Positions 1 to 64,000 of a stretch of DNA of 64,000 nucleotides are shown here, piece by piece. The stretch is from Flavobacteriaceae bacterium UJ101. Lineage in GTDB: Bacteria > Bacteroidota > Bacteroidia > Flavobacteriales > UJ101. The number at the start of each line of letters is the position of its first letter. Positions within the stretch are counted from its first letter, which is position 1. The stretch covers positions 1,498,501 through 1,562,500 of the forward strand of contig CP016269.1 of assembly GCA_001880285.1 (NCBI GenBank), written 5' to 3'. The notes under the pieces were generated by a model. It searched no databases and was not told the DNA's origin. It was given only the letters and a program-made list of their open reading frames with translations. Both the position numbers and the translations under genes were made by a program.

Positions 1-539
1 AATACGTTTTGAGCAAAATTTGAAATCACTTCTTTATTAGAAGTAGTAAGAGATGTATCGGTAACTGTAGTAGGACCGTCTACTTGTGTGTTACCATTAA
101 CAGCATCTACTTGAGGATCAGAAACATCTTGTAAGTTATCCCAGTGCTCTACTATTAAGCCGTTTTCAAAACGGAAAACATCAAAAGCTACTTGAGGTGT
201 TCCATTATTCCATGTTCCACCATACGTACTATGAAGTACTACATAATTACCATCAGTAAAAGCTCTGTGGTTGGTTACAGTTGTTCCAGAAGGACCTCCA
301 CTGAAAAAATTTACTAAGACTTCTTTACCATCAGGGAAGTTAGCATTATGTTGAATATACGTTTCATCACTAACATAATCCAATGCAGTTTGATCTCCTG
401 TTTCAAACCCTTTGATTAATGCAATCGCTTTTTCTTGATTGCTTAAAGTTGCAACATTATTGTCATCATCATCGTTACATGATGTAAAGCCCACAACAAG
501 TACACTTAATACAGTTAAATTCAAAATTTTTTTAATCAT
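1..539 (-). CDS. SnoaL-like lipoprotein, C-terminus beyond window edge
   Basis: The frame reads leftward from an ATG at 539 and stays open to base 1, giving 179 visible codons; the end of the gene is outside the window. The N-terminus is a lipoprotein signal with lipobox FTSC followed by an acidic DDDDNN stretch, which in Bacteroidota often marks surface-exposed lipoproteins. The body has the NTF2/SnoaL-like pattern YIQHNANFPDG followed by AFDVFRFENG and IVEHWD, typical of the predicted SnoaL-like aldol-condensation family (COG4922). That fold binds small hydrophobic molecules or catalyses simple reactions on them; the substrate here is unknown. It is likely anchored in the outer membrane. 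The family call rests on motif recognition only. Confidence 0.75.
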   Translation of the reverse strand, partial: MIKKILNLTVLSVLVVGFTSCNDDDDNNVATLSNQEKAIALIKGFETGDQTALDYVSDETYIQHNANFPDGKEVLVNFFSGGPSGTTVTNHRAFTDGNYVVLHSTYGGTWNNGTPQVAFDVFRFENGLIVEHWDNLQDVSDPQVDAVNGNTQVDGPTTVTDTSLTTSNKEVISNFAQNV

Positions 540-639
540 AATTATCTTTATTAATTTTAACACAAAAATATAATAGGTTATGATTTTGAAAAAGGTGAAT
601 TATTTTAAAAATTTCTTAAAAATGGTAAATATTTAAATA

Positions 640-2214
640 TTAGGAGCTACAGGATAACATAGAGCAACCTACTTTTTTTCTTGCCCATTCAGGTCTTTTA
701 GCAAACCATTTTTCATGTTCAGGCTGTTCTTCGTAAGGATTTTTTAAAAGTTCATATAGTTCATTTAATAAGGAATAATCACCTTTGTCAGCAGCATCAA
801 TAGCTAATTGGGCCATATAATTGCGTAAGACATATTTTGGGTTTATTTTATTCATATAATCTTTTCGTTCTAAGTCGGAAAGAGATTCTTTTTCCAATCG
901 TTTAATATAATAGGAAAACCATTCCTTCCATTCTTTTAAGATTACCTCTTTTATTTCATCAAAAGCGTAAAAAGCATCTTGGATAGTAGTTAAAAAAGTA
1001 TTTGAGTCGTCGATTTTTATAGATTTAGAAATAGAAGCTAAGCTTCTAAAAAATAGAGTCATATCGGTTTCTGATAATTGTAAAATACGTTCTAAATCAT
1101 CAATTAGTTTTTCATCTGTTTTTAATGTTTCTATTAATCCTAGTTTGTTACGCATCATTTGATAATGTTCGATCTTATAGGCTGTATTATAGTTGTTTAA
1201 AGCTTCTTCTAAAGGTTTAGCATCTTCAATTAAGGGAAATAAAGCATTAGCTAGTTGATACAAATTCCATAATCCAATTTTAGGTTGATTTCCATAGCTA
1301 TAGCGTTTAAATTGTCGATCGGTTGTATTGGGGGTCCAGTTATGATCATAACCTTCTAACCATCCGTAAGGTCCATAATCAATAGTTAAGCCCAAAATTG
1401 ACATGTTATCAGTATTCATGACCCCATGAACAAAACCAACACGTTGCCAATGGATAATCATATGTAAAGTTTGTTGTACTACGGTATTGAAAAAATCGAG
1501 ATACCCTTCTTTAGTTCCAGCTTGAATAGTTGGATAAAATTCAGTAATGGTATAATCTAATAAGGTTTTAAGTGTATTTTTATCATTTCTACTTGCAAAG
1601 ATTTCAAAATTTCCAAAACGTATAAAACTAGGAGCAGTTCTGCATACAATAGCTCCTTTTTCATAAGCTGAATTTCCATCATACAATATATCACGAAGCA
1701 CTTGATCCCCTGATAATGCTAACGACAAAGATCGTGTAGTTGGAATACCTAAATAATGCATAGCTTCACTACATAAATGTTCGCGAATTGAAGAACGTAA
1801 AACAGCTAATCCATCGGCAGTTCTAGAATAAGGTGTCTCACCTGCTCCTTTTAATTGTAGTGCCCATCGTTTATTTTGATGCTCAATTTCCATTAAATTA
1901 ATGGCTCTTCCATCACCTAATTGACCTGCCCAATTTCCAAATTGATGCCCACCATAACACATGGCATAAGGGTTGGTGTTTTTAGTTACTTTATTTCCTG
2001 TAAAGGTTTGTAAAAAATCAGTTGAAGTATAATCTTTTTTTGAAATACCTAATAACTTGGCTACTTCATCTGCTACATGAATTAATTGTGGATTTGATGT
2101 GGCCTTTGGTATTACAAATGAATAACAAGCATTAAAAACCTGTCTTCGGGTATTGCTTAAATCTAGGTCAGCAGGTAATTTTTTATTGAATGTGTCGTGT
2201 ATGTTGAATTGCAT
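640..2214 (-). CDS. selO: Protein adenylyltransferase SelO (YdiU/UPF0061 family)
   Basis: This 524-residue protein matches SelO, a pseudokinase-fold enzyme that transfers AMP from ATP to Ser, Thr or Tyr of target proteins. The hallmark GGHQFGNWAGQLGDGRA lies at residues 88-104 and the segment around QLKGAGETPYSR follows it. In Escherichia coli the homologue links redox stress to AMPylation through a C-terminal cysteine; here the protein ends CSMLSCSS, with Cys517 and Cys522, the position where many eukaryotic SelO proteins carry selenocysteine. Length is normal for the family. It is a single gene, with a possible Bacteroidota -7 box about 105 bases upstream of the start. Confidence 0.95.
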   Translation of the reverse strand: MQFNIHDTFNKKLPADLDLSNTRRQVFNACYSFVIPKATSNPQLIHVADEVAKLLGISKKDYTSTDFLQTFTGNKVTKNTNPYAMCYGGHQFGNWAGQLGDGRAINLMEIEHQNKRWALQLKGAGETPYSRTADGLAVLRSSIREHLCSEAMHYLGIPTTRSLSLALSGDQVLRDILYDGNSAYEKGAIVCRTAPSFIRFGNFEIFASRNDKNTLKTLLDYTITEFYPTIQAGTKEGYLDFFNTVVQQTLHMIIHWQRVGFVHGVMNTDNMSILGLTIDYGPYGWLEGYDHNWTPNTTDRQFKRYSYGNQPKIGLWNLYQLANALFPLIEDAKPLEEALNNYNTAYKIEHYQMMRNKLGLIETLKTDEKLIDDLERILQLSETDMTLFFRSLASISKSIKIDDSNTFLTTIQDAFYAFDEIKEVILKEWKEWFSYYIKRLEKESLSDLERKDYMNKINPKYVLRNYMAQLAIDAADKGDYSLLNELYELLKNPYEEQPEHEKWFAKRPEWARKKVGCSMLSCSS

Positions 2215-2319
2215 TTTTTTATTTTTTTAATGGTAAAGTAATTAGTACCAAAAGGTAGATGTAGGGATTTAAATTCAAAAAGGGGTTAGGGACAAGAAAA
2301 AAAGGGGCTTGTCACTTTA

Positions 2320-2327
2320 CAAAGGTA
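2320..2327 (-). promoter_or_regulatory. Possible -7 promoter box for selO
   Basis: On the minus strand the sequence reads TACCTTTG, matching the TAnnTTTG -7 element of the Bacteroidota primary sigma factor. No clear TTTG lies 17-23 bases upstream, so the promoter is tentative. Just downstream (2291-2313) an inverted pair GACAAG/CTTGTC could form a leader hairpin. Confidence 0.4.
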
Positions 2328-2348
2328 GGTCAATTAAAGAGTTTTGTA

Positions 2349-2819
2349 TTAATTGATTTTTATAATAGGTTGATGTTTAATTACAAAATTGCATGAATTG
2401 GCTATAAAACACATTTCATTCGCTTTTTTATGAAGTTGTAAAGCAAGTTCTTTGTTTTCTTCTTTACTTATAGTTACAGTAGGTTTTAGAGTAACTTCTT
2501 TAAACTGACCACTTCCATCTTTATTTTCCTCCAAAATGCCTTCTGCATGATCTATATAATCTACTACAATAATACCATGATTTACGCATAAATGTAAGTA
2601 CCAAAGCATATGACAAGAAGAAAGGGAAGAAATTAATAAATCTTCAGGGTTATATCGTGAAGCATCTCCATAAAAGGCAGAATCGGAAGAACCGTTAATT
2701 TGAGTGTTTTTTATAGCGTTTGAAATGATGTGATCTCGACTATAAGCTCGATAATCAAATGTACCACTCCCCTTATTTCCTGTCCATTCAACTTTAATGG
2801 AATATTGATGTGTTTTCAT
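2349..2819 (-). CDS. OsmC-family peroxide-reducing protein
   Basis: The 156-residue protein belongs to the OsmC/Ohr superfamily, small cytosolic dimers that reduce organic hydroperoxides with a pair of cysteines. The first Cys lies in SSLSSCHMLWYL (Cys69) and candidate partners in EMCFIANSCNF (Cys137, Cys143). An acidic residue in the NPEDLL segment fits the usual OsmC layout. It lies 66 bases downstream of pyrD in the same direction and may be read from it. It is closer to the YhfA/OsmC branch than to classical Ohr by its NPEDLLISSLSSC motif. The peroxide specificity is inferred from the family. Confidence 0.85.
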   Translation of the reverse strand: MKTHQYSIKVEWTGNKGSGTFDYRAYSRDHIISNAIKNTQINGSSDSAFYGDASRYNPEDLLISSLSSCHMLWYLHLCVNHGIIVVDYIDHAEGILEENKDGSGQFKEVTLKPTVTISKEENKELALQLHKKANEMCFIANSCNFVIKHQPIIKIN

Positions 2820-2885
2820 AACCTTGGTATTTTCCCTTAATTTAAGAAAAAATAGGCAGTTTGGGATATTTTTTGGATAAAATCC

Positions 2886-3830
2886 TTATAAACTCTTTAG
2901 TTTCCCTTTGAAATCATCAATTTTAGTGTAACCTTTTTGTTGCATTAAGTCTCGCAATTCTTGGGAAATTCTTTCAAAACATGTTGTAACATCTTCTTTC
3001 ATGAGTTGAGTTCCAATTTGAACTGCAGAAGCACCACATAAAATATGTTCAAAAGCATCTTGACCGTTTTTAATTCCTCCACACCCTATAATTTGAATAT
3101 CTTTACGTAATAACGTATAAAATTGACGAACATTAGCTAATGCAGTAGGTTTAATATAGTCTCCTCCAATTCCACCAAAACCATTTTTAGGTTTTATCAC
3201 AACTGATTCATTGGCAATATCGATATACAGACCATTTCCAATACTATTTACACAAGTTACGAACTGAATTGGAAATTGATTTAAAATAGCCGCCATTTGC
3301 TCAAAATGTATTAAATCGAAGTAAGGAGGCAATTTAATACCTAAAGGTTTTTTATAAAATTCAAATACTTTCTCTAAAACCTCTTGAGTACGTTCAAAAT
3401 CATAACCTGTTTGTGGTTTCCCTGGTACATTTGGGCATGAAAGGTTTAATTCAACAGGAAAAAAGAAATCAGAAGTATGAATTTTGTGTAAAATGTCTAA
3501 ATTTTCGTCTAAACTTAAACCCGCTACTGAAATGAACATCGGTTTTGTTAGAGTTTCCTGATTTTGTCTAAAATAATCTAAGTAAAAATCGATTCCTAAA
3601 TTAGGTAGTCCCATAGAGTTTATACTTCCTAAAGGTACGTCAATATAACGTGGTGAAGGATTTCCTTCTCTTAATTGAGCTGTTGAACTTTTTGATATTA
3701 TGGCTCCTGCAGAAGATTGTAAAAGGATATCCAAATCTTCTTTTGTTGTACAACGAGGCCCTGAAGCATTGAAAATGAGGTTGTCTAATTTAAAACCGCT
3801 AATTTGTGTTGATAAATCGATATTTGACAT
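2886..3830 (-). CDS. pyrD: Dihydroorotate dehydrogenase, class 1A type
   Basis: This 314-residue enzyme oxidises dihydroorotate to orotate in pyrimidine synthesis. The catalytic base is Cys132 in [12 protein letters not shown], which marks class 1 enzymes; class 2 enzymes use Ser and carry an N-terminal membrane extension, absent here. The segment [12 protein letters not shown] and the lack of a neighbouring PyrK-type electron-transfer subunit favour class 1A, the soluble homodimer that uses fumarate. The FMN-binding end [12 protein letters not shown] and AVQIGTQL are present. It is divergent from the fused pyrE-pyrF gene with only 56 bases between the starts, so the two last-stage pyrimidine genes share a control region. 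Confidence 0.92.
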
Positions 3831-3838
3831 GAGAATTA

Positions 3839-3870
3839 TTTGAATGTAAAGATAATATAAATTACCTTTG
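3839..3870 (+). promoter_or_regulatory. Bacteroidota-type promoter of the OPRT-OMPDC gene
   Basis: TTTG at 3839-3842 and TACCTTTG at 3863-3870 are separated by 20 bases, a full match to the Bacteroidota primary-sigma promoter (TTTG, 17-23 nt, TAnnTTTG). The start codon is at 3887, so the leader would be very short, about 10 bases. Confidence 0.7.
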
Positions 3871-3886
3871 CTAAAATCAAATTCAG

Positions 3887-5251
3887 ATGAATCTTAAAGA
3901 AAAATTTCTTCTTAATATTTTCGAATTAGGGATTATAAAATTCGGACAATTTACGTTAAAAAGTGGTGTAGTTTCTCCATTTTATGTTGATTTACGATCT
4001 ATTGCATCGCGACCAGACTTATTAAAACATCTTTCGCATCTTATGATGGATGCTACACAGGAAGATGATTATAAAGTAATTTGTGGTGTACCTTATTCGG
4101 CACTTCCAATGGCCACAGCAATGTCGCTGTCATATGATATTCCTTTGATTATCAAACGAAAGGAAAATAAAGGATATGGAACTAAAAAGTTGATAGAAGG
4201 TGTTTATGAAAAAGGAGATCGTACACTTTTAGTGGAAGATGTAATTACTTCAGGAAAAAGTTTAATTGAAACTATTGAAGAGGTAGAAAATGAAGGTTTA
4301 ATTGTTGATTCTATGGTTGTGGTAATTGACCGTCAACAAGGAGGAAGTAATTTGTTACGTAGTAAAGGTTTTAAATTGCATACATTATTCACTATTGAAG
4401 AAGCATTACAGATTTTAGATAAACACGGAAGAGTTGGTCAAGCAACGATTGATAGCGTACTTGATTTTGTGAATAACAATCAAGATGTAACCAATTATGT
4501 TGTGAAACGTAAATCATATGAAGAAAAGTTAAATCATATTCAGCATCCTAAAGCACATGAATTAGTTAATATTGCATTGAAGAAGAAATCGAATTTGATC
4601 TGTGCAGCTGATTTAGCTAGTGGACAAGAAATTTTAGCCTTAGCTGAAAAAATAGGACCACAAATTTGTGCTTTAAAGTTACATGCAGATGTTTATGAAG
4701 ATTTTTCACAGGATTTTATTCAAAGTTTGAAGGCGCTAGCACAAGAGCATGAGTTTTTAATTTTTGAAGATCGTAAGTTTGCTGATATAGGAAATACCCA
4801 AAAACTACAATTTGAAAAAGGAATTCATAAAATTGCTAATTGGGCTGATATGATTACTACACATATTATTGCAGGAGAAAAATCGTTAGAAGCTTTTGCA
4901 GATAGTGGAGTAGGTGTTGTTCCTATTTTGGAAATGTCTTCTAAAGGAGCTTTAACTAATAAAGGTTATGTAGATGCAGCAAAACGAATTGCAATGAACA
5001 ATCCTCAAGTAATTGGAGGTGTTGCACAAAGTAAATTATCAGAAGAATTATTATTATTTACTCCAGGTGTTAATTTTGAAGCAACAGGTGATGATCTAGG
5101 GCAACAATACAATACACCAGAAAAAGTATTTAAAGAATATGAAACCGATTTTATTATTGTTGGTCGCGGAATTTACCAAGCAGAAAATGCTTCTGAAGCA
5201 GCTCAAAAATATAAAGAATTAGGTTGGGAAGCATACGAAAGAGCTTTGTAG
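3887..5251 (+). CDS. Fused orotate phosphoribosyltransferase / OMP decarboxylase (UMP synthase-like)
   Basis: One 454-residue chain carries both last steps of UMP synthesis. Residues 1 to about 205 are orotate phosphoribosyltransferase, with [14 protein letters not shown] and the PRPP loop [12 protein letters not shown]. From about residue 215 it is OMP decarboxylase, with Lys264 and Asp268 in KLHADV and the catalytic Asp295-Lys297-Asp300 in [12 protein letters not shown]. The C-terminal motifs [18 protein letters not shown] and IIVGRGIY and the order OPRT first resemble animal and plant UMP synthase; most bacteria carry separate pyrE and pyrF. All catalytic residues are present, so the fusion should be active. 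It is divergent from pyrD. Confidence 0.95.
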
Positions 5252-5352
5252 TAAATAATTCTTTTATTCAATAGTATTATTTGAAATAAGTTCGGTATTT
5301 ATATGATACCTGTATTGTTTAACAGGTTTAGGAACTTTTTTGATATACTCTT

Positions 5353-5377
5353 ACCCTTCTCAATAGAAGGGTTTTAG
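5353..5377 (+). terminator. Terminator after the UMP synthase-like gene
   Basis: ACCCTTCT and AGAAGGGT form an 8-bp stem around a CAAT loop, followed by TTTTAG on the plus strand. It lies between convergent genes and touches the stop codon of the response regulator. Confidence 0.7.
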
Positions 5378-5979
5378 TTGACAATTCCTAAATGCATGGC
5401 TTTTTTAATTAATCCGGCAGGACTTTTTACACCCATTTTAAAAAAGATATTTTTTCTATGGGTTTCTACGGTACGTTTACTTAAGAATAATTTTTCGGCA
5501 ATTTCTTCGTTTGTTAACTCTTGAGCGATCAATTGAACAATTTGTTTTTCACGTTTGCTTAAAATGTTTTTATTGAAAATATATTCTTCAATAGGTTGTT
5601 CGGTATAATTGAAATACGTTTTGTCTTCATTTACAATACCTCGAATAGCTTCTAAAACTTCTATTTTAGGAGTTTCTTTCAATAAGTAGCCTTGAATTCC
5701 TGTATAAGAATGCATATTTTGAAACATACTTAAAACCAACAATTTAATATGTGGGCTTTGTTTTTTTATAGCCTTAATCAGCTCTATACCATTCATTTCG
5801 GGCATAGCAATATCGGTAAGAATAATATCCGGAGTATTTAATTGGAGAAAATCGAGTAAAGCCGAAGCTGAAGTGGTTTGAAAAACAACATCGATATCAT
5901 CTTGTTTAGAAAGAACAGCTTCTAATCCGTCTAAAAACAATTGGTGATCATCAACTAGTGCAATTTGTATTTTTTTCAT
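5374..5979 (-). CDS. NarL/LuxR-type response regulator (system 1)
   Basis: The 201-residue protein has a receiver domain with acidic pocket Asp10-Asp11, phosphoacceptor Asp56 in ILTDIAMPEMNG and Lys in GYLLKE, then a LuxR-type helix-turn-helix at about 140-199 (LSKREKQIVQLIAQELTNEE onward). It should bind DNA as a dimer when phosphorylated. Its start overlaps the stop of the kinase gene by 4 bases (ATGA), so the two are translationally coupled. The nearby dyads at 7886-7901 and 10866-10881 have the 7-2-7 layout used by NarL-family regulators and are its most likely sites. It is closely similar to the regulator at 30445-31056. Confidence 0.95.
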   Translation of the reverse strand: MKKIQIALVDDHQLFLDGLEAVLSKQDDIDVVFQTTSASALLDFLQLNTPDIILTDIAMPEMNGIELIKAIKKQSPHIKLLVLSMFQNMHSYTGIQGYLLKETPKIEVLEAIRGIVNEDKTYFNYTEQPIEEYIFNKNILSKREKQIVQLIAQELTNEEIAEKLFLSKRTVETHRKNIFFKMGVKSPAGLIKKAMHLGIVN

Positions 5980-7868
5980 AGGTTTTGTGGTATGGTTAAT
6001 ACAATAGTGGTTCCGCTTTTAGGATGTGAATCTATTTCCCAATTTCCATTTAAAGCGTGTATACGTTCTTCTATATTGTGTAGCCCAATTCCTTTTTGAA
6101 GTAAAGATACATCAAACCCTTTTCCATTATCTTCATAAATGATGTATAAAAAAGTATCTCGTAAGGTGAAGCTAAGGAGAACTTGTGTGGCATGAGCATG
6201 TTTATAAGTATTATGAAATAATTCTTGAATAATTCGGTAGAGATGATGTTTTTGAAAAGAATTAAGTGTGTCTAAAACTTCAGAAGGAAAGAGGGTCATC
6301 TCAATATTGAAGATCTTCTTTTTTTCATATTGAATTTTTACTTCTGTTAAAAGCTCTTTTAAAGTATGTTCTTGAATATAATTGACACTTAAATTATGAG
6401 AAATAGAGCGTAATTCAGCAAAAGTATTTTCCAGTTTGTGGGTTACACTTCCTAATTCAGGGTGGTTAAGCTCATGGTTTAAATCTTCTAAATTTAATTT
6501 TAAACCCGCTAATTGAGCTCCAACACCATCATGAATTTCTTTGGCTAAGCGATTTCGTTCCTGATCTTGTCCTTTTAATAATGATTCAGCTTGTTCTAAT
6601 GCTTTTTCTTTTTCTAAACGTTGTACTTCCTTTTCATTTAATAGTTTTTGTGTTTTAACCCGGTTACGGTAGAATAACAATAATAAAAGCAAAGGAATTA
6701 CTAAGGCAACAGCACCGTATATAAATTGTTTTCGTTTGGAAGCTTCTAGTTCTTTTTCTTTAGTTAATAAACCAATTTGTTGGTCTTTCTTTTCTACTTC
6801 ATATTCTGTACGAACTTGAGCAAACTCTCGTTCTTTATCAATTTGAAATAAGCTGTCATTGAGTTCTTTATGTTTTGAAAAGTACGTGTAGGCTTTTTCA
6901 TAGTTTTTCATATCGAGAAAAAGTTGTGATATTTTATAATAAAGAATGGATTTGGTAGGGTCAGAAACTCTTTTTGAACTTGAATATTCTTCTGCTTTTT
7001 GATAATAAAATAAGGATTTTTTATATTGTTTTTTGTAGTTGTAGTATAAGGCAAGTAGACCATTATAAATAAAATAACGGTCATTTTCTTTTGAAGGTTG
7101 TATTAATCTATTGGCTCTTTCTAAATAATTATATGCTAGATTTAAATCTAAACTTTTTTCTTCTAAAAGAAGTGAAGCCATATTTAAATATAGCATAGAA
7201 AGTTGTTGATGATCATGAAGAGATGAAGCATATTTAATTCCTTTTTTATAATAATATAGGGCACTATCTTGATTTTGATTATTTCTAAAAAATTCTCCCA
7301 TTTTATTACAATTATCTATAATATTAATAGAATCATTAAGTAGAAAAGAATAGTTTAAAGCTTTGTTATAATGATAAAGGGTTTTTATAGAATCATTTTT
7401 AAGATTATGTAAATCTGCAATAAAACTATTCAGAAAGATTATTGATTTATTAAAATGATATTTTTCTGATAATTTTAGTGCTTTTTGATAAAAATTTAAA
7501 GCAGAAGTATAATTGTTAGTTTCTTTTTCTAAAAAACCTAACCTTTGTAAGCATATTTGAACCCCTCTACGAAAATTACTTTTATTTGAAAAAGAAAGAG
7601 CTTTAATTGTATTGTTTTTAGCTCTATTGATTTTTTTTTGTTCATAAAAAATATCACCTAAATTAAAGTAATATTTAGCTAATAGAGTGTCATTTTGTAA
7701 TTGATGTGCTTTTTTTAATCCTTTTTCTAAATAGAAATAAGAAGAATCCAAATTAGAAGATCGAGTTTGTTTTGATTGTTTTAAAAGAACTTCAGCTTCT
7801 TTTCTTAATGTTTGGGAATAAGTAAAAGAATATAAAAGAAAAAAGAATATAAAGCTGTTTTTTATCAT
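5976..7868 (-). CDS. TPR-repeat sensor histidine kinase (system 1)
   Basis: This 630-residue kinase begins with a signal peptide (FIFFFLLYSFTYSQ), continues with about 330 residues of tetratricopeptide repeats expected in the periplasm, crosses the membrane once near 381-401 (GAVALVIPLLLLLLFY), and has a coiled-coil linker before a HisKA_3 dimerisation domain. The phosphoacceptor is His446 in KEIHDGVGAQLAG; the N box is near NTYKHAHA and the G box is DNGKGFD. It should pass phosphate to the regulator it overlaps. The signal is unknown; TPR sensors usually bind proteins or peptides. It is divergent from the secreted-protein cluster beginning at 7954. Confidence 0.93.
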   Translation of the reverse strand: MIKNSFIFFFLLYSFTYSQTLRKEAEVLLKQSKQTRSSNLDSSYFYLEKGLKKAHQLQNDTLLAKYYFNLGDIFYEQKKINRAKNNTIKALSFSNKSNFRRGVQICLQRLGFLEKETNNYTSALNFYQKALKLSEKYHFNKSIIFLNSFIADLHNLKNDSIKTLYHYNKALNYSFLLNDSINIIDNCNKMGEFFRNNQNQDSALYYYKKGIKYASSLHDHQQLSMLYLNMASLLLEEKSLDLNLAYNYLERANRLIQPSKENDRYFIYNGLLALYYNYKKQYKKSLFYYQKAEEYSSSKRVSDPTKSILYYKISQLFLDMKNYEKAYTYFSKHKELNDSLFQIDKEREFAQVRTEYEVEKKDQQIGLLTKEKELEASKRKQFIYGAVALVIPLLLLLLFYRNRVKTQKLLNEKEVQRLEKEKALEQAESLLKGQDQERNRLAKEIHDGVGAQLAGLKLNLEDLNHELNHPELGSVTHKLENTFAELRSISHNLSVNYIQEHTLKELLTEVKIQYEKKKIFNIEMTLFPSEVLDTLNSFQKHHLYRIIQELFHNTYKHAHATQVLLSFTLRDTFLYIIYEDNGKGFDVSLLQKGIGLHNIEERIHALNGNWEIDSHPKSGTTIVLTIPQNL

Positions 7869-7885
7869 AAGAAAAGGTTAAAAAA

Positions 7886-7901
7886 TACCCTCTAGATGGT
7901 A
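7886..7901. promoter_or_regulatory. Candidate response-regulator operator, copy 1
   Basis: TACCCTCTAGATGGTA is an imperfect dyad that splits into two 7-base half-sites (TACCCTC and, inverted, TACCATC) around two bases. It lies between the kinase gene and the secreted-protein cluster, ends 22 bases before a TACCTTTG -7 box, and sits where a missing -33 element would be, as expected for an activator site. A near copy occurs at 10866-10881. Confidence 0.5.
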
Positions 7902-7923
7902 CGTCAAAAAACGGGTAAGTAAA

Positions 7924-7931
7924 TACCTTTG
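7924..7931 (+). promoter_or_regulatory. -7 promoter box for the secreted-protein cluster
   Basis: TACCTTTG lies 22 bases before the ATG at 7954. No TTTG -33 element is found at the right distance, and the candidate operator just upstream may substitute for it. Confidence 0.5.
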
Positions 7932-7953
7932 CTAAATTAAAAAAAACAGACTT

Positions 7954-8520
7954 ATGAACCAATATTTGCGTTACTATTTAGGTGTTTTTCTACTATTTGG
8001 AGTAATAACATCAGTGAGTGCTAACAATGGAAATCTTATTATTTATACCAATTCGGATGTGATTTACAATATTTACCGAAATGATCACCCTAATCCTCCA
8101 GATCCTTTAAACTACAATGTTTTAATTAAATCGGATACATCAGGTGCTTTATTGGACATTTATGATATTTCCCTTTTTGTTCAACCTGGTTATGAAGTAA
8201 AGTTAGAAGGTAATGTGTATTTGCATTCACGAAGTAGTCATTCTAATATTGGATCTAAAGGAGATGGTAAAGGAGAGTCTTTACGAAGATACTTTGAAGC
8301 ATCGATAGCAAAGAAGGTAGAAAATCAAATCACTATTTTATCTAAAGAACCTGTACAAGAGTATATTATTTACGATATGATGGGACGTGAAATTAATCGT
8401 AAAAAAATAATACCTACGGTTTCGGTTGACATCTTTGTAGGTGATCTAGATTCAGGTATTTATAAAGTGAAGATCATTTCAGAGAATGGTACAACAGATA
8501 CACAATCTATTATTAAATAA
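7954..8520 (+). CDS. Small secreted protein with T9SS-like C-terminal domain
   Basis: The 188-residue protein has a signal peptide ending near VSANNG and no recognised catalytic motif. The last 70 or so residues (YIIYDMMGREINRKK, then LDSGIYKVKIISENG and TDTQSIIK) follow the pattern of T9SS type A sorting domains, which are cleaved as the cargo crosses the outer membrane. The middle contains NDHPNPPDPLNYN and a Ser/His-rich stretch. It is the first gene downstream of candidate operator 1 and is followed after 11 bases by the next secreted protein, so 7954-10801 is probably one operon. Function is not recognised. Confidence 0.75.
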   Translation: MNQYLRYYLGVFLLFGVITSVSANNGNLIIYTNSDVIYNIYRNDHPNPPDPLNYNVLIKSDTSGALLDIYDISLFVQPGYEVKLEGNVYLHSRSSHSNIGSKGDGKGESLRRYFEASIAKKVENQITILSKEPVQEYIIYDMMGREINRKKIIPTVSVDIFVGDLDSGIYKVKIISENGTTDTQSIIK

Positions 8521-8531
8521 AAACTAAAATC

Positions 8532-9509
8532 ATGAAAAAAATAAATAGAATACTAATGAAAAAACAGTTAATGTATAGTCTTTTAATAGTATGTGGAATG
8601 TTACGTATTTTAGGACAAGAAATTACAGATCCAGCAGCTTTCCAAGCAATGTCAGGGACTACAACACTTTCTTCCAAAGATGGAGCAATTTACTTAAGTG
8701 GTTCATTTCCTAATGCACGATCTACAGCAATATATTCACAAAATACGAGCATTTATATTGAATTTAAGGCAGGGGATGATATAACTAAAGGAGAAAGAAT
8801 GCGTCAACATATTGGATTTACAAATGATGGTCCTTATGCTTATAGAGGTTTTTTATTACATAAAGATTCCAATCAAGTGGATCTAGTGGAGGGAAGTACT
8901 ACAATTCAAAATTTAGGTACATATAACCCAGGAGATATTTTTAGAATTGAAAAAAAGGATAATACTGTTTCGTATATCCAAAACGGAGTAGTTTTATTTG
9001 AAGAAGTGTTTTCTTTAAATGATTTTCGTATTGGAATTGCATCCTCAGATACCAATGGTTATATAGAAGGTATTAAGTTAGGGACTCCAACGGATTCTTT
9101 TTATTCTGTTTCAATGGAAGAAGCACGTATTAATAAATTAAAAGTAAATACCGATACACTACCCGATGGTTATCAAGTAGCTGTGAAGGGCGAAATGATT
9201 ATTGAAGGAATTATGATTAAGGATTTTACTTCATGGCCCGATTATGTTTTTGAGGAAAATTATCCGTTGAAAGACTTAAAAGTATTAGAAAAAGAAATAC
9301 AACATTTAGGCCATTTACCAAATGTACCTTCTGCTAAAAAAGTTTTAAAAGAAGGTGTTGATTTAGGTGACATGAATGTAATTCTACTTGAAAAGATTGA
9401 AGAACTTACTTTATACACGATTCAGCAACAAAAATTGTTTGAAAAACAACAAGAAGAATTGAATCAGTTAATGGATGAAATAGAAAAGAAAAATATTAAA
9501 AAACAATAA
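8532..9509 (+). CDS. Secreted modular protein: domain A plus coiled tail
   Basis: The 325-residue protein has a signal sequence (LMYSLLIVCGMLRILGQ), then a domain here called A (about 45-190: GAIYLSGSFPNAR, ERMRQHIGFTNDGPYAYRGF, PGDIFRIEK, FRIGIASSDTNGYIEGIK), which looks like a beta-sandwich binding module and is repeated in the 1227-residue protein at 10938. The tail (about 197-320) has the widespread Bacteroidota surface-protein ending WPDYVFEENYPLKDLK, HLPNVPSA and LLEKIEELTLYTIQQQK, finishing in a Glu/Lys/Gln coiled coil. The same tail ends the next gene. Only two bases separate it from that gene. The binding target is unknown. Confidence 0.8.
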   Translation: MKKINRILMKKQLMYSLLIVCGMLRILGQEITDPAAFQAMSGTTTLSSKDGAIYLSGSFPNARSTAIYSQNTSIYIEFKAGDDITKGERMRQHIGFTNDGPYAYRGFLLHKDSNQVDLVEGSTTIQNLGTYNPGDIFRIEKKDNTVSYIQNGVVLFEEVFSLNDFRIGIASSDTNGYIEGIKLGTPTDSFYSVSMEEARINKLKVNTDTLPDGYQVAVKGEMIIEGIMIKDFTSWPDYVFEENYPLKDLKVLEKEIQHLGHLPNVPSAKKVLKEGVDLGDMNVILLEKIEELTLYTIQQQKLFEKQQEELNQLMDEIEKKNIKKQ

Positions 9510-9511
9510 AA

Positions 9512-10801
9512 ATGAGGATTTTAACTCTTTTATGTATACTGTTTTTTGAAGCTTCTTTACTAGCTGATGAAAATGTAACTTGGTTTGAAACTACAGTCTC
9601 AAAAAATAGAATAATTAAAAATCAAAATAGTGATACTCAATCAACAGGAAGTAATAATTCGATTACGGTAGCTTATGCTCCTTGTCAAAGTACAACAGAT
9701 ATTGATAATGGTATTATCAAATTCAATTTAAATACGAATGAATTGCCTCCTTATCAATATACAATTGAAGGAACAAATAATGATTATAGTTTAACAGGTA
9801 TTTTAGAAAGTAAGATAGGAGAAGTAACCGATATACCAAATGGAACGTATACCGTGACTGTAAAAAGTATAACCGAATTAGACCGTAGTACCTTTCTTTT
9901 AAAAGATGTTTCCTACGATCAGAATGCTGATATGTATAAATCTGAACGAGGTTCTGTTTGGAATATGCGATTACAATCAGGTACACAAACTCCAATAATC
10001 AATCAAGGAAAAATTTCTTTTCAATATACTAGTTCTACTTATGGACGTCCTATTGTACACTTAACCAGTAGAACAAATTCAACACTTTATGCAAGACAAT
10101 GGGATCCAAATGAACATACTTGGCTTGGAGGAACTGATGAAATACAGGTACAGGAGAATAACACAACGGTTCATACAGTTCCTCATGTTGATCATAATAT
10201 CTATTCAATTGAGGTTACAGATAGTGTTCGTTATTTGGTCAATGATTCTGTAGTGTACACATCAACTCAAGAAGTACAACCTGATTATCGATTTACAGCT
10301 TCTCCTCATCAATATGGAAATCTGATTAATTTTAAAATAGTTACATACGGATCACAAATTGAAGAAAGTCAAATTACCGTTAATGCACCAAGTTGTGAAA
10401 CGATATCGTATGGATATCCTATAGAAATTGAAGAAGCGCGAATTAATCAAACAAAAATTAATACAGATAGTTTACCCACAGATTATAATTTGGCTGTCAA
10501 TGGTGAAATGATTATTGAAGGTATCTTGATTAAAGATTTCACCTATTGGCCAGATTATGTGTTTGAAAAAGATTATCCGTTAAAAGATTTAAAAATAGTA
10601 GAAAAGGAAATTCAAAATTTAGGACATTTGCCTGATGTACCCTCAAAAGAGTATGTTTTAAAACATGGAGTAGATGTAGGAGAAATGAAGGTAACATTAT
10701 TAGAGAAAATTGAAGAATTAACATTGTATATCATTCAACAGCAAAAAATATTAGATAAACAACAAAAACAAATTAATCAACTTAAGGAAATAGTAGAATA
10801 G
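9512..10801 (+). CDS. Secreted modular protein: domain B plus coiled tail
   Basis: The 429-residue protein has a signal sequence, then a region here called B (about 50-300). B starts with an SprB-like repeat (NGIIKFNL, YQYTIEG, IPNGTYTVTVKS) and continues with a second module (VWNMRLQSGTQ, GRPIVHLTSR, LYARQWDPNEHTWLG, FTASPHQYGNL). The same B region occurs in the 1227-residue protein at 10938. The C-terminus carries the WPDYVFEKDYPLKDLK and LLEKIEELTLYIIQQQK tail shared with the preceding gene. SprB repeats are known from the flavobacterial gliding adhesin, which suggests a cell-surface or matrix role. It is the last gene before a strong terminator. Confidence 0.8.
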   Translation: MRILTLLCILFFEASLLADENVTWFETTVSKNRIIKNQNSDTQSTGSNNSITVAYAPCQSTTDIDNGIIKFNLNTNELPPYQYTIEGTNNDYSLTGILESKIGEVTDIPNGTYTVTVKSITELDRSTFLLKDVSYDQNADMYKSERGSVWNMRLQSGTQTPIINQGKISFQYTSSTYGRPIVHLTSRTNSTLYARQWDPNEHTWLGGTDEIQVQENNTTVHTVPHVDHNIYSIEVTDSVRYLVNDSVVYTSTQEVQPDYRFTASPHQYGNLINFKIVTYGSQIEESQITVNAPSCETISYGYPIEIEEARINQTKINTDSLPTDYNLAVNGEMIIEGILIKDFTYWPDYVFEKDYPLKDLKIVEKEIQNLGHLPDVPSKEYVLKHGVDVGEMKVTLLEKIEELTLYIIQQQKILDKQQKQINQLKEIVE

Positions 10802-10821
10802 GAACTATGATTAAAATTTAA

Positions 10822-10857
10822 AAATCCATCCTGAAACTATTTCAGGATGGATTTTTT
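10822..10857 (+). terminator. Terminator of the 7954-10801 operon
   Basis: A 15-bp perfect stem (AAATCCATCCTGAAA with its complement, loop CTA) runs into six T residues. Confidence 0.9.
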
Positions 10858-10865
10858 ATGAAATA

Positions 10866-10881
10866 TACCCTATTGAGGGTA
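10866..10881. promoter_or_regulatory. Candidate response-regulator operator, copy 2
   Basis: TACCCTATTGAGGGTA is a dyad that reads as two 7-base half-sites (TACCCTA and, inverted, TACCCTC) around two bases, 56 bases before the ATG at 10938. It matches copy 1 in arrangement and in 12 of 16 positions. A degenerate -7 box, TGTTTTTG, follows at 10896-10903. It could instead be a weak hairpin, but lacks an immediate T tract. Confidence 0.5.
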
Positions 10882-10937
10882 TGTTTTTAATAAGATGTTT
10901 TTGAGAACTTTATAGAATAATTATAAAATTTAAAAAC

Positions 10938-13900
10938 ATGCAAAAATTTACTATTCTACTGTTCTTTTTATTGAGTACAGTTTTATTGGGTAGAGAATAT
11001 GATATGGTTGAAACCATTCCCATTTCTCAAAAAACGATTTTGAACTCTTTAGCAAATGAAGAGATTATTATAGATCCGAATCATTTTATTGCTTTATCAC
11101 CTACAACTTCCTTATCTCAAAAAGAGGGTTTAATTTATTTAAGTGGTGCTTTTTCGAATGCACGTACCAAGGAGTTGTATTCAAAAAGTAGTGATATATA
11201 TGTTGAATTTAAAGCAGGAGGTGATGTAGATAAAGGTATACGTATGCGTCAACATGTAGGATTTACGAATAATGGACCTTATTCCTATCGGGGGTTTTTA
11301 TTACATAAAGATTCTGATAGAGTAGATCTTTATTTTAATTGGGATGATGTTAGAGAAAATATTTCAACGTATAACCCAGGTGATATATTTAGGATAGAAA
11401 AGCTAGGAGATAAGGTTTATTATAAACAAAATGGAGTAATATTGTATGAAGAAACCTTTGTATTAAATGATTTTTTAATAGGAATAGCATCATCAGACCA
11501 AAATGGTTATATTGAGGGTATTAAAGTAGGAACACCAGTTGCTCCCATTACAGTAGAGAACCCTCCTTGTTCAACGGATGGAGGGATTATTAAATTTAAT
11601 TTGACAAGTGGAGAAGCTCCTTATCAATATACAATCAAAGGAGAAAATAATAGTTTTTCATTAAAAGGAGTTTTAAATGAAAAAATAGGGGAAGTAACAG
11701 GAATTCCAAATGGTAATTACCAAGTAAGTGTTCAAAGTATAAGTGAGATAGATCGTAATACGTTTTCATTAGTTAATGTAAGCTATAATGAAACTATAGA
11801 TACTTATACAAAGACTTCGGGTTCAGGTTGGAATATGCGTTTACAATCGGGAAATCAAACATCTAAAATAGAAAAAGGAATCCTTTCATTTAAATATACT
11901 GGTTCTAGTTATGGGCGTCCTATAGTTCATTTAACTAGTAGAGGAGGGGCCACACTTTATGCGAGGCAATGGGATCCGAATGAACATACGTGGCTTGGAG
12001 AAGGTAATGAAGCTTATGTGCAGGAGAATAATGCGACAGTTTATACAGTATCTCATAGTAATGATAATGAATATTCAATAGAAGTTACGGATAAAGTACG
12101 TTATTTAGTAAATGGAGAAGTAGTGTTTACCTCTACCCAAATTGTAAAGCCAGAGTATCGATTTACGGCATCACCTCATCAATATGGTAATTTAAAGGAA
12201 TTTAGAGTAATAAATTATGAAGGAGATATTGTACAAGAGAATGTTACAGTCAATGTTAAAAGCTGTGAAGAGTTAGAGGTTAAAGTTATAAGTCCTTTAT
12301 ATAAATTTGATACTCATAATCAGATTAATAGCTTAGGTATTTCGTATACTGAAATTGCTAAAAGTTTAATAGATGATAGTGGAAATAAATTTATAGATAA
12401 AGTAACAGATTATACGAAACAAACTGTAGTAGATGCACTACAAAATGGTAATTATTTTTATCATTTAATTAATACGGAACAAGGGTCTATGGATCAATTA
12501 TTTTTTGATGGTGCAGAGGATAATTATCCTATGACGGTTTTACAAGATGAATTGATTTCGTTTGGAATGTTATTAAAAAATAACACATCTGAAGTTCAAA
12601 CATATCATATTAATACCAATCTTCCTAGTACGGATAAAAATATTATTATAAGACGTGAGGCTAATATTACGGAATGGTGGAGTTTATATTCAATTGCTGG
12701 ACGAAATGATGATTCTAATATTAGAATTATAGGAGACCCTTTAACGATTGTATCTCATGAAATATTAGAACCTTTAGATACAAGATTTGATAGGTATGTA
12801 CACCCTGATCCTGAAAAAGGGATAGGAAGAAACTATATAAAGTTATACCCCAATGAGACTATTAAATTAGTTTTTGAATTTACAGGGGATTCTGATTTTT
12901 CAAACTCAGAGAATAATTATTTTGTAAAATTTGAAAATCAATCAATAGACAAATCTGTTTTAAATAAAGATCTTTCAATTAATTTGTTAACAAACGAATT
13001 ACCTAATATTAAAATACCTAATATTTCTTTTGACAATGGTAACCAAACAAGATCATGGCTGAATTATTATGATGGTTACTTTTATAATACAGAAGATGAT
13101 TCCAGTAGTGTATGGAATAATTTTGTCAGAACGTCAAAAAAAGCTCCAAGTTTTTATCCTCTTTTCAAAAAAAGATATAATTTAAACTCTACGCTATTAG
13201 GTAATGCTGAATTTAATTCTAATGGTATTCTTAATGAATTAAGAAAAAATATATCAGATAGCGATAAGTTTTTTTGGTTTACTCCAATCTCTTATATAAA
13301 TCAAGGTCAAGAAGGTATAAATGCTTATATAAATCGTTTAGATGAAATTTTAGTTCAAGCAGAACAAAATAGAAATGGATGGGGATATGAAAATTTTGGA
13401 TATGATATAACATTTGAAGAAATTAAGAATACAATATATATTTATCCTATTGATGAAATAAGTTTTCCTAACCCTAAAGAGTATCCTGAAGAATATGCAG
13501 ATTTTAAGTCTAGAATTTTACCATGGTATGGGAATTTATTAAAAGCATTAAAAGAAAACGGTTATAAAACTATACTTACATTTGGTTTAAATAGAGAATG
13601 GGAAATGAAAAATAATAATGAAGATTTAAATCTAAAATTAGAAACACTAGTTCCTCATTTAAATGTAGTTGTTGATGCAATGTTAGCCGGAAAACCAATA
13701 CATCAAGGTAAATTAAATGAATTACAACAAAATTTTAATTTTGAAATTTGGAATTATGATTCAGAACCAGCAAGAGGAAATGAAAATATTCTTCGCACAA
13801 AAACAAATAACCTAACATCTGTATTAGCTGGTAATATGGGATATAGTATATTTCGTTTTGAGGATTATGACAATGGAGATAGTGCATGGAGAGCTAGAGA

Positions 13901-14621
13901 TTTAGGTTTGGATGATAGTGGTAATCCTATTATAGGATTACATAGAGGTTTAATTTATTTAACAGATGTAACTACAGCCAAAATTAATGAGCATTGGAAT
14001 CCTTTGACTAAAGAATATAAAAATACAGGTAGAATAAGTCTATATTCGGGACGTCAAAATATTTGGTACTGGATGGCAACCTCAGCTCGTTTATTAGCTT
14101 ATAATGAATCAGTAAACTTAGCTAAAATGATTAAATACCTGCAAGAACTTGATAATAATACAGTTAATTCTAAATTAGAAGAGTATAAAACTAGAGTTAG
14201 TACAATTAACAGTGCTTCAAGAGCGGTAAAAGGTATTGGTTATTTAAATCAAAAACAATTAACTGATTTAAATACACTTTCAAATGAAATAAAGCAATTG
14301 TATGCTGCTCATTATCAGGAAAACACATCATCAAGAAGAGTGGAAGAAAAATCAAAAGAACTTCAGACATTTGAAAAACCAACTTCATTTACTATAGTTT
14401 ACCCAAATCCGACGAATGGAATGGTAAATGTAAAAGCAGAAAAAGATATTAAAGCATGGAAAATGGTGAGTATGTCAGGTAAAATGGTTGGACATGGAGA
14501 ATTTAAAGCTCCAAAACGTACTTTTGTTACTCATATTGGGAATCAATCAGGAGGTTTATATGTGATACAGATAATTTATACAGATGGAACCTCTGAGAGT
14601 AAAAAAGTTATGAAAAGATAA
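10938..14621 (+). CDS. Large T9SS-secreted multidomain protein (domains A and B, unknown central domain, CTD)
   Basis: The 1227-residue protein combines the pieces of its upstream neighbours: signal peptide; domain A (about 50-205, as in the 325-residue protein); domain B with SprB-like repeat (about 215-445, as in the 429-residue protein); a central region of about 680 residues; and a T9SS sorting domain (YPNPTNG near 1152 to the end). The central part contains LPWYGNLLKALKENGYKTIL, FEIWNYDSEPARG and IFRFEDYDNGDSAWRARD, which suggest a TIM-barrel-like hydrolase fold; I cannot assign a family. It has its own candidate operator and terminator. Its CTD segment KDIKAWKMVSMSG is identical to that of the protein at 37292. 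Confidence 0.85.
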   Translation: MQKFTILLFFLLSTVLLGREYDMVETIPISQKTILNSLANEEIIIDPNHFIALSPTTSLSQKEGLIYLSGAFSNARTKELYSKSSDIYVEFKAGGDVDKGIRMRQHVGFTNNGPYSYRGFLLHKDSDRVDLYFNWDDVRENISTYNPGDIFRIEKLGDKVYYKQNGVILYEETFVLNDFLIGIASSDQNGYIEGIKVGTPVAPITVENPPCSTDGGIIKFNLTSGEAPYQYTIKGENNSFSLKGVLNEKIGEVTGIPNGNYQVSVQSISEIDRNTFSLVNVSYNETIDTYTKTSGSGWNMRLQSGNQTSKIEKGILSFKYTGSSYGRPIVHLTSRGGATLYARQWDPNEHTWLGEGNEAYVQENNATVYTVSHSNDNEYSIEVTDKVRYLVNGEVVFTSTQIVKPEYRFTASPHQYGNLKEFRVINYEGDIVQENVTVNVKSCEELEVKVISPLYKFDTHNQINSLGISYTEIAKSLIDDSGNKFIDKVTDYTKQTVVDALQNGNYFYHLINTEQGSMDQLFFDGAEDNYPMTVLQDELISFGMLLKNNTSEVQTYHINTNLPSTDKNIIIRREANITEWWSLYSIAGRNDDSNIRIIGDPLTIVSHEILEPLDTRFDRYVHPDPEKGIGRNYIKLYPNETIKLVFEFTGDSDFSNSENNYFVKFENQSIDKSVLNKDLSINLLTNELPNIKIPNISFDNGNQTRSWLNYYDGYFYNTEDDSSSVWNNFVRTSKKAPSFYPLFKKRYNLNSTLLGNAEFNSNGILNELRKNISDSDKFFWFTPISYINQGQEGINAYINRLDEILVQAEQNRNGWGYENFGYDITFEEIKNTIYIYPIDEISFPNPKEYPEEYADFKSRILPWYGNLLKALKENGYKTILTFGLNREWEMKNNNEDLNLKLETLVPHLNVVVDAMLAGKPIHQGKLNELQQNFNFEIWNYDSEPARGNENILRTKTNNLTSVLAGNMGYSIFRFEDYDNGDSAWRARDLGLDDSGNPIIGLHRGLIYLTDVTTAKINEHWNPLTKEYKNTGRISLYSGRQNIWYWMATSARLLAYNESVNLAKMIKYLQELDNNTVNSKLEEYKTRVSTINSASRAVKGIGYLNQKQLTDLNTLSNEIKQLYAAHYQENTSSRRVEEKSKELQTFEKPTSFTIVYPNPTNGMVNVKAEKDIKAWKMVSMSGKMVGHGEFKAPKRTFVTHIGNQSGGLYVIQIIYTDGTSESKKVMKR

Positions 14622-14637
14622 CTTTTTTTATAATCAG

Positions 14638-14704
14638 TTCTGATAATTTATCAGAATTATACAAGTTGAATCCATCTCGAAATAGCTTCGGGGTGGATTT
14701 TTTT
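14638..14704 (+). terminator. Palindrome and terminator after the 1227-residue protein gene
   Basis: TTCTGATAA and its complement form a hairpin at 14638-14656 without a T tract. A second hairpin at 14669-14697 (AATCCATCTCGAA paired with TTCGGGGTGGATT, some G-T pairs) runs into a T tract and is the likely terminator. Confidence 0.8.
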
Positions 14705-14787
14705 AGTAGTAAGAAATGGTAAAGTTTTTTATTTTTGTAGATTTAAGAAGATAAATTAGCAACACTAAAACTAAATTTTAAGAAATT

Positions 14788-14804
14788 TTGGCATTAGTTT
14801 TGCA
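14788..14804 (+). promoter_or_regulatory. Sigma-54-type promoter
   Basis: TTGGCATTAGTTTTGCA fits the -24/-12 sigma-54 consensus (YTGGCACGnnnnTTGCW), with GG and GC exactly 10 bases apart. Transcription would begin near 14815, about 25 bases before the ATG at 14840. Confidence 0.65.
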
Positions 14805-14839
14805 ATGTTCTGTAAAAGAAAGATTAAATACGCGAGATA

Positions 14840-15316
14840 ATGAAAAAGATTTTACCATTTTTAATCATTTTTATATTAATAATAGGGTTTTCATTTACAA
14901 AAAATATTAATAGTGGTTTTCATGTAACAACTACTAAAATTGATTATAACTCTGCTTCAAAGAAAATTAGTATTTCCATGAAGTTTTTCACTGAAGATAT
15001 TGAAGGGGCTGTTAATAAAAAAAGTACTGACGCATCTTTTAAAAGTGCTCTAGGGCAGTATGTTAAGAGCAAATTTAAGATGAAAGTGAATGGAGCTTCT
15101 AAAAGTTTAAGATTAACAGGAATTAATGCTTCTTCAAAAACTACTTGGGGATATTTTGAAATTTCTGGTGTAACCGACGTGAAAAATATTGAGGTAAATA
15201 ATACAATGTTATTAAATTTATCTGGACAAAAAAATATTATGAATTTCTCTGTTAATGGACAACGAAAATCATTGGTTGGGAACAGTAGCAAAAAACTTGT
15301 AAAAGCAACGTTTTAA
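14840..15316 (+). CDS. DUF6702 family secreted protein
   Basis: The 158-residue protein has an N-terminal signal or anchor (ILPFLIIFILIIGFSF) and a beta-rich body beginning HVTTTKIDYNSASKKISISM, the pattern of the Bacteroidota family DUF6702, whose role is unknown. There are no cysteines and no catalytic motifs. It is preceded by a sigma-54-type promoter and followed by a hairpin terminator at 15332-15360, so it may be transcribed alone or read through into the two lipoprotein genes downstream. Confidence 0.7.
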   Translation: MKKILPFLIIFILIIGFSFTKNINSGFHVTTTKIDYNSASKKISISMKFFTEDIEGAVNKKSTDASFKSALGQYVKSKFKMKVNGASKSLRLTGINASSKTTWGYFEISGVTDVKNIEVNNTMLLNLSGQKNIMNFSVNGQRKSLVGNSSKKLVKATF

Positions 15317-15331
15317 TAAAACATAAAATAG

Positions 15332-15360
15332 AAAAGGTGATGGTTCGTTCACCTTTTTTT
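15332..15360 (+). terminator. Terminator between DUF6702 and lipoprotein genes
   Basis: AAAAGGTGA and TCACCTTTT form a 9-bp stem around TGGTTCGT, followed by more T residues. Its presence argues that the following gene has its own promoter or depends on read-through. Confidence 0.8.
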
Positions 15361-15404
15361 ATTAAATTCGTTTAACAAAAATAATCGATCAAATCAATTT
15401 TAAA

Positions 15405-15893
15405 ATGAAAAAAGTATTTTTTCTAGTTACTACAATGGTATTTTTAGCCTCTTGTAGCCTTACAAAAGAAAACAAAGAGTACAGACATGCAATCGATGGG
15501 AAATGGATTGTTGACAATGTAACGTACGAAGGTCCCGAAGGAAAATTCAATATTAATGCATTTGGAGAAGGAAAACCAGAATGTTTTATTGGAAGTACAT
15601 GGAGTTTAAACCAAAATAATAGTTCAGGTACCTATACATTACCAGGAGGTGCAGATTGTAACTCAGGTACGAAAGTAATTAACTGGTCTGTATATCAGCC
15701 TGCATCAGGTTTAAGTTATTTCCAATATAAAGTAATTGGAGGTGGAGATAAGGCAAAAAATGTTGTAAGTGGTTATAGAATGGGTGTTGATATGGTTTCA
15801 GCTAATGAAATGCAATTACGTTCTTCAAATAAAATCGAAGGAGAAAATGAAAATTACGATATCATTTATCACTTTAAACGAAATAATCCATAA
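15405..15893 (+). CDS. Lipocalin-like outer-membrane lipoprotein
   Basis: The 162-residue protein has lipobox FLASC and the features of Bacteroidota lipocalin-like lipoproteins: GKWIVDNVTYEG at the start of the barrel, Cys residues in PECFIG and ADCNSG that may pair, and a C-terminal NYDIIYHFKR strand. Such proteins form an eight-stranded barrel that may bind a small hydrophobic ligand; none can be named. The gene is 15 bases from the OmpA-family gene that follows, in the same direction, so the two are probably co-transcribed. Confidence 0.7.
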   Translation: MKKVFFLVTTMVFLASCSLTKENKEYRHAIDGKWIVDNVTYEGPEGKFNINAFGEGKPECFIGSTWSLNQNNSSGTYTLPGGADCNSGTKVINWSVYQPASGLSYFQYKVIGGGDKAKNVVSGYRMGVDMVSANEMQLRSSNKIEGENENYDIIYHFKRNNP

Positions 15894-15908
15894 TTAAGAA
15901 AAAATAAT

Positions 15909-16616
15909 ATGAAAAATATAACAGTAAAATTAGGTGCTTTAGCTATTGCGGGAACTTTAACTTTAGGTTCTTGTTCAAGTATTCAAAATGCGAATAATCA
16001 ACAAAAAGGAACAGGTATTGGTGCCATAGGAGGTGCTGTTTTAGGAGGAATCATTGGAAATCAAATTGGTGGTGGAAATTCTGAAATTGGTGCTGTAATT
16101 GGTAGTGTTATCGGTGGTGCTGCTGGGAATGCTATTGGTGGTAAGATGGATCGTCAAGCAGAACAAATTGAAAATGAAGTTCCAGGAGCAAAAGTTGAGC
16201 GTGTAAATGATGGAGAAGCTATTGCCGTTACTTTTGATGGTGAAAGTGGAGGAGTTACTTTTGAAACAGCACAATACGCTGTTACACCAGCATCTCAAAC
16301 TACTTTAGATAAATTAATTGATGTTTTTAAAGCGTATCCTGATACAAACTTATTAATTAACGGGCATACTGATAATGTTGGTAATGATGCCAATAATATG
16401 ACATTATCTCAAAAAAGAGCAATGTCTGTTCGTGATTATTTAGTAGCAAATGGTGTTGATGCTTCACGTGTTACGACTAAATGGTATGGTGAAACAATGC
16501 CAAAGGCAACGAATGATACGGCTGAAGGAAGATCTATAAACAGACGTGTGGAGGTATTTATTACACCAAATGAAAAAATGATCCAAGAAGCTAAAGAAGC
16601 AACAGGAGAACAATAA
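15909..16616 (+). CDS. OmpA-family lipoprotein with glycine-zipper segment
   Basis: The 235-residue protein has lipobox LGSC, then a glycine-zipper region of about 50 residues (GIGAIGGAVLGGIIGNQIGG and a second copy of the pattern), and a C-terminal OmpA domain at about 115-225 with the peptidoglycan-binding motif INGHTDNVGNDANNMTLSQK and the NRRVEV end. Such proteins tether the outer membrane to peptidoglycan; the glycine zipper may insert in or associate with membrane. It follows the lipocalin-like gene closely and is ended by a hairpin at 16643. Confidence 0.92.
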   Translation: MKNITVKLGALAIAGTLTLGSCSSIQNANNQQKGTGIGAIGGAVLGGIIGNQIGGGNSEIGAVIGSVIGGAAGNAIGGKMDRQAEQIENEVPGAKVERVNDGEAIAVTFDGESGGVTFETAQYAVTPASQTTLDKLIDVFKAYPDTNLLINGHTDNVGNDANNMTLSQKRAMSVRDYLVANGVDASRVTTKWYGETMPKATNDTAEGRSINRRVEVFITPNEKMIQEAKEATGEQ

Positions 16617-16642
16617 TATAAAATTTTAATATTATAAAAGGA

Positions 16643-16668
16643 AAAAGCCATCAATTTTGATGGCTTTT
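16643..16668. terminator. Bidirectional terminator
   Basis: AAAAGCCATCAA and its complement form a 12-bp stem between convergent genes, with T tracts available on both strands. Confidence 0.85.
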
Positions 16669-16691
16669 CTATTGTAAGATTTTGTAATATG

Positions 16692-18089
16692 TTATTTATG
16701 TACTTGAGGAGCTAACATGTTAGAAGGATCTAAAATGTTATCCAATTCTTCTTTGGTTAAAATTTGATGTTCAAGTACTAAGTTATAGACGCTTTTACCA
16801 GTTTCAAGAGCTTCTTTTGCAATTTTAGTACTGTTTTTATACCCAATATGAGGATTTAGAGCCGTTACAATACCGATACTATTTAAAACCATTTCTTTAC
16901 AATGTTCTTCATTTGCTGTGATTCCCTCAATACAGCGTTCTCTTAAGGTATCCATACCACGTTGTAACATTTCAATTGATTCCATAATAGAAAAAGTTAA
17001 AACAGGTTCCATCACATTTAATTGTAATTGTCCCGCTTCAGCAGCCATAGTTACAGTTAAATCGTTTCCAATTACCTTAAAACATACTTGATTCATAACT
17101 TCAGGAATAACAGGATTTACTTTTCCAGGCATAATAGAAGAACCTGGTTGAACAGCCGGTAAATTAATTTCATTAAATCCAGCACGAGGTCCAGAAGAAA
17201 GAATACGTAAATCATTACAAATTTTAGATAATTTAACCGCCATACGTTTTAGTGCAGATGAATAAATTACGTAAGAACCAGTATCAGGAGTCGCTTCCAC
17301 TAAGTTTTTAGCTTTAACAAAATTATGTCCTGTAATTTTTTTCATATTTTCTGCACATAGTTCTGCATATCCTGGAGCAGCATTCAATCCTGTTCCAATA
17401 GCAGTAGCACCCATGTTTATTTCTAAAAATAATTGAGCATTTTGATCCAAACGTTCAATTTCTTCTTCTAAAGTAGCAGCAAAAGCTTCAAATTCTTGCC
17501 CTAAAGTCATTGGAACAGCATCTTGCAATTGTGTGCGTCCCATTTTAATAACATCTTTAAATTCAATTCCTTTTTTTCTAAAAGAAGCAATTAAATCTTT
17601 TAAATAATGTATTAATGTGTTATTGGAATTGATTGTTGCCAATTTAATAGCAGTTGGATAAGCATCATTAGTTGATTGAGATAAATTAACATGGTCATTT
17701 GGAGAACAATATTCGTATTGTCCCTTTTCATATCCCATAATTTCTAAGGCACGATTAGCAATGACTTCATTCGCATTCATATTAGTAGAAGTTCCAGCAC
17801 CTCCTTGAATCATATCGGATGGAAATTCATCGTTAAATTTCCCTTCAATAATTTCTTGAGAAGCTTTAACAATGGCATCTTTTATGGTTGTGTCCAAAAG
17901 TCCTAATGAATGATTAGTTTCAGCTGCTGCCCATTTTACATAAGCTAGAGCTTTTATAAACTCAGGAAAATGGCTTAGTTTAACCCCTGAAATATAAAAG
18001 TTCTCAATAGCTCTTTGTGTTTGTACACCATAATAAGCATCCTTAGGGACATTTAAATTACCGATTAAATCATTTTCAATTCTATACAT
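16692..18089 (-). CDS. aspA: Aspartate ammonia-lyase
   Basis: The 465-residue enzyme deaminates L-aspartate to fumarate and ammonia. It has the fumarase/aspartase signature GSSIMPGKVNPVIPE from residue 316, which carries the mobile catalytic loop, the conserved N-terminal DAYYGVQTQRA, and substrate-binding segments SQSTNDAYPTA and GRTQLQDAVP. The form PVIPEVMNQV after the signature favours aspartase over class II fumarase. Length is normal. It is divergent from a dicarboxylate transporter, which suggests joint use of C4 acids and amino acids as carbon and nitrogen sources. Confidence 0.92.
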   Translation of the reverse strand: MYRIENDLIGNLNVPKDAYYGVQTQRAIENFYISGVKLSHFPEFIKALAYVKWAAAETNHSLGLLDTTIKDAIVKASQEIIEGKFNDEFPSDMIQGGAGTSTNMNANEVIANRALEIMGYEKGQYEYCSPNDHVNLSQSTNDAYPTAIKLATINSNNTLIHYLKDLIASFRKKGIEFKDVIKMGRTQLQDAVPMTLGQEFEAFAATLEEEIERLDQNAQLFLEINMGATAIGTGLNAAPGYAELCAENMKKITGHNFVKAKNLVEATPDTGSYVIYSSALKRMAVKLSKICNDLRILSSGPRAGFNEINLPAVQPGSSIMPGKVNPVIPEVMNQVCFKVIGNDLTVTMAAEAGQLQLNVMEPVLTFSIMESIEMLQRGMDTLRERCIEGITANEEHCKEMVLNSIGIVTALNPHIGYKNSTKIAKEALETGKSVYNLVLEHQILTKEELDNILDPSNMLAPQVHK

Positions 18090-18271
18090 AATTATTTATT
18101 GTTTGTTTTGTGTTATATCAAAAATACAAAGAATATTTTGCAAATTTTAAGCTTTTTATAGAGGATAGACAAATGATGTGATATGAAAAAAATCATTGAT
18201 TTAAACTATCATTTTTTTTAATTCAGAACCATTTTTTATGTGTAGCTTTATCAGAGTAAATTAATTAAGAA

Positions 18272-19672
18272 ATGAAATCACTAAAAATTATTTTGCCTTT
18301 TATTATTGGAATAATAATTTGGTATATACCATCTCCAGAGGGATTGTCAATTGAAGCATGGCATCTGTTTGCTATATTTTTTACAGCAATATTGTCAATT
18401 ATTATTAATTCGTTTACGGTTATAGTAGCTTCTTTATTGGCTATTTCAATTGCTATTTTAACGGGAACGATTGATGGTGCAACTGGTTTTTCAGGTTTTG
18501 GAAAAGGATTTATTTTATTGATTGTAATTGCTTTTTTAATAGCTAATACAATTGTGAAAACAGGGCTTGGAAAACGAATTGCAATGAATATCATTAAACG
18601 TTTTGGAAAATCAAGTTTAGGATTAGGATATTCTCTTGTTATAACAGATATGTTGATTGCACCAGCTTTTCCTAGTAATACAGCACGTTCAGGAGTATTA
18701 TATCCTATTACCTTAGCATTATCTTCGGATAGTGGTTCAAAAGTTGAAGATGGAACACGTAAGAAATTAGGAAACTTTTTAATGATGTGCTCTATGGCAG
18801 GTTTGACTATTTCTTCTGCTTTATGGTTAACAGCAATGGCAGCAAACCCTATGGGAGTGGGAATGGCAAATGAAATATTAGGAGCAGGAAATGAAGTGAA
18901 TTTTTCAGGATGGTTTATTGCAGCAAGTGTACCTTGTATTACAGCAGCTATAGTTGTTCCTTTTGTTTTATATAAAATTGTAAATCCAGAAATTAAAAAT
19001 ACTCCTGAAGCACCTAAAACGGCTGCTATGGAGTTAGAGAAAATGGGGAAAATGACACGTGATGAAAAAATAACAGGTATTGTTTTCTTGATAATGGTAA
19101 TTTTATGGGCTCTATCGGGTATTTTTCCAATTGATAAAACAGCCGTAGCCTTCTTAGGATTAGCTGTTTTAATTATTGCTGGAATTTTTACACCTACTGA
19201 TTTTAAAGAAAAAGGAGGTACTGCTTTAGAAACGTATATGTGGTTTGCCATTCTATATTCCCTTTCCTCTGCGTTAAATGATTTAGGTTTTATGACATAT
19301 TTAGGAGAGCAGATCTCTGCAATGCTAACAGGAATGTCTTGGCCTATTGTTTATGTTATATTAATTGTTGCATATGTTTTAATTCACTATTTTTTCGTAA
19401 GTCAAACAGCACAAATGGTAGCCTTATTTGGAGTTTTTTTAAGTGTAGGAGTATCATCAGGAGTACCAGGGATGTTATTAGCTCTAATGTTATTATTTGC
19501 AACAAACTTTTTTGCCTCAATAACACCACAAGGATCGAGTGCCAATATTTTGTATGTAAGTAGTGGTTATTTAACAACAGGAGAAATATATAAATATGGA
19601 GGAATTGTAACGTTAGTAAATCTAATTATTTTCCTGACAGTAGGATCAGCTTGGATTACGATGGTTACATGA
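18272..19672 (+). CDS. DASS-family anion:sodium symporter (dicarboxylate transporter)
   Basis: The 466-residue membrane protein has about 11-12 transmembrane helices and matches the DASS/CitT group, which imports or exchanges malate, 2-oxoglutarate, citrate or similar acids, usually with sodium. The hairpin-loop motifs with APAFPSNTARSGV in the first half and ITPQGSSANILYVSSGY in the second correspond to the family's paired SNT-like substrate and sodium sites. It is divergent from aspA; the pairing suggests exchange or uptake of C4-dicarboxylates or aspartate-derived fumarate. Exact substrate cannot be read from the sequence. Confidence 0.88.
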   Translation: MKSLKIILPFIIGIIIWYIPSPEGLSIEAWHLFAIFFTAILSIIINSFTVIVASLLAISIAILTGTIDGATGFSGFGKGFILLIVIAFLIANTIVKTGLGKRIAMNIIKRFGKSSLGLGYSLVITDMLIAPAFPSNTARSGVLYPITLALSSDSGSKVEDGTRKKLGNFLMMCSMAGLTISSALWLTAMAANPMGVGMANEILGAGNEVNFSGWFIAASVPCITAAIVVPFVLYKIVNPEIKNTPEAPKTAAMELEKMGKMTRDEKITGIVFLIMVILWALSGIFPIDKTAVAFLGLAVLIIAGIFTPTDFKEKGGTALETYMWFAILYSLSSALNDLGFMTYLGEQISAMLTGMSWPIVYVILIVAYVLIHYFFVSQTAQMVALFGVFLSVGVSSGVPGMLLALMLLFATNFFASITPQGSSANILYVSSGYLTTGEIYKYGGIVTLVNLIIFLTVGSAWITMVT

Positions 19673-19700
19673 TATATCAATTATTTAATACACAAGTGAA

Positions 19701-19730
19701 ACATCCTAATATTGTTTTAGGATGTTTTTT
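19701..19730 (+). terminator. Terminator of the DASS transporter gene
   Basis: ACATCCTAA and TTAGGATGT pair across a 7-base loop and are followed by TTTTT. It overlaps the end of the convergent lipoprotein gene. Confidence 0.8.
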
Positions 19731-20236
19731 AATTGATTTTTCCTTTTTTTAATAGATTGAATATCACGGATTCCAACGTTTTTCAAGAGTTCAGCTAATT
19801 CTTCAGGATTAATATCTGTTGTAAGATTTAAACCTAACTTTTCAATGGAATCATTTACATAAATTACAAAATCATGTAAATGTCCTTGTGATGATTTTTT
19901 ATGATATATAGAAATTAGTTCATCTTTTGATTTGATGTATAACAAAGGTTTAAAATCATCATTTTTTAGCGCTACAGTTAATTCTTTATCAAAAGTTTCA
20001 TCTTTTTTTTCTGAAACAAATAATTCAGCACTTTCTACGTGGTTTAATAATTTTTTATGCTTTTCATATTTAGCTGGTAGTACTTTTTTTGCTAAAAAAA
20101 CTGGAACAGGAATTTGTTGGGCATCACTTTCTTTTATTTTTTCTTCTTTAAAAGATTCGTAATGAATGTGTTGTTTTTCTTTTGAACAGGAAATTAATAG
20201 GATGAATATACTTCCTAGTAGTATTAGTAGTCTCAT
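19706..20236 (-). CDS. DUF4252-like lipoprotein
   Basis: The 176-residue protein begins with a lipoprotein signal (ILLISCSKEK). The C-terminal half (LLYIKSKDELISIYHKKS, FVIYVND, INPEELAELLKNVGIRDI) resembles DUF4252, a Bacteroidota envelope family of unknown function often found in pairs. Its ATG shares one base with the stop of the upstream gene (TAATG), so they are translationally coupled. A gene for a regulatory sigma factor often lies next to such pairs in other flavobacteria, but none is present here. Confidence 0.65.
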   Translation of the reverse strand: MRLLILLGSIFILLISCSKEKQHIHYESFKEEKIKESDAQQIPVPVFLAKKVLPAKYEKHKKLLNHVESAELFVSEKKDETFDKELTVALKNDDFKPLLYIKSKDELISIYHKKSSQGHLHDFVIYVNDSIEKLGLNLTTDINPEELAELLKNVGIRDIQSIKKRKNQLKNILKQY

Positions 20237-20706
20237 TATTTGTTGAATTTTTCTACCATGTTATGAACATCATTCATTGTTAGATTTCCTTCTAAAAAAA
20301 TATAAGCATTATCCGATAATAAAACAAGTTCGTTGACCATATCATTTGTTTCGTCTATTAAGAAATCTATATTTGAATTAGATGGTTTTACATGGGTTAG
20401 TATTTTGTAATTTTTTGTCAAAGATTTTTTAATATCGGTATAAAATGGTGCTTGTTTATTTTTTCCGTCATAAACAAGGATTTTCATAGATTTCATTTTG
20501 GGTAAAATGTCTTTAATGGGAGCTAGATCCTTATCATCATTTGCCAAATTAACAATAAAACTATCAGTTAAGGAAAACATATACTCAGTGATAAGGATAG
20601 AAGTAATATTATCATAAGATTCATATTCCTCAAATAATGAGTCTGATTTTACTTGACTTAAAGTTAAAATAGGAAGTAAAAAAAGTATGATTAAATAATT
20701 TTTCAT
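20236..20706 (-). CDS. DUF4252 family protein
   Basis: The 156-residue protein has a cleavable signal (YLIILFLLPILTLSQ) and a body typical of DUF4252: MKSMKILVYDGK, FYTDIKKSL, then NELVLLSDNAYIFLEGNLTM. It is the first gene of a two-gene unit with the lipoprotein that follows. The family has no established function. No clear Bacteroidota promoter was found in the 163 bases between it and rarA. Confidence 0.75.
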   Translation of the reverse strand: MKNYLIILFLLPILTLSQVKSDSLFEEYESYDNITSILITEYMFSLTDSFIVNLANDDKDLAPIKDILPKMKSMKILVYDGKNKQAPFYTDIKKSLTKNYKILTHVKPSNSNIDFLIDETNDMVNELVLLSDNAYIFLEGNLTMNDVHNMVEKFNK

Positions 20707-20821
20707 GTTTTACTAATACGTTCAATTTCTTATATAAAGACGAATTTATAAGATTTTTATTATATGAAGAAGTAGAAAAAGAGTTAATTTACTTTGACAA
20801 GTTATTAAGTTCTAGACAAGG

Positions 20822-20853
20822 TTGGGTAAATCGTGAGAGATTGATTACCTTTG
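20822..20853 (+). promoter_or_regulatory. Promoter of rarA
   Basis: TTG at 20822-20824 and TACCTTTG at 20846-20853, 21 bases apart, fit the Bacteroidota promoter pattern. Confidence 0.55.
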
Positions 20854-20875
20854 ATAAAGAGAAAAACAATTGAAA

Positions 20876-22153
20876 ATGAACCAACCACTTGCTGAAAGAA
20901 TGCGTCCTAAAGTGTTAGCAGATTATTTGGCACAGCCTCATTTGACAGGAGAGAATGGGATCATCAAAAAAGCATTAGAAAAAGATTTGATTCCTTCTAT
21001 GATCTTTTGGGGGCCTCCAGGTACGGGGAAAACAACTTTGGCACAAATTGTAGCTGAAAATTCTGAGCGTCCTTTTTTTCAATTAAGTGCAATAAGTTCT
21101 GGTGTAAAAGATATTCGTGAAGTAATTGATAAGGCAAAAAATCAAAATTTATTTTCGGGTAAAAATCCTATTTTGTTTATTGATGAAATTCATCGTTTTA
21201 ATAAATCACAACAAGATTCACTTTTAGGAGCTGTAGAAAAAGGTTGGGTTACGTTGATTGGAGCAACAACAGAAAATCCTAGTTTTGAAGTAGTTCCAGC
21301 ATTGCTTTCTCGTTGCCAAGTTTATACGTTAAACCATTTTTCGAAAGAGGATTTAAATCAATTGTTAAAGAAGGCAATTAAGGAAGATGAAGAATTAAAG
21401 AAATTAAAAATACAATTGGTTGAAACAGAGGCTTTACTTCGATTTTCAGGTGGAGATGCTCGAAAATTATTAAATGGATTAGAGTTGGTAGTTAATAGTC
21501 TTTCAGATTCAGATTCTATTACGATAACCGATGAAAATGTATTAGATCGTATCCAACAGAATATGGCATTGTATGATAAAACAGGTGAACAACACTATGA
21601 TATTATTTCAGCTTTTATTAAATCTATTCGAGGGTCAGATCCAAATGCTGCGGTTTATTGGTTAGCTCGTATGATTGAGGGAGGAGAAGATGTGAAATTT
21701 ATTGCAAGGCGGTTGTTAATTTTAGCCTCTGAAGATATAGGGAATGCGAATCCAACAGCTTTGATTATGGCTAATAATACGTTTCAGGCTGTTACAACCA
21801 TTGGTTATCCAGAATCTCGGATTATATTGAGCCAGTGTGTCATTTATTTAGCAACATCACCTAAAAGTAATGCGGCTTATAAAGCAATTAATGAAGCACA
21901 ACAATTGGTTAAACAAACGGGTGATTTATCGGTTCCTTTACATTTACGAAATGCACCAACTAAATTGATGAAAGAATTAAACTATGGAGCAGATTATAAA
22001 TATGCACATGATTATCCTTTACATTTTGTAGAGCAAGAATTCTTACCAGAAGAAATTAAAGGTACAACACTATATAAACCAGCACATAATACCCGAGAAA
22101 AACAAACAGCGGAATTTCTTAAACAACGTTGGAAAGAAAAATATGGTTATTGA
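20876..22153 (+). CDS. rarA: Replication-associated recombination protein A (AAA+ ATPase)
   Basis: The 425-residue protein matches RarA/MgsA, an ATPase related to clamp loaders that acts at stalled replication forks. Walker A is [10 protein letters not shown] (about 45-54), Walker B is [10 protein letters not shown] (about 99-108), sensor 1 lies in [10 protein letters not shown], and the C-terminal tetramerisation part includes [20 protein letters not shown] place the start at the ATG at 20876 ([11 protein letters not shown]); an upstream TTG at 20870 would add two residues. The neighbouring downstream gene is unrelated. Confidence 0.94.
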
Positions 22154-22214
22154 TTATGATATATTTTAATGATAATTTATAAGTGTTAGAATCTAGACTA
22201 TTAACTACTATGAT

Positions 22215-22754
22215 ATGAAATCGATATTATTATTGAGACATTATAAAACTATTATTGATGAAAAAGTACCATCAAGTTTGTGGACTTTAGAGTCAAATTA
22301 TTTAAATAAAATGCCTAGTTTTTCAAAACAAGCTGATATTATTTATACGAGTCCAGAACCAAAAGCTCTTATAACAGCAAAGTTGATTTCAGAGAGATTT
22401 AAAATAGATTATATTATTGAACCAAAATTATCTGAAATCAGTAGAGATCAAGGTGGTTTTGTAAAAAATTATAATGACACTGTAAAACAATATTTTCAAG
22501 AAAAAGATAGGTTTGATAATAAGTATATGTGGGAGGATTATTTAAGTGCAGAAAAAAGAATTTATCATTTTTTGAAAGACCTTTCCGATAAAAAACATAA
22601 TTATCCATTGATTATTTCTCATGGAATGCTTATATCAATTTTATATTCTCAAATAAAGAAAGTTGATACATATAGGTTTTGGGAGGAGTTAAATTTTGGT
22701 GAAGAGTTAATAATTTCAAATAGAGAATTTTTGGTTTATCTTAAAGGGTTGTAA
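22215..22754 (+). CDS. Histidine phosphatase family protein
   Basis: The 179-residue protein belongs to the phosphoglycerate-mutase-like histidine phosphatases. The catalytic motif is LLRHYKT (Arg8, His9), with Tyr where Gly is most common, and the second histidine is in IISHGM. IYTSPEPKALITAKLI matches the usual SPLxRAxxTA segment, with Lys in place of its usual Arg. It could act on a phosphorylated metabolite or protein, but the substrate cannot be stated. It stands alone between rarA and a convergent hydrolase. Confidence 0.75.
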   Translation: MKSILLLRHYKTIIDEKVPSSLWTLESNYLNKMPSFSKQADIIYTSPEPKALITAKLISERFKIDYIIEPKLSEISRDQGGFVKNYNDTVKQYFQEKDRFDNKYMWEDYLSAEKRIYHFLKDLSDKKHNYPLIISHGMLISILYSQIKKVDTYRFWEELNFGEELIISNREFLVYLKGL

Positions 22755-22808
22755 ACTTCCTCATGTATTACTAAGTAAATTATTTATTTAGAAAACAGTG
22801 ATAATTCA

Positions 22809-23582
22809 CTAATAAAAACATTTTTCAATGAATTTCTTCAATTCCATAAACGTTTCCTCAGGAGCTTCATAATGTCCCATATGACCTACATTAAAAGTCT
22901 TATAGTCTAAATTATTGGCTGTATCGATTTGTTTTTGAAGTGATTTTTGGTCTAAAGCAGTATCAAATAACCCTACTAATAATTGCTTGGGAACATAAGT
23001 TCTTAAAACATGTATTCGGTCTTTTCGAGATCGCATTCCATAAATAGAAGCAATTATATTTTCCGTTGAAACCTTTTGTGCCATTTCTTTTGTTTTTTTT
23101 ATCCATGGCTGTAAAGATTCTTGCTCTTCATTATGAAAAAGATTGGGGATGGCAACACGAATAAAAGATTCCCTTTGTGTTTTCACTAATTCAGCTACAC
23201 GGTTTCGTTGTGTTTTCTTTTTAGAATTGTCTTCAGCAGCAGAGGAGAAAAATAACGAAAAACCTTTTGTCATTTGAGGATATTGCTCTGCAAAAGCTAA
23301 GGCTACATAGCCACCCATTGAGTGTCCTACAATTACAGCTTCTGAGATATGTTCTTTTTCTAAAACAAATTGTACAATTTCTGCTTGTTCTTCCATGCTG
23401 TAAATAGCATCTTGTGAAGTGGTTTTTCCATGTCCTAAAAGATCAATTCTAACTACGGTATAATCTGTAATTAATGGAGCTGTAAATTCATCCCACATTG
23501 TCATATCTTCTAAGAAGCCATGAAGTAACACTATTGAAGGCCCTTTTCCTTCAACTTTATAATGAATATCTTGAATTTTCAT
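22809..23582 (-). CDS. Alpha/beta hydrolase
   Basis: The 257-residue protein has an alpha/beta-hydrolase fold with oxyanion segment LLHGFLEDMTMW, nucleophile Ser88 in GHSMGGYVA, an acid probably in LLVGLFDTALD, and catalytic His in NVGHMGHYEAPEE. Many such proteins are esterases or C-C hydrolases; the substrate is unknown. There is no signal peptide, so it is cytosolic. It is the last gene of an apparent operon with yicC and gmk, only 12 bases after gmk. Confidence 0.85.
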   Translation of the reverse strand: MKIQDIHYKVEGKGPSIVLLHGFLEDMTMWDEFTAPLITDYTVVRIDLLGHGKTTSQDAIYSMEEQAEIVQFVLEKEHISEAVIVGHSMGGYVALAFAEQYPQMTKGFSLFFSSAAEDNSKKKTQRNRVAELVKTQRESFIRVAIPNLFHNEEQESLQPWIKKTKEMAQKVSTENIIASIYGMRSRKDRIHVLRTYVPKQLLVGLFDTALDQKSLQKQIDTANNLDYKTFNVGHMGHYEAPEETFMELKKFIEKCFY

Positions 23583-23594
23583 GGTACAAATAAA

Positions 23595-24161
23595 TTAATT
23601 AATAAAATTTTGAACCAATTTTTCGACTTCTTTTTTTGCCTGTTCTAAATTATCGTTAATTAAAACCACATCAAAATCTTTTGCAAAAGCTAATTCACGC
23701 TCTGCTTTAGCTATACGCATGGCAATTTTTTCAGGAGTTTCGGTAGAGCGTTCTTCAAGACGACGTTGTAACTCATCTACAGAAGGAGGTTGTACAAAAA
23801 TAGCTAAAGCTTTTGTTCCAAATTGTTTTTTAATGTTTAATCCTCCCACAACATCAATATCAAAAATAACGTGTTTCCCAAGTTTCCAAATACGTTCTAC
23901 TTCTGATTTTAAAGTTCCGTAGTAAGTTCCTTCATATACTTCTTCGTATTCAATAAATTCATTATTTTGAATTTTTTTTTCAAAATCTTCAGAAGAAATG
24001 AAATAATAATCTTTTCCATCTATTTCATGACCTCTTTTTTCACGAGTAGCACATGAAATGGAGAAGGCTAATTTTTCTTGTTTGGTTAACAAATGATGCA
24101 CCAAAGTGGTTTTCCCAGATCCAGAAGGTGCAGAAAATATAATCAGTTTCCCTTCAGCCAT
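23595..24161 (-). CDS. gmk: Guanylate kinase
   Basis: The 188-residue enzyme phosphorylates GMP to GDP using ATP. The P loop is APSGSGKTTL (11-20), the GMP-binding region includes SCATREKRGHEIDGKDYYF and EYEEVYEGTYYGT, and the lid has RRLEERSTETPE. Length is typical. One base separates its ATG from the stop of the YicC gene, an arrangement conserved in many bacteria. Confidence 0.97.
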   Translation of the reverse strand: MAEGKLIIFSAPSGSGKTTLVHHLLTKQEKLAFSISCATREKRGHEIDGKDYYFISSEDFEKKIQNNEFIEYEEVYEGTYYGTLKSEVERIWKLGKHVIFDIDVVGGLNIKKQFGTKALAIFVQPPSVDELQRRLEERSTETPEKIAMRIAKAERELAFAKDFDVVLINDNLEQAKKEVEKLVQNFIN

Positions 24162-24162
24162 T

Positions 24163-25029
24163 TTATAATGAATTTAAAATTTGTTCTTTGATTTTTTCCA
24201 ATTCATCTTTCATTTGAATGACTATTTTTTGCATTTCTGTATGGTTGGATTTTGAACCCAATGTATTGATTTCTCTACCAATCTCTTGTGTGATAAAACC
24301 TAACTTTTTCCCATTGGATTCAGGTGTATTTAATTGTTCAATAAAATAGTTTAAATGATTTTTTAAACGAACTTTTTCTTCATTGATATCCAGTTTCTCA
24401 ATGTAAAAAATCAATTCTTGTTCAAAACGATTTTCATCAACATGGGCTTTCCCTACAACTTCTTCTAAACGTTCTTTTATACGTGTTTTAAGAAGCTCAA
24501 TTCGTTCATTTTCATATTGTTTAACCTGTTCTAAAAGTATTTCAATATTTGCAATGCGTTCTTTAAAATCGGTTTCTATTGATTTTCCCTCATCTGTTCT
24601 AAACTGAATGATATTTTCAATAGCCTCATCAATTGTTTTCTGAATTGATAACCATTCATCTTCATCAATTTCATCACGAGAAGATGCTGTCGTATCAGGC
24701 ATTCTCATGGCAATTTGTAATAAATCTGTTTCGTTATCTGTAGGTGTAATTTCCTTTAATTCATCAATATAAGCTCGTGCGATTTCTTTATTAATGGTTT
24801 GAGATTTTTCTACTCCAGTTAATTCAGAATAAAAACTAAATTCAATTTTACCACGTACCAATTTTTTTCCTAATTGTTTACGAATCCCAATTTCTTTTTC
24901 TTTATAAAAAGAGGGCATTCGAACATTCAAGTCCAATTGTTTACTATTTAAAGATTTGATTTCAATAGTGATTTTTTTCTCAGGAAGTTGGGTGGTAGAT
25001 TTACCATAACCCGTCATGGATTGAATCAT
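24163..25029 (-). CDS. YicC/YloC family endoribonuclease
   Basis: The 288-residue protein starts MIQSMTGYGK and ends with the YicC family C-terminus (KKLGFITQEIGREINTLGSK then KIVIQMKDELEKIKEQ). Members have been described as endoribonucleases acting on RNA, with a hexameric architecture. The middle is a long coiled-coil-like segment. It heads the yicC-gmk-hydrolase operon, a very common gene order with gmk. Confidence 0.92.
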   Translation of the reverse strand: MIQSMTGYGKSTTQLPEKKITIEIKSLNSKQLDLNVRMPSFYKEKEIGIRKQLGKKLVRGKIEFSFYSELTGVEKSQTINKEIARAYIDELKEITPTDNETDLLQIAMRMPDTTASSRDEIDEDEWLSIQKTIDEAIENIIQFRTDEGKSIETDFKERIANIEILLEQVKQYENERIELLKTRIKERLEEVVGKAHVDENRFEQELIFYIEKLDINEEKVRLKNHLNYFIEQLNTPESNGKKLGFITQEIGREINTLGSKSNHTEMQKIVIQMKDELEKIKEQILNSL

Positions 25030-25108
25030 ATATAATTTCTTTTGCCAAAAGTAAAGAAAACCAATTGAATGAGAAAAAATAATTTGCTAAAGATGGTTGG
25101 TTTCACCA

Positions 25109-25663
25109 TTATCTTAGTTCAAAATGCTGTGTTTTTTTTAATGCAGATGAAATACGCTGTGACCATTCATATTGTTTTTCTAAATTATCATATACTTCTT
25201 GATCATATTTTTGATTCATTTTATCATTTTCTTTTGTATAATAATTAAAAACTTTTTTGTATTCTTTAAAATCGGTTACACCTTGTTGGTTAAGCATCTT
25301 GAAAGCACGACGAATATTTCGAGTATAGAATTCATATAAGTCAAAATGAAGTTGTTCATGTTGAAGTGTTTCTTTGTCATTTACTATAGTCCAGGATTTG
25401 TTTTTTAAAAAGAAGCATTTTACTGTTAATTTTGGAATTCCATTATCTATAGCTGTAGATTCTAATAGAATTCTTCCATGAGTTTCTGCTATGGTATTCC
25501 CTCTAAAACTTTTAGGAGGACCTTGGAAATCATCCCAAGTTAATTTCCGAGAAGACGACCATAGAATCATATTAGAACTTGAATCGTATGATTTTTCTTG
25601 TGAGGGTACAAAAGAAGTATTCAAAAAAAATAATAAAATAAACAAGATTCGATAAATCATCAT
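25109..25663 (-). CDS. DUF922-like secreted putative zinc protease
   Basis: The 184-residue protein has a signal peptide (ILFILLFFLNTSFVPSQ) and the opening LTWDDFQGPP seen in DUF922. The sequence LQHEQLHFDLYE gives a real HExxH zinc motif at His102-Glu103-His106, with Glu111 as a possible third ligand. The rest is helical and basic. Such proteins are predicted periplasmic or secreted zinc proteases, but activity of the family is mostly untested. It stands alone, divergent from a DUF2480 gene. Confidence 0.78.
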   Translation of the reverse strand: MMIYRILFILLFFLNTSFVPSQEKSYDSSSNMILWSSSRKLTWDDFQGPPKSFRGNTIAETHGRILLESTAIDNGIPKLTVKCFFLKNKSWTIVNDKETLQHEQLHFDLYEFYTRNIRRAFKMLNQQGVTDFKEYKKVFNYYTKENDKMNQKYDQEVYDNLEKQYEWSQRISSALKKTQHFELR

Positions 25664-25682
25664 AAAATTAAGCTCTTTTTAG

Positions 25683-25690
25683 TATTTTTG
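25683..25690 (+). promoter_or_regulatory. Possible -7 box for the DUF2480 gene
   Basis: TATTTTTG lies 18 bases before the ATG at 25709 and fits TAnnTTTG. No clear -33 element is visible. Confidence 0.4.
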
Positions 25691-25708
25691 ATAGTATAAT
25701 AACGTAAA

Positions 25709-26218
25709 ATGAGCGAAGAAATTATCAATAGAATTGAAAAAAGTCCTTTAATAACATTGGATTTAGAAGATTTTTACCCTAAAGGAGAACGAATTGTTTT
25801 TGATATTGCAGAATGGTTACATGAAGGATTAATATTAAAAGAAAAAGATTTTCGAGCAAAAGTAAGAGAACATGATTGGAGTCAACATAAAGGACAGTTT
25901 GTAGCTTTAACTTGTTCTACTGATGCCATTATTCCTTCTTGGGCATTTATGTTGGTTACATTACATCTTCAAGATCACACACACTATGTGGTTCAAGGTA
26001 GTTTAAAAGAGCTAGAAGAAACCTTATTTCATGATATTATTTGGGAGTTAGATGTTGAACCTTATAGGAATAAACCTGTTATTATAAAAGGTTGTAGCAA
26101 TTTACCTATTCCTGATAATGCTTATATTCTTTTGATACAAAAAATAAAGCCTGTTGTGAGAAGTTTAATGTTTGGTGAGGCCTGTAGTACTGTTCCGTTG
26201 TATAAAAAAGTTAAATAA
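25709..26218 (+). CDS. DUF2480 family protein
   Basis: The 169-residue cytosolic protein matches DUF2480, a conserved Bacteroidota family without known function: LITLDLEDFYPKGERIVFDI, EKDFRAKVREHDWSQHKGQF, CSTDAIIPSWAFMLV, and SLMFGEACSTVPLYKK at the C-terminus. Conserved His and Cys residues (DHTHYVVQG, KGCSNLPIP, GEACS) could bind a metal, which is only a suggestion. It lies 92 bases upstream of asd in the same direction, but asd seems to have its own -7 box. Confidence 0.85.
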   Translation: MSEEIINRIEKSPLITLDLEDFYPKGERIVFDIAEWLHEGLILKEKDFRAKVREHDWSQHKGQFVALTCSTDAIIPSWAFMLVTLHLQDHTHYVVQGSLKELEETLFHDIIWELDVEPYRNKPVIIKGCSNLPIPDNAYILLIQKIKPVVRSLMFGEACSTVPLYKKVK

Positions 26219-26280
26219 TTAACGAATTGTAAAAATATGTAAAAGGCTTTTGAAAAAGTACTTCCAATTGCTTTTTTCCG

Positions 26281-26288
26281 TATTTTTG
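26281..26288 (+). promoter_or_regulatory. Possible -7 box for asd
   Basis: TATTTTTG lies 22 bases before the ATG at 26311 and fits TAnnTTTG. The nearest TTTG upstream (26249) is 28 bases away, longer than usual. Confidence 0.4.
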
Positions 26289-26310
26289 CTATTCAAATTC
26301 GTAATATAAA

Positions 26311-27324
26311 ATGAAAGTAGCAATTGTAGGTGTTAGTGGAGCTGTAGGACAAGAGTTTTTACAAGTTTTAGAAGAAAGAAATTTTCCTTTAGATGAATTA
26401 GTATTATTTGGTTCAGCACGAAGTGCAGGAAAAAAATATACTTTTAAAGGAAAAGAATTAACGGTTCAAGAATTGAAACATGATGATACCTTTAAAGATA
26501 TTGATATTGCATTAACATCTGCTGGAGGTGATATTTCAAAAGAATATGCGGAAACGATCACGAAGCATGGTACTATTATGATTGATAACTCAAGTGCTTT
26601 TAGAATGGATACAGATGTTCCGTTAGTAGTACCTGAGATAAATGCGAAAGCAGCATTAAATGCTCCTCGAAATATTATTGCGAATCCTAATTGTACAACG
26701 ATTCAGATGGTCGTTGCTTTGCAGCCAATTGAAGAACTTTCTCATATTAAAAAAGTGCATGTTTCTACTTATCAATCAGCTTCAGGAGCAGGAGCTCAAG
26801 GAATGACTGAATTGGCAGAACAAATTAAGCAATTAGCTAATAATGAAGATTTAACAATAGAGAAATTCGCCTATCAACTTTCTTTAAATTTAATTCCTCA
26901 AGTAGATGTATTTACCGAAAACGGTTATACAAAGGAGGAAATGAAGATGTATAATGAAACCAAAAAAATTATGGATTCTGATATTGAAGTAAGTGCAACT
27001 TGTGTTCGTGTACCGGTTATGCGAGCTCATTCAGAATCAATTTGGGTAGAAACAGAAAAACCGTTAGAAATAGAGCAAGTGAGAGAAGCTTTTTCTAAAG
27101 CGAAAGGTTTGACTGTTCAGGATGATACTGCACAATTAGAGTATCCAATGCCATTGTATTTATCTGGAAAAGATGATGTATATGTTGGAAGGTTACGTAA
27201 AGATTTAACCAATTCTAATGGTATCACATTTTGGTGTGTAGGAGACCAAATTAAAAAAGGAGCTGCTTTGAATGCGATTCAAATTGCAGAATATTTGGTT
27301 GCTGAGAAGTTTGCGATTGTGTAA
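26311..27324 (+). CDS. asd: Aspartate-semialdehyde dehydrogenase
   Basis: The 337-residue enzyme reduces aspartyl phosphate to aspartate semialdehyde with NADPH, feeding lysine, methionine, threonine and diaminopimelate synthesis. The NADP loop [11 protein letters not shown] is at residues 7-17, the catalytic Cys is Cys128 in [10 protein letters not shown], and the substrate-binding part includes [14 protein letters not shown]. Length and motifs are normal. A hairpin terminator follows. Confidence 0.96.
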
Positions 27325-27345
27325 GAAATATCATACATATACTGG

Positions 27346-27379
27346 AACTCCATTGAATTTTTTATTTAATGGAGTTTTC
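27346..27379 (+). terminator. Terminator of asd
   Basis: AACTCCATT and AATGGAGTT form a 9-bp stem with a 13-base loop followed by TTC. Confidence 0.65.
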
Positions 27380-27415
27380 TTATATTTGAATTGAAATATT
27401 ATATTTTTATAAACT

Positions 27416-30307
27416 ATGAAAAATCTTATATTAACTATTTTAGTATTATCCTTTACAAATTTCTATAGCCAAGAATATCCTTATAAAACGTATAAGAATG
27501 ATCCTACAGGTCTTCGTCTATATACTTTAGATAATGGATTAACTGTTTATCTAGCAAAAAATACAGATGAACCTAAAATACAAACATATGTTGCAGTACG
27601 CGCAGGTTCTTCTTATGATCCTTCAGATAATACAGGATTAGCACATTATTTAGAACATATGCTTTTTAAAGGAACAGATGAAATTGCTACTCAAAATTGG
27701 GATGAAGAACGTAAGATTTTGATTGAAATATCCGACTTATATGAGAAGCATAAAAAAGAGCCTAGTCCTGAGAAAAAGAAATTAATTTATAAAGAAATAG
27801 ATTCATTATCTTATATAGCCTCAAAAATAGCTATTGCAAATGAATATGATAATATGTTGCAATCAATTGGAGCAGAAAATATCAATGCGCATACATGGCA
27901 TGAAGAAACGATCTATAAAAGTAAAATACCAGCGAATTCATTAAATAAATGGCTTAAATTAGAAAGTGAACGTTTTAGTCAATTAGTTTTACGATTATTT
28001 CATACAGAGTTAGAAGCGGTTTATGAAGAATATAATCGGGGACAGGATAATGATTATCGAAGAATGATCTATCCATTAATGGATCAATTATTTCCTAATC
28101 ATCCATATGGACAACAAACTACGATTGGAGAATCAGAGCACCTGAAAAACCCTTCTATGGAGGCTATACATGCTTATTTTGATAAGTATTATGTGCCTAA
28201 TAATATGGCCATTATTTTGGTAGGTGATTTGGATTATGATCATACTATAAAATTAGTAGATCAATATTTTGGAGCTATGAAATCAAAAGAATTAACTCAC
28301 CCAAACTTACCAAAAGAAAAACCGTTGAATCATATTATAGAAGAAGAGGTAGTGACACCAAGTGCTGAATCTGTCATATTTGCTTATCGATCTGAAGGAA
28401 TAAATTCTGAACAGAGAAAATTGGTTCGTCTTGTAGACATGATTTTATCAAATGATAAAGCAGGTTTGATTGATTTAGAATTAAATCAAAAGAATAAAGT
28501 ACAAGAAGCAAAATGTTATCCATGGTTTTTTAATGATTATGGTATGCATAATTTTAAAGGGTCTCCAAAAGAAGGTCAATCTTTAGAGGAAGTAAAAGAT
28601 TTAATTTTGAGTCAAATTGATCGAATTAAAAAGGGAGATTTTGATGAATGGATGATTGAAGCAGTAATAAATGATTTAAAATTAGCTAAAATAAGAAAAT
28701 ATGAAAAGGCAACTAGTACTGCAACAGCTTATTATAATACATTTGTTCATTTTAGTGATTGGCAAGATGAACTTGATTTTTTAGATGACTTGAAAGCGAT
28801 TTCAAAAGATGAACTTGTAGCATTTGCCAATGAATTTTATAAGGATAATTATGTTATAGTTTATAAAAGAAAAGGGGAAAATAAAAATTTAGTAAAAGTT
28901 GAGAAACCTGAAATAACACCTATAGAAGTCAATAGGGATAAAGTTTCTGATTTTTCTCAAAATTTCTCAAAAATAAAAATAGATGATATTCAACCTCACT
29001 TTGTTGATTTTAAGAAAAAGATAGAAGTTATTAAATTAAGAAATGGTTTAGAGTTATCCTATATAGAAAATAAAACAAATGATTTATTTTATTTAGCTTA
29101 CATATATGATATGGGTAGTGAAAATATGAAAAAATTACCCTTAGCTATTAATTATTTGAAATTATTAGGAACAGATGAATATTCACCTTCAAAAATTAGC
29201 CAAGAGTTTTATAAGTTAGGAATTGATTTTGGGGTTAATATAGAAGATAATCGTTCTTATGTGTATTTAAGTGGATTGAGAGAGAATTTTGAAGAAGGAA
29301 TAGTATTATTAGAACATTTAATGCAAAATGTGAAATCTGATACTAAAATATATCAAGATTTTATTGATTCTGAAATGAAGAATAGAAAAGATGCTAAGAC
29401 TAAAAAAGAAGATATCTTTTGGGAAGGTTTATTTAAAATGGCTCTTTATGGTGAAGATTCTTCATTACGTAATCGTTATTCAGAAAAAGAATTAAGAGCA
29501 ATTAATCCTACTGAATTAACATCGATTGTAAAAGGATTAAAAGATTTTAAACATTATGCTTTCTATTATGGTAAAGATAAAAAAAGTATAAAAAAATTAA
29601 TTGAAAAATCACATAAAGTTAAAAAATCATTGAAAGAATATCCTGAGAGAAAAAAATATAGTTTGGTAGAAGCAGATAATATAGTTTATTTTACTGATTA
29701 TGACATGGTACAATCAGAATTAGCCTTTTTAGCAAAAGATGTTAAATTTAATAAAGAGAATATAGCACTTATAGAACTATTCAGATCTTATTTTGGAAGT
29801 GGTTTGTCATCTATTGTTTTTCAAGAATTAAGAGAGTCTAAGTCATTAGCATATAGTGCTTTTTCATGGTATACTATACCCAAAGAAAAAGAAGATGAAC
29901 ATATTGTATATGCTTATATAGGAACACAGAACAATAAATTATCTCAAGCAGTAGATGCTATGCTGAATTTGATGAATAATTTACCTGAAGCTGAAAAACA
30001 ATTTCAATCTGCTAAAACAGCTGTTTTAAAGAAAATGGAGGCAAAGAGAATTACTAAGGATAAAATATATTGGGCATATAAAGTATTACAAGATCAGGGA
30101 ATTGATTATAATAATCGAGAAGAAATTTATAACCAAGTGAAGAAGACTTCATTTCAAGATTTAAGAAGTTTCTTTAATAAACATATAAAAGGGAAACAAT
30201 TTAATTATATTTTAATTGGCAATAAAGAAAATATTGATTTTGAATCATTAAAAAAATTAGGTAGAGTCAAAGAGATAGATGTTGATTATTTATTTGATAA
30301 ACAATAA
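27416..30307 (+). CDS. M16 family zinc metallopeptidase
   Basis: The 963-residue protein has a signal peptide (LTILVLSFTNFYSQ), so it acts in the periplasm or outside. It carries the inverted zinc motif HxxEH as His77-Tyr-Leu-Glu80-His81 in HYLEHMLFKGTDE, with a downstream Glu in ELEAVYEEYNRG. The second half repeats the M16 fold without the zinc residues (for example GSGLSSIVFQELRESKSLAY). Two-domain members resemble insulinase and pitrilysin, which cut oligopeptides inside a closed chamber. It stands alone between asd and a convergent regulator gene. Confidence 0.93.
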   Translation: MKNLILTILVLSFTNFYSQEYPYKTYKNDPTGLRLYTLDNGLTVYLAKNTDEPKIQTYVAVRAGSSYDPSDNTGLAHYLEHMLFKGTDEIATQNWDEERKILIEISDLYEKHKKEPSPEKKKLIYKEIDSLSYIASKIAIANEYDNMLQSIGAENINAHTWHEETIYKSKIPANSLNKWLKLESERFSQLVLRLFHTELEAVYEEYNRGQDNDYRRMIYPLMDQLFPNHPYGQQTTIGESEHLKNPSMEAIHAYFDKYYVPNNMAIILVGDLDYDHTIKLVDQYFGAMKSKELTHPNLPKEKPLNHIIEEEVVTPSAESVIFAYRSEGINSEQRKLVRLVDMILSNDKAGLIDLELNQKNKVQEAKCYPWFFNDYGMHNFKGSPKEGQSLEEVKDLILSQIDRIKKGDFDEWMIEAVINDLKLAKIRKYEKATSTATAYYNTFVHFSDWQDELDFLDDLKAISKDELVAFANEFYKDNYVIVYKRKGENKNLVKVEKPEITPIEVNRDKVSDFSQNFSKIKIDDIQPHFVDFKKKIEVIKLRNGLELSYIENKTNDLFYLAYIYDMGSENMKKLPLAINYLKLLGTDEYSPSKISQEFYKLGIDFGVNIEDNRSYVYLSGLRENFEEGIVLLEHLMQNVKSDTKIYQDFIDSEMKNRKDAKTKKEDIFWEGLFKMALYGEDSSLRNRYSEKELRAINPTELTSIVKGLKDFKHYAFYYGKDKKSIKKLIEKSHKVKKSLKEYPERKKYSLVEADNIVYFTDYDMVQSELAFLAKDVKFNKENIALIELFRSYFGSGLSSIVFQELRESKSLAYSAFSWYTIPKEKEDEHIVYAYIGTQNNKLSQAVDAMLNLMNNLPEAEKQFQSAKTAVLKKMEAKRITKDKIYWAYKVLQDQGIDYNNREEIYNQVKKTSFQDLRSFFNKHIKGKQFNYILIGNKENIDFESLKKLGRVKEIDVDYLFDKQ

Positions 30308-30366
30308 GTTATATAATATTTGGTTGTTGAAAAGTTTGCGAGGGTATAAAGATTAATTTATTATTG

Positions 30367-30393
30367 AAAAAGGTTCCATTATGGAACCTTTTT
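30367..30393. terminator. Terminator of the M16 peptidase gene
   Basis: AAAAAGGTTCCAT and ATGGAACCTTTTT form a 13-bp stem around one T. T residues follow on the plus strand. Confidence 0.85.
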
Positions 30394-30444
30394 ATTTTTT
30401 AAAGATTATCAATTATAATCCAGTAGTTTTAAATCTACAGTTTT

Positions 30445-31056
30445 TCACTTTATAATTCCTAGATGTAGCGCTCTTTTGATTAAACCGGCTGTATTTTTAG
30501 CACCTAATTTAAAAAGAATGTTTTTACGATGAGTTTGTACAGTTCGAAGACTAATAAACATTATTTTAGCTATTTCTTCATTGGTTAATTCTTTTGCTAT
30601 ATAATGAACAACTTCTTTTTCTCGCTTAGTTAAAATATCCTGAGAAAATATATATTCTTCAATAGGTTCTTGGGTATAATTTAAATAGGTTTTTCCATCA
30701 TATACAATACCTCGGATAGCTTCTATAACCTTTGATTGTGAAGTCTCTTTTAATAGATAACCATTAATTCCTTGGTAAGAATGCATGTTTTCAAACATAC
30801 TTAAGACAAGAATCTTAGTAGCTTTATTAAATTGCTTAATGGCTTTAATAAATTCAATTCCATTCATTTCAGGCATAGCAATATCCGTTATAATTAAATC
30901 AATAGAAGATGTGGTGTTTTGTATAAAATGAAGGGCCTCTTTTGCAGAAGATGTGGTATAAATGATTTCTATATCAGGTTCTCCTTCTAATATTGAAACC
31001 AAACCATCTAAAAATAATTGATGATCATCAATTAACAACAGTTTTATTTTTTTCAT
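30445..31056 (-). CDS. NarL/LuxR-type response regulator (system 2)
   Basis: The 203-residue protein is a paralogue of the regulator at 5374-5979, with which it shares long stretches such as DDHQLFLDGL, TDIAMPEMNGIE and the C-terminal helix-turn-helix pattern. Asp10-Asp11 and phosphoacceptor Asp58 are present. The recognition-helix region reads MFISLRTVQTHRKNILFKLG, against LFLSKRTVETHRKNIFFKMG in system 1, so the DNA targets may overlap or have diverged slightly. It lies 12 bases after its kinase gene. Confidence 0.95.
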   Translation of the reverse strand: MKKIKLLLIDDHQLFLDGLVSILEGEPDIEIIYTTSSAKEALHFIQNTTSSIDLIITDIAMPEMNGIEFIKAIKQFNKATKILVLSMFENMHSYQGINGYLLKETSQSKVIEAIRGIVYDGKTYLNYTQEPIEEYIFSQDILTKREKEVVHYIAKELTNEEIAKIMFISLRTVQTHRKNILFKLGAKNTAGLIKRALHLGIIK

Positions 31057-31068
31057 GTAAGTTATAAA

Positions 31069-32931
31069 TTAAACAGGAATATTTATTACAATTATAGATC
31101 CTCTACTCAGTTGAGAATCAATACTTAATTCGCCATTTAATGATTCAACCCTTTCTTCAATATTTTGTAACCCAATTCCTTTTGGTTGTAAAGATACATT
31201 AAATCCTTTTCCATTATCTTCAAAAAATAAGTTAATATTATCTTTTTGTTTTGTTATAGATATACTGACTTCGGTAGCTGAAGCATGTTTACGAGTATTA
31301 TTTAAAAGTTCTTGTATAATCCGATATAAATGATGTTTTTGGATTTGATTAATGAATTCAAAATCCTCTTTTGGAAAAAGAGATAGTTCAATAGAAAAAG
31401 AGGACTGTTTTTGATAATATTGCTTTAATTTAGTTAATAGTTCAGCTAAGGAATGATCTTGGATATAATTGATACTTAAATTATGAGAAATAGACCGTAA
31501 TTCTGAAAAAGAGTTTTCTAGCTTAGAAGAAATAGATTTTAAGTTTTTATCTTGATATTTTTGATTGATTTTTTCTAAATTTAGTTTTAATCCAGCTAAT
31601 TGAGCTCCTACACCATCGTGAATTTCTTTAGCAATACGATTCCGTTCTTGATCTTGTCCTTTTAATAAAGCATTGGCTTGTTCTAGCTCTTTTTCTTTTT
31701 CCAAACGTTCTATTTCTTGTTTTTTCTTTAAATTTTGGGTCTTAGAACGATACCAAAAGACTATTCCTAAAAAGACTAATAAACCTAAAGAACCTAAAAT
31801 AATTTGTTTTTTACGTAGTGCCTCAACTTCTTTTTCTTTATTTAAAAGTTCTATTTGTTGATCTTTATTATCTACTTCATATTCGGTACGAATTCTATCA
31901 AATTCGGCAGTTTTTTCTTTATAATATAGAATAGAATCAAGATGATACATTTTTTTAAAATATTTTAATGATTTTTTGTAATCACCTATTTTTTCTTCAA
32001 GTTTACTAGACCTTAGATAAAGCATTAATTCTTGTCTTTTGGAAACTTGATCATTTATATGTTTTTCGGATAATTCATATGCCTTTTTAGCTTTATTATA
32101 TTGTTTTAATTGAAGAAAAAGATTCCCTTTAAGTAAGTATAGCATGAAAAGGAAATCTTTATCTTTTGGTAGGTTTTGTTGTTCTAATTGTTTTAAATAA
32201 TTATGAATGTATACTAATGTATTAGGTTTATTTAATTTTATAAGAGTATTTATATAATTAATATGTATGGAGGGCTCTTTTATTTTTGGATCTAAATCAA
32301 TTGCTTTTTGAAAGAAAAACTGAGCACTATCATATTTTTTTGTAAGAAAAAATACACTACCTATAGCTTTATTAAGTTTTATTTGTTTAACAGAATCATT
32401 AAATTGAATATTATTTTTTGCCTTTTTATAATGGTATAAACTTTCTTTAAAATTACTTTGTAAAGCATTTAATTCTCCTATTTTAGTATGAATTAGAAAA
32501 AATGATCCTACCTTATGTTGATGATAAATATTTAATGCTTTTTGAAAATAGTATAAGGCTTTAGTATAATTTTTTTGATCTTTCATTACTAAACCGAGAT
32601 CTTCATAACAATATTCTACTCCTTCATAAAAGTGACCTCTTTTAGCATGAAATAATGCTTTTTGAAGAAAGTATTCATTAGAATCGTAAAGTTTATGATT
32701 ATAATGATGAATGTATAAGTTATAATAAGCACGAGTCAATAAGGTATCGTTGGGTATTTTTGATGCTTTTTTAATCGCTTGGTATAAAAAATTTGTGCTA
32801 ATAGATAATGAATCCGATTGATTAGCTTTTTCAATTAAATTAAAGGCATCTTTGTTTAAGTTGCTTTGAGCACTAATAACAGTATAAAAGCATAATAAGA
32901 AAACTATTTTCCATATAGATTTTTGCAGCAT
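31069..32931 (-). CDS. TPR-repeat sensor histidine kinase (system 2)
   Basis: The 620-residue kinase has a signal peptide (IVFLLCFYTVISAQ), a periplasmic TPR region of roughly 330 residues, a transmembrane helix near 375-394 (IILGSLGLLVFLGIVFW), a linker and a HisKA_3 kinase with His438 in KEIHDGVGAQLAG, N box NTRKHASA and G box DNGKGFN. The kinase half is much more like its paralogue at 5976-7868 than the TPR half, which suggests that the two sense different signals but use the same chemistry. Unlike system 1 it has no secreted-protein cluster beside it. Confidence 0.93.
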   Translation of the reverse strand: MLQKSIWKIVFLLCFYTVISAQSNLNKDAFNLIEKANQSDSLSISTNFLYQAIKKASKIPNDTLLTRAYYNLYIHHYNHKLYDSNEYFLQKALFHAKRGHFYEGVEYCYEDLGLVMKDQKNYTKALYYFQKALNIYHQHKVGSFFLIHTKIGELNALQSNFKESLYHYKKAKNNIQFNDSVKQIKLNKAIGSVFFLTKKYDSAQFFFQKAIDLDPKIKEPSIHINYINTLIKLNKPNTLVYIHNYLKQLEQQNLPKDKDFLFMLYLLKGNLFLQLKQYNKAKKAYELSEKHINDQVSKRQELMLYLRSSKLEEKIGDYKKSLKYFKKMYHLDSILYYKEKTAEFDRIRTEYEVDNKDQQIELLNKEKEVEALRKKQIILGSLGLLVFLGIVFWYRSKTQNLKKKQEIERLEKEKELEQANALLKGQDQERNRIAKEIHDGVGAQLAGLKLNLEKINQKYQDKNLKSISSKLENSFSELRSISHNLSINYIQDHSLAELLTKLKQYYQKQSSFSIELSLFPKEDFEFINQIQKHHLYRIIQELLNNTRKHASATEVSISITKQKDNINLFFEDNGKGFNVSLQPKGIGLQNIEERVESLNGELSIDSQLSRGSIIVINIPV

Positions 32932-32980
32932 TTTCTAAAAGTTTAGTAAATATACCAAAATACTAATACATAAAAACACT

Positions 32981-32988
32981 CAAAGTTA
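32981..32988 (-). promoter_or_regulatory. Possible -7 box for kinase 2
   Basis: The minus strand reads TAACTTTG about 50 bases before the start at 32931. No -33 element is seen at the right distance. Confidence 0.35.
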
Positions 32989-33024
32989 GCCAAATTATAA
33001 AGTATATTTTATTAGTGCTTTAAT

Positions 33025-33055
33025 ACAAAATTAGCCCCAAAATAAATTTGAGGCT
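33025..33055 (-). terminator. Terminator of the thiolase gene
   Basis: On the minus strand AGCCTCAAA and TTTGGGGCT form a stem with one mismatch, followed by AATTTTG. Confidence 0.6.
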
Positions 33056-33095
33056 GATTTGTATATTGTGATTCTAATTTAATTAATCAGTATTC

Positions 33096-34274
33096 TTAAA
33101 CCTTTTCAATTACCATAGCTGAAGCACCACCACCACCGTTACAGATTCCAGCAGCACCTAGTTTAGCATTATTTTGTTTCAAAACATTTAATAAAGTTAT
33201 GACAATACGAGCTCCACTTACTCCTAATGGATGTCCAAGTGAAACAGCACCTCCATTTACATTGGTTTTAGCCCCATCAATTTCTAACAATTTGATATTG
33301 GCTAATCCAACTACCGAGAAAGCCTCATTCAACTCAAAGAAATCAATGTCTTCTTTAGTAACTCCTGCTTTTGCTAAGGCTTTTGGAACTGCTTTTGCAG
33401 GAGCCGTAGTAAACCATTCAGGTTCATGAGCTGCATCAGCATATGAACGAATAACAGCTAAAGGTGTTAAACCTAATTCTTTGGCTTTTTCTTCACTCAT
33501 CAAAACCAAAGCAGCAGCACCATCATTCATAGTAGAAGCATTAGCAGCTGTTACAGTTCCTTCTTTAGAGAAGGCAGCACGTAAAGCTGGGATTTTATCA
33601 AAACGAACATTTTTATATTCTTCATCTTCTTTGAAGAGAATTGGGTCTCCTTTGCGTTGTGGAATTTCTACCGGGATAATTTCATCATTAAATTTTCCTG
33701 CTTCCCAAGCATTCGCAGAACGTGTGTAAGATTCAATAGCAAAGCTATCTTGATCTTCTCTTGAAATATCATATTTGCTTGCCGTAGCATCAGCAAAAGT
33801 TCCCATAAGTCCTTTAGCATAAGGATCTGTTAAACCATCAAATGCTAAGCCATCTACCATAGAAATATTACCAAATTTTTGCCCTTTTCGACTATTAGGT
33901 AAATAATGTGGTACCATAGACATATTTTCCATTCCTCCAGCAACTATAATTTCAGCATCACCTAAGGCAATAGCCTGAGCTCCTAGCATAATAGACTTCA
34001 TCCCAGAGGCACATACTTTGTTAACTGTAGTACAAGGTACCGTGTTTGGTATACCTGCTCCTAAAGCTGCTTGACGTGCTGGAGCTTGTCCTAAATTAGC
34101 TTGTAATACATTTCCCATAAAAACTTCATCAACTAATGAAGGATCTAAATTGATTTTATTTAAAACACCTTGAATTGCGATGCTTCCTAATTTTGTAGCG
34201 GGAATGGAAGATAAACTTCCCATAAAACTTCCCATAGGAGTTCTTCCTGCTGCTACTATAACTGTTTTTCTCAT
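33096..34274 (-). CDS. Acetyl-CoA C-acyltransferase (thiolase)
   Basis: The 392-residue enzyme has the three thiolase signatures: nucleophile Cys88 in NKVCASGMKS, the GGAVSLGHPLGVSGAR histidine segment, and the second Cys (Cys378) in AGICNGGGGAS. It makes or breaks acetoacetyl-CoA, or acts on longer acyl-CoA in beta-oxidation; the sequence alone does not separate these. The GGMENMSMVPHYLP segment is typical of acetyl-CoA acetyltransferases. It stands alone and has a terminator downstream. Confidence 0.94.
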   Translation of the reverse strand: MRKTVIVAAGRTPMGSFMGSLSSIPATKLGSIAIQGVLNKINLDPSLVDEVFMGNVLQANLGQAPARQAALGAGIPNTVPCTTVNKVCASGMKSIMLGAQAIALGDAEIIVAGGMENMSMVPHYLPNSRKGQKFGNISMVDGLAFDGLTDPYAKGLMGTFADATASKYDISREDQDSFAIESYTRSANAWEAGKFNDEIIPVEIPQRKGDPILFKEDEEYKNVRFDKIPALRAAFSKEGTVTAANASTMNDGAAALVLMSEEKAKELGLTPLAVIRSYADAAHEPEWFTTAPAKAVPKALAKAGVTKEDIDFFELNEAFSVVGLANIKLLEIDGAKTNVNGGAVSLGHPLGVSGARIVITLLNVLKQNNAKLGAAGICNGGGGASAMVIEKV

Positions 34275-34367
34275 CTATTGTAATTTTGATCTTTTAAAGT
34301 TATAAATAAAAATTAGAATGATAAAATGGTTCGTTATTAAAGTTCTATTGAAATATAATCCTTTTCA

Positions 34368-36140
34368 CTAATCATGGTTTCCTTTTTTTATTAGAAGAGA
34401 ACCATTCACATTATAATAAAGACTATCATTATAGGTGTTCTGATTGATTGATTGTACTAAAATCTTAAAATGATAGTCTTGAAAATTAAATTCATGATAA
34501 ATGGTATCTTGAGTTTCGTGACGAATACCATTTGGAGTATATTTTAGAAGTGTTTTGTTGACAAAAGGGCGTAAATCATAAATGGTTTGTTTCCCTTCTT
34601 GATCAAACTCTAATTGTAAAAGACTATGTTTGTGATTAAGTGAAATTTGAGTGTTTTCTAAAACAATAGTATCATAACTTAAAGAAGAGAAATTATTATA
34701 GAAATAATCAAATCCTTTTATAGAATGTATTTGATTATCAAAATTATTAACATAAATAGAAGCATTAGAAGGTTGTTCATTATCACTTGTAATATTAGTG
34801 AAAAGAGCGTAAAATTCTTTTTGATTAAACCAACGTGTTTTTGCTATTGAATCAAAAGTAGGTTGTTCTTTTTGTCCAATTATGGGTTTAATTAAATTGA
34901 TCTTTTTACGTTTTTGAAAGAATTCTACTTTTTCAGCTAATTCTTTTACCACAGTATGAGGAATCTCTTTAGTAAAATTTAAAGTTCCATTTTCCATCAT
35001 TTTTTCATTCTTTAGAATTTCTTTAAATTCATTTAATTGACTTCGTTCGGAAGTAGTAAAAACATTAAAAAAGGGAAGAATTAAAGAAAGAAAACCTAGC
35101 ACAAATAAACTTTTAGGAATAAAAGCAATATGTTCTTTTTTTCTAAAGATAAAATATACGGTAATGATGGTAAGCCAAATGGCCAATAAAAAAACGTAAT
35201 AACGGTTTTCTGTAATTCCATAATCAGAAACACGTCTAAAAATAGCAGTAAAAAGTAATGCAATAAGTGGAATAAGACTATAATAAAAAATTCGTTGAAA
35301 GATTTGAACCCATCCTTTTGTAGAACCTTCTTTCAAAGGATGAACTAATAATAAGGCTAGTATCCCAACTAAACTATAGGCAATCACTAAGTACGATACC
35401 CAACCACGAGGTAGGTCCCACTCTAAAATGATTTTAATTAAATAACCATATAAGATAACACCATAAATTAATAATAGAGGAATTAATATAAATTGAGTGA
35501 AAAATTTTAAAACAACAGGATATTCTTTTGGTTTTTCTAAAGAAGAAAGTCCCTTTTCTGTAAATAATAGAAAGATAATACTGCTACCAAAACATCCTAA
35601 AAATACGAGAATGTAAAAATAGAGTCTGCTAGGGAAATTAACTTGGAATAATTTTTCAATAGCCAATACAGCCAAATTGATCCCCAAAGTGAGAACTAAT
35701 GTAAAAAGAGCTGTTAAAATACTGTTGACAAATAAGGTTTTATTGTATTCCCAAAAAGAAGTTTCGTTTTCATTTTTATAATAGGCTATAAAAGAGACTA
35801 ATAAATGAGAAAGTAAAAAAGTAACAGCACAGATAATCATTTGAAATAAATCAATATCACGTGATGTATTCTCAAAAACATAAAGATAAAACCCAATTAA
35901 AAAAAGAAACCCTAAAGGAGGAAAGATATACTTCTTTTGTAAACGTTGTCCTAAAATGGATAGTGCGAAAGTTAGTGAAATTCCTAACATACATACAAAA
36001 CCAATTTTTCCATAGAAATCATCATTGGTATTTTCAGCCAAAATAAAAAATACAGCCGTGGCAAAAGCAATAAGCAGTACAAAGGGGTATTCTTGGATGA
36101 TATATGTTATTTTGTGACTTAATTCTTTTAGTTTTTTCAT
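34368..36140 (-). CDS. DUF4153 family membrane protein
   Basis: The 590-residue protein has about 11-12 transmembrane helices in its first 370 residues and a soluble C-terminal domain of about 220 residues (from NVFTTSERSQLNEF on). This arrangement fits DUF4153, a Bacteroidota membrane family of unknown function. The C-terminal part is rich in aromatic and charged residues without a recognised motif. A possible -7 box lies 30 bases upstream of the start. Confidence 0.75.
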   Translation of the reverse strand: MKKLKELSHKITYIIQEYPFVLLIAFATAVFFILAENTNDDFYGKIGFVCMLGISLTFALSILGQRLQKKYIFPPLGFLFLIGFYLYVFENTSRDIDLFQMIICAVTFLLSHLLVSFIAYYKNENETSFWEYNKTLFVNSILTALFTLVLTLGINLAVLAIEKLFQVNFPSRLYFYILVFLGCFGSSIIFLLFTEKGLSSLEKPKEYPVVLKFFTQFILIPLLLIYGVILYGYLIKIILEWDLPRGWVSYLVIAYSLVGILALLLVHPLKEGSTKGWVQIFQRIFYYSLIPLIALLFTAIFRRVSDYGITENRYYVFLLAIWLTIITVYFIFRKKEHIAFIPKSLFVLGFLSLILPFFNVFTTSERSQLNEFKEILKNEKMMENGTLNFTKEIPHTVVKELAEKVEFFQKRKKINLIKPIIGQKEQPTFDSIAKTRWFNQKEFYALFTNITSDNEQPSNASIYVNNFDNQIHSIKGFDYFYNNFSSLSYDTIVLENTQISLNHKHSLLQLEFDQEGKQTIYDLRPFVNKTLLKYTPNGIRHETQDTIYHEFNFQDYHFKILVQSINQNTYNDSLYYNVNGSLLIKKGNHD

Positions 36141-36169
36141 TCCAAGTATTATTTTAGAGTTATTTTAAA

Positions 36170-36177
36170 CAAAGATA
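36170..36177 (-). promoter_or_regulatory. Possible -7 box for the DUF4153 gene
   Basis: The minus strand reads TATCTTTG about 30 bases before the ATG at 36140. No -33 element was found. Confidence 0.35.
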
Positions 36178-36306
36178 CAGCTTTTATAGAGTCATAATTT
36201 TATTAGATAATAATTATTTGAAAGCCAAAATGTTATGTATTTTATTGGTATGTATACAAATTTTTAATTAAAACTAGTTTGTAAAAAATATATAAATAGT
36301 TTTAGC

Positions 36307-37158
36307 TTATTTCAAATCAAAATTTTCCAGCATTTCTTTCAAACTATCTTTCCAATGAGGAATAGTTAAACCAAAAGTTTTTGTGATTTTGGTTTTATCT
36401 AAAAGAGAGTAATAAGGGCGAGCAGCTGGAGTAGGATACTCTGTTGCAGGAATTCCTTGAACATGAACATGTAATTTTTTAATATCAAAAATAGTTTGTG
36501 CAAATTCAGCCCAATGGGTTTTTCCTTCATTCGAATAATGATAAGTGCCAAAAGCATCAGAGTCTTGATCTATGATTTTAAAAATCACACGAGCTAAATC
36601 ACGAGCATAAGTAGGAGAACCAAACTGATCGTTTACTACCCTCATTCGATGGTTGTTAGCTCCAACACGCAACATGGTTTTTACAAAATTATTCCCAAAT
36701 TCAGAATAGACCCAAGCCGTTCGAATAATAAAAGTTTGAGGGTTATTTTGTAAAGCTAATTGCTCTCCTTTTAGTTTAGAAGCACCATATGTATTAATAG
36801 GATCTGTTTCATCTGTTTCTCTATAAGGTGTTTCAGACTTTCCATTAAAAACATAGTCTGTTGAAATATGTATGAGTTTTATATTTTGTTTATGACATTC
36901 TTTCGCTAGTGAGTCAACAGCTTCACTATTAATTAAAAAGGCTTGTTTCTGTTCTTCTTCAGCTTTATCTACAGCAGTATAAGCAGAAGCGTTAATACAA
37001 TAATCCCATCCTTTAGATAAAACATTTTTAAGATTTTTTGTATCCGTAATATCAATTTCTTCCCGTGAAGCAAAAAGAGTATTGTGCTTGGTTTTTATTT
37101 GTTGTAATTCTTTCCCTAATTGTCCATTAGAACCCAATATTATTATATTTTTTCTCAT
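36307..37158 (-). CDS. rfbD: dTDP-4-dehydrorhamnose reductase
   Basis: The 283-residue enzyme performs the last step of dTDP-L-rhamnose synthesis. It has the nucleotide loop LGSNGQLGKEL, the catalytic short-chain-dehydrogenase pair in TYGASKLKGEQ (Tyr and Lys), and the HISTDYVFNG segment diagnostic for RmlD. I use the ATG at 37158; an upstream GTG at 37197 would add 13 residues that do not resemble the family. Genes rmlA, rmlB and rmlC are not adjacent, so they must lie elsewhere if the pathway is complete. Confidence 0.92.
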   Translation of the reverse strand: MRKNIIILGSNGQLGKELQQIKTKHNTLFASREEIDITDTKNLKNVLSKGWDYCINASAYTAVDKAEEEQKQAFLINSEAVDSLAKECHKQNIKLIHISTDYVFNGKSETPYRETDETDPINTYGASKLKGEQLALQNNPQTFIIRTAWVYSEFGNNFVKTMLRVGANNHRMRVVNDQFGSPTYARDLARVIFKIIDQDSDAFGTYHYSNEGKTHWAEFAQTIFDIKKLHVHVQGIPATEYPTPAARPYYSLLDKTKITKTFGLTIPHWKDSLKEMLENFDLK

Positions 37159-37291
37159 AGATAAGATGTGGTTTAAGAGTCTTACTATATAAAACACATT
37201 ATATGTAACTACCTTCTTTTTTTATATTATTATCTCTTTTAATCAATATTTTTACATAAAAATAATTTTATATGAATTAAAATATTTACTA

Positions 37292-39154
37292 ATGAAAAGA
37301 GGAAACAAATTTACGAAATTTTTACTGTCGTTAGTCTTTTGTTGTATTGCTAATGTTTTTTTTGCACAAGATTATGTTCAAACATGTAAAGATAGAATCA
37401 ATTTAACTATTGTAGAAGGACAATCTGTTGATATGGTCGTGGGGACGATTACAGTAACCAATAATGGAGCTACAGGAGTTATAGAGGAGGGTACACCGAT
37501 GAGTGAAGAAAGCAAATATGCATCAATTAAAGTTATAACATCAGAAACAGTTCAACTTGCTGAAGGAGAGACAAAAGAAGTTCCTATAAGATTAATAGGT
37601 ACGTATGAGGAACGTGCACCAAGACGTTTGTATTTTGGGTTTAGTGCATTTTTTGGAGATGATAATAATTGTCCGAAACAATTGGAAATAAGAGTTTTGA
37701 CCGATGAAGATGGGGATGGAATAGCAGATGATGATGATAATTGTGTTACGATATCAAATTCAGATCAATTGGATACCGATGGTGATGGTATGGGTGATGC
37801 ATGTGACGATGACGACGATGGCGATGGTGTAATGGATTCAGAAGATGCATGTCCTTTAGTAATAGGTACTATAAATGGTTGTCCAGATAGTGACGGAGAT
37901 GGAATAGCAGACAATGACGACAATTGTGTTATGATGTCAAATCCAGATCAGCTGGATACCGATGGTGATGGTATGGGAGATGTATGTGATCGAGATGATG
38001 ATAATGATGGTGTAATGGATCCAGAAGATGATTGTCCTCTGATTGCAGGACCTGCTTATGGTTGTCCTGATGCAGATGGGGATGGATTCTCAGATAACAA
38101 AGATAATTGCCCTAATACAGCTAATTCAGATCAATTGGATACTGATGGAGATGGGCAAGGAGATGTATGTGATAATGATGATGATGGAGATGGTGTAATG
38201 GATTCAGAAGATGTATGCCCATTAGTATATGGTACAGCAAATGGTTGTCTTGATACCGATGGAGATGGAGTAGCGGATAATGATGATAATTGTCCTAATA
38301 TAGCGAACTCAGACCAATCTGATGTTGATGTTGATGGAATAGGAGATGTATGTGATGATCAAGTTGCGTGTACTATGTCAGAAGCTGTAGATCAGCTTTT
38401 TATAGGTTTCAGTTCGCCTTATAGAAGAGGGCCTATGGGATCTTATGGAATCCCTCACCCAGATATTCCTTATCAGTATTATCAAGGAAATGCTTTAGGA
38501 TCACCTTTTTATCCAGCAGATAATTCTATGCTTATGGATCCTAATAGAGCAATCCATTACAATACACCTTATCCAGCAGGAAGAACTACTTTACTTACAA
38601 AAAGAATTACAACACCTGGGCCAGGTGATTATTCCATTAATTTATATGGTGTAGCTTTAGGACCAGATGTCACTATTTCAGTTTATGTGGATAACGAATT
38701 AGTGGGTACTCAGGGAATGAATTTAGAGGGAGAAGGCTGGGGAGTTATTTCAATTCCTTTTACTTCAAATGGAGGAGGTCATTTGATTAAAATTGATAGT
38801 TATGTACCAGGAACAGATGATATTTGGATAGTAGATGGAAGAGTGTGTGGAGTATCATTACCAACAACTTCAACAAGGGTATTAAGTAGTAACCAGCCTA
38901 TTTTAGAGGAAAACAAACCTAATTTAGTGGTTTACCCTAACCCTGTAAACAACTTAGTGCATATAAAAACAGATAAAGACATTAAAGCATGGAAAATGGT
39001 AAGTATGTCAGGTGAAACAATTGCACAAGGCAAATTTAATATGCCTAAACGTAGATTAAATGTTAATATAGAAAGTCAATTAGGTGGTTTATATATTCTA
39101 AAGGTGATCTATAAAGATGGACAAACAGAGGACAAGAAGATCATGAAGAAGTAG
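37292..39154 (+). CDS. T9SS-secreted protein with thrombospondin type 3 repeats
   Basis: The 620-residue protein has a signal peptide (SLVFCCIANVFFAQ), an Ig-like N-terminal domain (about 27-140), calcium-binding thrombospondin type 3 repeats (about 139-356) rich in DTDGDGMGD and DDDGDGVMD, a beta-rich domain (about 365-530) and a T9SS sorting domain (YPNPVNN to the end, about 548-620). The repeats are a 61-residue unit repeated more than three times at exact 183-base spacing. The CTD is nearly the same as that of the 1227-residue protein at 10938. It should be exported to the surface. No function can be given beyond likely calcium binding and adhesion. Confidence 0.88.
   Translation: MKRGNKFTKFLLSLVFCCIANVFFAQDYVQTCKDRINLTIVEGQSVDMVVGTITVTNNGATGVIEEGTPMSEESKYASIKVITSETVQLAEGETKEVPIRLIGTYEERAPRRLYFGFSAFFGDDNNCPKQLEIRVLTDEDGDGIADDDDNCVTISNSDQLDTDGDGMGDACDDDDDGDGVMDSEDACPLVIGTINGCPDSDGDGIADNDDNCVMMSNPDQLDTDGDGMGDVCDRDDDNDGVMDPEDDCPLIAGPAYGCPDADGDGFSDNKDNCPNTANSDQLDTDGDGQGDVCDNDDDGDGVMDSEDVCPLVYGTANGCLDTDGDGVADNDDNCPNIANSDQSDVDVDGIGDVCDDQVACTMSEAVDQLFIGFSSPYRRGPMGSYGIPHPDIPYQYYQGNALGSPFYPADNSMLMDPNRAIHYNTPYPAGRTTLLTKRITTPGPGDYSINLYGVALGPDVTISVYVDNELVGTQGMNLEGEGWGVISIPFTSNGGGHLIKIDSYVPGTDDIWIVDGRVCGVSLPTTSTRVLSSNQPILEENKPNLVVYPNPVNNLVHIKTDKDIKAWKMVSMSGETIAQGKFNMPKRRLNVNIESQLGGLYILKVIYKDGQTEDKKIMKK
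37705..38358 (+). repeat. 183-base tandem repeat encoding thrombospondin type 3 units
   Basis: Corresponding GATCAATTGGATAC-type segments occur at 37763, 37946, 38129 and 38312, a spacing of exactly 183 bases each time (61 codons). There are about 3.5 units in frame inside the gene at 37292. Confidence 0.9.
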
Positions 39155-39173
39155 ATGTTGTTGAATTAATTTA

Positions 39174-39210
39174 AAAAAACAGTCCCAAATTTATTTTGGG
39201 ACTGTTTTTT
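39174..39210. terminator. Terminator between convergent T9SS and proS genes
   Basis: AAAAAACAGTCCCAAA and its complement form a 16-bp stem with T tracts on both strands, suited to both convergent genes. Confidence 0.9.
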
Positions 39211-39226
39211 AATATGCTATAATATT

Positions 39227-40702
39227 TTAATATGCTTTGGCAAATAAGACTTTATGTTTAGAAGGTTTACCAGAGTAAATACAAATACCTTCTTCTTCTT
39301 TGATATCTAAAGGAATACAACGGATAGTTGCTTTGGTTTCTGCTTGTATTTTTTCTTCTGTTTCAGTGGTTCCATCCCAATGTGCAGAAACAAATCCACC
39401 TTTTGTTTCTAAAACTTCTTTAAATTCTTCATAGGAATTAACTTCTGTAATATGTTCATTACGATAATTCAATGCTTTATTATAGATGTTTTTTTGAATA
39501 TCTTCTAAAAGAGTAGGAATAACTTCAGAAACTTCATCTAGTGAATAAATTTTCTTTTCTAAAGTATCACGTCGTGCTAATTCACAAGTACCATTTTCTA
39601 AATCACGAGGTCCAATAGCAATTCGTGTAGGAACCCCTTGCAATTCATATTGTGCAAATTTCCATCCTGGTTTATGAGTATCTCGATTATCAAATTTAAC
39701 TGAAATTCCTTTAGAACGTAATGCAGAAACAATTTGATTTGCTTTTTCAGAAATTTGTGCTAATTGTTCTTCTCCTTTGAAAATAGGCACAATCACAACT
39801 TGAATTGGGGCTAATTTTGGTGGTAATACCAAACCAAAATCATCAGAATGTGTCATGATTAAACCACCCATTAAACGAGTAGAAACACCCCAAGATGTTG
39901 CCCAAACGTACTCTTGTTTCCCTTCTTTTGAAGTAAACTTTACATCAAATGCTTTTGCAAAATTTTGTCCTAAAAAGTGAGATGTTCCTGCTTGTAGTGC
40001 TTTCCCATCTTGCATTAAGGCTTCAATTGTATAGGTTTCATCAGCACCTGCAAAACGCTCCGATTCAGTTTTACGTCCTTTAATAACAGGCATTGCCATA
40101 AATTCTTCAGCAAATTGAGCATAAACAGCTTGCATTTGTTCTGACTCTTCAATAGCTTCTTTTTTTGTAGCATGAGCTGTATGTCCTTCTTGCCATAAAA
40201 ATTCGGCTGTACGTAAAAATAAACGTGTACGCATTTCCCAACGTACTACATTAGCCCATTGATTCACCAAAATAGGTAAATCTCGGTATGATTGAATCCA
40301 TTTTTTATAAGTACTCCAAATAATGGCTTCAGAAGTAGGTCTTACAATTAATTCTTCTTCCAACTTAGCATTAGCATCAACCTTAAGTTTTCCGGGGTTT
40401 TCTTCATCATTTTTTAAACGGTAATGTGTTACAACAGCACATTCTTTAGCAAACCCCTCAGCGTTTTTTTCTTCCGCTTCAAAAAGACTTTTGGGAACAA
40501 AAAGAGGGAAATAGGCATTTTGATGTCCTGTTTCTTTGAACATACGATCTAATTCTGCTTGCATTTTTTCCCAAATAGCATAACCGTAAGGTTTAATTAC
40601 CATACAACCTCTAACACCTGAATTCTCGGCAAGGTCTGCATTGACAACTAATTCATTATACCATTTTGAATAATCTTCCGATCTTTTTGTTAACTTAGCC
40701 AT
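39227..40702 (-). CDS. proS: Proline--tRNA ligase, ProS type 3
   Basis: The 491-residue enzyme charges tRNA-Pro. It is of the short type 3 (archaeal/eukaryotic-like) form: class II motif 2 in [20 protein letters not shown], motif 3 near [16 protein letters not shown], no editing insertion between motifs 2 and 3, and an extended C-terminal zinc-like domain ending with [20 protein letters not shown] use the ATG at 40702 ([12 protein letters not shown]); a TTG at 40741 would add 13 residues not typical of the family. Confidence 0.95.
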
Positions 40703-40754
40703 ATAATTGCTTATGTTTGTCAATCCTGTGCTATTGCTCAAATTTTAACAGATT

Positions 40755-40770
40755 TTGGCACAGAGTTTGA
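40755..40770 (+). promoter_or_regulatory. Near-match to a sigma-54 promoter
   Basis: TTGGCACAGAGTTTGA has the TTGGCAC block of a -24 element; GG-N10-GA replaces the usual GG-N10-GC at -12. It lies 75 bases before the ATG at 40845. The deviation in the -12 dinucleotide makes it uncertain. Confidence 0.35.
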
Positions 40771-40790
40771 AATTATAATAATAAAATTAG

Positions 40791-40830
40791 ACTCTTTCTA
40801 AATACTATTGAAATAGTGAAAAGAGTTTTT
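40791..40830 (+). promoter_or_regulatory. Terminator-like hairpin in a leader (possible attenuator)
   Basis: ACTCTTT (40791-40797) pairs with AAAGAGT (40820-40826), an inner ACTATT/AATAGT pair extends the stem, and five T residues end at 40830, 15 bases before the ATG at 40845. No plus-strand gene lies upstream within the gap, so the hairpin cannot end a preceding gene; it may control the one after it. Confidence 0.45.
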
Positions 40831-40844
40831 AAAGTTTCAAAAGT

Positions 40845-42140
40845 ATGAAAAGTTTAACATATTCTACCAAACAAATCTTCAAATATGTGGGTATTTTTAT
40901 ATTACTCGTTTTTGGAGTAACTTCATGTTCTACGACCAGTCCTACGACTTTGGGGAATAAATATGATGATGATGGAATTTACTATAATGCTAAAGATGAG
41001 CATGTATATAGATCACAACAAAGAAAAATAGATAGTTTAGAACGCGTCATTGCCAATCAAAATGGTCAAACTTACCAAAATGGTAACTCGGCTATGGGGA
41101 ATTTATATTTTGATGAAAAAGGAAATGGTCCGGAAGAAACGTACTATAACCAAGAAGAACAAAAAACGACACGTGTAAATGGTTCAAAAATTGTAATTGA
41201 TGATGATACTAATTATGCTTCTTCATTTGGAGCTAATACTGGAACAGATGTAAACGTTAACGTTTGGGGAGGTTTCGGATACGGTTATCCATATGGAGGA
41301 TGGGGATTAGGTTATAATTCTTGGTCAGGATGGAATGTAAGTTTTGGATTTGGTTTTGGATGGGGATACCCTTATTACGGCTATGGTTACAGACCATGGG
41401 GTTGGGGAGGTTATTACAATCCTTGGTATGGTGGTGGATATTATGGTTATAGACCTTACTATCCAGGGTATTATAATCCTTGGTATGGAGGAGGTTATTA
41501 CCGCCCAGGTTATGGTTATGGAGGTTATTATAGACCGGTTCCTTATGGAAGTGCAAGAAGTGTTTATGGAAGTGGAAGAAATGGATCATCTCGATACAAT
41601 ACAGCTTTAGCTTATAGAACTGCTAATTCTGGAACAGTATATTCAAGAGGAGGAACTTCAACTTCAGGTAGAAATTATAGATCAGCTACATCTACAGCAA
41701 GAGATCGTTCGTACAGAACATCTGGGACAACAGGAAGTAGACAATATAGAACTACAAATCAAGGAACTACAAATCGTCAATACCGTACACAAGGGACGAC
41801 AGGAAATAGACAATACCGAAGTTCAGGTACACGTTATAGAGAATACGGAGGTACTGGAAATAGACAGTACAGAAGTGGAAACACATCAGGTCAGTATCGA
41901 AGTTCAGGAAATGGTAGTTCTAATAATAGACAATACCGAAGTTCGGGTAACTCAAACCGTCAGTATCGTTCCAATAATGGATCAACCAATAGACAATATA
42001 GAAGTAATTCTTCATCTAATAGAACCTATAGACAACCAAGCACTTCTTCAAGAAGTTATACACCTAGTAGAAGTTATGGAGGTGGATACAGAAGTAGTGG
42101 AGGTTCCATGAGAAGTTCAGGAGGAGGATATAGAAGATAA
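40845..42140 (+). CDS. Gly/Tyr-rich and Arg/Ser-rich low-complexity lipoprotein
   Basis: The 431-residue protein has a lipoprotein signal with Cys28 in VTSC, a helical region with SLERVIANQ (about 55-75), an aromatic Gly/Tyr/Trp/Pro-rich region (about 138-238; repeated GYY and NPWYGGGYY) and an Arg/Ser/Gly/Tyr tail with many RQYRS units (to residue 431). Such composition suggests a surface or periplasmic scaffold rather than an enzyme. The genes on both sides (proS, then an OmpP1/FadL porin) and the 20-base gap to the porin suggest co-transcription with the latter. Function is not known to me. Confidence 0.75.
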   Translation: MKSLTYSTKQIFKYVGIFILLVFGVTSCSTTSPTTLGNKYDDDGIYYNAKDEHVYRSQQRKIDSLERVIANQNGQTYQNGNSAMGNLYFDEKGNGPEETYYNQEEQKTTRVNGSKIVIDDDTNYASSFGANTGTDVNVNVWGGFGYGYPYGGWGLGYNSWSGWNVSFGFGFGWGYPYYGYGYRPWGWGGYYNPWYGGGYYGYRPYYPGYYNPWYGGGYYRPGYGYGGYYRPVPYGSARSVYGSGRNGSSRYNTALAYRTANSGTVYSRGGTSTSGRNYRSATSTARDRSYRTSGTTGSRQYRTTNQGTTNRQYRTQGTTGNRQYRSSGTRYREYGGTGNRQYRSGNTSGQYRSSGNGSSNNRQYRSSGNSNRQYRSNNGSTNRQYRSNSSSNRTYRQPSTSSRSYTPSRSYGGGYRSSGGSMRSSGGGYRR

Positions 42141-42160
42141 TTAAAAAAGGAAAAAGTCGT

Positions 42161-43483
42161 ATGAAAAAAATAATCACACCGATCGTTGCATTAGTAGCTT
42201 TAGGAATGAATGCACAGAGTTTTTTAGATGATGCAATTGATTTATCATCAGAAAAAATGGAAGGAACTGCTCGTTACAGAGCCATGGGAGGTTCTATGGG
42301 TGCATTAGGAAGTGATATTTCAGCTGTGCAATTATTAAACCCAGCAGGTGGTGCTGTTTCAGTTCGATCACATGGATCCATTACATTTGGTGTTAGTGAT
42401 TATGAAAACGAAACAAGTTCTACAGCTAAAATGAGTAATGATGAAACAAACTTTAATATGACACAATTTGGAGGGAGTTTTGTTTTTGAAAATCAAAATA
42501 TGAATTCAGGTTGGAGACGTTTTGCTTTAACTGCAAGTTATAACCGAAATAATGATTTAGATCGTCAAATTAATGTAGCACCATATAGTACTGATTTTGT
42601 TTACCAAGATGGTTATTATTTTGAAGAAACAGATGGAACAGTAAATCGTTATACAGGAGATTTCCTTTATGATGGAGAACGTGTTTCAATAGATGGTTAT
42701 AACGATCAATTTAGTATAGGCTTTTCAACTAATTATAACAATCAGATTTATTTAGGAGCTGGAATGAATTTCCATAATTCTCAAAAAGAAGCAGTACAAG
42801 ATATTTATCGTAGTAATCAATCAGAAGGAGCAACAAACGATACATATCAAGATTACTACCAAGATGGAACCGGTTTTTCATTAAATTTAGGGGTTATCGC
42901 TAAGGTAACTGATGAATTACGATTAGGAGTTGCTTACCATTCTCCAACATGGTGGAATATACAAGAAACTTCTCGATATGGAGAAACCCTTAACGGTACT
43001 ACTTTTAGAGATGGACCATTTTATCAAGAATATGATGTAAGAACACCAAGTAAATTAGTAGCTAGTGGGGCTTTAGTTTTAGGAAAAAGTTTAGCTATTA
43101 ATGCCGATGCTATTTTCAAAGATTACAGTAATATTGATTTTGATGGTATGGCAGGAGGGCAAGAAGCAACGGTTAATCAAAACGTTAATTCAGAATTACA
43201 AGATACGTGGGAGTTTCGTGTCGGTACAGAATACCGTATAGAAGACTTTAGAATACGAGGAGGTTACCGTTATACACAAGATCCTTATAAAGATCTAGAT
43301 GGAAATGCTTCAACATATTCATTTGGTTTAGGATATAACTTTGGAAATGTATTCCTAGATGGCGCTTATGACTATACAGATGGAAATACAGCTTTCAGAA
43401 CAGCAAGTGGAGCAACAGGAACGTATGTAGATCAAGATTTAGATCGTTCTAACTTCACAGTAACTTTAGGATACAAATTCTAA
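42161..43483 (+). CDS. Outer-membrane transport protein, OmpP1/FadL family
   Basis: The 440-residue beta-barrel protein has a signal peptide (PIVALVALGMNAQS) and the family N-terminal segment GTARYRAMGGSMGALGSD, with the conserved NPAG motif (LLNPAGGAVS). Repeated amphipathic strands and a C-terminal aromatic residue (TVTLGYKF) fit a 14-strand barrel. FadL-type proteins let hydrophobic molecules cross the outer membrane; the ligand is unknown. It is probably in one operon with the low-complexity lipoprotein. Confidence 0.9.
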   Translation: MKKIITPIVALVALGMNAQSFLDDAIDLSSEKMEGTARYRAMGGSMGALGSDISAVQLLNPAGGAVSVRSHGSITFGVSDYENETSSTAKMSNDETNFNMTQFGGSFVFENQNMNSGWRRFALTASYNRNNDLDRQINVAPYSTDFVYQDGYYFEETDGTVNRYTGDFLYDGERVSIDGYNDQFSIGFSTNYNNQIYLGAGMNFHNSQKEAVQDIYRSNQSEGATNDTYQDYYQDGTGFSLNLGVIAKVTDELRLGVAYHSPTWWNIQETSRYGETLNGTTFRDGPFYQEYDVRTPSKLVASGALVLGKSLAINADAIFKDYSNIDFDGMAGGQEATVNQNVNSELQDTWEFRVGTEYRIEDFRIRGGYRYTQDPYKDLDGNASTYSFGLGYNFGNVFLDGAYDYTDGNTAFRTASGATGTYVDQDLDRSNFTVTLGYKF

Positions 43484-43510
43484 AAAATACTTTTTTAATA
43501 TTTATTTACA

Positions 43511-43549
43511 AAAAGAGTGATTCTCAACAGGAGAGTTGCTCTTTTTGTT
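43511..43549 (+). terminator. Terminator of the OmpP1 gene
   Basis: CAAAAAGAG and CTCTTTTTG form the outer stem, with further pairing inside (TCTC with GAGA), and T residues follow. Confidence 0.75.
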
Positions 43550-43624
43550 TTGATGAAAATGATTTAATAATATCCTATTTCTGTAAGGTAAATAGATACC
43601 TCATTATACTAATAATCTAATGGA

Positions 43625-44587
43625 TTAAATATCTACAACAATATAAACAGGGAAATGATCAGAATACCCTCCTAAATATTTTTTCCCTACATAAGTTCTA
43701 AACGGTTCTCCTTTATAAGGTTCTTTCCATTCTTGTAGTAATCGAGGATCAAAAACATCTGCTTTTTTAAATTGGATACTGCGTTGACCTCTTATTAAAG
43801 CTTTAGAAACTAAAATTTGGTCAAATAAATTCCAATGCCCTTTGTGAGATAAAGAACCTTTTCCTTCCTTTTCTAGTTCAATCATGGGATTAAAAAGTTC
43901 TTCACGATCCATTTTATAAGCCTCATCTTCAATTTTTAAACGCTTTAAAGATTTTCCATCAGGATCATCATTAAAATCACCCATAACTAATAAATTAGCT
44001 CCTGGTTCTCGATCAAAAATAGTGTCAACAATTGAGCGAACTTTATCTGCAACAACTAACCTTTTTTGTGCATTTACATCTCCATTTCTTTTAGAAGGCC
44101 AGTGTGTTACGATAATATCTAATGGCATTCCTTTAAGCAAACCACTAACATGTAAGATATCACGAGTAGTATCTTGAATACCTTTTTCATCTTCCAAATA
44201 AACAGAGTGAGATTCTTTATGTAAAACCATAAAGGCTTCTTTTTGATAGATAAAACCTACATCGATACCGCGTTCATCAGGAGAATCAAAATGAACAATA
44301 CCATATTGAAATTGTTGAAGTTCTGTTTTTTGAGTTAGATCTTCTAATACACTTTTATTTTCAACCTCAGCTAAACCTAAGATAACTGGAGGTTCAACAG
44401 AATCTTCATCTCCAAGTAATTTAATGGCTTTCGCTAATTTATGTAGTTTGTTTTCATAACGCTGTGCAGTCCACCTTTTAGGAGAGTCAGGTGTAAAAGC
44501 CTCGTCTAGAGTATCAGGGTCATCTATGATATCAAATAAATTTTCAATGTTATAAAATCCTATTGTATGTTGTTTTTTCATGTTCAT
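43625..44587 (-). CDS. Endonuclease/exonuclease/phosphatase family protein
   Basis: The 320-residue protein has the family motifs in order: GFYNIENLFD with metal-binding Asn and Glu context, ILGLAEVENKSVLEDL (catalytic Glu), GIDVGFIYQ, DIIVTHWPSKRNGD (His), VMGDFNDDPDG (Asp and Asn) and YSDHFPVYI (Asp-His). These match the DNase I-like metal-dependent phosphoesterase fold. No signal peptide is evident, so it is cytosolic. Substrate could be a nucleic acid or a phospholipid or sugar phosphate. Start taken at the first ATG (44587); 44581 is also possible. Confidence 0.88.
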   Translation of the reverse strand: MNMKKQHTIGFYNIENLFDIIDDPDTLDEAFTPDSPKRWTAQRYENKLHKLAKAIKLLGDEDSVEPPVILGLAEVENKSVLEDLTQKTELQQFQYGIVHFDSPDERGIDVGFIYQKEAFMVLHKESHSVYLEDEKGIQDTTRDILHVSGLLKGMPLDIIVTHWPSKRNGDVNAQKRLVVADKVRSIVDTIFDREPGANLLVMGDFNDDPDGKSLKRLKIEDEAYKMDREELFNPMIELEKEGKGSLSHKGHWNLFDQILVSKALIRGQRSIQFKKADVFDPRLLQEWKEPYKGEPFRTYVGKKYLGGYSDHFPVYIVVDI

Positions 44588-44675
44588 CAAACTTTCTTCT
44601 CTATTTTGAAACGAAGTTAATGAAAATAATACTTTTTTAATGAGGAATTAGTAAGTTCTAAGTAGAAATGATGTT

Positions 44676-44702
44676 GTCATTCCGAACTTGTTTTCAGAAT
44701 CT
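44676..44702 (+). repeat. Interspersed GTCAT-GAACTTG repeat, copy 1
   Basis: The sequence starts GTCATTCCGAACTTG and ends CAGAATCT. The same pattern occurs at 61189-61214 (minus strand) and, more diverged, at 61241-61264. Such short intergenic elements are common in Bacteroidota genomes. Confidence 0.6.
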
Positions 44703-44795
44703 ATTAATCATACACTAATTTCTTTTTTCATTATTTTTTTGTCTTTTTTCTGAATACTCACTTCATACTTTCTAATGATTCATTATTTTTTTAAG

Positions 44796-44803
44796 TAACT
44801 TTG
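44796..44803 (+). promoter_or_regulatory. -7 box for hflX
   Basis: TAACTTTG fits TAnnTTTG and lies 18 bases before the ATG at 44822. The overlap with an apparent TTG start at 44801 shows that TTG is not the real start. Confidence 0.5.
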
Positions 44804-44821
44804 CGTAAGATAGTATACTTT

Positions 44822-46039
44822 ATGTTAGAAAAGAAAGAAGCACAATACGAAAGAGCACTATTGATTGGAATCATAACGCATGAACAAAACGAAGAAAAAT
44901 CCATAGAATATTTAGATGAATTAGAGTTTTTAGCTAATACGGCAGGAGCTGAAGTTATAAAACGATTTCAACAAAAAGTAGATCAACCCAATCCTAAAAC
45001 TTTTATAGGAACAGGGAAATTGACAGAAGTTAAAGCTTTTGCTGAAGAACATAATATTGACACTCTTATTTTTGATGATGAATTAACACCTGCACAGTTA
45101 AAGAATTTAGAAAAAATAGTAGAACGTAAAATTATTGATCGGACAGGGTTGATTTTAGATATTTTTGCCCAACGTGCACAAACTTCATATGCCAGAACAC
45201 AAGTTGAACTAGCACAGTATGAATATTTATTACCACGATTGACTCGAATGTGGACACATTTAGAACGTCAGCGAGGAGGAATTGGTATGCGTGGACCTGG
45301 GGAAACCGAAATAGAAACCGATCGACGTATTATACGAGATCGTATCACATTATTAAAGAAAAAATTACAAGCAATTGATAAACAAATGGCTACCCAACGA
45401 AGCAACCGTGGTAAAATGGTTCGTGTAGCGTTAGTTGGGTATACCAACGTTGGGAAATCAACTTTGATGAATGTTTTAAGTAAATCAGACGTATTTGCAG
45501 AGAATAAATTGTTTGCCACTTTAGATACAACGGTTCGAAAAGTAGTGGTAAAAAACTTACCTTTTCTGTTAACCGATACTGTTGGATTTATTCGAAAATT
45601 ACCTACACAGTTGGTAGAATCCTTTAAATCAACTTTAGATGAAGTACGAGAAGCTGATTTATTACTTCATGTAGTGGATATTTCACATGATAGTTTTGAA
45701 GATCATGTGACCTCTGTTAATCAAATTTTAAATGAAATTGAGAGTGATGCAAAACCAACTTTGATGGTTTTTAATAAAATAGACCAATATACTTTTGAAA
45801 AACGTGATGAGGATGATATCAATCCCAAAACCAAACAACATTATTCTTTAGAAGACTGGAAACAAACCTGGATGTCTAATGATCATAAAGCTGTATTTAT
45901 TTCAGCTCAAACCAAAGAAAATTTAGAAGAACTAAAGAAAATTGTATTTCAAGAAGTGAAAGAAATTCATATACGTCGTTTTCCTTATAATCAGTACTTG
46001 TTTGATTATTATGATGAGGATGGAAGTGTGAATAATTAA
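44822..46039 (+). CDS. hflX: GTPase HflX
   Basis: The 405-residue protein is HflX, a ribosome-associated GTPase that can split stalled ribosomes under stress. The N-terminal HflX domain has DELEFLANTAG and IGTGKLTEVK, then a helical region with the conserved RGGIGMRGPGETEIETDRR, then the G domain with VGYTNVGKSTLMN (G1), DTVGFIRKLP (G3) and FNKID (G4). The C-terminus is SAQTKENLEEL (G5-like). Start chosen at the ATG at 44822 because the promoter box overlaps the earlier TTG. Confidence 0.95.
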   Translation: MLEKKEAQYERALLIGIITHEQNEEKSIEYLDELEFLANTAGAEVIKRFQQKVDQPNPKTFIGTGKLTEVKAFAEEHNIDTLIFDDELTPAQLKNLEKIVERKIIDRTGLILDIFAQRAQTSYARTQVELAQYEYLLPRLTRMWTHLERQRGGIGMRGPGETEIETDRRIIRDRITLLKKKLQAIDKQMATQRSNRGKMVRVALVGYTNVGKSTLMNVLSKSDVFAENKLFATLDTTVRKVVVKNLPFLLTDTVGFIRKLPTQLVESFKSTLDEVREADLLLHVVDISHDSFEDHVTSVNQILNEIESDAKPTLMVFNKIDQYTFEKRDEDDINPKTKQHYSLEDWKQTWMSNDHKAVFISAQTKENLEELKKIVFQEVKEIHIRRFPYNQYLFDYYDEDGSVNN

Positions 46040-46070
46040 ATTGATATCGATTAAAGAACCTTTTGTAATA

Positions 46071-46117
46071 AAAATCATGAGCTTAGTGTAAATTTCACAA
46101 AAAGCTCATGATTTTTT
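46071..46117 (+). terminator. Terminator of hflX
   Basis: AAAATCATGAGCTT and AAGCTCATGATTTT form a 14-bp stem, followed by TT. Confidence 0.85.
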
Positions 46118-46147
46118 AGTATATTTAGGACACAAAAGCAATATTAT

Positions 46148-48730
46148 ATGGCAACGAACCCTAAAATTCAGCGTTATAATGAATCGGTAGTGTCTAAATA
46201 CCAGATTTATAACAGTATTTTAACAACCCTACCTTTTCACCGAGTACATAAAACGGGTGTGATGCTTCCACTTTTACATGAATTGTGTGAAGAAGGTTTT
46301 AAAAACAAAGAAAACCCTACCGATATTATCAATCGATTTTTTGATACGTATTATAATGGAATTTCTGAAAAAGAACGTATCGATATTTTGTTTCGTTTTA
46401 TTCAGTTTATTGAGCGTCAAGTAGTACTTTTTGATGCGGTAGAAGAAGCCTCTTTTGATATTGTAAATAATATGGAAGGATATGGTTCCATGCGAATGAC
46501 AAAAGAAGATGCAGAATCAAAGAATACTCAAGAAGAATTACAAGCTTTTTTAGAAGATTTTAAAGTGCGAATTGTTTTAACAGCACATCCCACACAGTTT
46601 TATCCAGGGCCTGTTTTAGGAATTATTAATGATTTGGCTGATGAAGTTAAAAAAGATGATATTTTAACCATAAAAAAATTATTAGCGCAACTGGGTAAAA
46701 CACCTTTTTTCAAAAAGAAGAAACCAACTCCTTATGATGAAGCTGTAAGTATTATGTGGTACTTAGAAAATGTTTTTTATGATACTTTTGGTGAAATCTA
46801 TCATTACATTGAACAGAATATTTACAAAGGAAAACCGATTGATAATTCCATTATCGATTTAGGATTTTGGCCAGGAGGAGATCGTGATGGAAATCCTTTT
46901 GTTACACCTGAGATTACAGAAGACGTTGGAAAAAAATTATACCAATCGATTATTCATTGTTACTATAATTCAATTAAAGCTTTAAAGAGAAGATTAACTT
47001 TTGTTGGAATTTATGATCGAATTGTAGCATTAGAAAGAAAATTATATGATAATACGATCAAACCATATCATGACGAATCGTTTACTTTAACTTCCTTTTT
47101 GGGAGAATTAGAAGCAATAAGAGCTGAATTGATTGAAAAACATCGTTCTTTATTTGTAGAACAATTGGATTTACTAATATGTCAAGTAAAATTATTTGGT
47201 TTTCATTTTGCATCTTTAGATATTAGACAAGATAGTCGTGTACATCATAAAGCATTTGTGTCCATTGTAGACGAATTGAAAAAAGAGGGTATAGCTTTAC
47301 TTCCAGAGAATTTTGAAGAACTTTCTGAAAAAGAACAGTTAGTGGTTTTAGGAGATATTAAAGGAAAAATTGATCCTAAATTGTTTGAAGATGAAATGGC
47401 TCGTAAAACGATTCAATCTATTTATGCGATGCAAAACATCCAAAAGCATAATGGAGAGCGTGGTTGTAATCGTTATATTATCAGTAATAATCAAACTGCG
47501 GTAAATGTAATGGAAACGTTTGCGATGCTAAATTTAACAAATTGGGAAAAATTAACTGTTGATATTATTCCATTATTTGAAACCGTTGATGATTTGCAAG
47601 GCGCTGATAAGGTTATGGAGTTATTGTATACAAACCCAGCATATGCTGCTCATTTAAAGTCAAGAGGAAACAAACAAACCATTATGTTAGGATTCTCTGA
47701 TGGAACTAAAGATGGAGGTTATTTTATGGCTAATTGGGGGATTTATCGTGCAAAAGAGAATCTAACAGCAATGGCCCGTAAATATGATATTGAAGTAGTC
47801 TTTTTTGATGGTAGAGGAGGACCTCCTGCGCGTGGAGGAGGGCAAACGCATCGCTTTTATTCTTCTTTAGGACCTACGATTGAAAATAAAGAAATTCAAT
47901 TAACCATTCAAGGGCAGACCATTAGCTCTAATTTTGGGTCTGATAAAGCAGCACAATTTAATATGGAACATTTGATTAGTGCAGGCGTAAGAGGAAAATT
48001 ATATAATACACAGAAATCATTGCTAAGTGAGGAGGAAAGAGACATAATTGAAACATTAGCAAATGTAAGTTATGAAGCGTATAATAATTTCAAAGCACAC
48101 CCGAAATTCTTACCCTATTTAGAAGAAATGAGTACGTTGAAATATTATGCTAAAACCAATATTGGTTCACGTCCTTCAAAACGTGGAAATAATTCAGAAC
48201 TAAAATTCTCAGATTTACGAGCAATTCCTTTTGTAGGTTCATGGTCACAATTAAAACAGAATGTTCCAGGGTTTTATGGAGTTGGAACAGCTCTGAAAAA
48301 ATATGAAGATGCAGGTGAATTTGAAAAAGTTCAGAAATTGTATCGATCCTCTCGATTCTTCAAAACCTTAATTGGTAATAGTATGATGTCCTTAAGTAAA
48401 TCCTTTTTTGATTTAACAGCGTATATGCAAAATGATCCTGAGTTTGGAGATTTTTGGACGATTATTCATGATGAGTATTTACTAACACAACGGTTAATTT
48501 TAAAGTTAGCAGGTTATGAAGTTCTGATGCAAAATAACCCAACAGGAAAATCTTCTATTGATGTAAGAGAATCCATTGTACTTCCTTTATTAACAATTCA
48601 ACAATTTGCTTTAAAGAAAGTTCGTGATATTCAATTGGAAAATGAAAATGATTCCATGTTAGAAGTTTACGAAAAAATTGTAACCCGTTCATTATTTGGG
48701 AATATTAATGCAAGTAGAAATTCAGCTTAA
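46148..48730 (+). CDS. ppc: Phosphoenolpyruvate carboxylase
   Basis: The 860-residue enzyme adds bicarbonate to phosphoenolpyruvate to give oxaloacetate, refilling the citric acid cycle. Catalytic motifs are VLTAHPTQFYPG (His147), GFWPGGDRDGNPFVTPE, MLGFSDGTKDGGY and the GRGGPPARGGGQTH loop near 556-569. Compared with the canonical enzyme the loop has PPA in place of TVG or similar, and the chain ends NINASRNSA in place of the common NTG end. These traits look like the flavobacterial subgroup as I remember it, so the enzyme is probably active. It is not in an operon. Confidence 0.93.
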   Translation: MATNPKIQRYNESVVSKYQIYNSILTTLPFHRVHKTGVMLPLLHELCEEGFKNKENPTDIINRFFDTYYNGISEKERIDILFRFIQFIERQVVLFDAVEEASFDIVNNMEGYGSMRMTKEDAESKNTQEELQAFLEDFKVRIVLTAHPTQFYPGPVLGIINDLADEVKKDDILTIKKLLAQLGKTPFFKKKKPTPYDEAVSIMWYLENVFYDTFGEIYHYIEQNIYKGKPIDNSIIDLGFWPGGDRDGNPFVTPEITEDVGKKLYQSIIHCYYNSIKALKRRLTFVGIYDRIVALERKLYDNTIKPYHDESFTLTSFLGELEAIRAELIEKHRSLFVEQLDLLICQVKLFGFHFASLDIRQDSRVHHKAFVSIVDELKKEGIALLPENFEELSEKEQLVVLGDIKGKIDPKLFEDEMARKTIQSIYAMQNIQKHNGERGCNRYIISNNQTAVNVMETFAMLNLTNWEKLTVDIIPLFETVDDLQGADKVMELLYTNPAYAAHLKSRGNKQTIMLGFSDGTKDGGYFMANWGIYRAKENLTAMARKYDIEVVFFDGRGGPPARGGGQTHRFYSSLGPTIENKEIQLTIQGQTISSNFGSDKAAQFNMEHLISAGVRGKLYNTQKSLLSEEERDIIETLANVSYEAYNNFKAHPKFLPYLEEMSTLKYYAKTNIGSRPSKRGNNSELKFSDLRAIPFVGSWSQLKQNVPGFYGVGTALKKYEDAGEFEKVQKLYRSSRFFKTLIGNSMMSLSKSFFDLTAYMQNDPEFGDFWTIIHDEYLLTQRLILKLAGYEVLMQNNPTGKSSIDVRESIVLPLLTIQQFALKKVRDIQLENENDSMLEVYEKIVTRSLFGNINASRNSA

Positions 48731-48744
48731 TCTATATTTTGTTT

Positions 48745-48787
48745 AATTACCTTAACAAGGTTTCAAACCTTGTTAAGGTAATTTTAT
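48745..48787. terminator. Long hairpin terminator between ppc and the repressor-like gene
   Basis: A 19-bp perfect inverted repeat (48745-48763 with 48765-48783, beginning AATTACCTTAACAAGG) with one base between. T residues follow on the plus strand; it also serves the convergent minus-strand gene. Confidence 0.85.
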
Positions 48788-49200
48788 TATAAATCTTCTG
48801 GAGTAATTCCCTTTTTTACTAAAATTTGTGATAAAGATTCCTTAACTGCTAATTGTTTTTCCAGTTCAATAAGCTTTCCCAGTACAGGGTGTTTTTTACA
48901 AGATTCAAAACGATCGATAACATATTGAATTTTTTCCTCATCTAAACTAGGATAATTAGAATCAGGTTCTGAAGTAAAATCAAGTTCTAAAAACATATTT
49001 CCTCTTCCTGTTAAAAGCCAAGTTGGATTGATATCAGGAAAAACATTTAGAATACTGTTTAAAGTTTCATCTTTAAGGTTAGAACCTCTTTTAAGTGCAA
49101 TTTGAATTGTGTTGTTAGAGAGTCCAACCTTCTTTTCAAACGCACTAATAGATAATCTGTTCTTATTGATAATTATTTTTACACGGTCTATAGGTTTCAT
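48787..49200 (-). CDS. XRE/CI-like helix-turn-helix repressor
   Basis: The 137-residue protein begins with a helix-turn-helix (about 11-40: NRLSISAFEKKVGLSNNTIQ) and has the PTWLLTGRGNMFLE segment typical of Bacteroidota phage-type repressors after the DNA-binding domain. The remaining 65 residues are acidic and helical, without an S24 peptidase domain, so it does not look self-cleaving. It is divergent from a small DNA-binding-like gene at 49310, a layout reminiscent of a CI/Cro switch. No phage genes flank it. Confidence 0.8.
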   Translation of the reverse strand: MKPIDRVKIIINKNRLSISAFEKKVGLSNNTIQIALKRGSNLKDETLNSILNVFPDINPTWLLTGRGNMFLELDFTSEPDSNYPSLDEEKIQYVIDRFESCKKHPVLGKLIELEKQLAVKESLSQILVKKGITPEDL

Positions 49201-49219
49201 AAAAAAGAACCTTCACTAC

Positions 49220-49255
49220 TCACAATAATCTAAAAAAACAAAATTTAGTTTGTGA
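49220..49255. promoter_or_regulatory. Candidate operator region of the divergent repressor pair
   Basis: TCACAA at 49220-49225 and TTGTGA at 49250-49255 are an exact inverted pair, and ACAAAATTTAGTTTGT at 49238-49253 is an imperfect palindrome overlapping the -33 element of the rightward promoter. Either could bind the repressor. Confidence 0.4.
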
Positions 49256-49280
49256 AATTAGAATATTGTTCGTATATTTG
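49249..49280 (+). promoter_or_regulatory. Promoter of the small DNA-binding-like gene
   Basis: TTTG at 49249-49252 and TATATTTG at 49273-49280, 20 bases apart, give a full Bacteroidota promoter. Confidence 0.7.
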
Positions 49281-49309
49281 CATTATATGTTTTCTACAAC
49301 AACGAAGAT

Positions 49310-49561
49310 ATGCAAAAAAAATCAGAAGAAATTTTAATTCATCATGAATTATCAAAAAACATAGCTAAAGAACTAGGAATAACGCACCAAACTGTTTTGA
49401 TGTCGAAAAAATATATCAATAACTCTAAAATTGCTAAAAACGTTCGAATGTTATGCAAGATTGCTTTACTAAAAGAAGCCGAGAGAATTAAAATTCAACC
49501 AATAGAAGATCGTAGATTAGAAAAGGAACTCAAAAGATATTTTGAGAGTATACAACTATAA
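49310..49561 (+). CDS. Small basic helix-turn-helix-like protein
   Basis: The 83-residue protein is basic. The segment LSKNIAKELGITHQTVLMSK (about 14-33) has the spacing of a helix-turn-helix, followed by a helical, Lys/Arg-rich tail. It has a full promoter directly upstream and is divergent from the CI-like repressor, so it may be the Cro-like partner, or simply a target gene. I do not recognise a named family. A 13-bp hairpin terminator follows at 49661. Confidence 0.65.
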   Translation: MQKKSEEILIHHELSKNIAKELGITHQTVLMSKKYINNSKIAKNVRMLCKIALLKEAERIKIQPIEDRRLEKELKRYFESIQL

Positions 49562-49660
49562 ATAGGGCGTTTGGTTTAGGTTTTCTGCTTGTAAATAAGT
49601 GATTAATTTTTCCCTAGAATTAATTGAAAAATTTATTTCATGTTGGTGGGAATTAGTGGA

Positions 49661-49695
49661 AAGAGTTAAGAACAAAGTTCTTAACTCTTGTTTTT
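49661..49695 (+). terminator. Terminator after the small helix-turn-helix gene
   Basis: AAGAGTTAAGAAC and its complement form a 13-bp stem around AAA, followed by GTTTTT. Confidence 0.85.
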
Positions 49696-49704
49696 AGTAT
49701 AAAA

Positions 49705-50514
49705 CTATTCCGCTAATCTAAACTTAACAGGAACTTGGTATTCCACATTAACCGAATTTCCCTTTTTATCTTTTCCGGGTATGATTACATCTCTTTTTCG
49801 ATTGAAGATCTTAGAAACCGCTTCAGAAGCTGCTTGATCTAAATCTTGATGTTTACTAGATTTTAAAATAGTTACCTTTTCAATAGAACCACTTTTATTT
49901 ACTATAAATTTAATCCACGTTTTTCCTTGTCTACCATCATTCATCGCATCTTCAGGGTATTCCAGTCCACGTAACAATGATTTTTGTGCCATTTTTGAAT
50001 TACAACGATCCAAATCTTTTCCTTCCTTTCCTTGACAACCTGGAAAGATAGGTTTTATAGTAACAGATCTATAAGGTATATCATCTTTTATTTTTGTAAT
50101 ATCAGAAGTAGAGGGTTTTCCTCCATTGGGTTTTGGTGGAACTATAACTGTGGTTTTTGACCCATTGATTGTATTGACCGGTGGAGGTGGAAGATTTGTT
50201 GGAGGTAAAGGGTTTTTAGGAGTATCCGTTTCATCCCTAACTTGTTTAATAATAACAGGGGTTTGTGGTTTGGGTGGTTCAATAATAGGTGGTTCAATTA
50301 TGGGCTCAGGTGGTTTGGGTTGTTCGATTATAATTCTTTCAATAGGCTCTTCATTGTTGTCTATGTAGCAAATGTCTACTTCTTTTTCTCTTATTGTTTC
50401 TGATTTAAAATTAACAGCAAAATACGCTAGGGTACAAGCTGTTATAAAGCCAATTCCTAAAAAAAGATTGGATCTTTTCTCTAAGCTAGCTTTGGGTGTT
50501 TTTTTTGTTTCCAT
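49705..50514 (-). CDS. tonB: TonB energy-transducing protein
   Basis: The 269-residue protein has one N-terminal membrane anchor (LFLGIGFITACTLAYFAVNF, about 17-36), a periplasmic Pro-rich spacer (for example PKPPEPIIEPP and PPTNLPPPPVN) and a C-terminal TonB domain (about 170-269) with GLEYPEDAMNDGRQGKTWIK and SKHQDLDQAASEAV. It passes energy from the inner-membrane proton gradient to TonB-dependent receptors. The partners ExbB and ExbD are not adjacent. It follows the Bacteroidota pattern of many TonB copies per genome. Confidence 0.9.
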   Translation of the reverse strand: METKKTPKASLEKRSNLFLGIGFITACTLAYFAVNFKSETIREKEVDICYIDNNEEPIERIIIEQPKPPEPIIEPPIIEPPKPQTPVIIKQVRDETDTPKNPLPPTNLPPPPVNTINGSKTTVIVPPKPNGGKPSTSDITKIKDDIPYRSVTIKPIFPGCQGKEGKDLDRCNSKMAQKSLLRGLEYPEDAMNDGRQGKTWIKFIVNKSGSIEKVTILKSSKHQDLDQAASEAVSKIFNRKRDVIIPGKDKKGNSVNVEYQVPVKFRLAE

Positions 50515-50763
50515 AATAGCTTTTTTTTAATTGTTTCACATTTTTAGATTGTATCTCGTTGTTATGATAAAATCACAATTTTCTTGCCGTTAATGATATT
50601 TGTTTACTAGTTAACATAGTTTTTTATTAATAAATTAATTTTAAAGGGTTTTTATTATGAAATGTTCTTTTTGAAGATTTGCTTTTGGTGAGTTAGTATG
50701 AAAATGATAATAAAAGTTGTAACATTTTTTATAAAAACCTACTTATATCATAAACTTAACCAT

Positions 50764-51534
50764 ATGATACAAGTTCAAAATGTTTCAAAATCTTTTCAAT
50801 TAAGCAAAAAAGAACGGAAAATAAGGCAAACAAATGAAGCTGAAATTTTTGCAGTAAAAGAAGTGAATATTCAGTGTCATCCAGGACGTATTTTCTCAAT
50901 TTTAGGACCTAATGGAGCTGGAAAAACAACTTTATTGCGCATGATTGCCACTATGATAACACCTACATCAGGTGAAATTGAAGTAGCAGGATATAATACA
51001 ATAACAGATCATTTAGAAGTACGAAAAAGGATCGGTTTTTTAACAGGGTCTACCGGACTTTATGAACGTTTTTCAGCAGATGAATTAATGGATTATCTTA
51101 AAAATATTTATCAAATCCCAAAAGACCAATTTAGATTTCAAAAGGGATATTTATTTGATTTATTAGGAATTCATGAATTTTCTACAAAGAAAATAGGGCA
51201 ATTATCAGTAGGGATGAAACAAAAAGTTTCTATTGCCCGAACGTTAATTCATAATCCCGAAGTTATCATTTTAGACGAACCAACCTCTGGATTGGATGTG
51301 ATTACAGCAAAAAACATTATTGAACTCATTCGAAATAGTAAAGACGAAGGTAAAACGGTTATTTTTTCTTCTCATATTATGTCAGAAGTCGATTTATTAT
51401 GTGATGATTTGGCTATTATGAATAAAGGAACTATCGTATTTAATGATACGATGGATTCTTTTAGAACACAAATGAAAACCTCAAATTTAACTGAAGAATT
51501 TATTCACATTATTGAAGAACACTCCAAAGCTTAA
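50764..51534 (+). CDS. ABC transporter ATP-binding protein, NatA-like
   Basis: The 256-residue ATPase has Walker A GPNGAGKTT, signature LSVGMKQK, Walker B VIILDEPTSGLD and switch His in FSSHIMSEVD. Sequence and layout resemble NatA of the sodium-exporting NatAB pump. I use the ATG at 50764 (MIQVQNVSKSF); an ATG at 50698 would add 22 residues unlike the family. Four bases separate it from the permease gene. Confidence 0.9.
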   Translation: MIQVQNVSKSFQLSKKERKIRQTNEAEIFAVKEVNIQCHPGRIFSILGPNGAGKTTLLRMIATMITPTSGEIEVAGYNTITDHLEVRKRIGFLTGSTGLYERFSADELMDYLKNIYQIPKDQFRFQKGYLFDLLGIHEFSTKKIGQLSVGMKQKVSIARTLIHNPEVIILDEPTSGLDVITAKNIIELIRNSKDEGKTVIFSSHIMSEVDLLCDDLAIMNKGTIVFNDTMDSFRTQMKTSNLTEEFIHIIEEHSKA

Positions 51535-51538
51535 AATT

Positions 51539-52717
51539 ATGAAAGTTATTATAACCATTATAAAAAAAGAATTGACCGAAATATTTAGAGATAAAAAAGT
51601 ATTGATCTCAACTATTATACTGCCTCTAGTTCTTTTCCCATTACTTTTTATAGGAATGAGCAAAGCTATAAGTTACTTTACGCAATCAGAATTAGAAAAA
51701 AAAGATAAACTCTATATTGAAAATATAGAAGAAATTCCCTTATTAGAAAATCTTTTTTCACAAGCTAATTTTGAATTGGTAAAAGAGGTAAAACATTCTG
51801 AAATTGATTCCTTGATTAAAGAAGAAGATTTAGCAGTGGCATTATTGTTCCCTAACAATATAAATCAGTATTTTCAAGAAAAGAAAACGGTTCCAATAGA
51901 GTTCCGATTTAAATCTTCTAATTTGATGATTGATAAAAAAGTAACCGCCGTTTTTGAGATATATAAAAATCAAGTTTTAGATCAAAGACTTGCTGATTTA
52001 CAACTTACAAAAGAAACGATAGAACCTGTAAAATTGGTACGAAAAGATATTGCAACCAATAAAGAAAAATATGGTAAAATTATAGGAGGACTTTTACCTT
52101 ATATGTTTATTATGTTAGGGTTTATGGGATGTATGTATTCAGCAATTGATTTATTTGCAGGAGAAAAAGAACGTAAAACCATTGAAACCTTACTTACTTT
52201 TCCAATTAGTAGAATGAAAATATTAGTGGGAAAATTTAGTGTTATTGTTATTACGGGTTTAATCTCAGTTTTGATTTCCTTTTTAGGAATGTTTTTGGCT
52301 ACGCAATTAACCAATATGGAATCTATGTCTTCTATTATTTCTGTGGATGCTATTTCAGGATTGGATATAGTGTTAGCTCTACTGTTACTCATTCCTTTGT
52401 TAGTTTTTTTTGCAGGAATTCTATCTCCCGTATCGATTTATTCAAAAACCTATAAAGAAGCAATGAGCTTAATTGGACAATTAAATTTGATTGTTTTAAT
52501 ACCCGCATTTGTTTCGATGCTACCTGGTATTGAGTTAAATTTTACAACAGCTTTTATACCTATATTAAATGTTGCTTTAGCGATTAAAGATATTTTTTCA
52601 GGAACATTAGACTATCAAATGTATATTTTGGTAATTCTTTCTCTGATTGCTTTTGCAGGAATTTCAGTCTGGTTTAGTAAAGGTAGATTTGAATCAGAAA
52701 CCAGTTTGTTAAATTAA
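51539..52717 (+). CDS. ABC transporter permease, NatB-like
   Basis: The 392-residue protein has about six or seven helices and the ABC-2 arrangement: an N-terminal helix (VLISTIILPLVLFPLLFIGM), a large extracytoplasmic loop (about 50-180), then the membrane core with SAIDLFAGEKERKTIETLLT (about 195-215), the coupling motif of ABC-2 exporters. It partners the NatA-like ATPase, and the pair may export sodium, though other substrates are possible. The TTG at 51512 overlaps the ATPase gene and is less likely as a start. Confidence 0.88.
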   Translation: MKVIITIIKKELTEIFRDKKVLISTIILPLVLFPLLFIGMSKAISYFTQSELEKKDKLYIENIEEIPLLENLFSQANFELVKEVKHSEIDSLIKEEDLAVALLFPNNINQYFQEKKTVPIEFRFKSSNLMIDKKVTAVFEIYKNQVLDQRLADLQLTKETIEPVKLVRKDIATNKEKYGKIIGGLLPYMFIMLGFMGCMYSAIDLFAGEKERKTIETLLTFPISRMKILVGKFSVIVITGLISVLISFLGMFLATQLTNMESMSSIISVDAISGLDIVLALLLLIPLLVFFAGILSPVSIYSKTYKEAMSLIGQLNLIVLIPAFVSMLPGIELNFTTAFIPILNVALAIKDIFSGTLDYQMYILVILSLIAFAGISVWFSKGRFESETSLLN

Positions 52718-52740
52718 ATTAGTACTTTTTATTTATTGAT

Positions 52741-52779
52741 GAAAAGGATGTGATTTTTGATAATTACGTCCTTTTCTTT
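52741..52779 (+). terminator. Terminator after the NatAB-like genes
   Basis: GAAAAGGA and TCCTTTTC pair across a long loop and TTTG follows. It overlaps the stop of the convergent tadA gene. Confidence 0.6.
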
Positions 52780-53207
52780 GCAAAAAAATCAAGCAAAAGT
52801 TGTTGGCATTCTTCTTTCATAATTCCGGAAATTACTTCAGTTTTAGGATGTAATTCTGTTTGTTTTGTAATAAAACCTCGCTTTTCATCTGAAGCTCCGT
52901 AAACCAATTTACCTAGTTGAGCCCAATATAAGGCACCTGCGCACATTGGGCAGGGTTCTAACGTAACATACAAAGTACATTCTTTTAGATATTTGCCTCC
53001 CAAATAATTAGCAGCAGAAGTGATGCATTGCATTTCTGCATGGGCGGTAACGTCCGTAAGCATTTCGGTTAAATTATGTCCTTTAGCAATAATTTTGTTA
53101 TTGATTACAACAATAGCACCTACTGGAACTTCATCCTGATCAAAAGCATTATGGGCTTGTTGTAAAGCAATTCGCATAAAATATTCATCGGTAAAAATAT
53201 CTTCCAT
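52764..53207 (-). CDS. tadA: tRNA-specific adenosine deaminase
   Basis: The 147-residue enzyme converts adenosine 34 of tRNA-Arg to inosine. Zinc and proton-shuttle residues are His56 and Glu58 in THAEMQ-type context (TAHAEMQ) and Cys86 and Cys89 in TLEPCPMCAGA. I take the ATG at 53207 (MEDIFTDEYFMRIA); an upstream start at 53243 would add 12 residues. The family also includes guanine deaminases, but VTLEPCPMCAGALYWAQ favours TadA. Confidence 0.92.
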   Translation of the reverse strand: MEDIFTDEYFMRIALQQAHNAFDQDEVPVGAIVVINNKIIAKGHNLTEMLTDVTAHAEMQCITSAANYLGGKYLKECTLYVTLEPCPMCAGALYWAQLGKLVYGASDEKRGFITKQTELHPKTEVISGIMKEECQQLLLDFFAKKRT

Positions 53208-53328
53208 AAAGAGTAATTTTCTAATAAAATACCAATCTACCAATAATCTGGACTACTATCCAAACATTTTTTTATAACTTTTTGCAACAAAAAATTAAAA
53301 GTGTGTCTTTTAAGTAGAAATAAGAAAC

Positions 53329-53880
53329 TTGAGTAACAAAAATATTAAACATACTATTTTATTGCAGCAATGCAAAAAGAATAATCGAAAAGCACAACTA
53401 AAGTTGTACCAATTGTATGCACCTATGGTTTATCAAGTTTCATATGGTATTGTGAAGCGAGAAGATGAAGCACAGGATATTTGCCAGGAAACTTTTATTG
53501 AAGCCTATAAAAAAATTATAGAAAAAGATTTTGAATATAGTTTTGGAGGTTGGTTAAAACGAGTTGCGATTAATAAATCATTGAATAGTATTCGAAAAAC
53601 AAAAAAAATATTTTTTGAAGAAGTAGAAGATCTTCAAGAAGAGGAGGGTGAAGAAATAGAAAAAGGTATTTCTTTTGAAATAATAAAAAAAGAATTGGAT
53701 CAGTTAGATGAAAAATATAGAATTGTGATTCAATTGTATTTAATAGAAGGTTATAAACATAAGGAAATTGCTGAAATGTTACAATTACCTGAAAATACAA
53801 CCAGAGCCCAATATGTAAGAGGAAAAAGAATTTTAAAGAAAAAATTAAATGAATTTAGAGGATTATATAAAGAAGCATAA
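53329..53880 (+). CDS. ECF-type RNA polymerase sigma factor
   Basis: The 183-residue protein has sigma region 2 (about 20-85, with APMVYQVSYGIVKREDEAQD and QETFIEAYKKI) and region 4 (about 125-175, EKYRIVIQLYLIEGYKHKEI with LPENTTRAQYVRGKRIL). It has no ATG near the start: the first in-frame ATG is inside region 2, so translation probably begins at TTG 53329. It overlaps by 32 bases a gene for a membrane protein with HEAT-like repeats, the likely anti-sigma factor, forming an operon with a DUF4097 protein. Confidence 0.9.
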   Translation: MSNKNIKHTILLQQCKKNNRKAQLKLYQLYAPMVYQVSYGIVKREDEAQDICQETFIEAYKKIIEKDFEYSFGGWLKRVAINKSLNSIRKTKKIFFEEVEDLQEEEGEEIEKGISFEIIKKELDQLDEKYRIVIQLYLIEGYKHKEIAEMLQLPENTTRAQYVRGKRILKKKLNEFRGLYKEA

Positions 53881-54448
53881 AGAGCAATTTAAAGCTGAAG
53901 TACCAACTGATTTAACAGAAGGTTTTGAAGCATTGTTAGATCAAGAACTTCCACAAAAAAAATCTAAGAAGAATTGGTTGTATTGGGGAAGTGGAATTGC
54001 AGCATCATTGGCATTATTATTAGCTGTTCAAGTTGTTTTACAAGAAAAGACTAATACAGTTGAAAAAGAAATTTTATTGGCAATGAATAATGAAGATTCT
54101 TCTATTGATCGATTAAAAGGAATTTATGAATACCAAGAATTACAAAAAGAAGATGATCAATTCATTGATAAATTAATAGAACTCTTAGAAAAAGAAGAAA
54201 ACAATAATGTTAAAATAGCCACTATTGATGCTTTAAAAGATTTTCCTAATAATGAGAAAGTAAGAAAAGCACTTATTGTGGCATTAGAAAATGAAAAAGA
54301 ACCGATTATACAAATAGAACTAATTAAAGCCATTTCTGAATTGAGGGAAAAGCGCGCAAAACCATCGCTTCAGAAAGTTATAAACAATCAAAAAACAATG
54401 GATTATGTTAAAGAAAGTGCGTTGTATACCTATAATCAACTTAAATAA
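53849..54448 (+). CDS. Probable anti-sigma factor with HEAT-like repeats
   Basis: The 199-residue protein starts inside the sigma gene. It has a short cytosolic N-terminus (DYIKKHKEQFKAEVPTDLTEG), one transmembrane helix (about 43-63: LYWGSGIAASLALLLAVQVV) and a periplasmic region of HEAT-like helices (IATIDALKDFPNNEKVRKAL, then IELIKAISELREKRAKPSL). The order sigma, single-pass protein and the overlap indicate an anti-sigma factor; HEAT repeats may receive the signal. Direct anti-sigma activity is inferred from position. Confidence 0.7.
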   Translation: MNLEDYIKKHKEQFKAEVPTDLTEGFEALLDQELPQKKSKKNWLYWGSGIAASLALLLAVQVVLQEKTNTVEKEILLAMNNEDSSIDRLKGIYEYQELQKEDDQFIDKLIELLEKEENNNVKIATIDALKDFPNNEKVRKALIVALENEKEPIIQIELIKAISELREKRAKPSLQKVINNQKTMDYVKESALYTYNQLK

Positions 54449-54455
54449 GAAGAAA

Positions 54456-55382
54456 ATGAAAACAATATTAGTCACATTATGCGCAGTGATTTCTGCCAGT
54501 GTATTTACACAAGAAATAAAAAATCATAAATTAAAAACAAAAGCTTCAACTTTTGAAATAAATGTTTTGTCATCTGATGTTTTAATAAAAGGTTATAATG
54601 GAGACGAAATTATAGTAAAAGAAACGATAGAAGTTTCTGATGATGTAGGGAATCATAAAGTATTTTTTATTGAAACAGATGATCACAATATTTCAGAAGA
54701 TTTTGATATTTCGTTCGATTCAAAATCCAAAGAATCATCTAAAACTAAAGAAAAAGAAGAAAGAAGAAAAGGGTTAAAGCCAATAAAAAAAGAAATGAAT
54801 TCTGATAGTCAGACAACGTTAAAAGAAAAAGATGATAAAGTAATTTTAACTAATTTTTCTTCAAATGGAGGTGATTTGCATAGAATTATGCTGACTGATT
54901 TCAATAAATCTAAATTTGAAATTAAAGTTCCTAATAAAATGAAAATTGTAGTGAAAAAGGGGAAGGGAATTTCACCTTTTATGCTAGGGAAAGATACACA
55001 GTTTAAAATAGAAAATTTTAAAGGGGAAATTGAAATAGCTTCTTTAAATCAAGATGTTGTATTAGAAAATGTTTCGAATTCGGCTTTAGTTAATACAATG
55101 TTAGGTGATATAGAAGCTACCTTTAATGATTTGGATCAAGATGCTGTTATATCGCTGATCAGTACTGCTGGATTTGTTGATATAAGTGTTCCATCAAAAG
55201 AAAATATTACGTTTGATTTAGAATCTATGACAGGAGAAATTTTAACTAATTTAGACTTAAAAGCAAAAGGAGAGAAAAATACATCAGCTTTTAGACAAAA
55301 ATACAAAGCAAATTATAATGGAGGAGGTAAAGTAATTCATTTAAAAAGTACAGCAGGCGATATTTATATCCGCAAAGAATAA
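54456..55382 (+). CDS. DUF4097-like secreted protein
   Basis: The 308-residue protein has a signal peptide (TLCAVISASVFTQ) and a beta-helix-like body, with strands such as IENFKGEIEIASLNQDVVLE, LVNTMLGDIEAT, STAGFVDISVP and SMTGEILTNLD. These alternate as in DUF4097 proteins, thought to be adhesin-like. A Lys/Glu/Ser-rich stretch (about 105-150) is a spacer. It ends the sigma/anti-sigma operon and may be a target or part of the sensing path. I use the ATG at 54456, after the anti-sigma stop. Confidence 0.75.
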   Translation: MKTILVTLCAVISASVFTQEIKNHKLKTKASTFEINVLSSDVLIKGYNGDEIIVKETIEVSDDVGNHKVFFIETDDHNISEDFDISFDSKSKESSKTKEKEERRKGLKPIKKEMNSDSQTTLKEKDDKVILTNFSSNGGDLHRIMLTDFNKSKFEIKVPNKMKIVVKKGKGISPFMLGKDTQFKIENFKGEIEIASLNQDVVLENVSNSALVNTMLGDIEATFNDLDQDAVISLISTAGFVDISVPSKENITFDLESMTGEILTNLDLKAKGEKNTSAFRQKYKANYNGGGKVIHLKSTAGDIYIRKE

Positions 55383-55419
55383 CACTTTTTTTGATAAATT
55401 TTTGAGTTAATTAAATTGA

Positions 55420-55454
55420 AAAATCTTCCAATTTCTATAAGTTGGAAGATTTTA
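55420..55454 (+). terminator. Terminator of the sigma operon
   Basis: AAAATCTTCCAA and TTGGAAGATTTT form a 12-bp stem with a 10-base loop. Confidence 0.8.
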
Positions 55455-55512
55455 ATTCTATATATTTCGTAACAAAAACTTAAGTAATATTACTAATAAA
55501 TAAAAAAATAGT

Positions 55513-57552
55513 ATGGAAAAATTGTTTAGTAAAATTTTAGCTCTACTTATAGTATTACCTATGAGTATTATGAGTCAAGAATCGTTTATGGAAAAAATAC
55601 CTTTAATTGATCGTGAAATATTTTTTGATACTCCTGAAATTAGTAGAGGACAATTGAGCCCCGATGGGAAATGGATTTCTTTTATGAAAGAATATAAAGG
55701 AATTACAAATATTTGGGTTAAAAAATTTGATGAACCTTTTGATAAAGCAAAGCCTTTAACTAATAATGAACGACCTTTAGGAGGTTATTTCTGGACAAAT
55801 GATAGTCGATATATCCTTTTCGTAAAGGATCATAAAGGAGATGAAAATTATAATATTTATGGAGTTGATCCAAATGGAGTTCCTAATAAAGAAACTGGAG
55901 TTCCTGTAACAAAAAATTTTACACCTAAAAAAGAGGTAAGAGTATCGATTTATAAAGTGAGTAAAAAAAATCCTAATATTTTATGGATTGGAATTAACGA
56001 TCGAGATAAAGCGTGGCATGATTTATATAAGTTAGATATTAATACAGGAAATTTAGAGTTACTTTTTGAAAATAAAAACCGTATTACAGGTTGGGATTTT
56101 GATTGGAATGAACAACCAAGATTGGCTTATCGAACTAACGAAGTCGGATTTTCCGAAATTTTACGAATTGATGGACCTAATGTTTTTACCAAAATATATG
56201 AAACCAATCTAAAAGAAAACGCATATATAGCAGGCTGGAATAAAGATAATACTAAAGTGTATTTAGTTTCAAATAAAGGAAATATAAATTTATCTACTTT
56301 ATATGAAATGGATCTACAAACCCAAAAAATTGTAAAAATAGAAGGTGACCCTAAAAAGAAAGTAGATTTTGGAAGTATTTTTATCGACGATAATACAAGA
56401 GAAATACTTTATACCTCTTATATTTATGATAAAAGAAAACGCTATTGGAAAAATAAAGAATGGGAACAACTTTTTAATCATTTAGAAAATCGTTTTAAGG
56501 GAAAAGATGTCGGTTTTGTAAGTTTTACAAAAGATTATAATGGAATGTTGATATCTGTTGATAGTGACCGTTCTGCAGAAGAAGTTTACTATTTCAATAA
56601 AAATACAAATAAATTAATTCACCAATATACTCCAAGACCTCGATTAAAAGAAGTGGAACAACATTTAGCTAAAATGGAGTCCATTACGTATAAAAGTAGT
56701 GATGGGTTAACAATTCCAGCGTATTTAACAATTCCTAGTGCTATGGAAAAAAGAAATTTACCTTTAGTTGTATTAGTTCATGGAGGTCCCAAAGGGCCAA
56801 GAGATTATTGGGGATATGATCCATACGTTCAAATGTTGGCCAATAGAGGTTATGCAGTATTACAACCTAATTTTAGAGCGAGTGGAGGATTTGGAAAAGC
56901 TTTTTTAAATGCTGGAGATCGTGAGTGGGGAAAATTAATGCAGGATGATATTACCTGGGGTGTAAAACATTTGGTGAATAAAGGAATTGCAGATAAAAAT
57001 CGTGTAGCTATTATGGGAGGAAGTTATGGAGGTTATGCTACTTTAGCTGGATTGACTTTTACCCCTGATGTATATACTTGTGGAGTAGATATTGTAGGAC
57101 CAAGTAATTTATTTACTTTAATTGATTCAGTTCCACCTTATTGGGAATCTTTTAGAAAATCATTATATGAAATGGTGGGTGATCCTAATACGGAAGAAGG
57201 TAAGAAATTAATGAGAGAAACTAGTCCATTATTTAGTGTCGATAAAATAGTTAAACCCTTATTGATAATTCAAGGTGCTCATGATCCTAGAGTAAAACAA
57301 GCAGAAAGTGATCAAATTGTTGTAGCTATGCGTGATGCTGGAAAACCTGTAGAATATATTTTAGCAGACGATGAAGGACATGGGTTTCGTAAACCTATAA
57401 ATAATATGGCAATGTGGGCTGCAACAGAAAAGTTTTTAGCTAAATATCTAAAAGGTCGTTATCAAAAATCGATGCCTGAAGAGGTAGCAAAACGCTTAAA
57501 GGAAATGACACAAGATATTTCAAAAGTAACGTATATCTCTAAATCCAAATAA
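55513..57552 (+). CDS. S9 family serine peptidase (prolyl oligopeptidase type)
   Basis: The 679-residue enzyme has a signal peptide ([15 protein letters not shown]), a beta-propeller of roughly 350 residues, and a C-terminal alpha/beta-hydrolase domain from about 390. The triad is Ser504 in MGGSYGGYA, Asp591 in QGAHDPRV and His623 in DEGHGF. It should cut oligopeptides or acyl-peptides in the periplasm or outside. It stands alone between two terminators. Confidence 0.93.
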
Positions 57553-57567
57553 AAAAACTATTATAAT

Positions 57568-57594
57568 AAAAGCCTTTCAATTGAAAGGCTTTTT
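57568..57594. terminator. Bidirectional terminator
   Basis: A 13-bp perfect stem (AAAAGCCTTTCAA with its complement) between convergent genes. Confidence 0.85.
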
Positions 57595-57597
57595 ATT

Positions 57598-57990
57598 TTA
57601 TAAATACGATTGAATATCTTTTTGGATTTTTAAAATTTCATCAGGAGTAAAGCTTAATCGCTTATTAGAAAAATTTAAATCTCCTTCTGATTGTAAAGGT
57701 ACTAAATGTACATGTGCGTGTGGAACTTCTAAACCTAAAACAGCCATTCCAACACGCTTGCAAGGAATTGCTTGCTCTAATGCCTTTGATACTGTATAAG
57801 TGAAATCCATTAATGCATTATAATCTTCTTTAGATAAATCAAATAATTTATCAACTTCTTTTTTAGGAATACATAAAGTATGCCCTTTACTTAAAGGCAT
57901 AATATCTAAAAAAGCAATATGTTTTTCATCTTCTGCAATAATGGTTGCAGGGATTTCTCGATTAATAATTTTAGTGAAAATAGAAGCCAT
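57598..57990 (-). CDS. HIT family protein
   Basis: The 130-residue protein has the histidine triad HAHVHLVPL (His91, His93, His95) and the N-terminal segment IINREIPATIIAEDEKHIAF, as in HINT/HIT nucleotide hydrolases that remove groups from adenosine 5'-phosphoramidates. It is cytosolic. Two bases separate it from the greA stop, and the pair is transcribed leftward together. Confidence 0.92.
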   Translation of the reverse strand: MASIFTKIINREIPATIIAEDEKHIAFLDIMPLSKGHTLCIPKKEVDKLFDLSKEDYNALMDFTYTVSKALEQAIPCKRVGMAVLGLEVPHAHVHLVPLQSEGDLNFSNKRLSFTPDEILKIQKDIQSYL

Positions 57991-57992
57991 GA

Positions 57993-58469
57993 TTATGCTT
58001 TTTCAATAGATAAGACTTCTAATTTTAGAACATTTCCATTAGGTAATGTAATTTCAGCAATTTCACCTTCTTTTTTACCTAGTAATCCTTTAGCAATAGG
58101 GGTGTTGACCGAAATCTTCATTAATTTTAAATCAGCCTCACTATCTGGAACTAAAGAATAAGTAATTTTAGAATTGTTGGCTAAGTTCTTTAAAGAAACT
58201 TTAGTCAAAATAGAAACTTTGGATGTGTCAATCAAATCATCATTAATAACACGTGAGGAAGCAATAACATCCTTTAATTTAGAAATTTTCATTTCTAAAA
58301 GACCTTGTGCTTCTTTTGCAGCATCATATTCTGCATTTTCAGACAAATCTCCTTTATCACGTGCCTCTGCAATTTGTTGTGATATTTTAGGACGTTCTAT
58401 TGCCTCTAATTGGTGCAATTCGGCCCTTAAATTATCAAGTCCTTCCTGAGTGATATACTGTGTTGCCAT
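57993..58469 (-). CDS. greA: Transcription elongation factor GreA
   Basis: The 158-residue protein stimulates RNA cleavage by stalled RNA polymerase. The N-terminal coiled coil holds RDKGDLSENAEYDAAKEAQG with the tip acidic residues, and the C-terminal FKBP-like domain has VSVNTPIAKGLLGKKEGE. I use the ATG at 58469 (MATQYITQEG); a TTG at 58475 is unlikely. It heads an operon with the HIT gene. Confidence 0.95.
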   Translation of the reverse strand: MATQYITQEGLDNLRAELHQLEAIERPKISQQIAEARDKGDLSENAEYDAAKEAQGLLEMKISKLKDVIASSRVINDDLIDTSKVSILTKVSLKNLANNSKITYSLVPDSEADLKLMKISVNTPIAKGLLGKKEGEIAEITLPNGNVLKLEVLSIEKA

Positions 58470-58508
58470 AAGCAATTTGTTTTTGAATTTTTAAAATAAA
58501 AAATAACT

Positions 58509-58588
58509 CCGACAATAAATTATCGGAATTATAGTTTTATAAAGTATGGTGCAAATATAAAAAATTAAATTCAAACCCTGTATATTTG
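58509..58588. promoter_or_regulatory. Divergent promoter region of greA and the 58609 lipoprotein
   Basis: A TATATTTG -7 box on the plus strand (58581-58588) leads to the 58609 gene, and the same sequence on the minus strand (58552-58559) leads to greA. A hairpin-forming CCGACAAT/TTATCGG pair at 58510-58526 lies in the greA leader. Confidence 0.5.
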
Positions 58589-58608
58589 CAAGGATTAAAA
58601 ATGAAAAG

Positions 58609-59016
58609 ATGAAAAAATTAATTATCAGTGCTGGTGTTTTAACTTCTTTATTTATAAATAGTTGTAATAGTGATGATGGAAATTGTGGTCGTTTAGGTTG
58701 TCTACCAAATCCCGTTGTGAATCGAGCGATTCAAAATACAGGGTCATCAGTTATTACTACAACGGGAGGAATTGATGGGATTATTGTATATCAAGTAGGA
58801 ACAACACTTAGAGCATATGATATGCAAGATCCGGATAAATGTACGGGTGAGATTAATTCCCGTTTAACACTTTCTGATGATCAATTAAGCTTAATAAGTG
58901 ATTCAGGAGAACAATTTTTATTATTGAATGGACAACCTACTAGAGGAGTAAGCTGTAGAGGTTTAATACAATACAATATCAGTGCTACGGGCCAAATTTT
59001 TGAAGTTTCAAACTAA
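58609..59016 (+). CDS. Small lipoprotein, possible degenerate Rieske-like fold
   Basis: The 135-residue protein has a lipoprotein signal with INSC and an acidic SDDGNC start. The body (IDGIIVYQVGTTLRAYDM, then GEQFLLLNGQ and IQYNISATGQIFEVSN) resembles a flavobacterial lipoprotein family related to Rieske proteins, but the Cys and His ligands for an iron-sulfur cluster are missing. Four Cys remain (for example CGRLGC and VSCRG). Resemblance is by eye only. It converges on the ABC exporter gene. Confidence 0.55.
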   Translation: MKKLIISAGVLTSLFINSCNSDDGNCGRLGCLPNPVVNRAIQNTGSSVITTTGGIDGIIVYQVGTTLRAYDMQDPDKCTGEINSRLTLSDDQLSLISDSGEQFLLLNGQPTRGVSCRGLIQYNISATGQIFEVSN

Positions 59017-59019
59017 ATT

Positions 59020-61172
59020 CTAATTAACTAGAAGTGTTTGTTTATTCCATAACTCTGCATATTTATTATTTAGATTTAATAATGAATGATGGGTTCCTTC
59101 TTCAATGAGTTTCCCTTGTTCTAGAACCACAATTTTATCTGATTTAGCCACGGTACTGAGTCGATGAGCAATAATAATTAAGGTTTTTCCTTGTTCTCCA
59201 AGATTTTGAATGGTTTTTTGAACATATTCTTCTGAAACTGTATCTAAAGAAGAGGTGGCTTCATCTAGAATAATAATTTCGGGATTTTTATATAAGGCTC
59301 GTGCAATAGCAATACGTTGTTTTTGCCCACCTGAGAGTGAAGCCCCATTTTCACCCAGTTGTGTGGTAAAACCATTAGGTAATTGTTCGATAAATTCGAT
59401 GATTCCTAAATCCCGACAAATATCGACAATACATTTTATATCCGGTTCGTAGACACCTACCGCAATATTTTCTATTACATTTCCTGAAAATAAATTCAAT
59501 TCTTGTGGAACAACTCCTACTAAATTTCGAAGATTTTTGTTCTGGATGTAGTTGATGTCGTATTTTCCAATTAAAATATTCCCTTTTTTAATAGGGTATA
59601 GATTTTGAAGAAGCGAAATCAGGGTGGTTTTTCCAGAACCGCTTCCTCCTACAAGAGCGGTTACTTTTCCTTTAGGAATGGTCATGGTAAAATTTTCAAA
59701 GACATTCGCTCGGGTTCCATAACTAAAATCAATATTTTTAAATTGAATGTCTCCAATATCATCTTTTGTTAAGGTCATTTTTTCAGTGGTCTCTTCCCGT
59801 TCTAAATCCATAATTTCAAACAAACGATCGGAAGCAATGAGTGCATTTTGGATCGTTTTATTCATACCAACCAAAGAGGCAATAGGAGAAGTAAAATAGC
59901 CGATTAAAGCATAAAAAGACATCAATTCTCCAGGGGTGATTTCATTATCCAATACATAATAAGCTCCAACCCAAAGGAGTACAATAGTAAAAACACGAGT
60001 TAAAAATTCAGAAGAATAAGTTGTGAAAAAGGCATTTAATCCCGATTTATAAATGGTTCTAAGTAAATGTGTAAAACGTTTTTCCGTTTTGTAATTGGCA
60101 TAATCTTCTATGCCAAATTGCTTAATGGTTTTAACAGAGTTTAGGGATTCTACTAATTGTGATTCCAAATCAGCAGCGGATTCCATTAGTTTACGCTCCG
60201 TTTTTTTGTTTAATTGGTTAATCAAAATATAAATTCCAATATATAGAGGAATGATAAGGGCAATAATTAAGGCTAGTTTCCAATAATAGGTAAACATAAG
60301 TCCAAAAGAAAATAGTACGATAAAGATATTCACGAGCATATCAATAGCTACTTCATTGATAAAAGAACGTATTTTAACCGCATCACCAATGCGAGAAGTA
60401 ATTTCTCCTACTTGCATCGTATCAAAAAAGCGTTGCGGTAATTTTAGTAGATGTTTGTAATAGCCTAGAATAAGCTGAGCATCAATTTTTTGTCCTGTTT
60501 GAAAAACTAAAATACTTTTCATGGAACCAATAAAAATTTGCAAGATGAGAATGATAATCATGGCTATTCCCATAAGGTTCATTAAGTTTTTATTTCCTTC
60601 AATCAGTACATTATCAGTTATTTTTTCAATATAAATAGAGGTTGATAATCCTAAAATAGTATAAATGATCGCACCAAATAGTGCTTCAAATAGTACGGTT
60701 TTATGGGGTCGTACTAAATTCCAAAAGCGACTGTATAGCGATACTTTTTCATTACGAGCTTGAAAAGTGGTATTGGGCTGTAGTAAAACCAGTACTCCTG
60801 TCCATATTTTTTCAAATTCAGTTAGAGAATAGGAATGCATTCTACCATCCCCAGGATCCATGATAGTTACTTTTTTCTTGGTGATTTTATAAATTACAGC
60901 ATAATGTTGTAGTTGTTCTCGGATAATAACATGAGCAATGGCAGGTAAAGGCACGTCAGGAAGGGCATCCATTCCTCCTCGAACGCCTTTGGCATCAAAT
61001 CCTAAACGTTCAGCTCCTTTAATGACACCCAGTACATTAGTACCCCGTTTATCTGTATTAGCATATTGACGGATACGAGCAATGGGTATTTTTATTTGTA
61101 GTAAGCACTGATAGAAGCCAAGCAAGCAGCGCCACAATCGCGTATATCATGTTGTTTGATTTTAATACTCAT
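59020..61172 (-). pseudogene. C39-peptidase ABC exporter, frameshifted in the N-terminal peptidase
   Basis: The gene encodes a peptide exporter of the bacteriocin type: C39 peptidase, six-helix membrane domain and ATPase with VGGSGSGKTTL, LSGGQKQRIAIARAL and IIILDEATSSLD. Starting at the ATG at 61172 the chain reads MSIKIKQHDIRDCGAACLAS, containing catalytic Gln7 and Cys13, but meets TAA at 61092-61094. The remainder (KIPIARIRQYANTDKRG, catalytic HYAVIY and MDPGDG) lies in another frame. One added base near 61092 would join both parts as YYKLKIPIARI, exactly as the family requires. So it is either a recent inactivating deletion or a sequencing error. Partner HlyD is upstream. Confidence 0.85.
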
Positions 61173-61188
61173 GGTTTCTTTTTTATTG

Positions 61189-61264
61189 AGATCCCGAATC
61201 AAGTTCGGGATGACATGGATTGTTTAATTTATTACTTTTTGTCATGTTGAACTCGATTTAGCAT
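61189..61264. repeat. Inverted pair of GTCAT-GAACTTG repeats, copies 2 and 3
   Basis: Copy 2 (61189-61214) lies on the minus strand and begins GTCATCCCGAACTTG; copy 3 (61241-61264) lies on the plus strand and begins GTCATGTTGAACTCG. They face away from each other across 26 bases and could pair as a long imperfect hairpin between the HlyD and ABC genes. Confidence 0.6.
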
Positions 61265-61290
61265 TTTATAGGTTTTACTATTTCTACTTA

Positions 61291-62376
61291 TTAATTACTA
61301 ACTAAATGAGGATTTAACCAATCGTCTAAATCATCATAGAGAATTTCCCAAAGGGTTCTTTTTTGTAAAATAAATCGAGCCGTTAAGGTCATTCCTTTTT
61401 TAAGTTCTCCTTTATAACCATTTGGTAGTGTTAAATAGTTTTGTAGTAATTTATATCGTACTTTAAAAAAGGAGTTATTTTCTTCAAGTGTAATGTTTTG
61501 GTCTATATCGATTACTTGTGCTTTGGCAAGCCCCCATTGGTTATAATTATAAGCATCTATTTGAAGATTAACGTTTTGATGCTTTTGAATTAATCCAATG
61601 TCATTAGTTGAAATATAACATTCTACGATTAAGTCATCCCTTGGAGCAATTTCGGCAATGGTAGTCGAAACATTTAAGAAACTTCCTTTTTGTAAGCCAG
61701 AATAGTTAACAATTTCTCTTCCAATGGGTGCTGTTATTACATAACTTTCTTGTTGTTCATGTAATTGGTTAATATCCGATCGAATATTTTTAATTGTTTC
61801 CTGTAGGTCTCTTTTTTTTGCTTGCCAAGTACTTTTTTGTTGCTCTTTAAGAGAATTTAAACTCATAAGAGAAGCTTCGTATTCATATTCAGCTTCTTCA
61901 AATTCAGAACGAGCAATAACACCTTCTTTGAATAAGGCATTGGAACGATCAAAAGAACGTTTGGTTTGTTTCAATTTAACTTCTAATTCAATTGTTTTTT
62001 GGTTGAATAAAGCCAGCTCTTTTTGAAAAACAGCGGTTTGTAAATTATTGAAAGCTGTTTGTTTGCCTTTAGAGATGAGAAGATTTAAATCATGTATTTG
62101 AGTGTAATAATCAGATTGTAAGTCTTTTTTTAAATGATTTTGAACTTCTAGTTGGTCATCTTCTACAATTAGTAGCGTATCACCTTTCGTTACTTTTTGA
62201 TTGTTTTTTAAATTAATAAATTGAATTCTTCCACTAATAATGGTATTGATAGAAGTATTTTCCTTTTCACTTCTGATAATACCTCTTGAACTAGAAGATA
62301 CATCTATTTTGATAAAGTAGGCAGTCAAAAAACCTAAGATAATACTAAGTAATGTGATCCAGTATAATTTTCTCAT
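61291..62376 (-). CDS. HlyD-family periplasmic adaptor of a peptide exporter
   Basis: The 361-residue protein has one N-terminal membrane helix (about 4-20: LYWITLLSIILGFLTAY), two lipoyl half-motifs (IISGRIQFINLKNNQKVTKG and ITAPIGREIVNYSGLQKG) flanking a long coiled coil (about 85-210) and a beta-barrel with LIVECYISTNDIG. It is the membrane-fusion partner of the C39 ABC exporter downstream and would link it to an outer-membrane TolC-type channel. The start may be the ATG at 62376 or a TTG at 62391. Confidence 0.9.
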   Translation of the reverse strand: MRKLYWITLLSIILGFLTAYFIKIDVSSSSRGIIRSEKENTSINTIISGRIQFINLKNNQKVTKGDTLLIVEDDQLEVQNHLKKDLQSDYYTQIHDLNLLISKGKQTAFNNLQTAVFQKELALFNQKTIELEVKLKQTKRSFDRSNALFKEGVIARSEFEEAEYEYEASLMSLNSLKEQQKSTWQAKKRDLQETIKNIRSDINQLHEQQESYVITAPIGREIVNYSGLQKGSFLNVSTTIAEIAPRDDLIVECYISTNDIGLIQKHQNVNLQIDAYNYNQWGLAKAQVIDIDQNITLEENNSFFKVRYKLLQNYLTLPNGYKGELKKGMTLTARFILQKRTLWEILYDDLDDWLNPHLVSN

Positions 62377-62497
62377 ATTATTTTTTGACAAATTTTATTT
62401 AAGATAAACCTAAATTTAATAAGGGGCTTGTCTCAAAATAAAATTAATAGAATAAGTAAGTTAGTTTTCTCCTTAACGTTTAGCTAAGAAAAGAAAT

Positions 62498-62527
62498 CGT
62501 CTTATTTTTTATGCAAAAAATAAGACG
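62498..62527. repeat. Perfect 13-bp inverted repeat between regulator and exporter genes
   Basis: CGTCTTATTTTTT and its complement are separated by ATGC. The T tract lies inside the stem, so it is not a standard terminator; role unknown. Confidence 0.7.
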
Positions 62528-62604
62528 TAGATTTAACGTATTTTGAACCGTAGAAATTACGGAACATCTATTTATAAAGGTTAGAGGTTAGTTATTAAGA
62601 GTGA

Positions 62605-63576
62605 TCAATAAATACTATTCTTACCGAAAAATAAAAGTAATTCTTCTTTATTTTTAACACCTACTTTTTTAAATATATCAGATGCATGTTTAGTTACTGT
62701 ACCTTCTGTGATATATGTTGCTTCTGAAATTTCTTGATAAGAAAAACCTTGCAGAATAAATAATGTGATTTCTCTTTGTCGTGGTGTCAATTTAAAATCC
62801 TTAAATTTTTGGAGAATCTTATCATTATAAAGATCTTCAATAGTTTTTAAATCTTTTGAAGTATTTTCATTAAAACCTAATTCATTTAATATCTTGTATT
62901 CACTTTCAACACTATAAAAATAGTCTCCAAAAAATTGAAATAAAATCACAAAATAAGCTATATTAACTAAACTATGTTCTACTTCTTGAAAATCACCTAA
63001 TAGAGTAATAATAGGTAATATTGTAATAAAAATCAATGATGTATAACCAATTTTTAATTTCTTTCTATACTTTAAATTTTCAATATTTTGCTTCTCTTTG
63101 CTATTATATAATGTATAGATTAAATAGGTTATATTAAATAAGTAAAATATCAAATAAACAATTAATGCATACATAAAGGTTTTTCTAGCAAAATCTATAT
63201 CTTGTGTTACATATAATGGTAATACCAATAAAAAAATTAAAGCTAAAGCACCTATTATTGTTCCTATCTTGATACTAAAATATTTTAGTGGTTGTATATT
63301 ATATTCCGTATATAAAAACCATGTAAATACAATATAAAGTTGAATACCTGAAAAGTAAGCAAGACCTCCTTGTATAACAACATTAATCGAAGAATTACTA
63401 TCATAAAAAAGACCTGATAGAATATTATAAGTCAAAAAACTACATGTAATAAACAAATAATTTAATCTAGAGGTATCATTAGGTCTTTCAAAATAAATAT
63501 AAATTTGATATAAAAATATTGAAAATTGTATTATACAAAGTATAAATACAATATATGTCATAGCTGTACCAAACAT
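62605..63576 (-). CDS. Membrane-embedded LuxR-type transcription regulator
   Basis: The 323-residue protein has about seven transmembrane helices in its first 225 residues (for example YIVFILCIIQFSIFLYQIYI, IGALALIFLLVLPLYV and LIVYLIFYLFNITYLIYTLY) followed by a LuxR-type helix-turn-helix (about 260-320: LTPRQREITLFILQGFSYQE and YITEGTVTKHASDIFKKVG). It would sense a signal in the membrane and bind DNA directly. It is two bases after the GNAT gene, so the two form an operon, and lies next to the peptide-export genes. Confidence 0.85.
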   Translation of the reverse strand: MFGTAMTYIVFILCIIQFSIFLYQIYIYFERPNDTSRLNYLFITCSFLTYNILSGLFYDSNSSINVVIQGGLAYFSGIQLYIVFTWFLYTEYNIQPLKYFSIKIGTIIGALALIFLLVLPLYVTQDIDFARKTFMYALIVYLIFYLFNITYLIYTLYNSKEKQNIENLKYRKKLKIGYTSLIFITILPIITLLGDFQEVEHSLVNIAYFVILFQFFGDYFYSVESEYKILNELGFNENTSKDLKTIEDLYNDKILQKFKDFKLTPRQREITLFILQGFSYQEISEATYITEGTVTKHASDIFKKVGVKNKEELLLFFGKNSIY

Positions 63577-63578
63577 TA

Positions 63579-64000
63579 TTATTTTAAATATTTAAACATG
63601 TACATTGTAAATCCAAAGTCATGTTCGTTATACAATTCAAATTTATTCTTAGTGTAAAAAGGTACATTATCTACCATTGAAGTTTCAAGATAAATAGGTT
63701 TATTGTAATGTTCTTGTATATCATTTAATAATTTTGTTCCAATACCTTTTCCTTGTTTTTCAGGAACAACACCTATATACCATAAATGCAAATAATCTTC
63801 ATTTTCAGAATGATTTTCTTCTACAATTTTTTCTTTTTTCAAAACTTTACTCACATTAAGTAAACCTATAACAGAAAAAAGTAATTTTATATCCCAAATT
63901 ATCGAGTTAAAGGTTGTTCTTTTTTTAGTTGGATCTATTATAAAACAACATGCTGTTTTTTCATCATTAAAAATAACTTCTCCAAAATTAATTGCTTGAA
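63579..64000 (-). CDS. GNAT-family acetyltransferase, N-terminus beyond window edge
   Basis: The frame is open to the last base; 139 codons plus the stop are visible. The coenzyme A-binding motif is VPEKQGKGIGTKLLNDIQ, with conserved beta strand LWYIGVVPEKQG and the C-terminal FYTKNKFELYNEHDFG motif, all typical of GNAT acetyltransferases. A GTG at 63854 is internal rather than the start, because the frame continues upstream with family-like sequence (EVIFNDEKTACCFI). It is the first visible gene of an operon with the membrane LuxR regulator. Confidence 0.85.
   Translation of the reverse strand, partial: QAINFGEVIFNDEKTACCFIIDPTKKRTTFNSIIWDIKLLFSVIGLLNVSKVLKKEKIVEENHSENEDYLHLWYIGVVPEKQGKGIGTKLLNDIQEHYNKPIYLETSMVDNVPFYTKNKFELYNEHDFGFTMYMFKYLK

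Follow-up and report, generated by a model that had tools for sequence, protein, structure and literature searches.

Related systems

The regulation of T9SS surface proteins is poorly known. The regulator PorX has no DNA-binding HTH and acts via the sigma factor SigP. The PorXY-SigP pathway of Porphyromonas gingivalis is a two-component pathway tied to the T9SS, with the small sorting-domain protein PorA acting upstream (PMC7712824). In the FimS/FimR system of the same species the kinase carries TPR repeats in its periplasmic sensor domain and the response regulator activates a surface-appendage cluster, binding the promoter of the first gene (PMC11053733, PMC1974823). The NarX/NarL system of Escherichia coli uses an operator of two inverted heptamers in a 7-2-7 arrangement, and NarL activates from a single such site at -44.5 (PMC7419079).

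The locus considered here lies in the 64-kb stretch of DNA that was analysed (the window). It resembles PorXY-SigP with PorA in linking a two-component pathway to the T9SS and to a small sorting-domain protein, but the regulator, RR1, carries a GerE HTH, the locus includes no sigma factor gene, and its predicted targets encode cargo and not the T9SS machine. The TPR sensor is shared with FimS/FimR. However, the targets are T9SS sorting-domain and fibre-like proteins; searches of Pfam and NCBIfam found no match to a fimbrillin (FimA/Mfa) among the four adjacent secreted proteins, S1 to S4. The two systems, compared by description only, also differ in that a defined, rigidly spaced and pair-conserved dyad is present here whilst no description of a FimR site was found. 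A Porphyromonas cangingivalis regulator is 39% identical to RR1. With NarX/NarL the locus has in common the regulator family, the 7-2-7 layout and a single site near -44.5; it differs in the TPR sensor, the heptamer (TACCATA / TACCCTC), the Bacteroidota -7 box and a locus-specific rather than global regulon. The initial annotation could not match the locus to a described system and neither could we in the open-access literature. It is apparently undescribed.

The kinase, the regulator and the secreted proteins

RR1 (5374-5979, reverse strand) is a response regulator of 201 residues with the Pfam domains Response_reg (4e-20) and GerE (2e-19), and matches the full-length NarL structure 1a04 with an E value of 2e-18. 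The receiver residues Asp10, Asp11, Asp56 and Lys101 are unchanged across eight orthologues, in keeping with the NarL/FixJ family. The sensor kinase HK1 (5976-7868, reverse strand; 630 residues) has a TPR region together with HisKA_3 and HATPase_c domains, these two above the Pfam cut-off, and so is of the HisKA_3, NarX-like type; a signal peptide and one transmembrane helix were read by eye from the sequence. His446 and the GIGL motif are unchanged in eight orthologues, and orthologues are present in other families. The HK1-RR1 operon has a terminator-like hairpin at its 3′ end (5353-5372; RNA fold -13.4 kcal/mol, z -3.7).

The domains, together with signal-peptide-like N-termini in all four of S1 to S4, bear out the original description of a TPR kinase and a NarL-type regulator next to four secreted-protein genes, which lie on the forward strand. 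S1 (7954-8520, 188 residues) is small and S4 (10938-14621, 1227 residues) large, and both carry a type A T9SS sorting domain at the C-terminus, scoring 30.1 and 27.7 bits respectively against TIGR04183 (cut-off 23), which identifies them as type A cargo. A profile search did not find this domain in S2 or S3. S2 (8532-9509, 325 residues) and S3 (9512-10801, 429 residues) are fibre-like proteins consisting of a module, A or B respectively, and a coiled-coil tail; by BLAST the tails are 69% identical. S4 combines both modules with an unknown domain ahead of the sorting domain: residues 44-236 are 57% identical to module A of S2 and residues 204-446 are 62% identical to module B of S3 (BLAST). A predicted structure of S3, of low-to-moderate confidence (mean pLDDT 54.6), places a beta domain before a C-terminal helix. 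The only matches in a fold search with this model were concanavalin-like lectins and glucanases, all poor with low TM-scores, which is at most a hint that S3 might bind sugar. A glycosidase-like impression of the unknown domain of S4, gained on reading the sequence, was backed by no result, the model of that domain (mean pLDDT 34) being unusable, and we set it aside. S4 was not found outside this genome, either in the genome contigs searched or in 397 other genomes of the order; its relatives are weak paralogues, all within the same genome.

The dyads and their promoters

Two candidate operators, both on the forward strand, flank the S1-S2-S3 unit. Copy 1, AAAAATACCCTCTAGATGGTACGT (7881-7904), contains the core dyad TACCCTCTAGATGGTA at 7886-7901 and copy 2, AAATATACCCTATTGAGGGTATGT (10861-10884), the core dyad TACCCTATTGAGGGTA at 10866-10881, both where the initial annotation had placed them. 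Each consists of two inverted 7-bp elements with a 2-bp spacer, the NarL layout, with one arm mismatch apiece. The dyads end 52 nt before the ATG of S1 and 56 nt before that of S4, again as first reported. The accompanying claim that a -33 box is missing holds for copy 1, where there is no TTG, but is arguable for copy 2, which has a TTG inside the dyad (10873-10875). The S1-S2-S3 promoter has a -7 box, TACCTTTG (7924-7931, forward strand), that matches TAnnTTTG in full 22 nt past the dyad core. Past copy 2 there is a possible weak -7 box, GAACTTTA (10905-10912, forward strand), at 23 nt with four of six consensus positions as read from the sequence, and an alternative, TGTTTTTG, at 10896-10903. 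Copy 2 has no good -7 box and could be, or also be, a terminator, and both points count against activation from that copy.

A shared dyad as similar as this one arose in the two intergenic regions in 2 of 5000 dinucleotide shuffles when only 7-2-7 was allowed and in 12 of 5000 with any spacer of 0-10, although the test is post hoc. Under a matrix built solely from other genomes, copy 2 takes first place (16.2 bits) and copy 1 second place (15.2 bits) among the roughly 128,000 positions of the window. Genome-wide counts come from pattern searches, the matrix ranks covering the 64-kb window. The exact degenerate dyad occurs three times in the genome, twice at the S1-S4 locus. Allowing up to one mismatch gives 11 occurrences against 8 for the control, three of the 11 being within 16S rRNA, so that a match to the short dyad is not in itself diagnostic. 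Since such loose counts equal background here and in 17 genomes, we claim no global regulon from the dyad alone. The random frequency that the initial annotation named as a refutation holds for the loose dyad but not for the extended motif with a -7 box, which has eight matches in this genome compared to two in the control. Matches to the operator pattern at 313024 and 2226543 fall within genes and were taken as chance.

Conservation and operator specificity

The locus is conserved in Flavobacteriales. It was found in dozens of relatives, compared in families other than that of this genome and including Flavivirga jejuensis KACC 14158, with the order HK-RR divergent from the small T9SS sorting-domain gene S1 (-S2-S3); after S1 there often come genes for a fibre-like protein and for a larger protein of the T9SS type. 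TIGR04183 is matched by 20 of 23 S1 proteins. De novo motif discovery in 30 relatives, this genome excluded, returned AAAAATACCATAATTATGGTAT, with the 7-2-7 consensus TACCATA-NN-TATGGTA, at 22.7 bits as against 10.1-10.4 in shuffles. The dyads are not missing from relatives, as the annotation had allowed they might be: of 31 orthologous loci, which represent at least two other families, 29 have the motif at the corresponding position with 20 bits or more, compared to 2 of 67 control loci belonging to other regulator subfamilies. Twenty-four promoters have a complete TAnnTTTG box, and in every one of them it comes 21-23 nt past the dyad core; a site so fixed next to RNA polymerase, in place of a -33/-35 box, is that of a class-II-type activator promoter. 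Within one family, 13 of 20 genomes with the kinase contain the operator pattern and 1 of 303 without it does (Fisher 2e-17), with the caveat that the pattern was designed from positive loci and that only its absence in other genomes is unbiased.

The genome encodes three paralogous kinase/regulator pairs, with regulators 56-63% identical. The HK2-RR2 pair (30445-32931, reverse strand; RR2 63% and HK2 43% identical to RR1 and HK1) has upstream of it only a half-operator, AAATATACC at about 32948, and a best matrix score of 3.9 bits. The HK3/RR3 locus has two dyads in a spelling of its own (TACCGG..GGGA) ahead of two units of secreted-protein genes, and in each case a -7 box follows at 23 nt. 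Other operators in this genome precede a fibre-like gene and the gene of a trypsin-like T9SS protease. The system is therefore not entirely self-contained, as had been proposed, with three paralogous pairs and operators before dispersed secreted-protein genes. Operator distance correlates with the distance between HTHs (r 0.54, or 0.53 as a partial correlation controlling for the receiver; 0 of 2000 permutations). Its correlation with receiver distance is much weaker (0.25). The covariation test is inflated by shared ancestry. On these comparisons operator sequence appears to track the recognition helix of the regulator.

Proposed mechanism and alternatives

We consider it probable, at about 0.85, that HK1 and RR1 form a two-component system that has an operator of its own, an RR1 dimer on the dyad activating T9SS surface-protein genes. 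Gene order, motif, spacing, conservation and the covariation of operator and helix are direct observations; from these we infer binding, activation and sensing. HK1 would sense a periplasmic signal through its TPR domain and phosphorylate RR1, a dimer of which would bind the 16-bp dyad TACC-N8-GGTA. In Flavobacterium psychrophilum the -7 box spans -12 to -5 (PMC9723704) and, with a spacing of 21-23 nt, this puts the dyad centre near -43, close to the NarL position. The dyad would thus occupy the place of the missing -33 box, where RR1 could recruit RNA polymerase in class-II-type activation, turning on the divergent S1-S2-S3 operon from copy 1 and S4 from copy 2. As the paralogous pairs use differently spelled dyads, each may control its own surface proteins.

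The grounds for preferring activation over repression are purely geometric. Here 17 nt separate the dyad core from the HK1 start codon, and in almost all relatives the distance is 5-38 nt, such that bound RR1 would block transcription of the kinase or its leader. RR1 might then mainly repress, as negative autoregulation, with activation of S1 secondary or absent. We regard this as unlikely: it is the S1 promoter, and not the kinase, that keeps a constant spacing of 21-23 nt, and additional dyads precede secreted genes that have no kinase as an immediate neighbour. The autoregulation suggested in the initial annotation could nonetheless be negative; activation of the kinase from copy 1 with the same geometry is excluded because 17 nt is too short to reach a -7 box at 21-23 nt.

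It is less probable still that the dyads are terminators or RNA hairpins. The kinase mRNA has a short leader, which contains copy 1, and copy 2 follows the operon end, directly after the strong terminator hairpin downstream of S3 (10820-10856, 17-bp stem). As RNA copy 2 forms a 12-bp hairpin and then T5; the segment 10860-10895, with its 3′ T-run, folds at -13.3 kcal/mol (z -4.7), and 10815-10895, with both elements, at -35.5 kcal/mol (z -7.9). But copy 1 is unfolded (z -0.3), and a terminator gives no reason for rigid spacing to a -7 box. Pair conservation led us to reject the hairpin: all seven pairs are intact in just 2 of 23 sites, the second pair and the inner ones are frequently disrupted without compensation, and T1, C4, G13 and A16 are invariant, as in a protein site. 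Ownership of the site by another NarL-type regulator, RR2 or RR3, with adjacency to HK1-RR1 incidental, is very unlikely despite three such close paralogues. Between the HK1 locus and the HK3 locus the spelling changes in step with the local regulator, and in relatives the site goes with the orthologous pair, though an orphan RR2 could bind some of these sites. That two short palindromes in AT-rich intergenic DNA are alike by chance would agree with the loose genome-wide counts, but is barely credible given the independent matrix ranking and all the conservation data.

Implications

Activation by RR1 would provide a predicted operator, with a defined promoter position and a list of target genes, for a Bacteroidota regulator; to our knowledge few response regulators of this phylum have a known operator. 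Operator variants are matched to recognition-helix variants in dozens of species and among the paralogues of one genome, which makes a NarL-type specificity code in the phylum directly testable.

No gene accompanies the kinase more constantly than S1, which in several genomes comprises little beyond a signal peptide and the sorting domain (111-113 residues, loci L172-L176). A speculative idea, to which we give a small chance, is that S1 is a signal and not just a product, the TPR region of the kinase reading S1 or its sorting domain in periplasmic transit; PorA is the nearest precedent. If so, surface-cargo expression would be adjusted to secretion capacity and the system would be a T9SS flux sensor. 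The analysis puts a name to a conserved circuit likely to control T9SS surface proteins and singles out a small sorting-domain protein that may sense secretion.

Organization of the locus

The window corresponds to G000:C1:1498501-1562500 in a flavobacterial genome that is a single contig of 3.07 Mb. Genes for the NarL-type regulator RR1 (5374-5979) and the TPR sensor kinase HK1 (5976-7868) lie on the minus strand and those for four secreted proteins, S1 (7954-8520), S2 (8532-9509), S3 (9512-10801) and S4 (10938-14621), on the plus strand. These gene calls and the domain make-up described in the initial annotation stand, and both of the 7-2-7 dyads it reported, the predicted RR1 operators before S1 (copy 1) and S4 (copy 2), were found at 7886-7901 and 10866-10881, respectively. 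BLAST reveals that S4 combines module A of S2 with module B of S3; S2 and S3 have a coiled-coil tail in common. Intergenic terminator hairpins at 10820-10856 and 14668-14700 share the stem start ATCCATC, and similar hairpins recur near positions 7340-7460 of L024, the locus of the paralogous pair HK3-RR3. Elsewhere in the window, 37292-39154 encodes a thrombospondin-type-3-like repeat protein, likely a further type IX secretion system (T9SS) protein; over its final 98 residues it shares 48% identity with the C-terminal end of S4, and the gene has no operator match. An ABC exporter, a secretion adaptor and a membrane-bound LuxR-type regulator follow consecutively at 59020-63576, perhaps a peptide-export locus.

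Conservation of the predicted operator

The proposal that the dyads couple the two-component system to the secreted proteins would not have been convincing from the dyad pattern alone. An equally similar pair occurred in 2 of 5000 shuffles of the two intergenic regions when only the 7-2-7 layout was admitted and in 12 of 5000 with any spacer, both tests being post hoc. In the suggested search for further dyads, the loose dyad (at most one mismatch) is genome-wide no commoner than its reversed control (11 matches against 8, with three of the 11 in 16S rRNA).

Orthologues of HK1, approximately 30% identical, are present in other families of the order. In the first five loci the kinase gene is followed by that of the regulator, and genes for a small sorting-domain protein and for other T9SS proteins adjoin the pair. 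Four have a sorting-domain protein of about 200 residues directly divergent from the kinase, then a fibre-like protein ending in a LLQKIEELTLYTIEQ-like motif and a larger T9SS protein; in the fifth, L034, the gap is longer. The regulator alignment added loci from Flavobacterium, Flavivirga, Aquimarina, Chryseobacterium and Epilithonimonas. A Gibbs search of the kinase-S1 intervals of 30 loci, the window's own genome excluded, gave AAAAATACCATAATTATGGTAT at 22.7 bits, compared with 10.1-10.4 in five shuffled sets, at the expected place in 27 loci. With this matrix the window dyads rank first and second among some 128,000 positions. The dyads are thus conserved in related genomes, the motif reaching at least 20 bits in 29 of 31 orthologous loci as opposed to 2 of 67 around other regulator subfamilies. 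In two Flavobacterium-type loci (L040, L041) a short ORF replaces S1 3' of the operator, followed by T9SS-like proteins of 770-938 residues.

In a second family an extended operator pattern occurs in 14 of 323 genomes, 13 of them among the 20 with the kinase; the other, G765, has matches in unrelated-looking contigs. The reversed control pattern is absent from all 323. Since the pattern was written from positive loci, what is informative is that 302 genomes without the kinase lack it. Second predicted operators in two genomes of one genus (G770:C11:195359, L225; G791:C1:1078884, L226) front the same 233-residue lipoprotein gene, which adjoins a gene for a protein with a T9SS-like end.

Promoter geometry

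Full TAnnTTTG, sought 5-59 nt from the dyad, starts 23 nt after the core in 19 cases, 22 nt in four and 21 nt in one, and nowhere else. The -7 box occupies -12 to -5 in F. psychrophilum (PMC9723704), so this fixed spacing places the dyad centre at about -43; NarL of Escherichia coli acts as an activator when bound to one 7-2-7 site at -44.5 (PMC7419079). Copy 1 fits exactly, with TACCTTTG at 22 nt. Evidence for the copy 2 promoter is weaker because there is only GAACTTTA, at 23 nt; copy 2 also lies 3' of a strong terminator, and its own sequence folds into a hairpin.

Kinase autoregulation from copy 1 had also been suggested. In the window the dyad core and the kinase start codon are 17 nt apart, and in almost every relative the distance is 5-38 nt; activation in the S1-promoter geometry is therefore not feasible. 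Repression is conceivable, or the dyad could be neutral for the kinase.

Specificity and paralogous systems

Over 31 pairs, operator distance correlates with DNA-binding-domain distance (0.54; 0.53 corrected for the receiver; 0 of 2000 permutations) but poorly with receiver distance (0.25; -0.21 after correction). The regulator positions most strongly associated with operator sequence include 168 and 169, where the recognition helix begins: SKH/SRH occurs with TACC, SIN/SVN with TCAC or TAAC...GTGA, and SYY with TACCAAA. Some receiver positions associate as strongly, and common descent contributes to the association.

Two further kinase/regulator pairs occur in the genome. HK3-RR3 is likewise divergent from the gene for a small protein whose end resembles a sorting domain. 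Of the two dyads in L024, AAAAATACCGGATTTATGGGATAG (29.6 bits) precedes that gene and AAAAATACCGGTTTTCAGGGATTG (20.9 bits) a fibre-like gene. Searching the genome for dyad plus -7 box gave eight matches against two for the control. Three are the known promoters at the HK1 and HK3 loci. Another two, newly found and of the TACCGG type, precede the genes for a fibre-like protein (L218) and for a 1157-residue T9SS protein containing a trypsin domain (L219); two lie inside genes, and one, before a panE-like gene, is doubtful. A TACCATTAATATGGTA site precedes the gene for a protein of 1364 residues whose sorting domain is borderline (L220). The HK1 and HK3 loci thus each combine their regulator with a dyad spelling of their own. 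Between LysM-protein and panE-like genes, at G000:C1:1306120-1306166 (L026), lies a dyad that matches the consensus almost perfectly and has a -7 box at 23 nt; it may belong to the regulon or be a terminator. The third pair, HK2-RR2 (window 30445-32931), adjoins no secreted partner gene and is preceded by only half an operator; its targets may be dispersed sites, for example G000:1306151 or 1606924.

Products and known systems

Of 23 loci, 20 encode an S1 that is a T9SS protein. In one genus it is reduced to a signal peptide and a sorting domain; the S1 proteins of L172-L176, 111-113 residues long, are essentially a signal peptide joined to a T9SS sorting domain and lack any cargo domain. Fjoh_0547 of F. 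johnsoniae, of 112 residues and secreted without SprA (PMC7712824), may be another such protein.

The initial annotation could match the system to none described, and we agree. FimS/FimR is nearest in logic, also having a TPR sensor and surface genes, NarL is nearest in operator type, and PorA/PorXY is nearest in that a sorting-domain protein is tied to two-component signalling, but none agrees on all features, and no description of such a locus was found in the open literature. The later cargo differs between loci, a reprolysin-like protease in L035 and a unique 1227-residue protein in the window. We infer that the locus is a surface-display cassette that can be switched, its control part being constant while the cargo varies.

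Follow-up and report, generated by a model that had tools for sequence, protein, structure and literature searches.

Three neighbouring genes of the 64,000-nt window analysed here (CP016269.1 positions 1,498,501 to 1,562,500; position 1 is the first letter of the window) encode proteins put together from shared modules. In the open reading frame list they lie on the plus strand at 8532-9509 (P325), 9512-10801 (P429) and 10938-14621 (P1227). Domain A occurs in P325 and P1227, domain B in P429 and P1227, and a common C-terminal tail in P325 and P429. Taking the evidence as a whole, we lean with moderate confidence towards the view that these are exported, probably surface-displayed binding proteins assembled from common modules, and that A and B moved together.

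The three module pairs are true homologues. Residues 31-221 of P325 align with 44-236 of P1227 (domain A, BLASTP E 3e-67), residues 51-298 of P429 with 204-446 of P1227 (domain B, E 8e-100) and residues 191-318 of P325 with 302-429 of P429 (tail, E 2e-61). The corresponding Smith-Waterman scores were 545, 799 and 492, against maxima of 78, 86 and 66 in 200 shuffles. The sequence-only reading, which had proposed this distribution of modules from the letters of the window, thus survives the shuffled alignments, in which the copies of A and B could have proved no more alike than unrelated proteins. Identity of the cores in codon alignments is 64.8% of 159 codons for A, 63.4% of 243 for B and 68.8% of 128 for the tail, and at the DNA level the module pairs are 71-75% identical, which makes them old pairs as opposed to recent copies. 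The boundaries between modules are sharp, with A reaching to about residue 203 of P1227 and B starting at 204, and with the tail of P325 following directly after A. P1227, in which A and B are joined in that order, lacks the tail and ends instead in a T9SS type A sorting domain, which agrees with the different C-terminus reported for it earlier. Judged from these alignments, module shuffling in the broad sense has taken place, as an event of an ordinary kind. The earlier description of the locus as direct evidence of exchange or fusion between neighbours holds in that the modules are homologous and differently combined, but the wording is too strong, because the tail is common in the order, the A-B adjacency may be ancestral and no outgroup orients the event.

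Upstream of P325 lies P188 (7954-8520, plus strand), a small protein with a T9SS type A sorting domain (TIGR04183, E 3.6e-07, 30.1 bits). The gaps between P188 and P325 and between P325 and P429 measure 11 and 2 bases, respectively, and a terminator-like inverted repeat with a T run (10820-10857, plus strand; read by eye, with no program score) closes the three genes, while P1227 has an upstream region of its own, separate from P188-P325-P429. P1227 carries its sorting domain at 14397-14618 (TIGR04183, 27.7 bits, and PF18962), so that both proteins score above the TIGR04183 cut-off of 23. TIGR04183 and Pfam scans gave no such match in P325 and P429, which counts against the surface display that we propose for them. 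Weak Pfam matches to SlyX, Sigma54_activ_2 and Use1 (E 0.1 to 0.3) were dropped.

Domain A (JR1; 8622-9101 in P325 and 11067-11546 in P1227) is predicted, with moderate confidence, to be a CBM66-like, concanavalin-type jelly roll. In an AF2 model of A and B, computed from an alignment of three window rows, nearly all 10-residue blocks of A had pLDDT values of 67-84. The modelled A matched the CBM66 structure 4b1m with Z 15.8 and rmsd 3.0 over 150 aligned residues; the best matches were CBM66 chains, and other ConA-like lectin, SPRY and glucanase folds came close behind. The likeness to these proteins lies in the predicted fold, whereas their sequence identity to A is only 10%.

Domain B looks like an SprB-like, Ig-type repeat followed by a second, divergent jelly roll (JR2). 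Its first 75 residues resemble an SprB repeat: the copy in P1227 (11547-11756) matches Pfam with E 0.034 and 14.2 bits, below the gathering score of 28 (PF13573), and the half in P429 (9662-9886) is assigned by homology to that copy. A foreign SprB profile alone gave no significant match to this half (hhalign 15.7%). The rest of B (JR2; 9887-10405 in P429 and 11757-12275 in P1227) is matched by hhalign to jelly-roll units from two foreign proteins (74.6%, E 2.6e-5). A direct comparison of JR1 with JR2 was not significant (hhalign 1.3%; score reached by 16 to 71 of 500 shuffles). The B part of the AF2 model mostly has pLDDT values below 50, and the structure-match lists (VIA-align, Foldseek) say nothing about B, since they are dominated by A; the fold suggested for B thus comes from profile comparisons. 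As in the SprB-repeat surface proteins (PF13573) of Bacteroidota, an SprB-like repeat lies here between other beta-rich modules, with the JR-SprB alternation also seen in L062 and L063 and with a T9SS sorting domain on P1227. The difference is that the single SprB-like unit scores under the Pfam cut-off and is joined to a body that belongs to no known family.

An A+B profile matched 6 of 395 genomes of the class, our own genome included. Of the other five, two (L062 and L063) yielded large proteins that are alternating JR/SprB arrays with Pfam SprB well above the cut-off, and the remaining three matches comprise jelly rolls without Pfam SprB (L060), one jelly roll (L061) and an SprB-like stretch (L054). 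When nine JR-SprB units of L062 and L063 were made into a profile, it ran in register over the A/B boundary of P1227 with 54.2 bits, against 38.6 for the jelly roll alone. On P325 the same profile reaches 41.4 bits, covering the jelly roll and a few residues past its end, and among the 63 open frames of the window only P325, P429 and P1227 gave a sequence E below 0.01 with it. In view of this in-register match to foreign arrays, the joined A-B state may be the ancestral one, from which the small proteins derive. The A-B order thus appears to be an old kind of arrangement, although descent from one array is not proven thereby. The existence of such arrays speaks for the possibility that two tail genes, after duplication, each lost the complementary part of an ancestral JR1-SprB-JR2 string, which P1227 kept whole, and the equal divergence of A and B described below would fit it too; but no JR1-SprB-JR2-tail gene was found in our searches, and the foreign arrays are distant and may be of independent origin. 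We regard this course of events as quite possible, if somewhat short of an even chance.

Relatives outside these arrays are scarce. Among 395 genomes of the order the A+B profile matched only our own genome and one other (L012, an SprB-type protein). At this similarity A and B occur in no further gene of our genome, and the matches elsewhere in the sampled genomes are all distant. The genome contigs, viral contigs and phages searched held no close relatives of A, B or the body of P1227, and among the matches listed in the plasmid search there was one record, matching at the T9SS domain only. Since our genome is the sole representative in the family search and matches elsewhere are distant, no genome at hand orients the event.

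The dN values of A and B are practically the same (0.292 and 0.293), and that of the tail is 0.20; the dS values are 1.33, 0.96 and 1.41 for A, B and tail, with synonymous sites near saturation and overlapping bootstrap pS intervals for all three. In the trees the two A copies are sisters (support 0.999), as are the two JR2 copies (1.0). One event for both domains is the simplest reading of the equal dN, and A and B were probably redistributed together in one old event, in so far as sequence divergence is a guide. The A and B versions are carried by only three genes, and for the direction and number of events the equal divergence is the only indication. Had A and B been captured independently, at different times and by different anchors, the three combinations would have unrelated histories. 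The heads of tail genes do vary widely across the order, as such captures would lead one to expect, but the equal divergence of the pairs, the strong support for each as sisters and the position of all copies within 6 kb make this unlikely. A single event might also have been a fusion between neighbours, as in the sequence-only reading: P325 and P429 would have been duplicated and joined, the former losing its tail and the latter its leader, and the product would have become attached to a P813-like gene (P813 is described below). The P325-P429 gene order is collinear with A-B in P1227, the junctions are clean and the body occurs alone in P813. Collinearity, on the other hand, is an even chance, and the JR-SprB adjacency, already present in foreign arrays, need not have been created here. 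Homology between the mature leaders of P429 and P1227 was rejected (p 0.91), which deprives a common N-terminus of support, and we consider this route doubtful, though a little less so than independent capture. We therefore retain a single old event for A and B together, in which either an ancestral JR1-SprB-JR2 string would have been divided between two tail genes or two adjacent tail genes would have been joined to the N-terminal end of a P813-like gene. P325 (JR1-tail) and P429 (SprB-JR2-tail) are tandem genes that came from local duplication of a tail-bearing gene, and P1227 carries JR1-SprB-JR2 ahead of a separate body and the T9SS sorting domain.

The tail (9102-9485 in P325 and 10415-10798 in P429) is widespread: 79 of 296 genomes of the order, our own among them, have a match to its profile at E 1e-6. 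In a tree of 70 tails those of P325 and P429 are sisters (support 1.0), apart from the other tails of the genome, which indicates that the pair came from local duplication. The surroundings of the tail were surveyed in 40 regions around tail matches of other genomes, mostly the best scoring and not a random sample, with 20 control regions about 100 kb away in the same genomes; L076 to L078, picked for their T9SS neighbours, were excluded from the counts. With the window included, tandem same-strand tail genes formed 21 adjacent pairs in 13 loci, and in 20 of these pairs the tails were more alike than the heads (medians 76.9% versus 28.6%). A constant tail with variable heads is a general pattern. 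A T9SS-domain gene was found in 20 of the 40 tail regions, which were mostly the best scoring, versus 2 of the 20 controls (Fisher p 0.0038); it was on the same strand and adjoining in 16 of the 40, and shorter than 220 aa in 10 of these. The window conforms to this pattern, with P188 before P325. The tail core and the tandem arrays with variable heads are also features of VGIGT-repeat proteins of Flavobacteriales that bear the tail, for which no family name was found. P325 and P429 differ from them in having JR and SprB-like heads; the five other tail genes of our genome have VGIGT-type repeats. The tail profile gave no credible match among PDB sequences or solved structures. In sequence searches for comparison with the Peptidase S74 chaperone, the tail proteins had neither a Pfam S74 match nor a credible PDB-sequence match. 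The literature searched yielded no paper on the tail proteins, which is no proof of absence.

Several further observations were made around tail genes. Two sets of proteins of 150-161 aa (L083, L103, L104, L116 and L094, L098, L110, L114) directly adjoin tail genes in several genomes; these proteins have a T9SS-like end and, close to their start, the motif 'D.AGNQ'. In our own genome, two apparently identical 447-aa tail proteins are encoded in opposite orientation at 987 kb and 2130 kb (L022 1935-3278 and L023 1068-2411). Each of these genes adjoins, by eye, an RHS-like gene, and the two could mediate a 1.1 Mb inversion. The 447-aa protein also matches Pfam Shufflon_N (E 1.5e-09).

The body of P1227 (12285-14387, plus strand; about 700 residues, no known family) has a paralogue, P813, elsewhere in the genome (28% identity, E 7.4e-18), in which the body comes with an apparent signal peptide and a T9SS domain and without A or B. 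In the order, three genomes other than our own had body matches, and the one match inspected was a sensor kinase. In the phylum, 89 of 395 genomes gave matches to the body profile, almost all of them located at the T9SS domain; two longer matches lie, by eye, in beta-lactamase-like proteins. Neither P1227 nor P813 matched a Pfam GH family at E <= 1, and the structure model of the body (pLDDT 33) was unusable. A glycosidase (GH123-like) nature of the body is not claimed. Upstream of P813 the genome encodes a 1469-aa protein (L030 10393-14802) with about ten nearly identical repeats of ~90 residues, in which several Pfam matches look like repeat artefacts.

Divergent from the module operon lies a two-component system on the minus strand (5374-7868), identified from open frames, profiles and its paralogue: a LuxR-type response regulator (5374-5979) and a TPR sensor histidine kinase (5976-7868). 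The regulator and kinase profiles, which include this pair, score 375 and 1104 bits on it, and its domain types were assigned by Pfam on a second TPR-kinase/LuxR-regulator pair of the window (30445-32931; 43% identity for the kinase, 63% for the regulator). A palindromic box, TACCCT-CTAG-ATGGTA (7886-7901), lies in the gap that separates the kinase from P188, 52 bp ahead of the start of the latter, and another, TACCCT-ATTG-AGGGTA (10866-10881), lies 56 bp before P1227; no box was found near the second pair. An 18-base version of the box was found at 13 places of the genome with up to 2 mismatches, versus 4 for the reversed control. At least five places of our genome are perfect over the 12 fixed positions of the consensus TACC[CA]T-N4-A[GT]GGTA, which is a lower bound, as only part of the genome was read; about 0.7 would be expected in the whole genome by base composition. 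Three of the five precede, by 52-68 bp, genes whose products have a T9SS end (P188, P1227 and a 1364-aa protein of L074), one is inside a gene and one is 133 bp before an unrelated gene. At L074 a tail gene is followed by the box and then by the 1364-aa protein, which has four JR matches and a T9SS-like end (sorting domain 26.0 bits in Pfam versus a cut-off of 27). As two of the three supporting boxes defined the motif, the independent support comes from L074 and from L078. In the latter, a locus of another family, a kinase and a regulator face a small T9SS gene, followed by a tail gene and larger T9SS genes; the box there is perfect and is 37 bp away from each of the two divergent starts.

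These placements hint that P188-P325-P429 and P1227 share an on/off switch acting through the putative box, and through this palindrome both transcription units may be under the control of the divergent two-component system. No perfect box was present in 972,271 bases of 60 other loci, at our own tail loci L021, L022 and L024, or at P813. The window kinase shares only 30% identity with that of L078 and is closer to its own paralogues, so by that measure the common layout of the two loci does not reflect simple orthology. Outside the sorting domain, homology between P188 and the 204-aa protein of L078 was not supported (p 0.67). Such a two-component system as a general companion of tail genes was rejected, being present at 0 of 40 sampled tail loci. 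A paralogue of the kinase/regulator pair adjoins a tail gene at L024. The box resembles the operators of NarL-type two-component systems in its inverted TACC-type half-sites near a LuxR-type regulator, and differs from them in spacing and half-site. Elsewhere in the genome (562962-569001 and 2824780-2828812, opposite strands) one and the same 19-base match comes back mostly every 669 bases, a spacing suggestive of large tandem repeats.

Module shuffling is well known in bacterial adhesins, and this locus is a compact example, with A, B, tail and body each found apart and joined within one genome. We suggest that the locus supplies a small group of exported proteins, assembled from common modules, which would bind glycans or other ligands and are probably displayed at the surface. 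P1227, as a T9SS protein, would display its body and binding modules on the cell surface, and P325 and P429 would present the same binding modules in a second form, bearing the tail. It is a long shot that the locus represents an unnamed conserved display system, in which the TPR-kinase/LuxR pair, via the TACC[CA]T-N4-A[GT]GGTA boxes, jointly controls T9SS modular lectins and constant-tail/variable-head proteins, with one set of binding modules in two physical forms and tandem tail genes as a reservoir of heads moving into anchored proteins. The regulatory lead is the part of the finding that could become more: if the box is a real operator, it would tie the common constant-tail class to a specific two-component system and to display at the surface by the T9SS.
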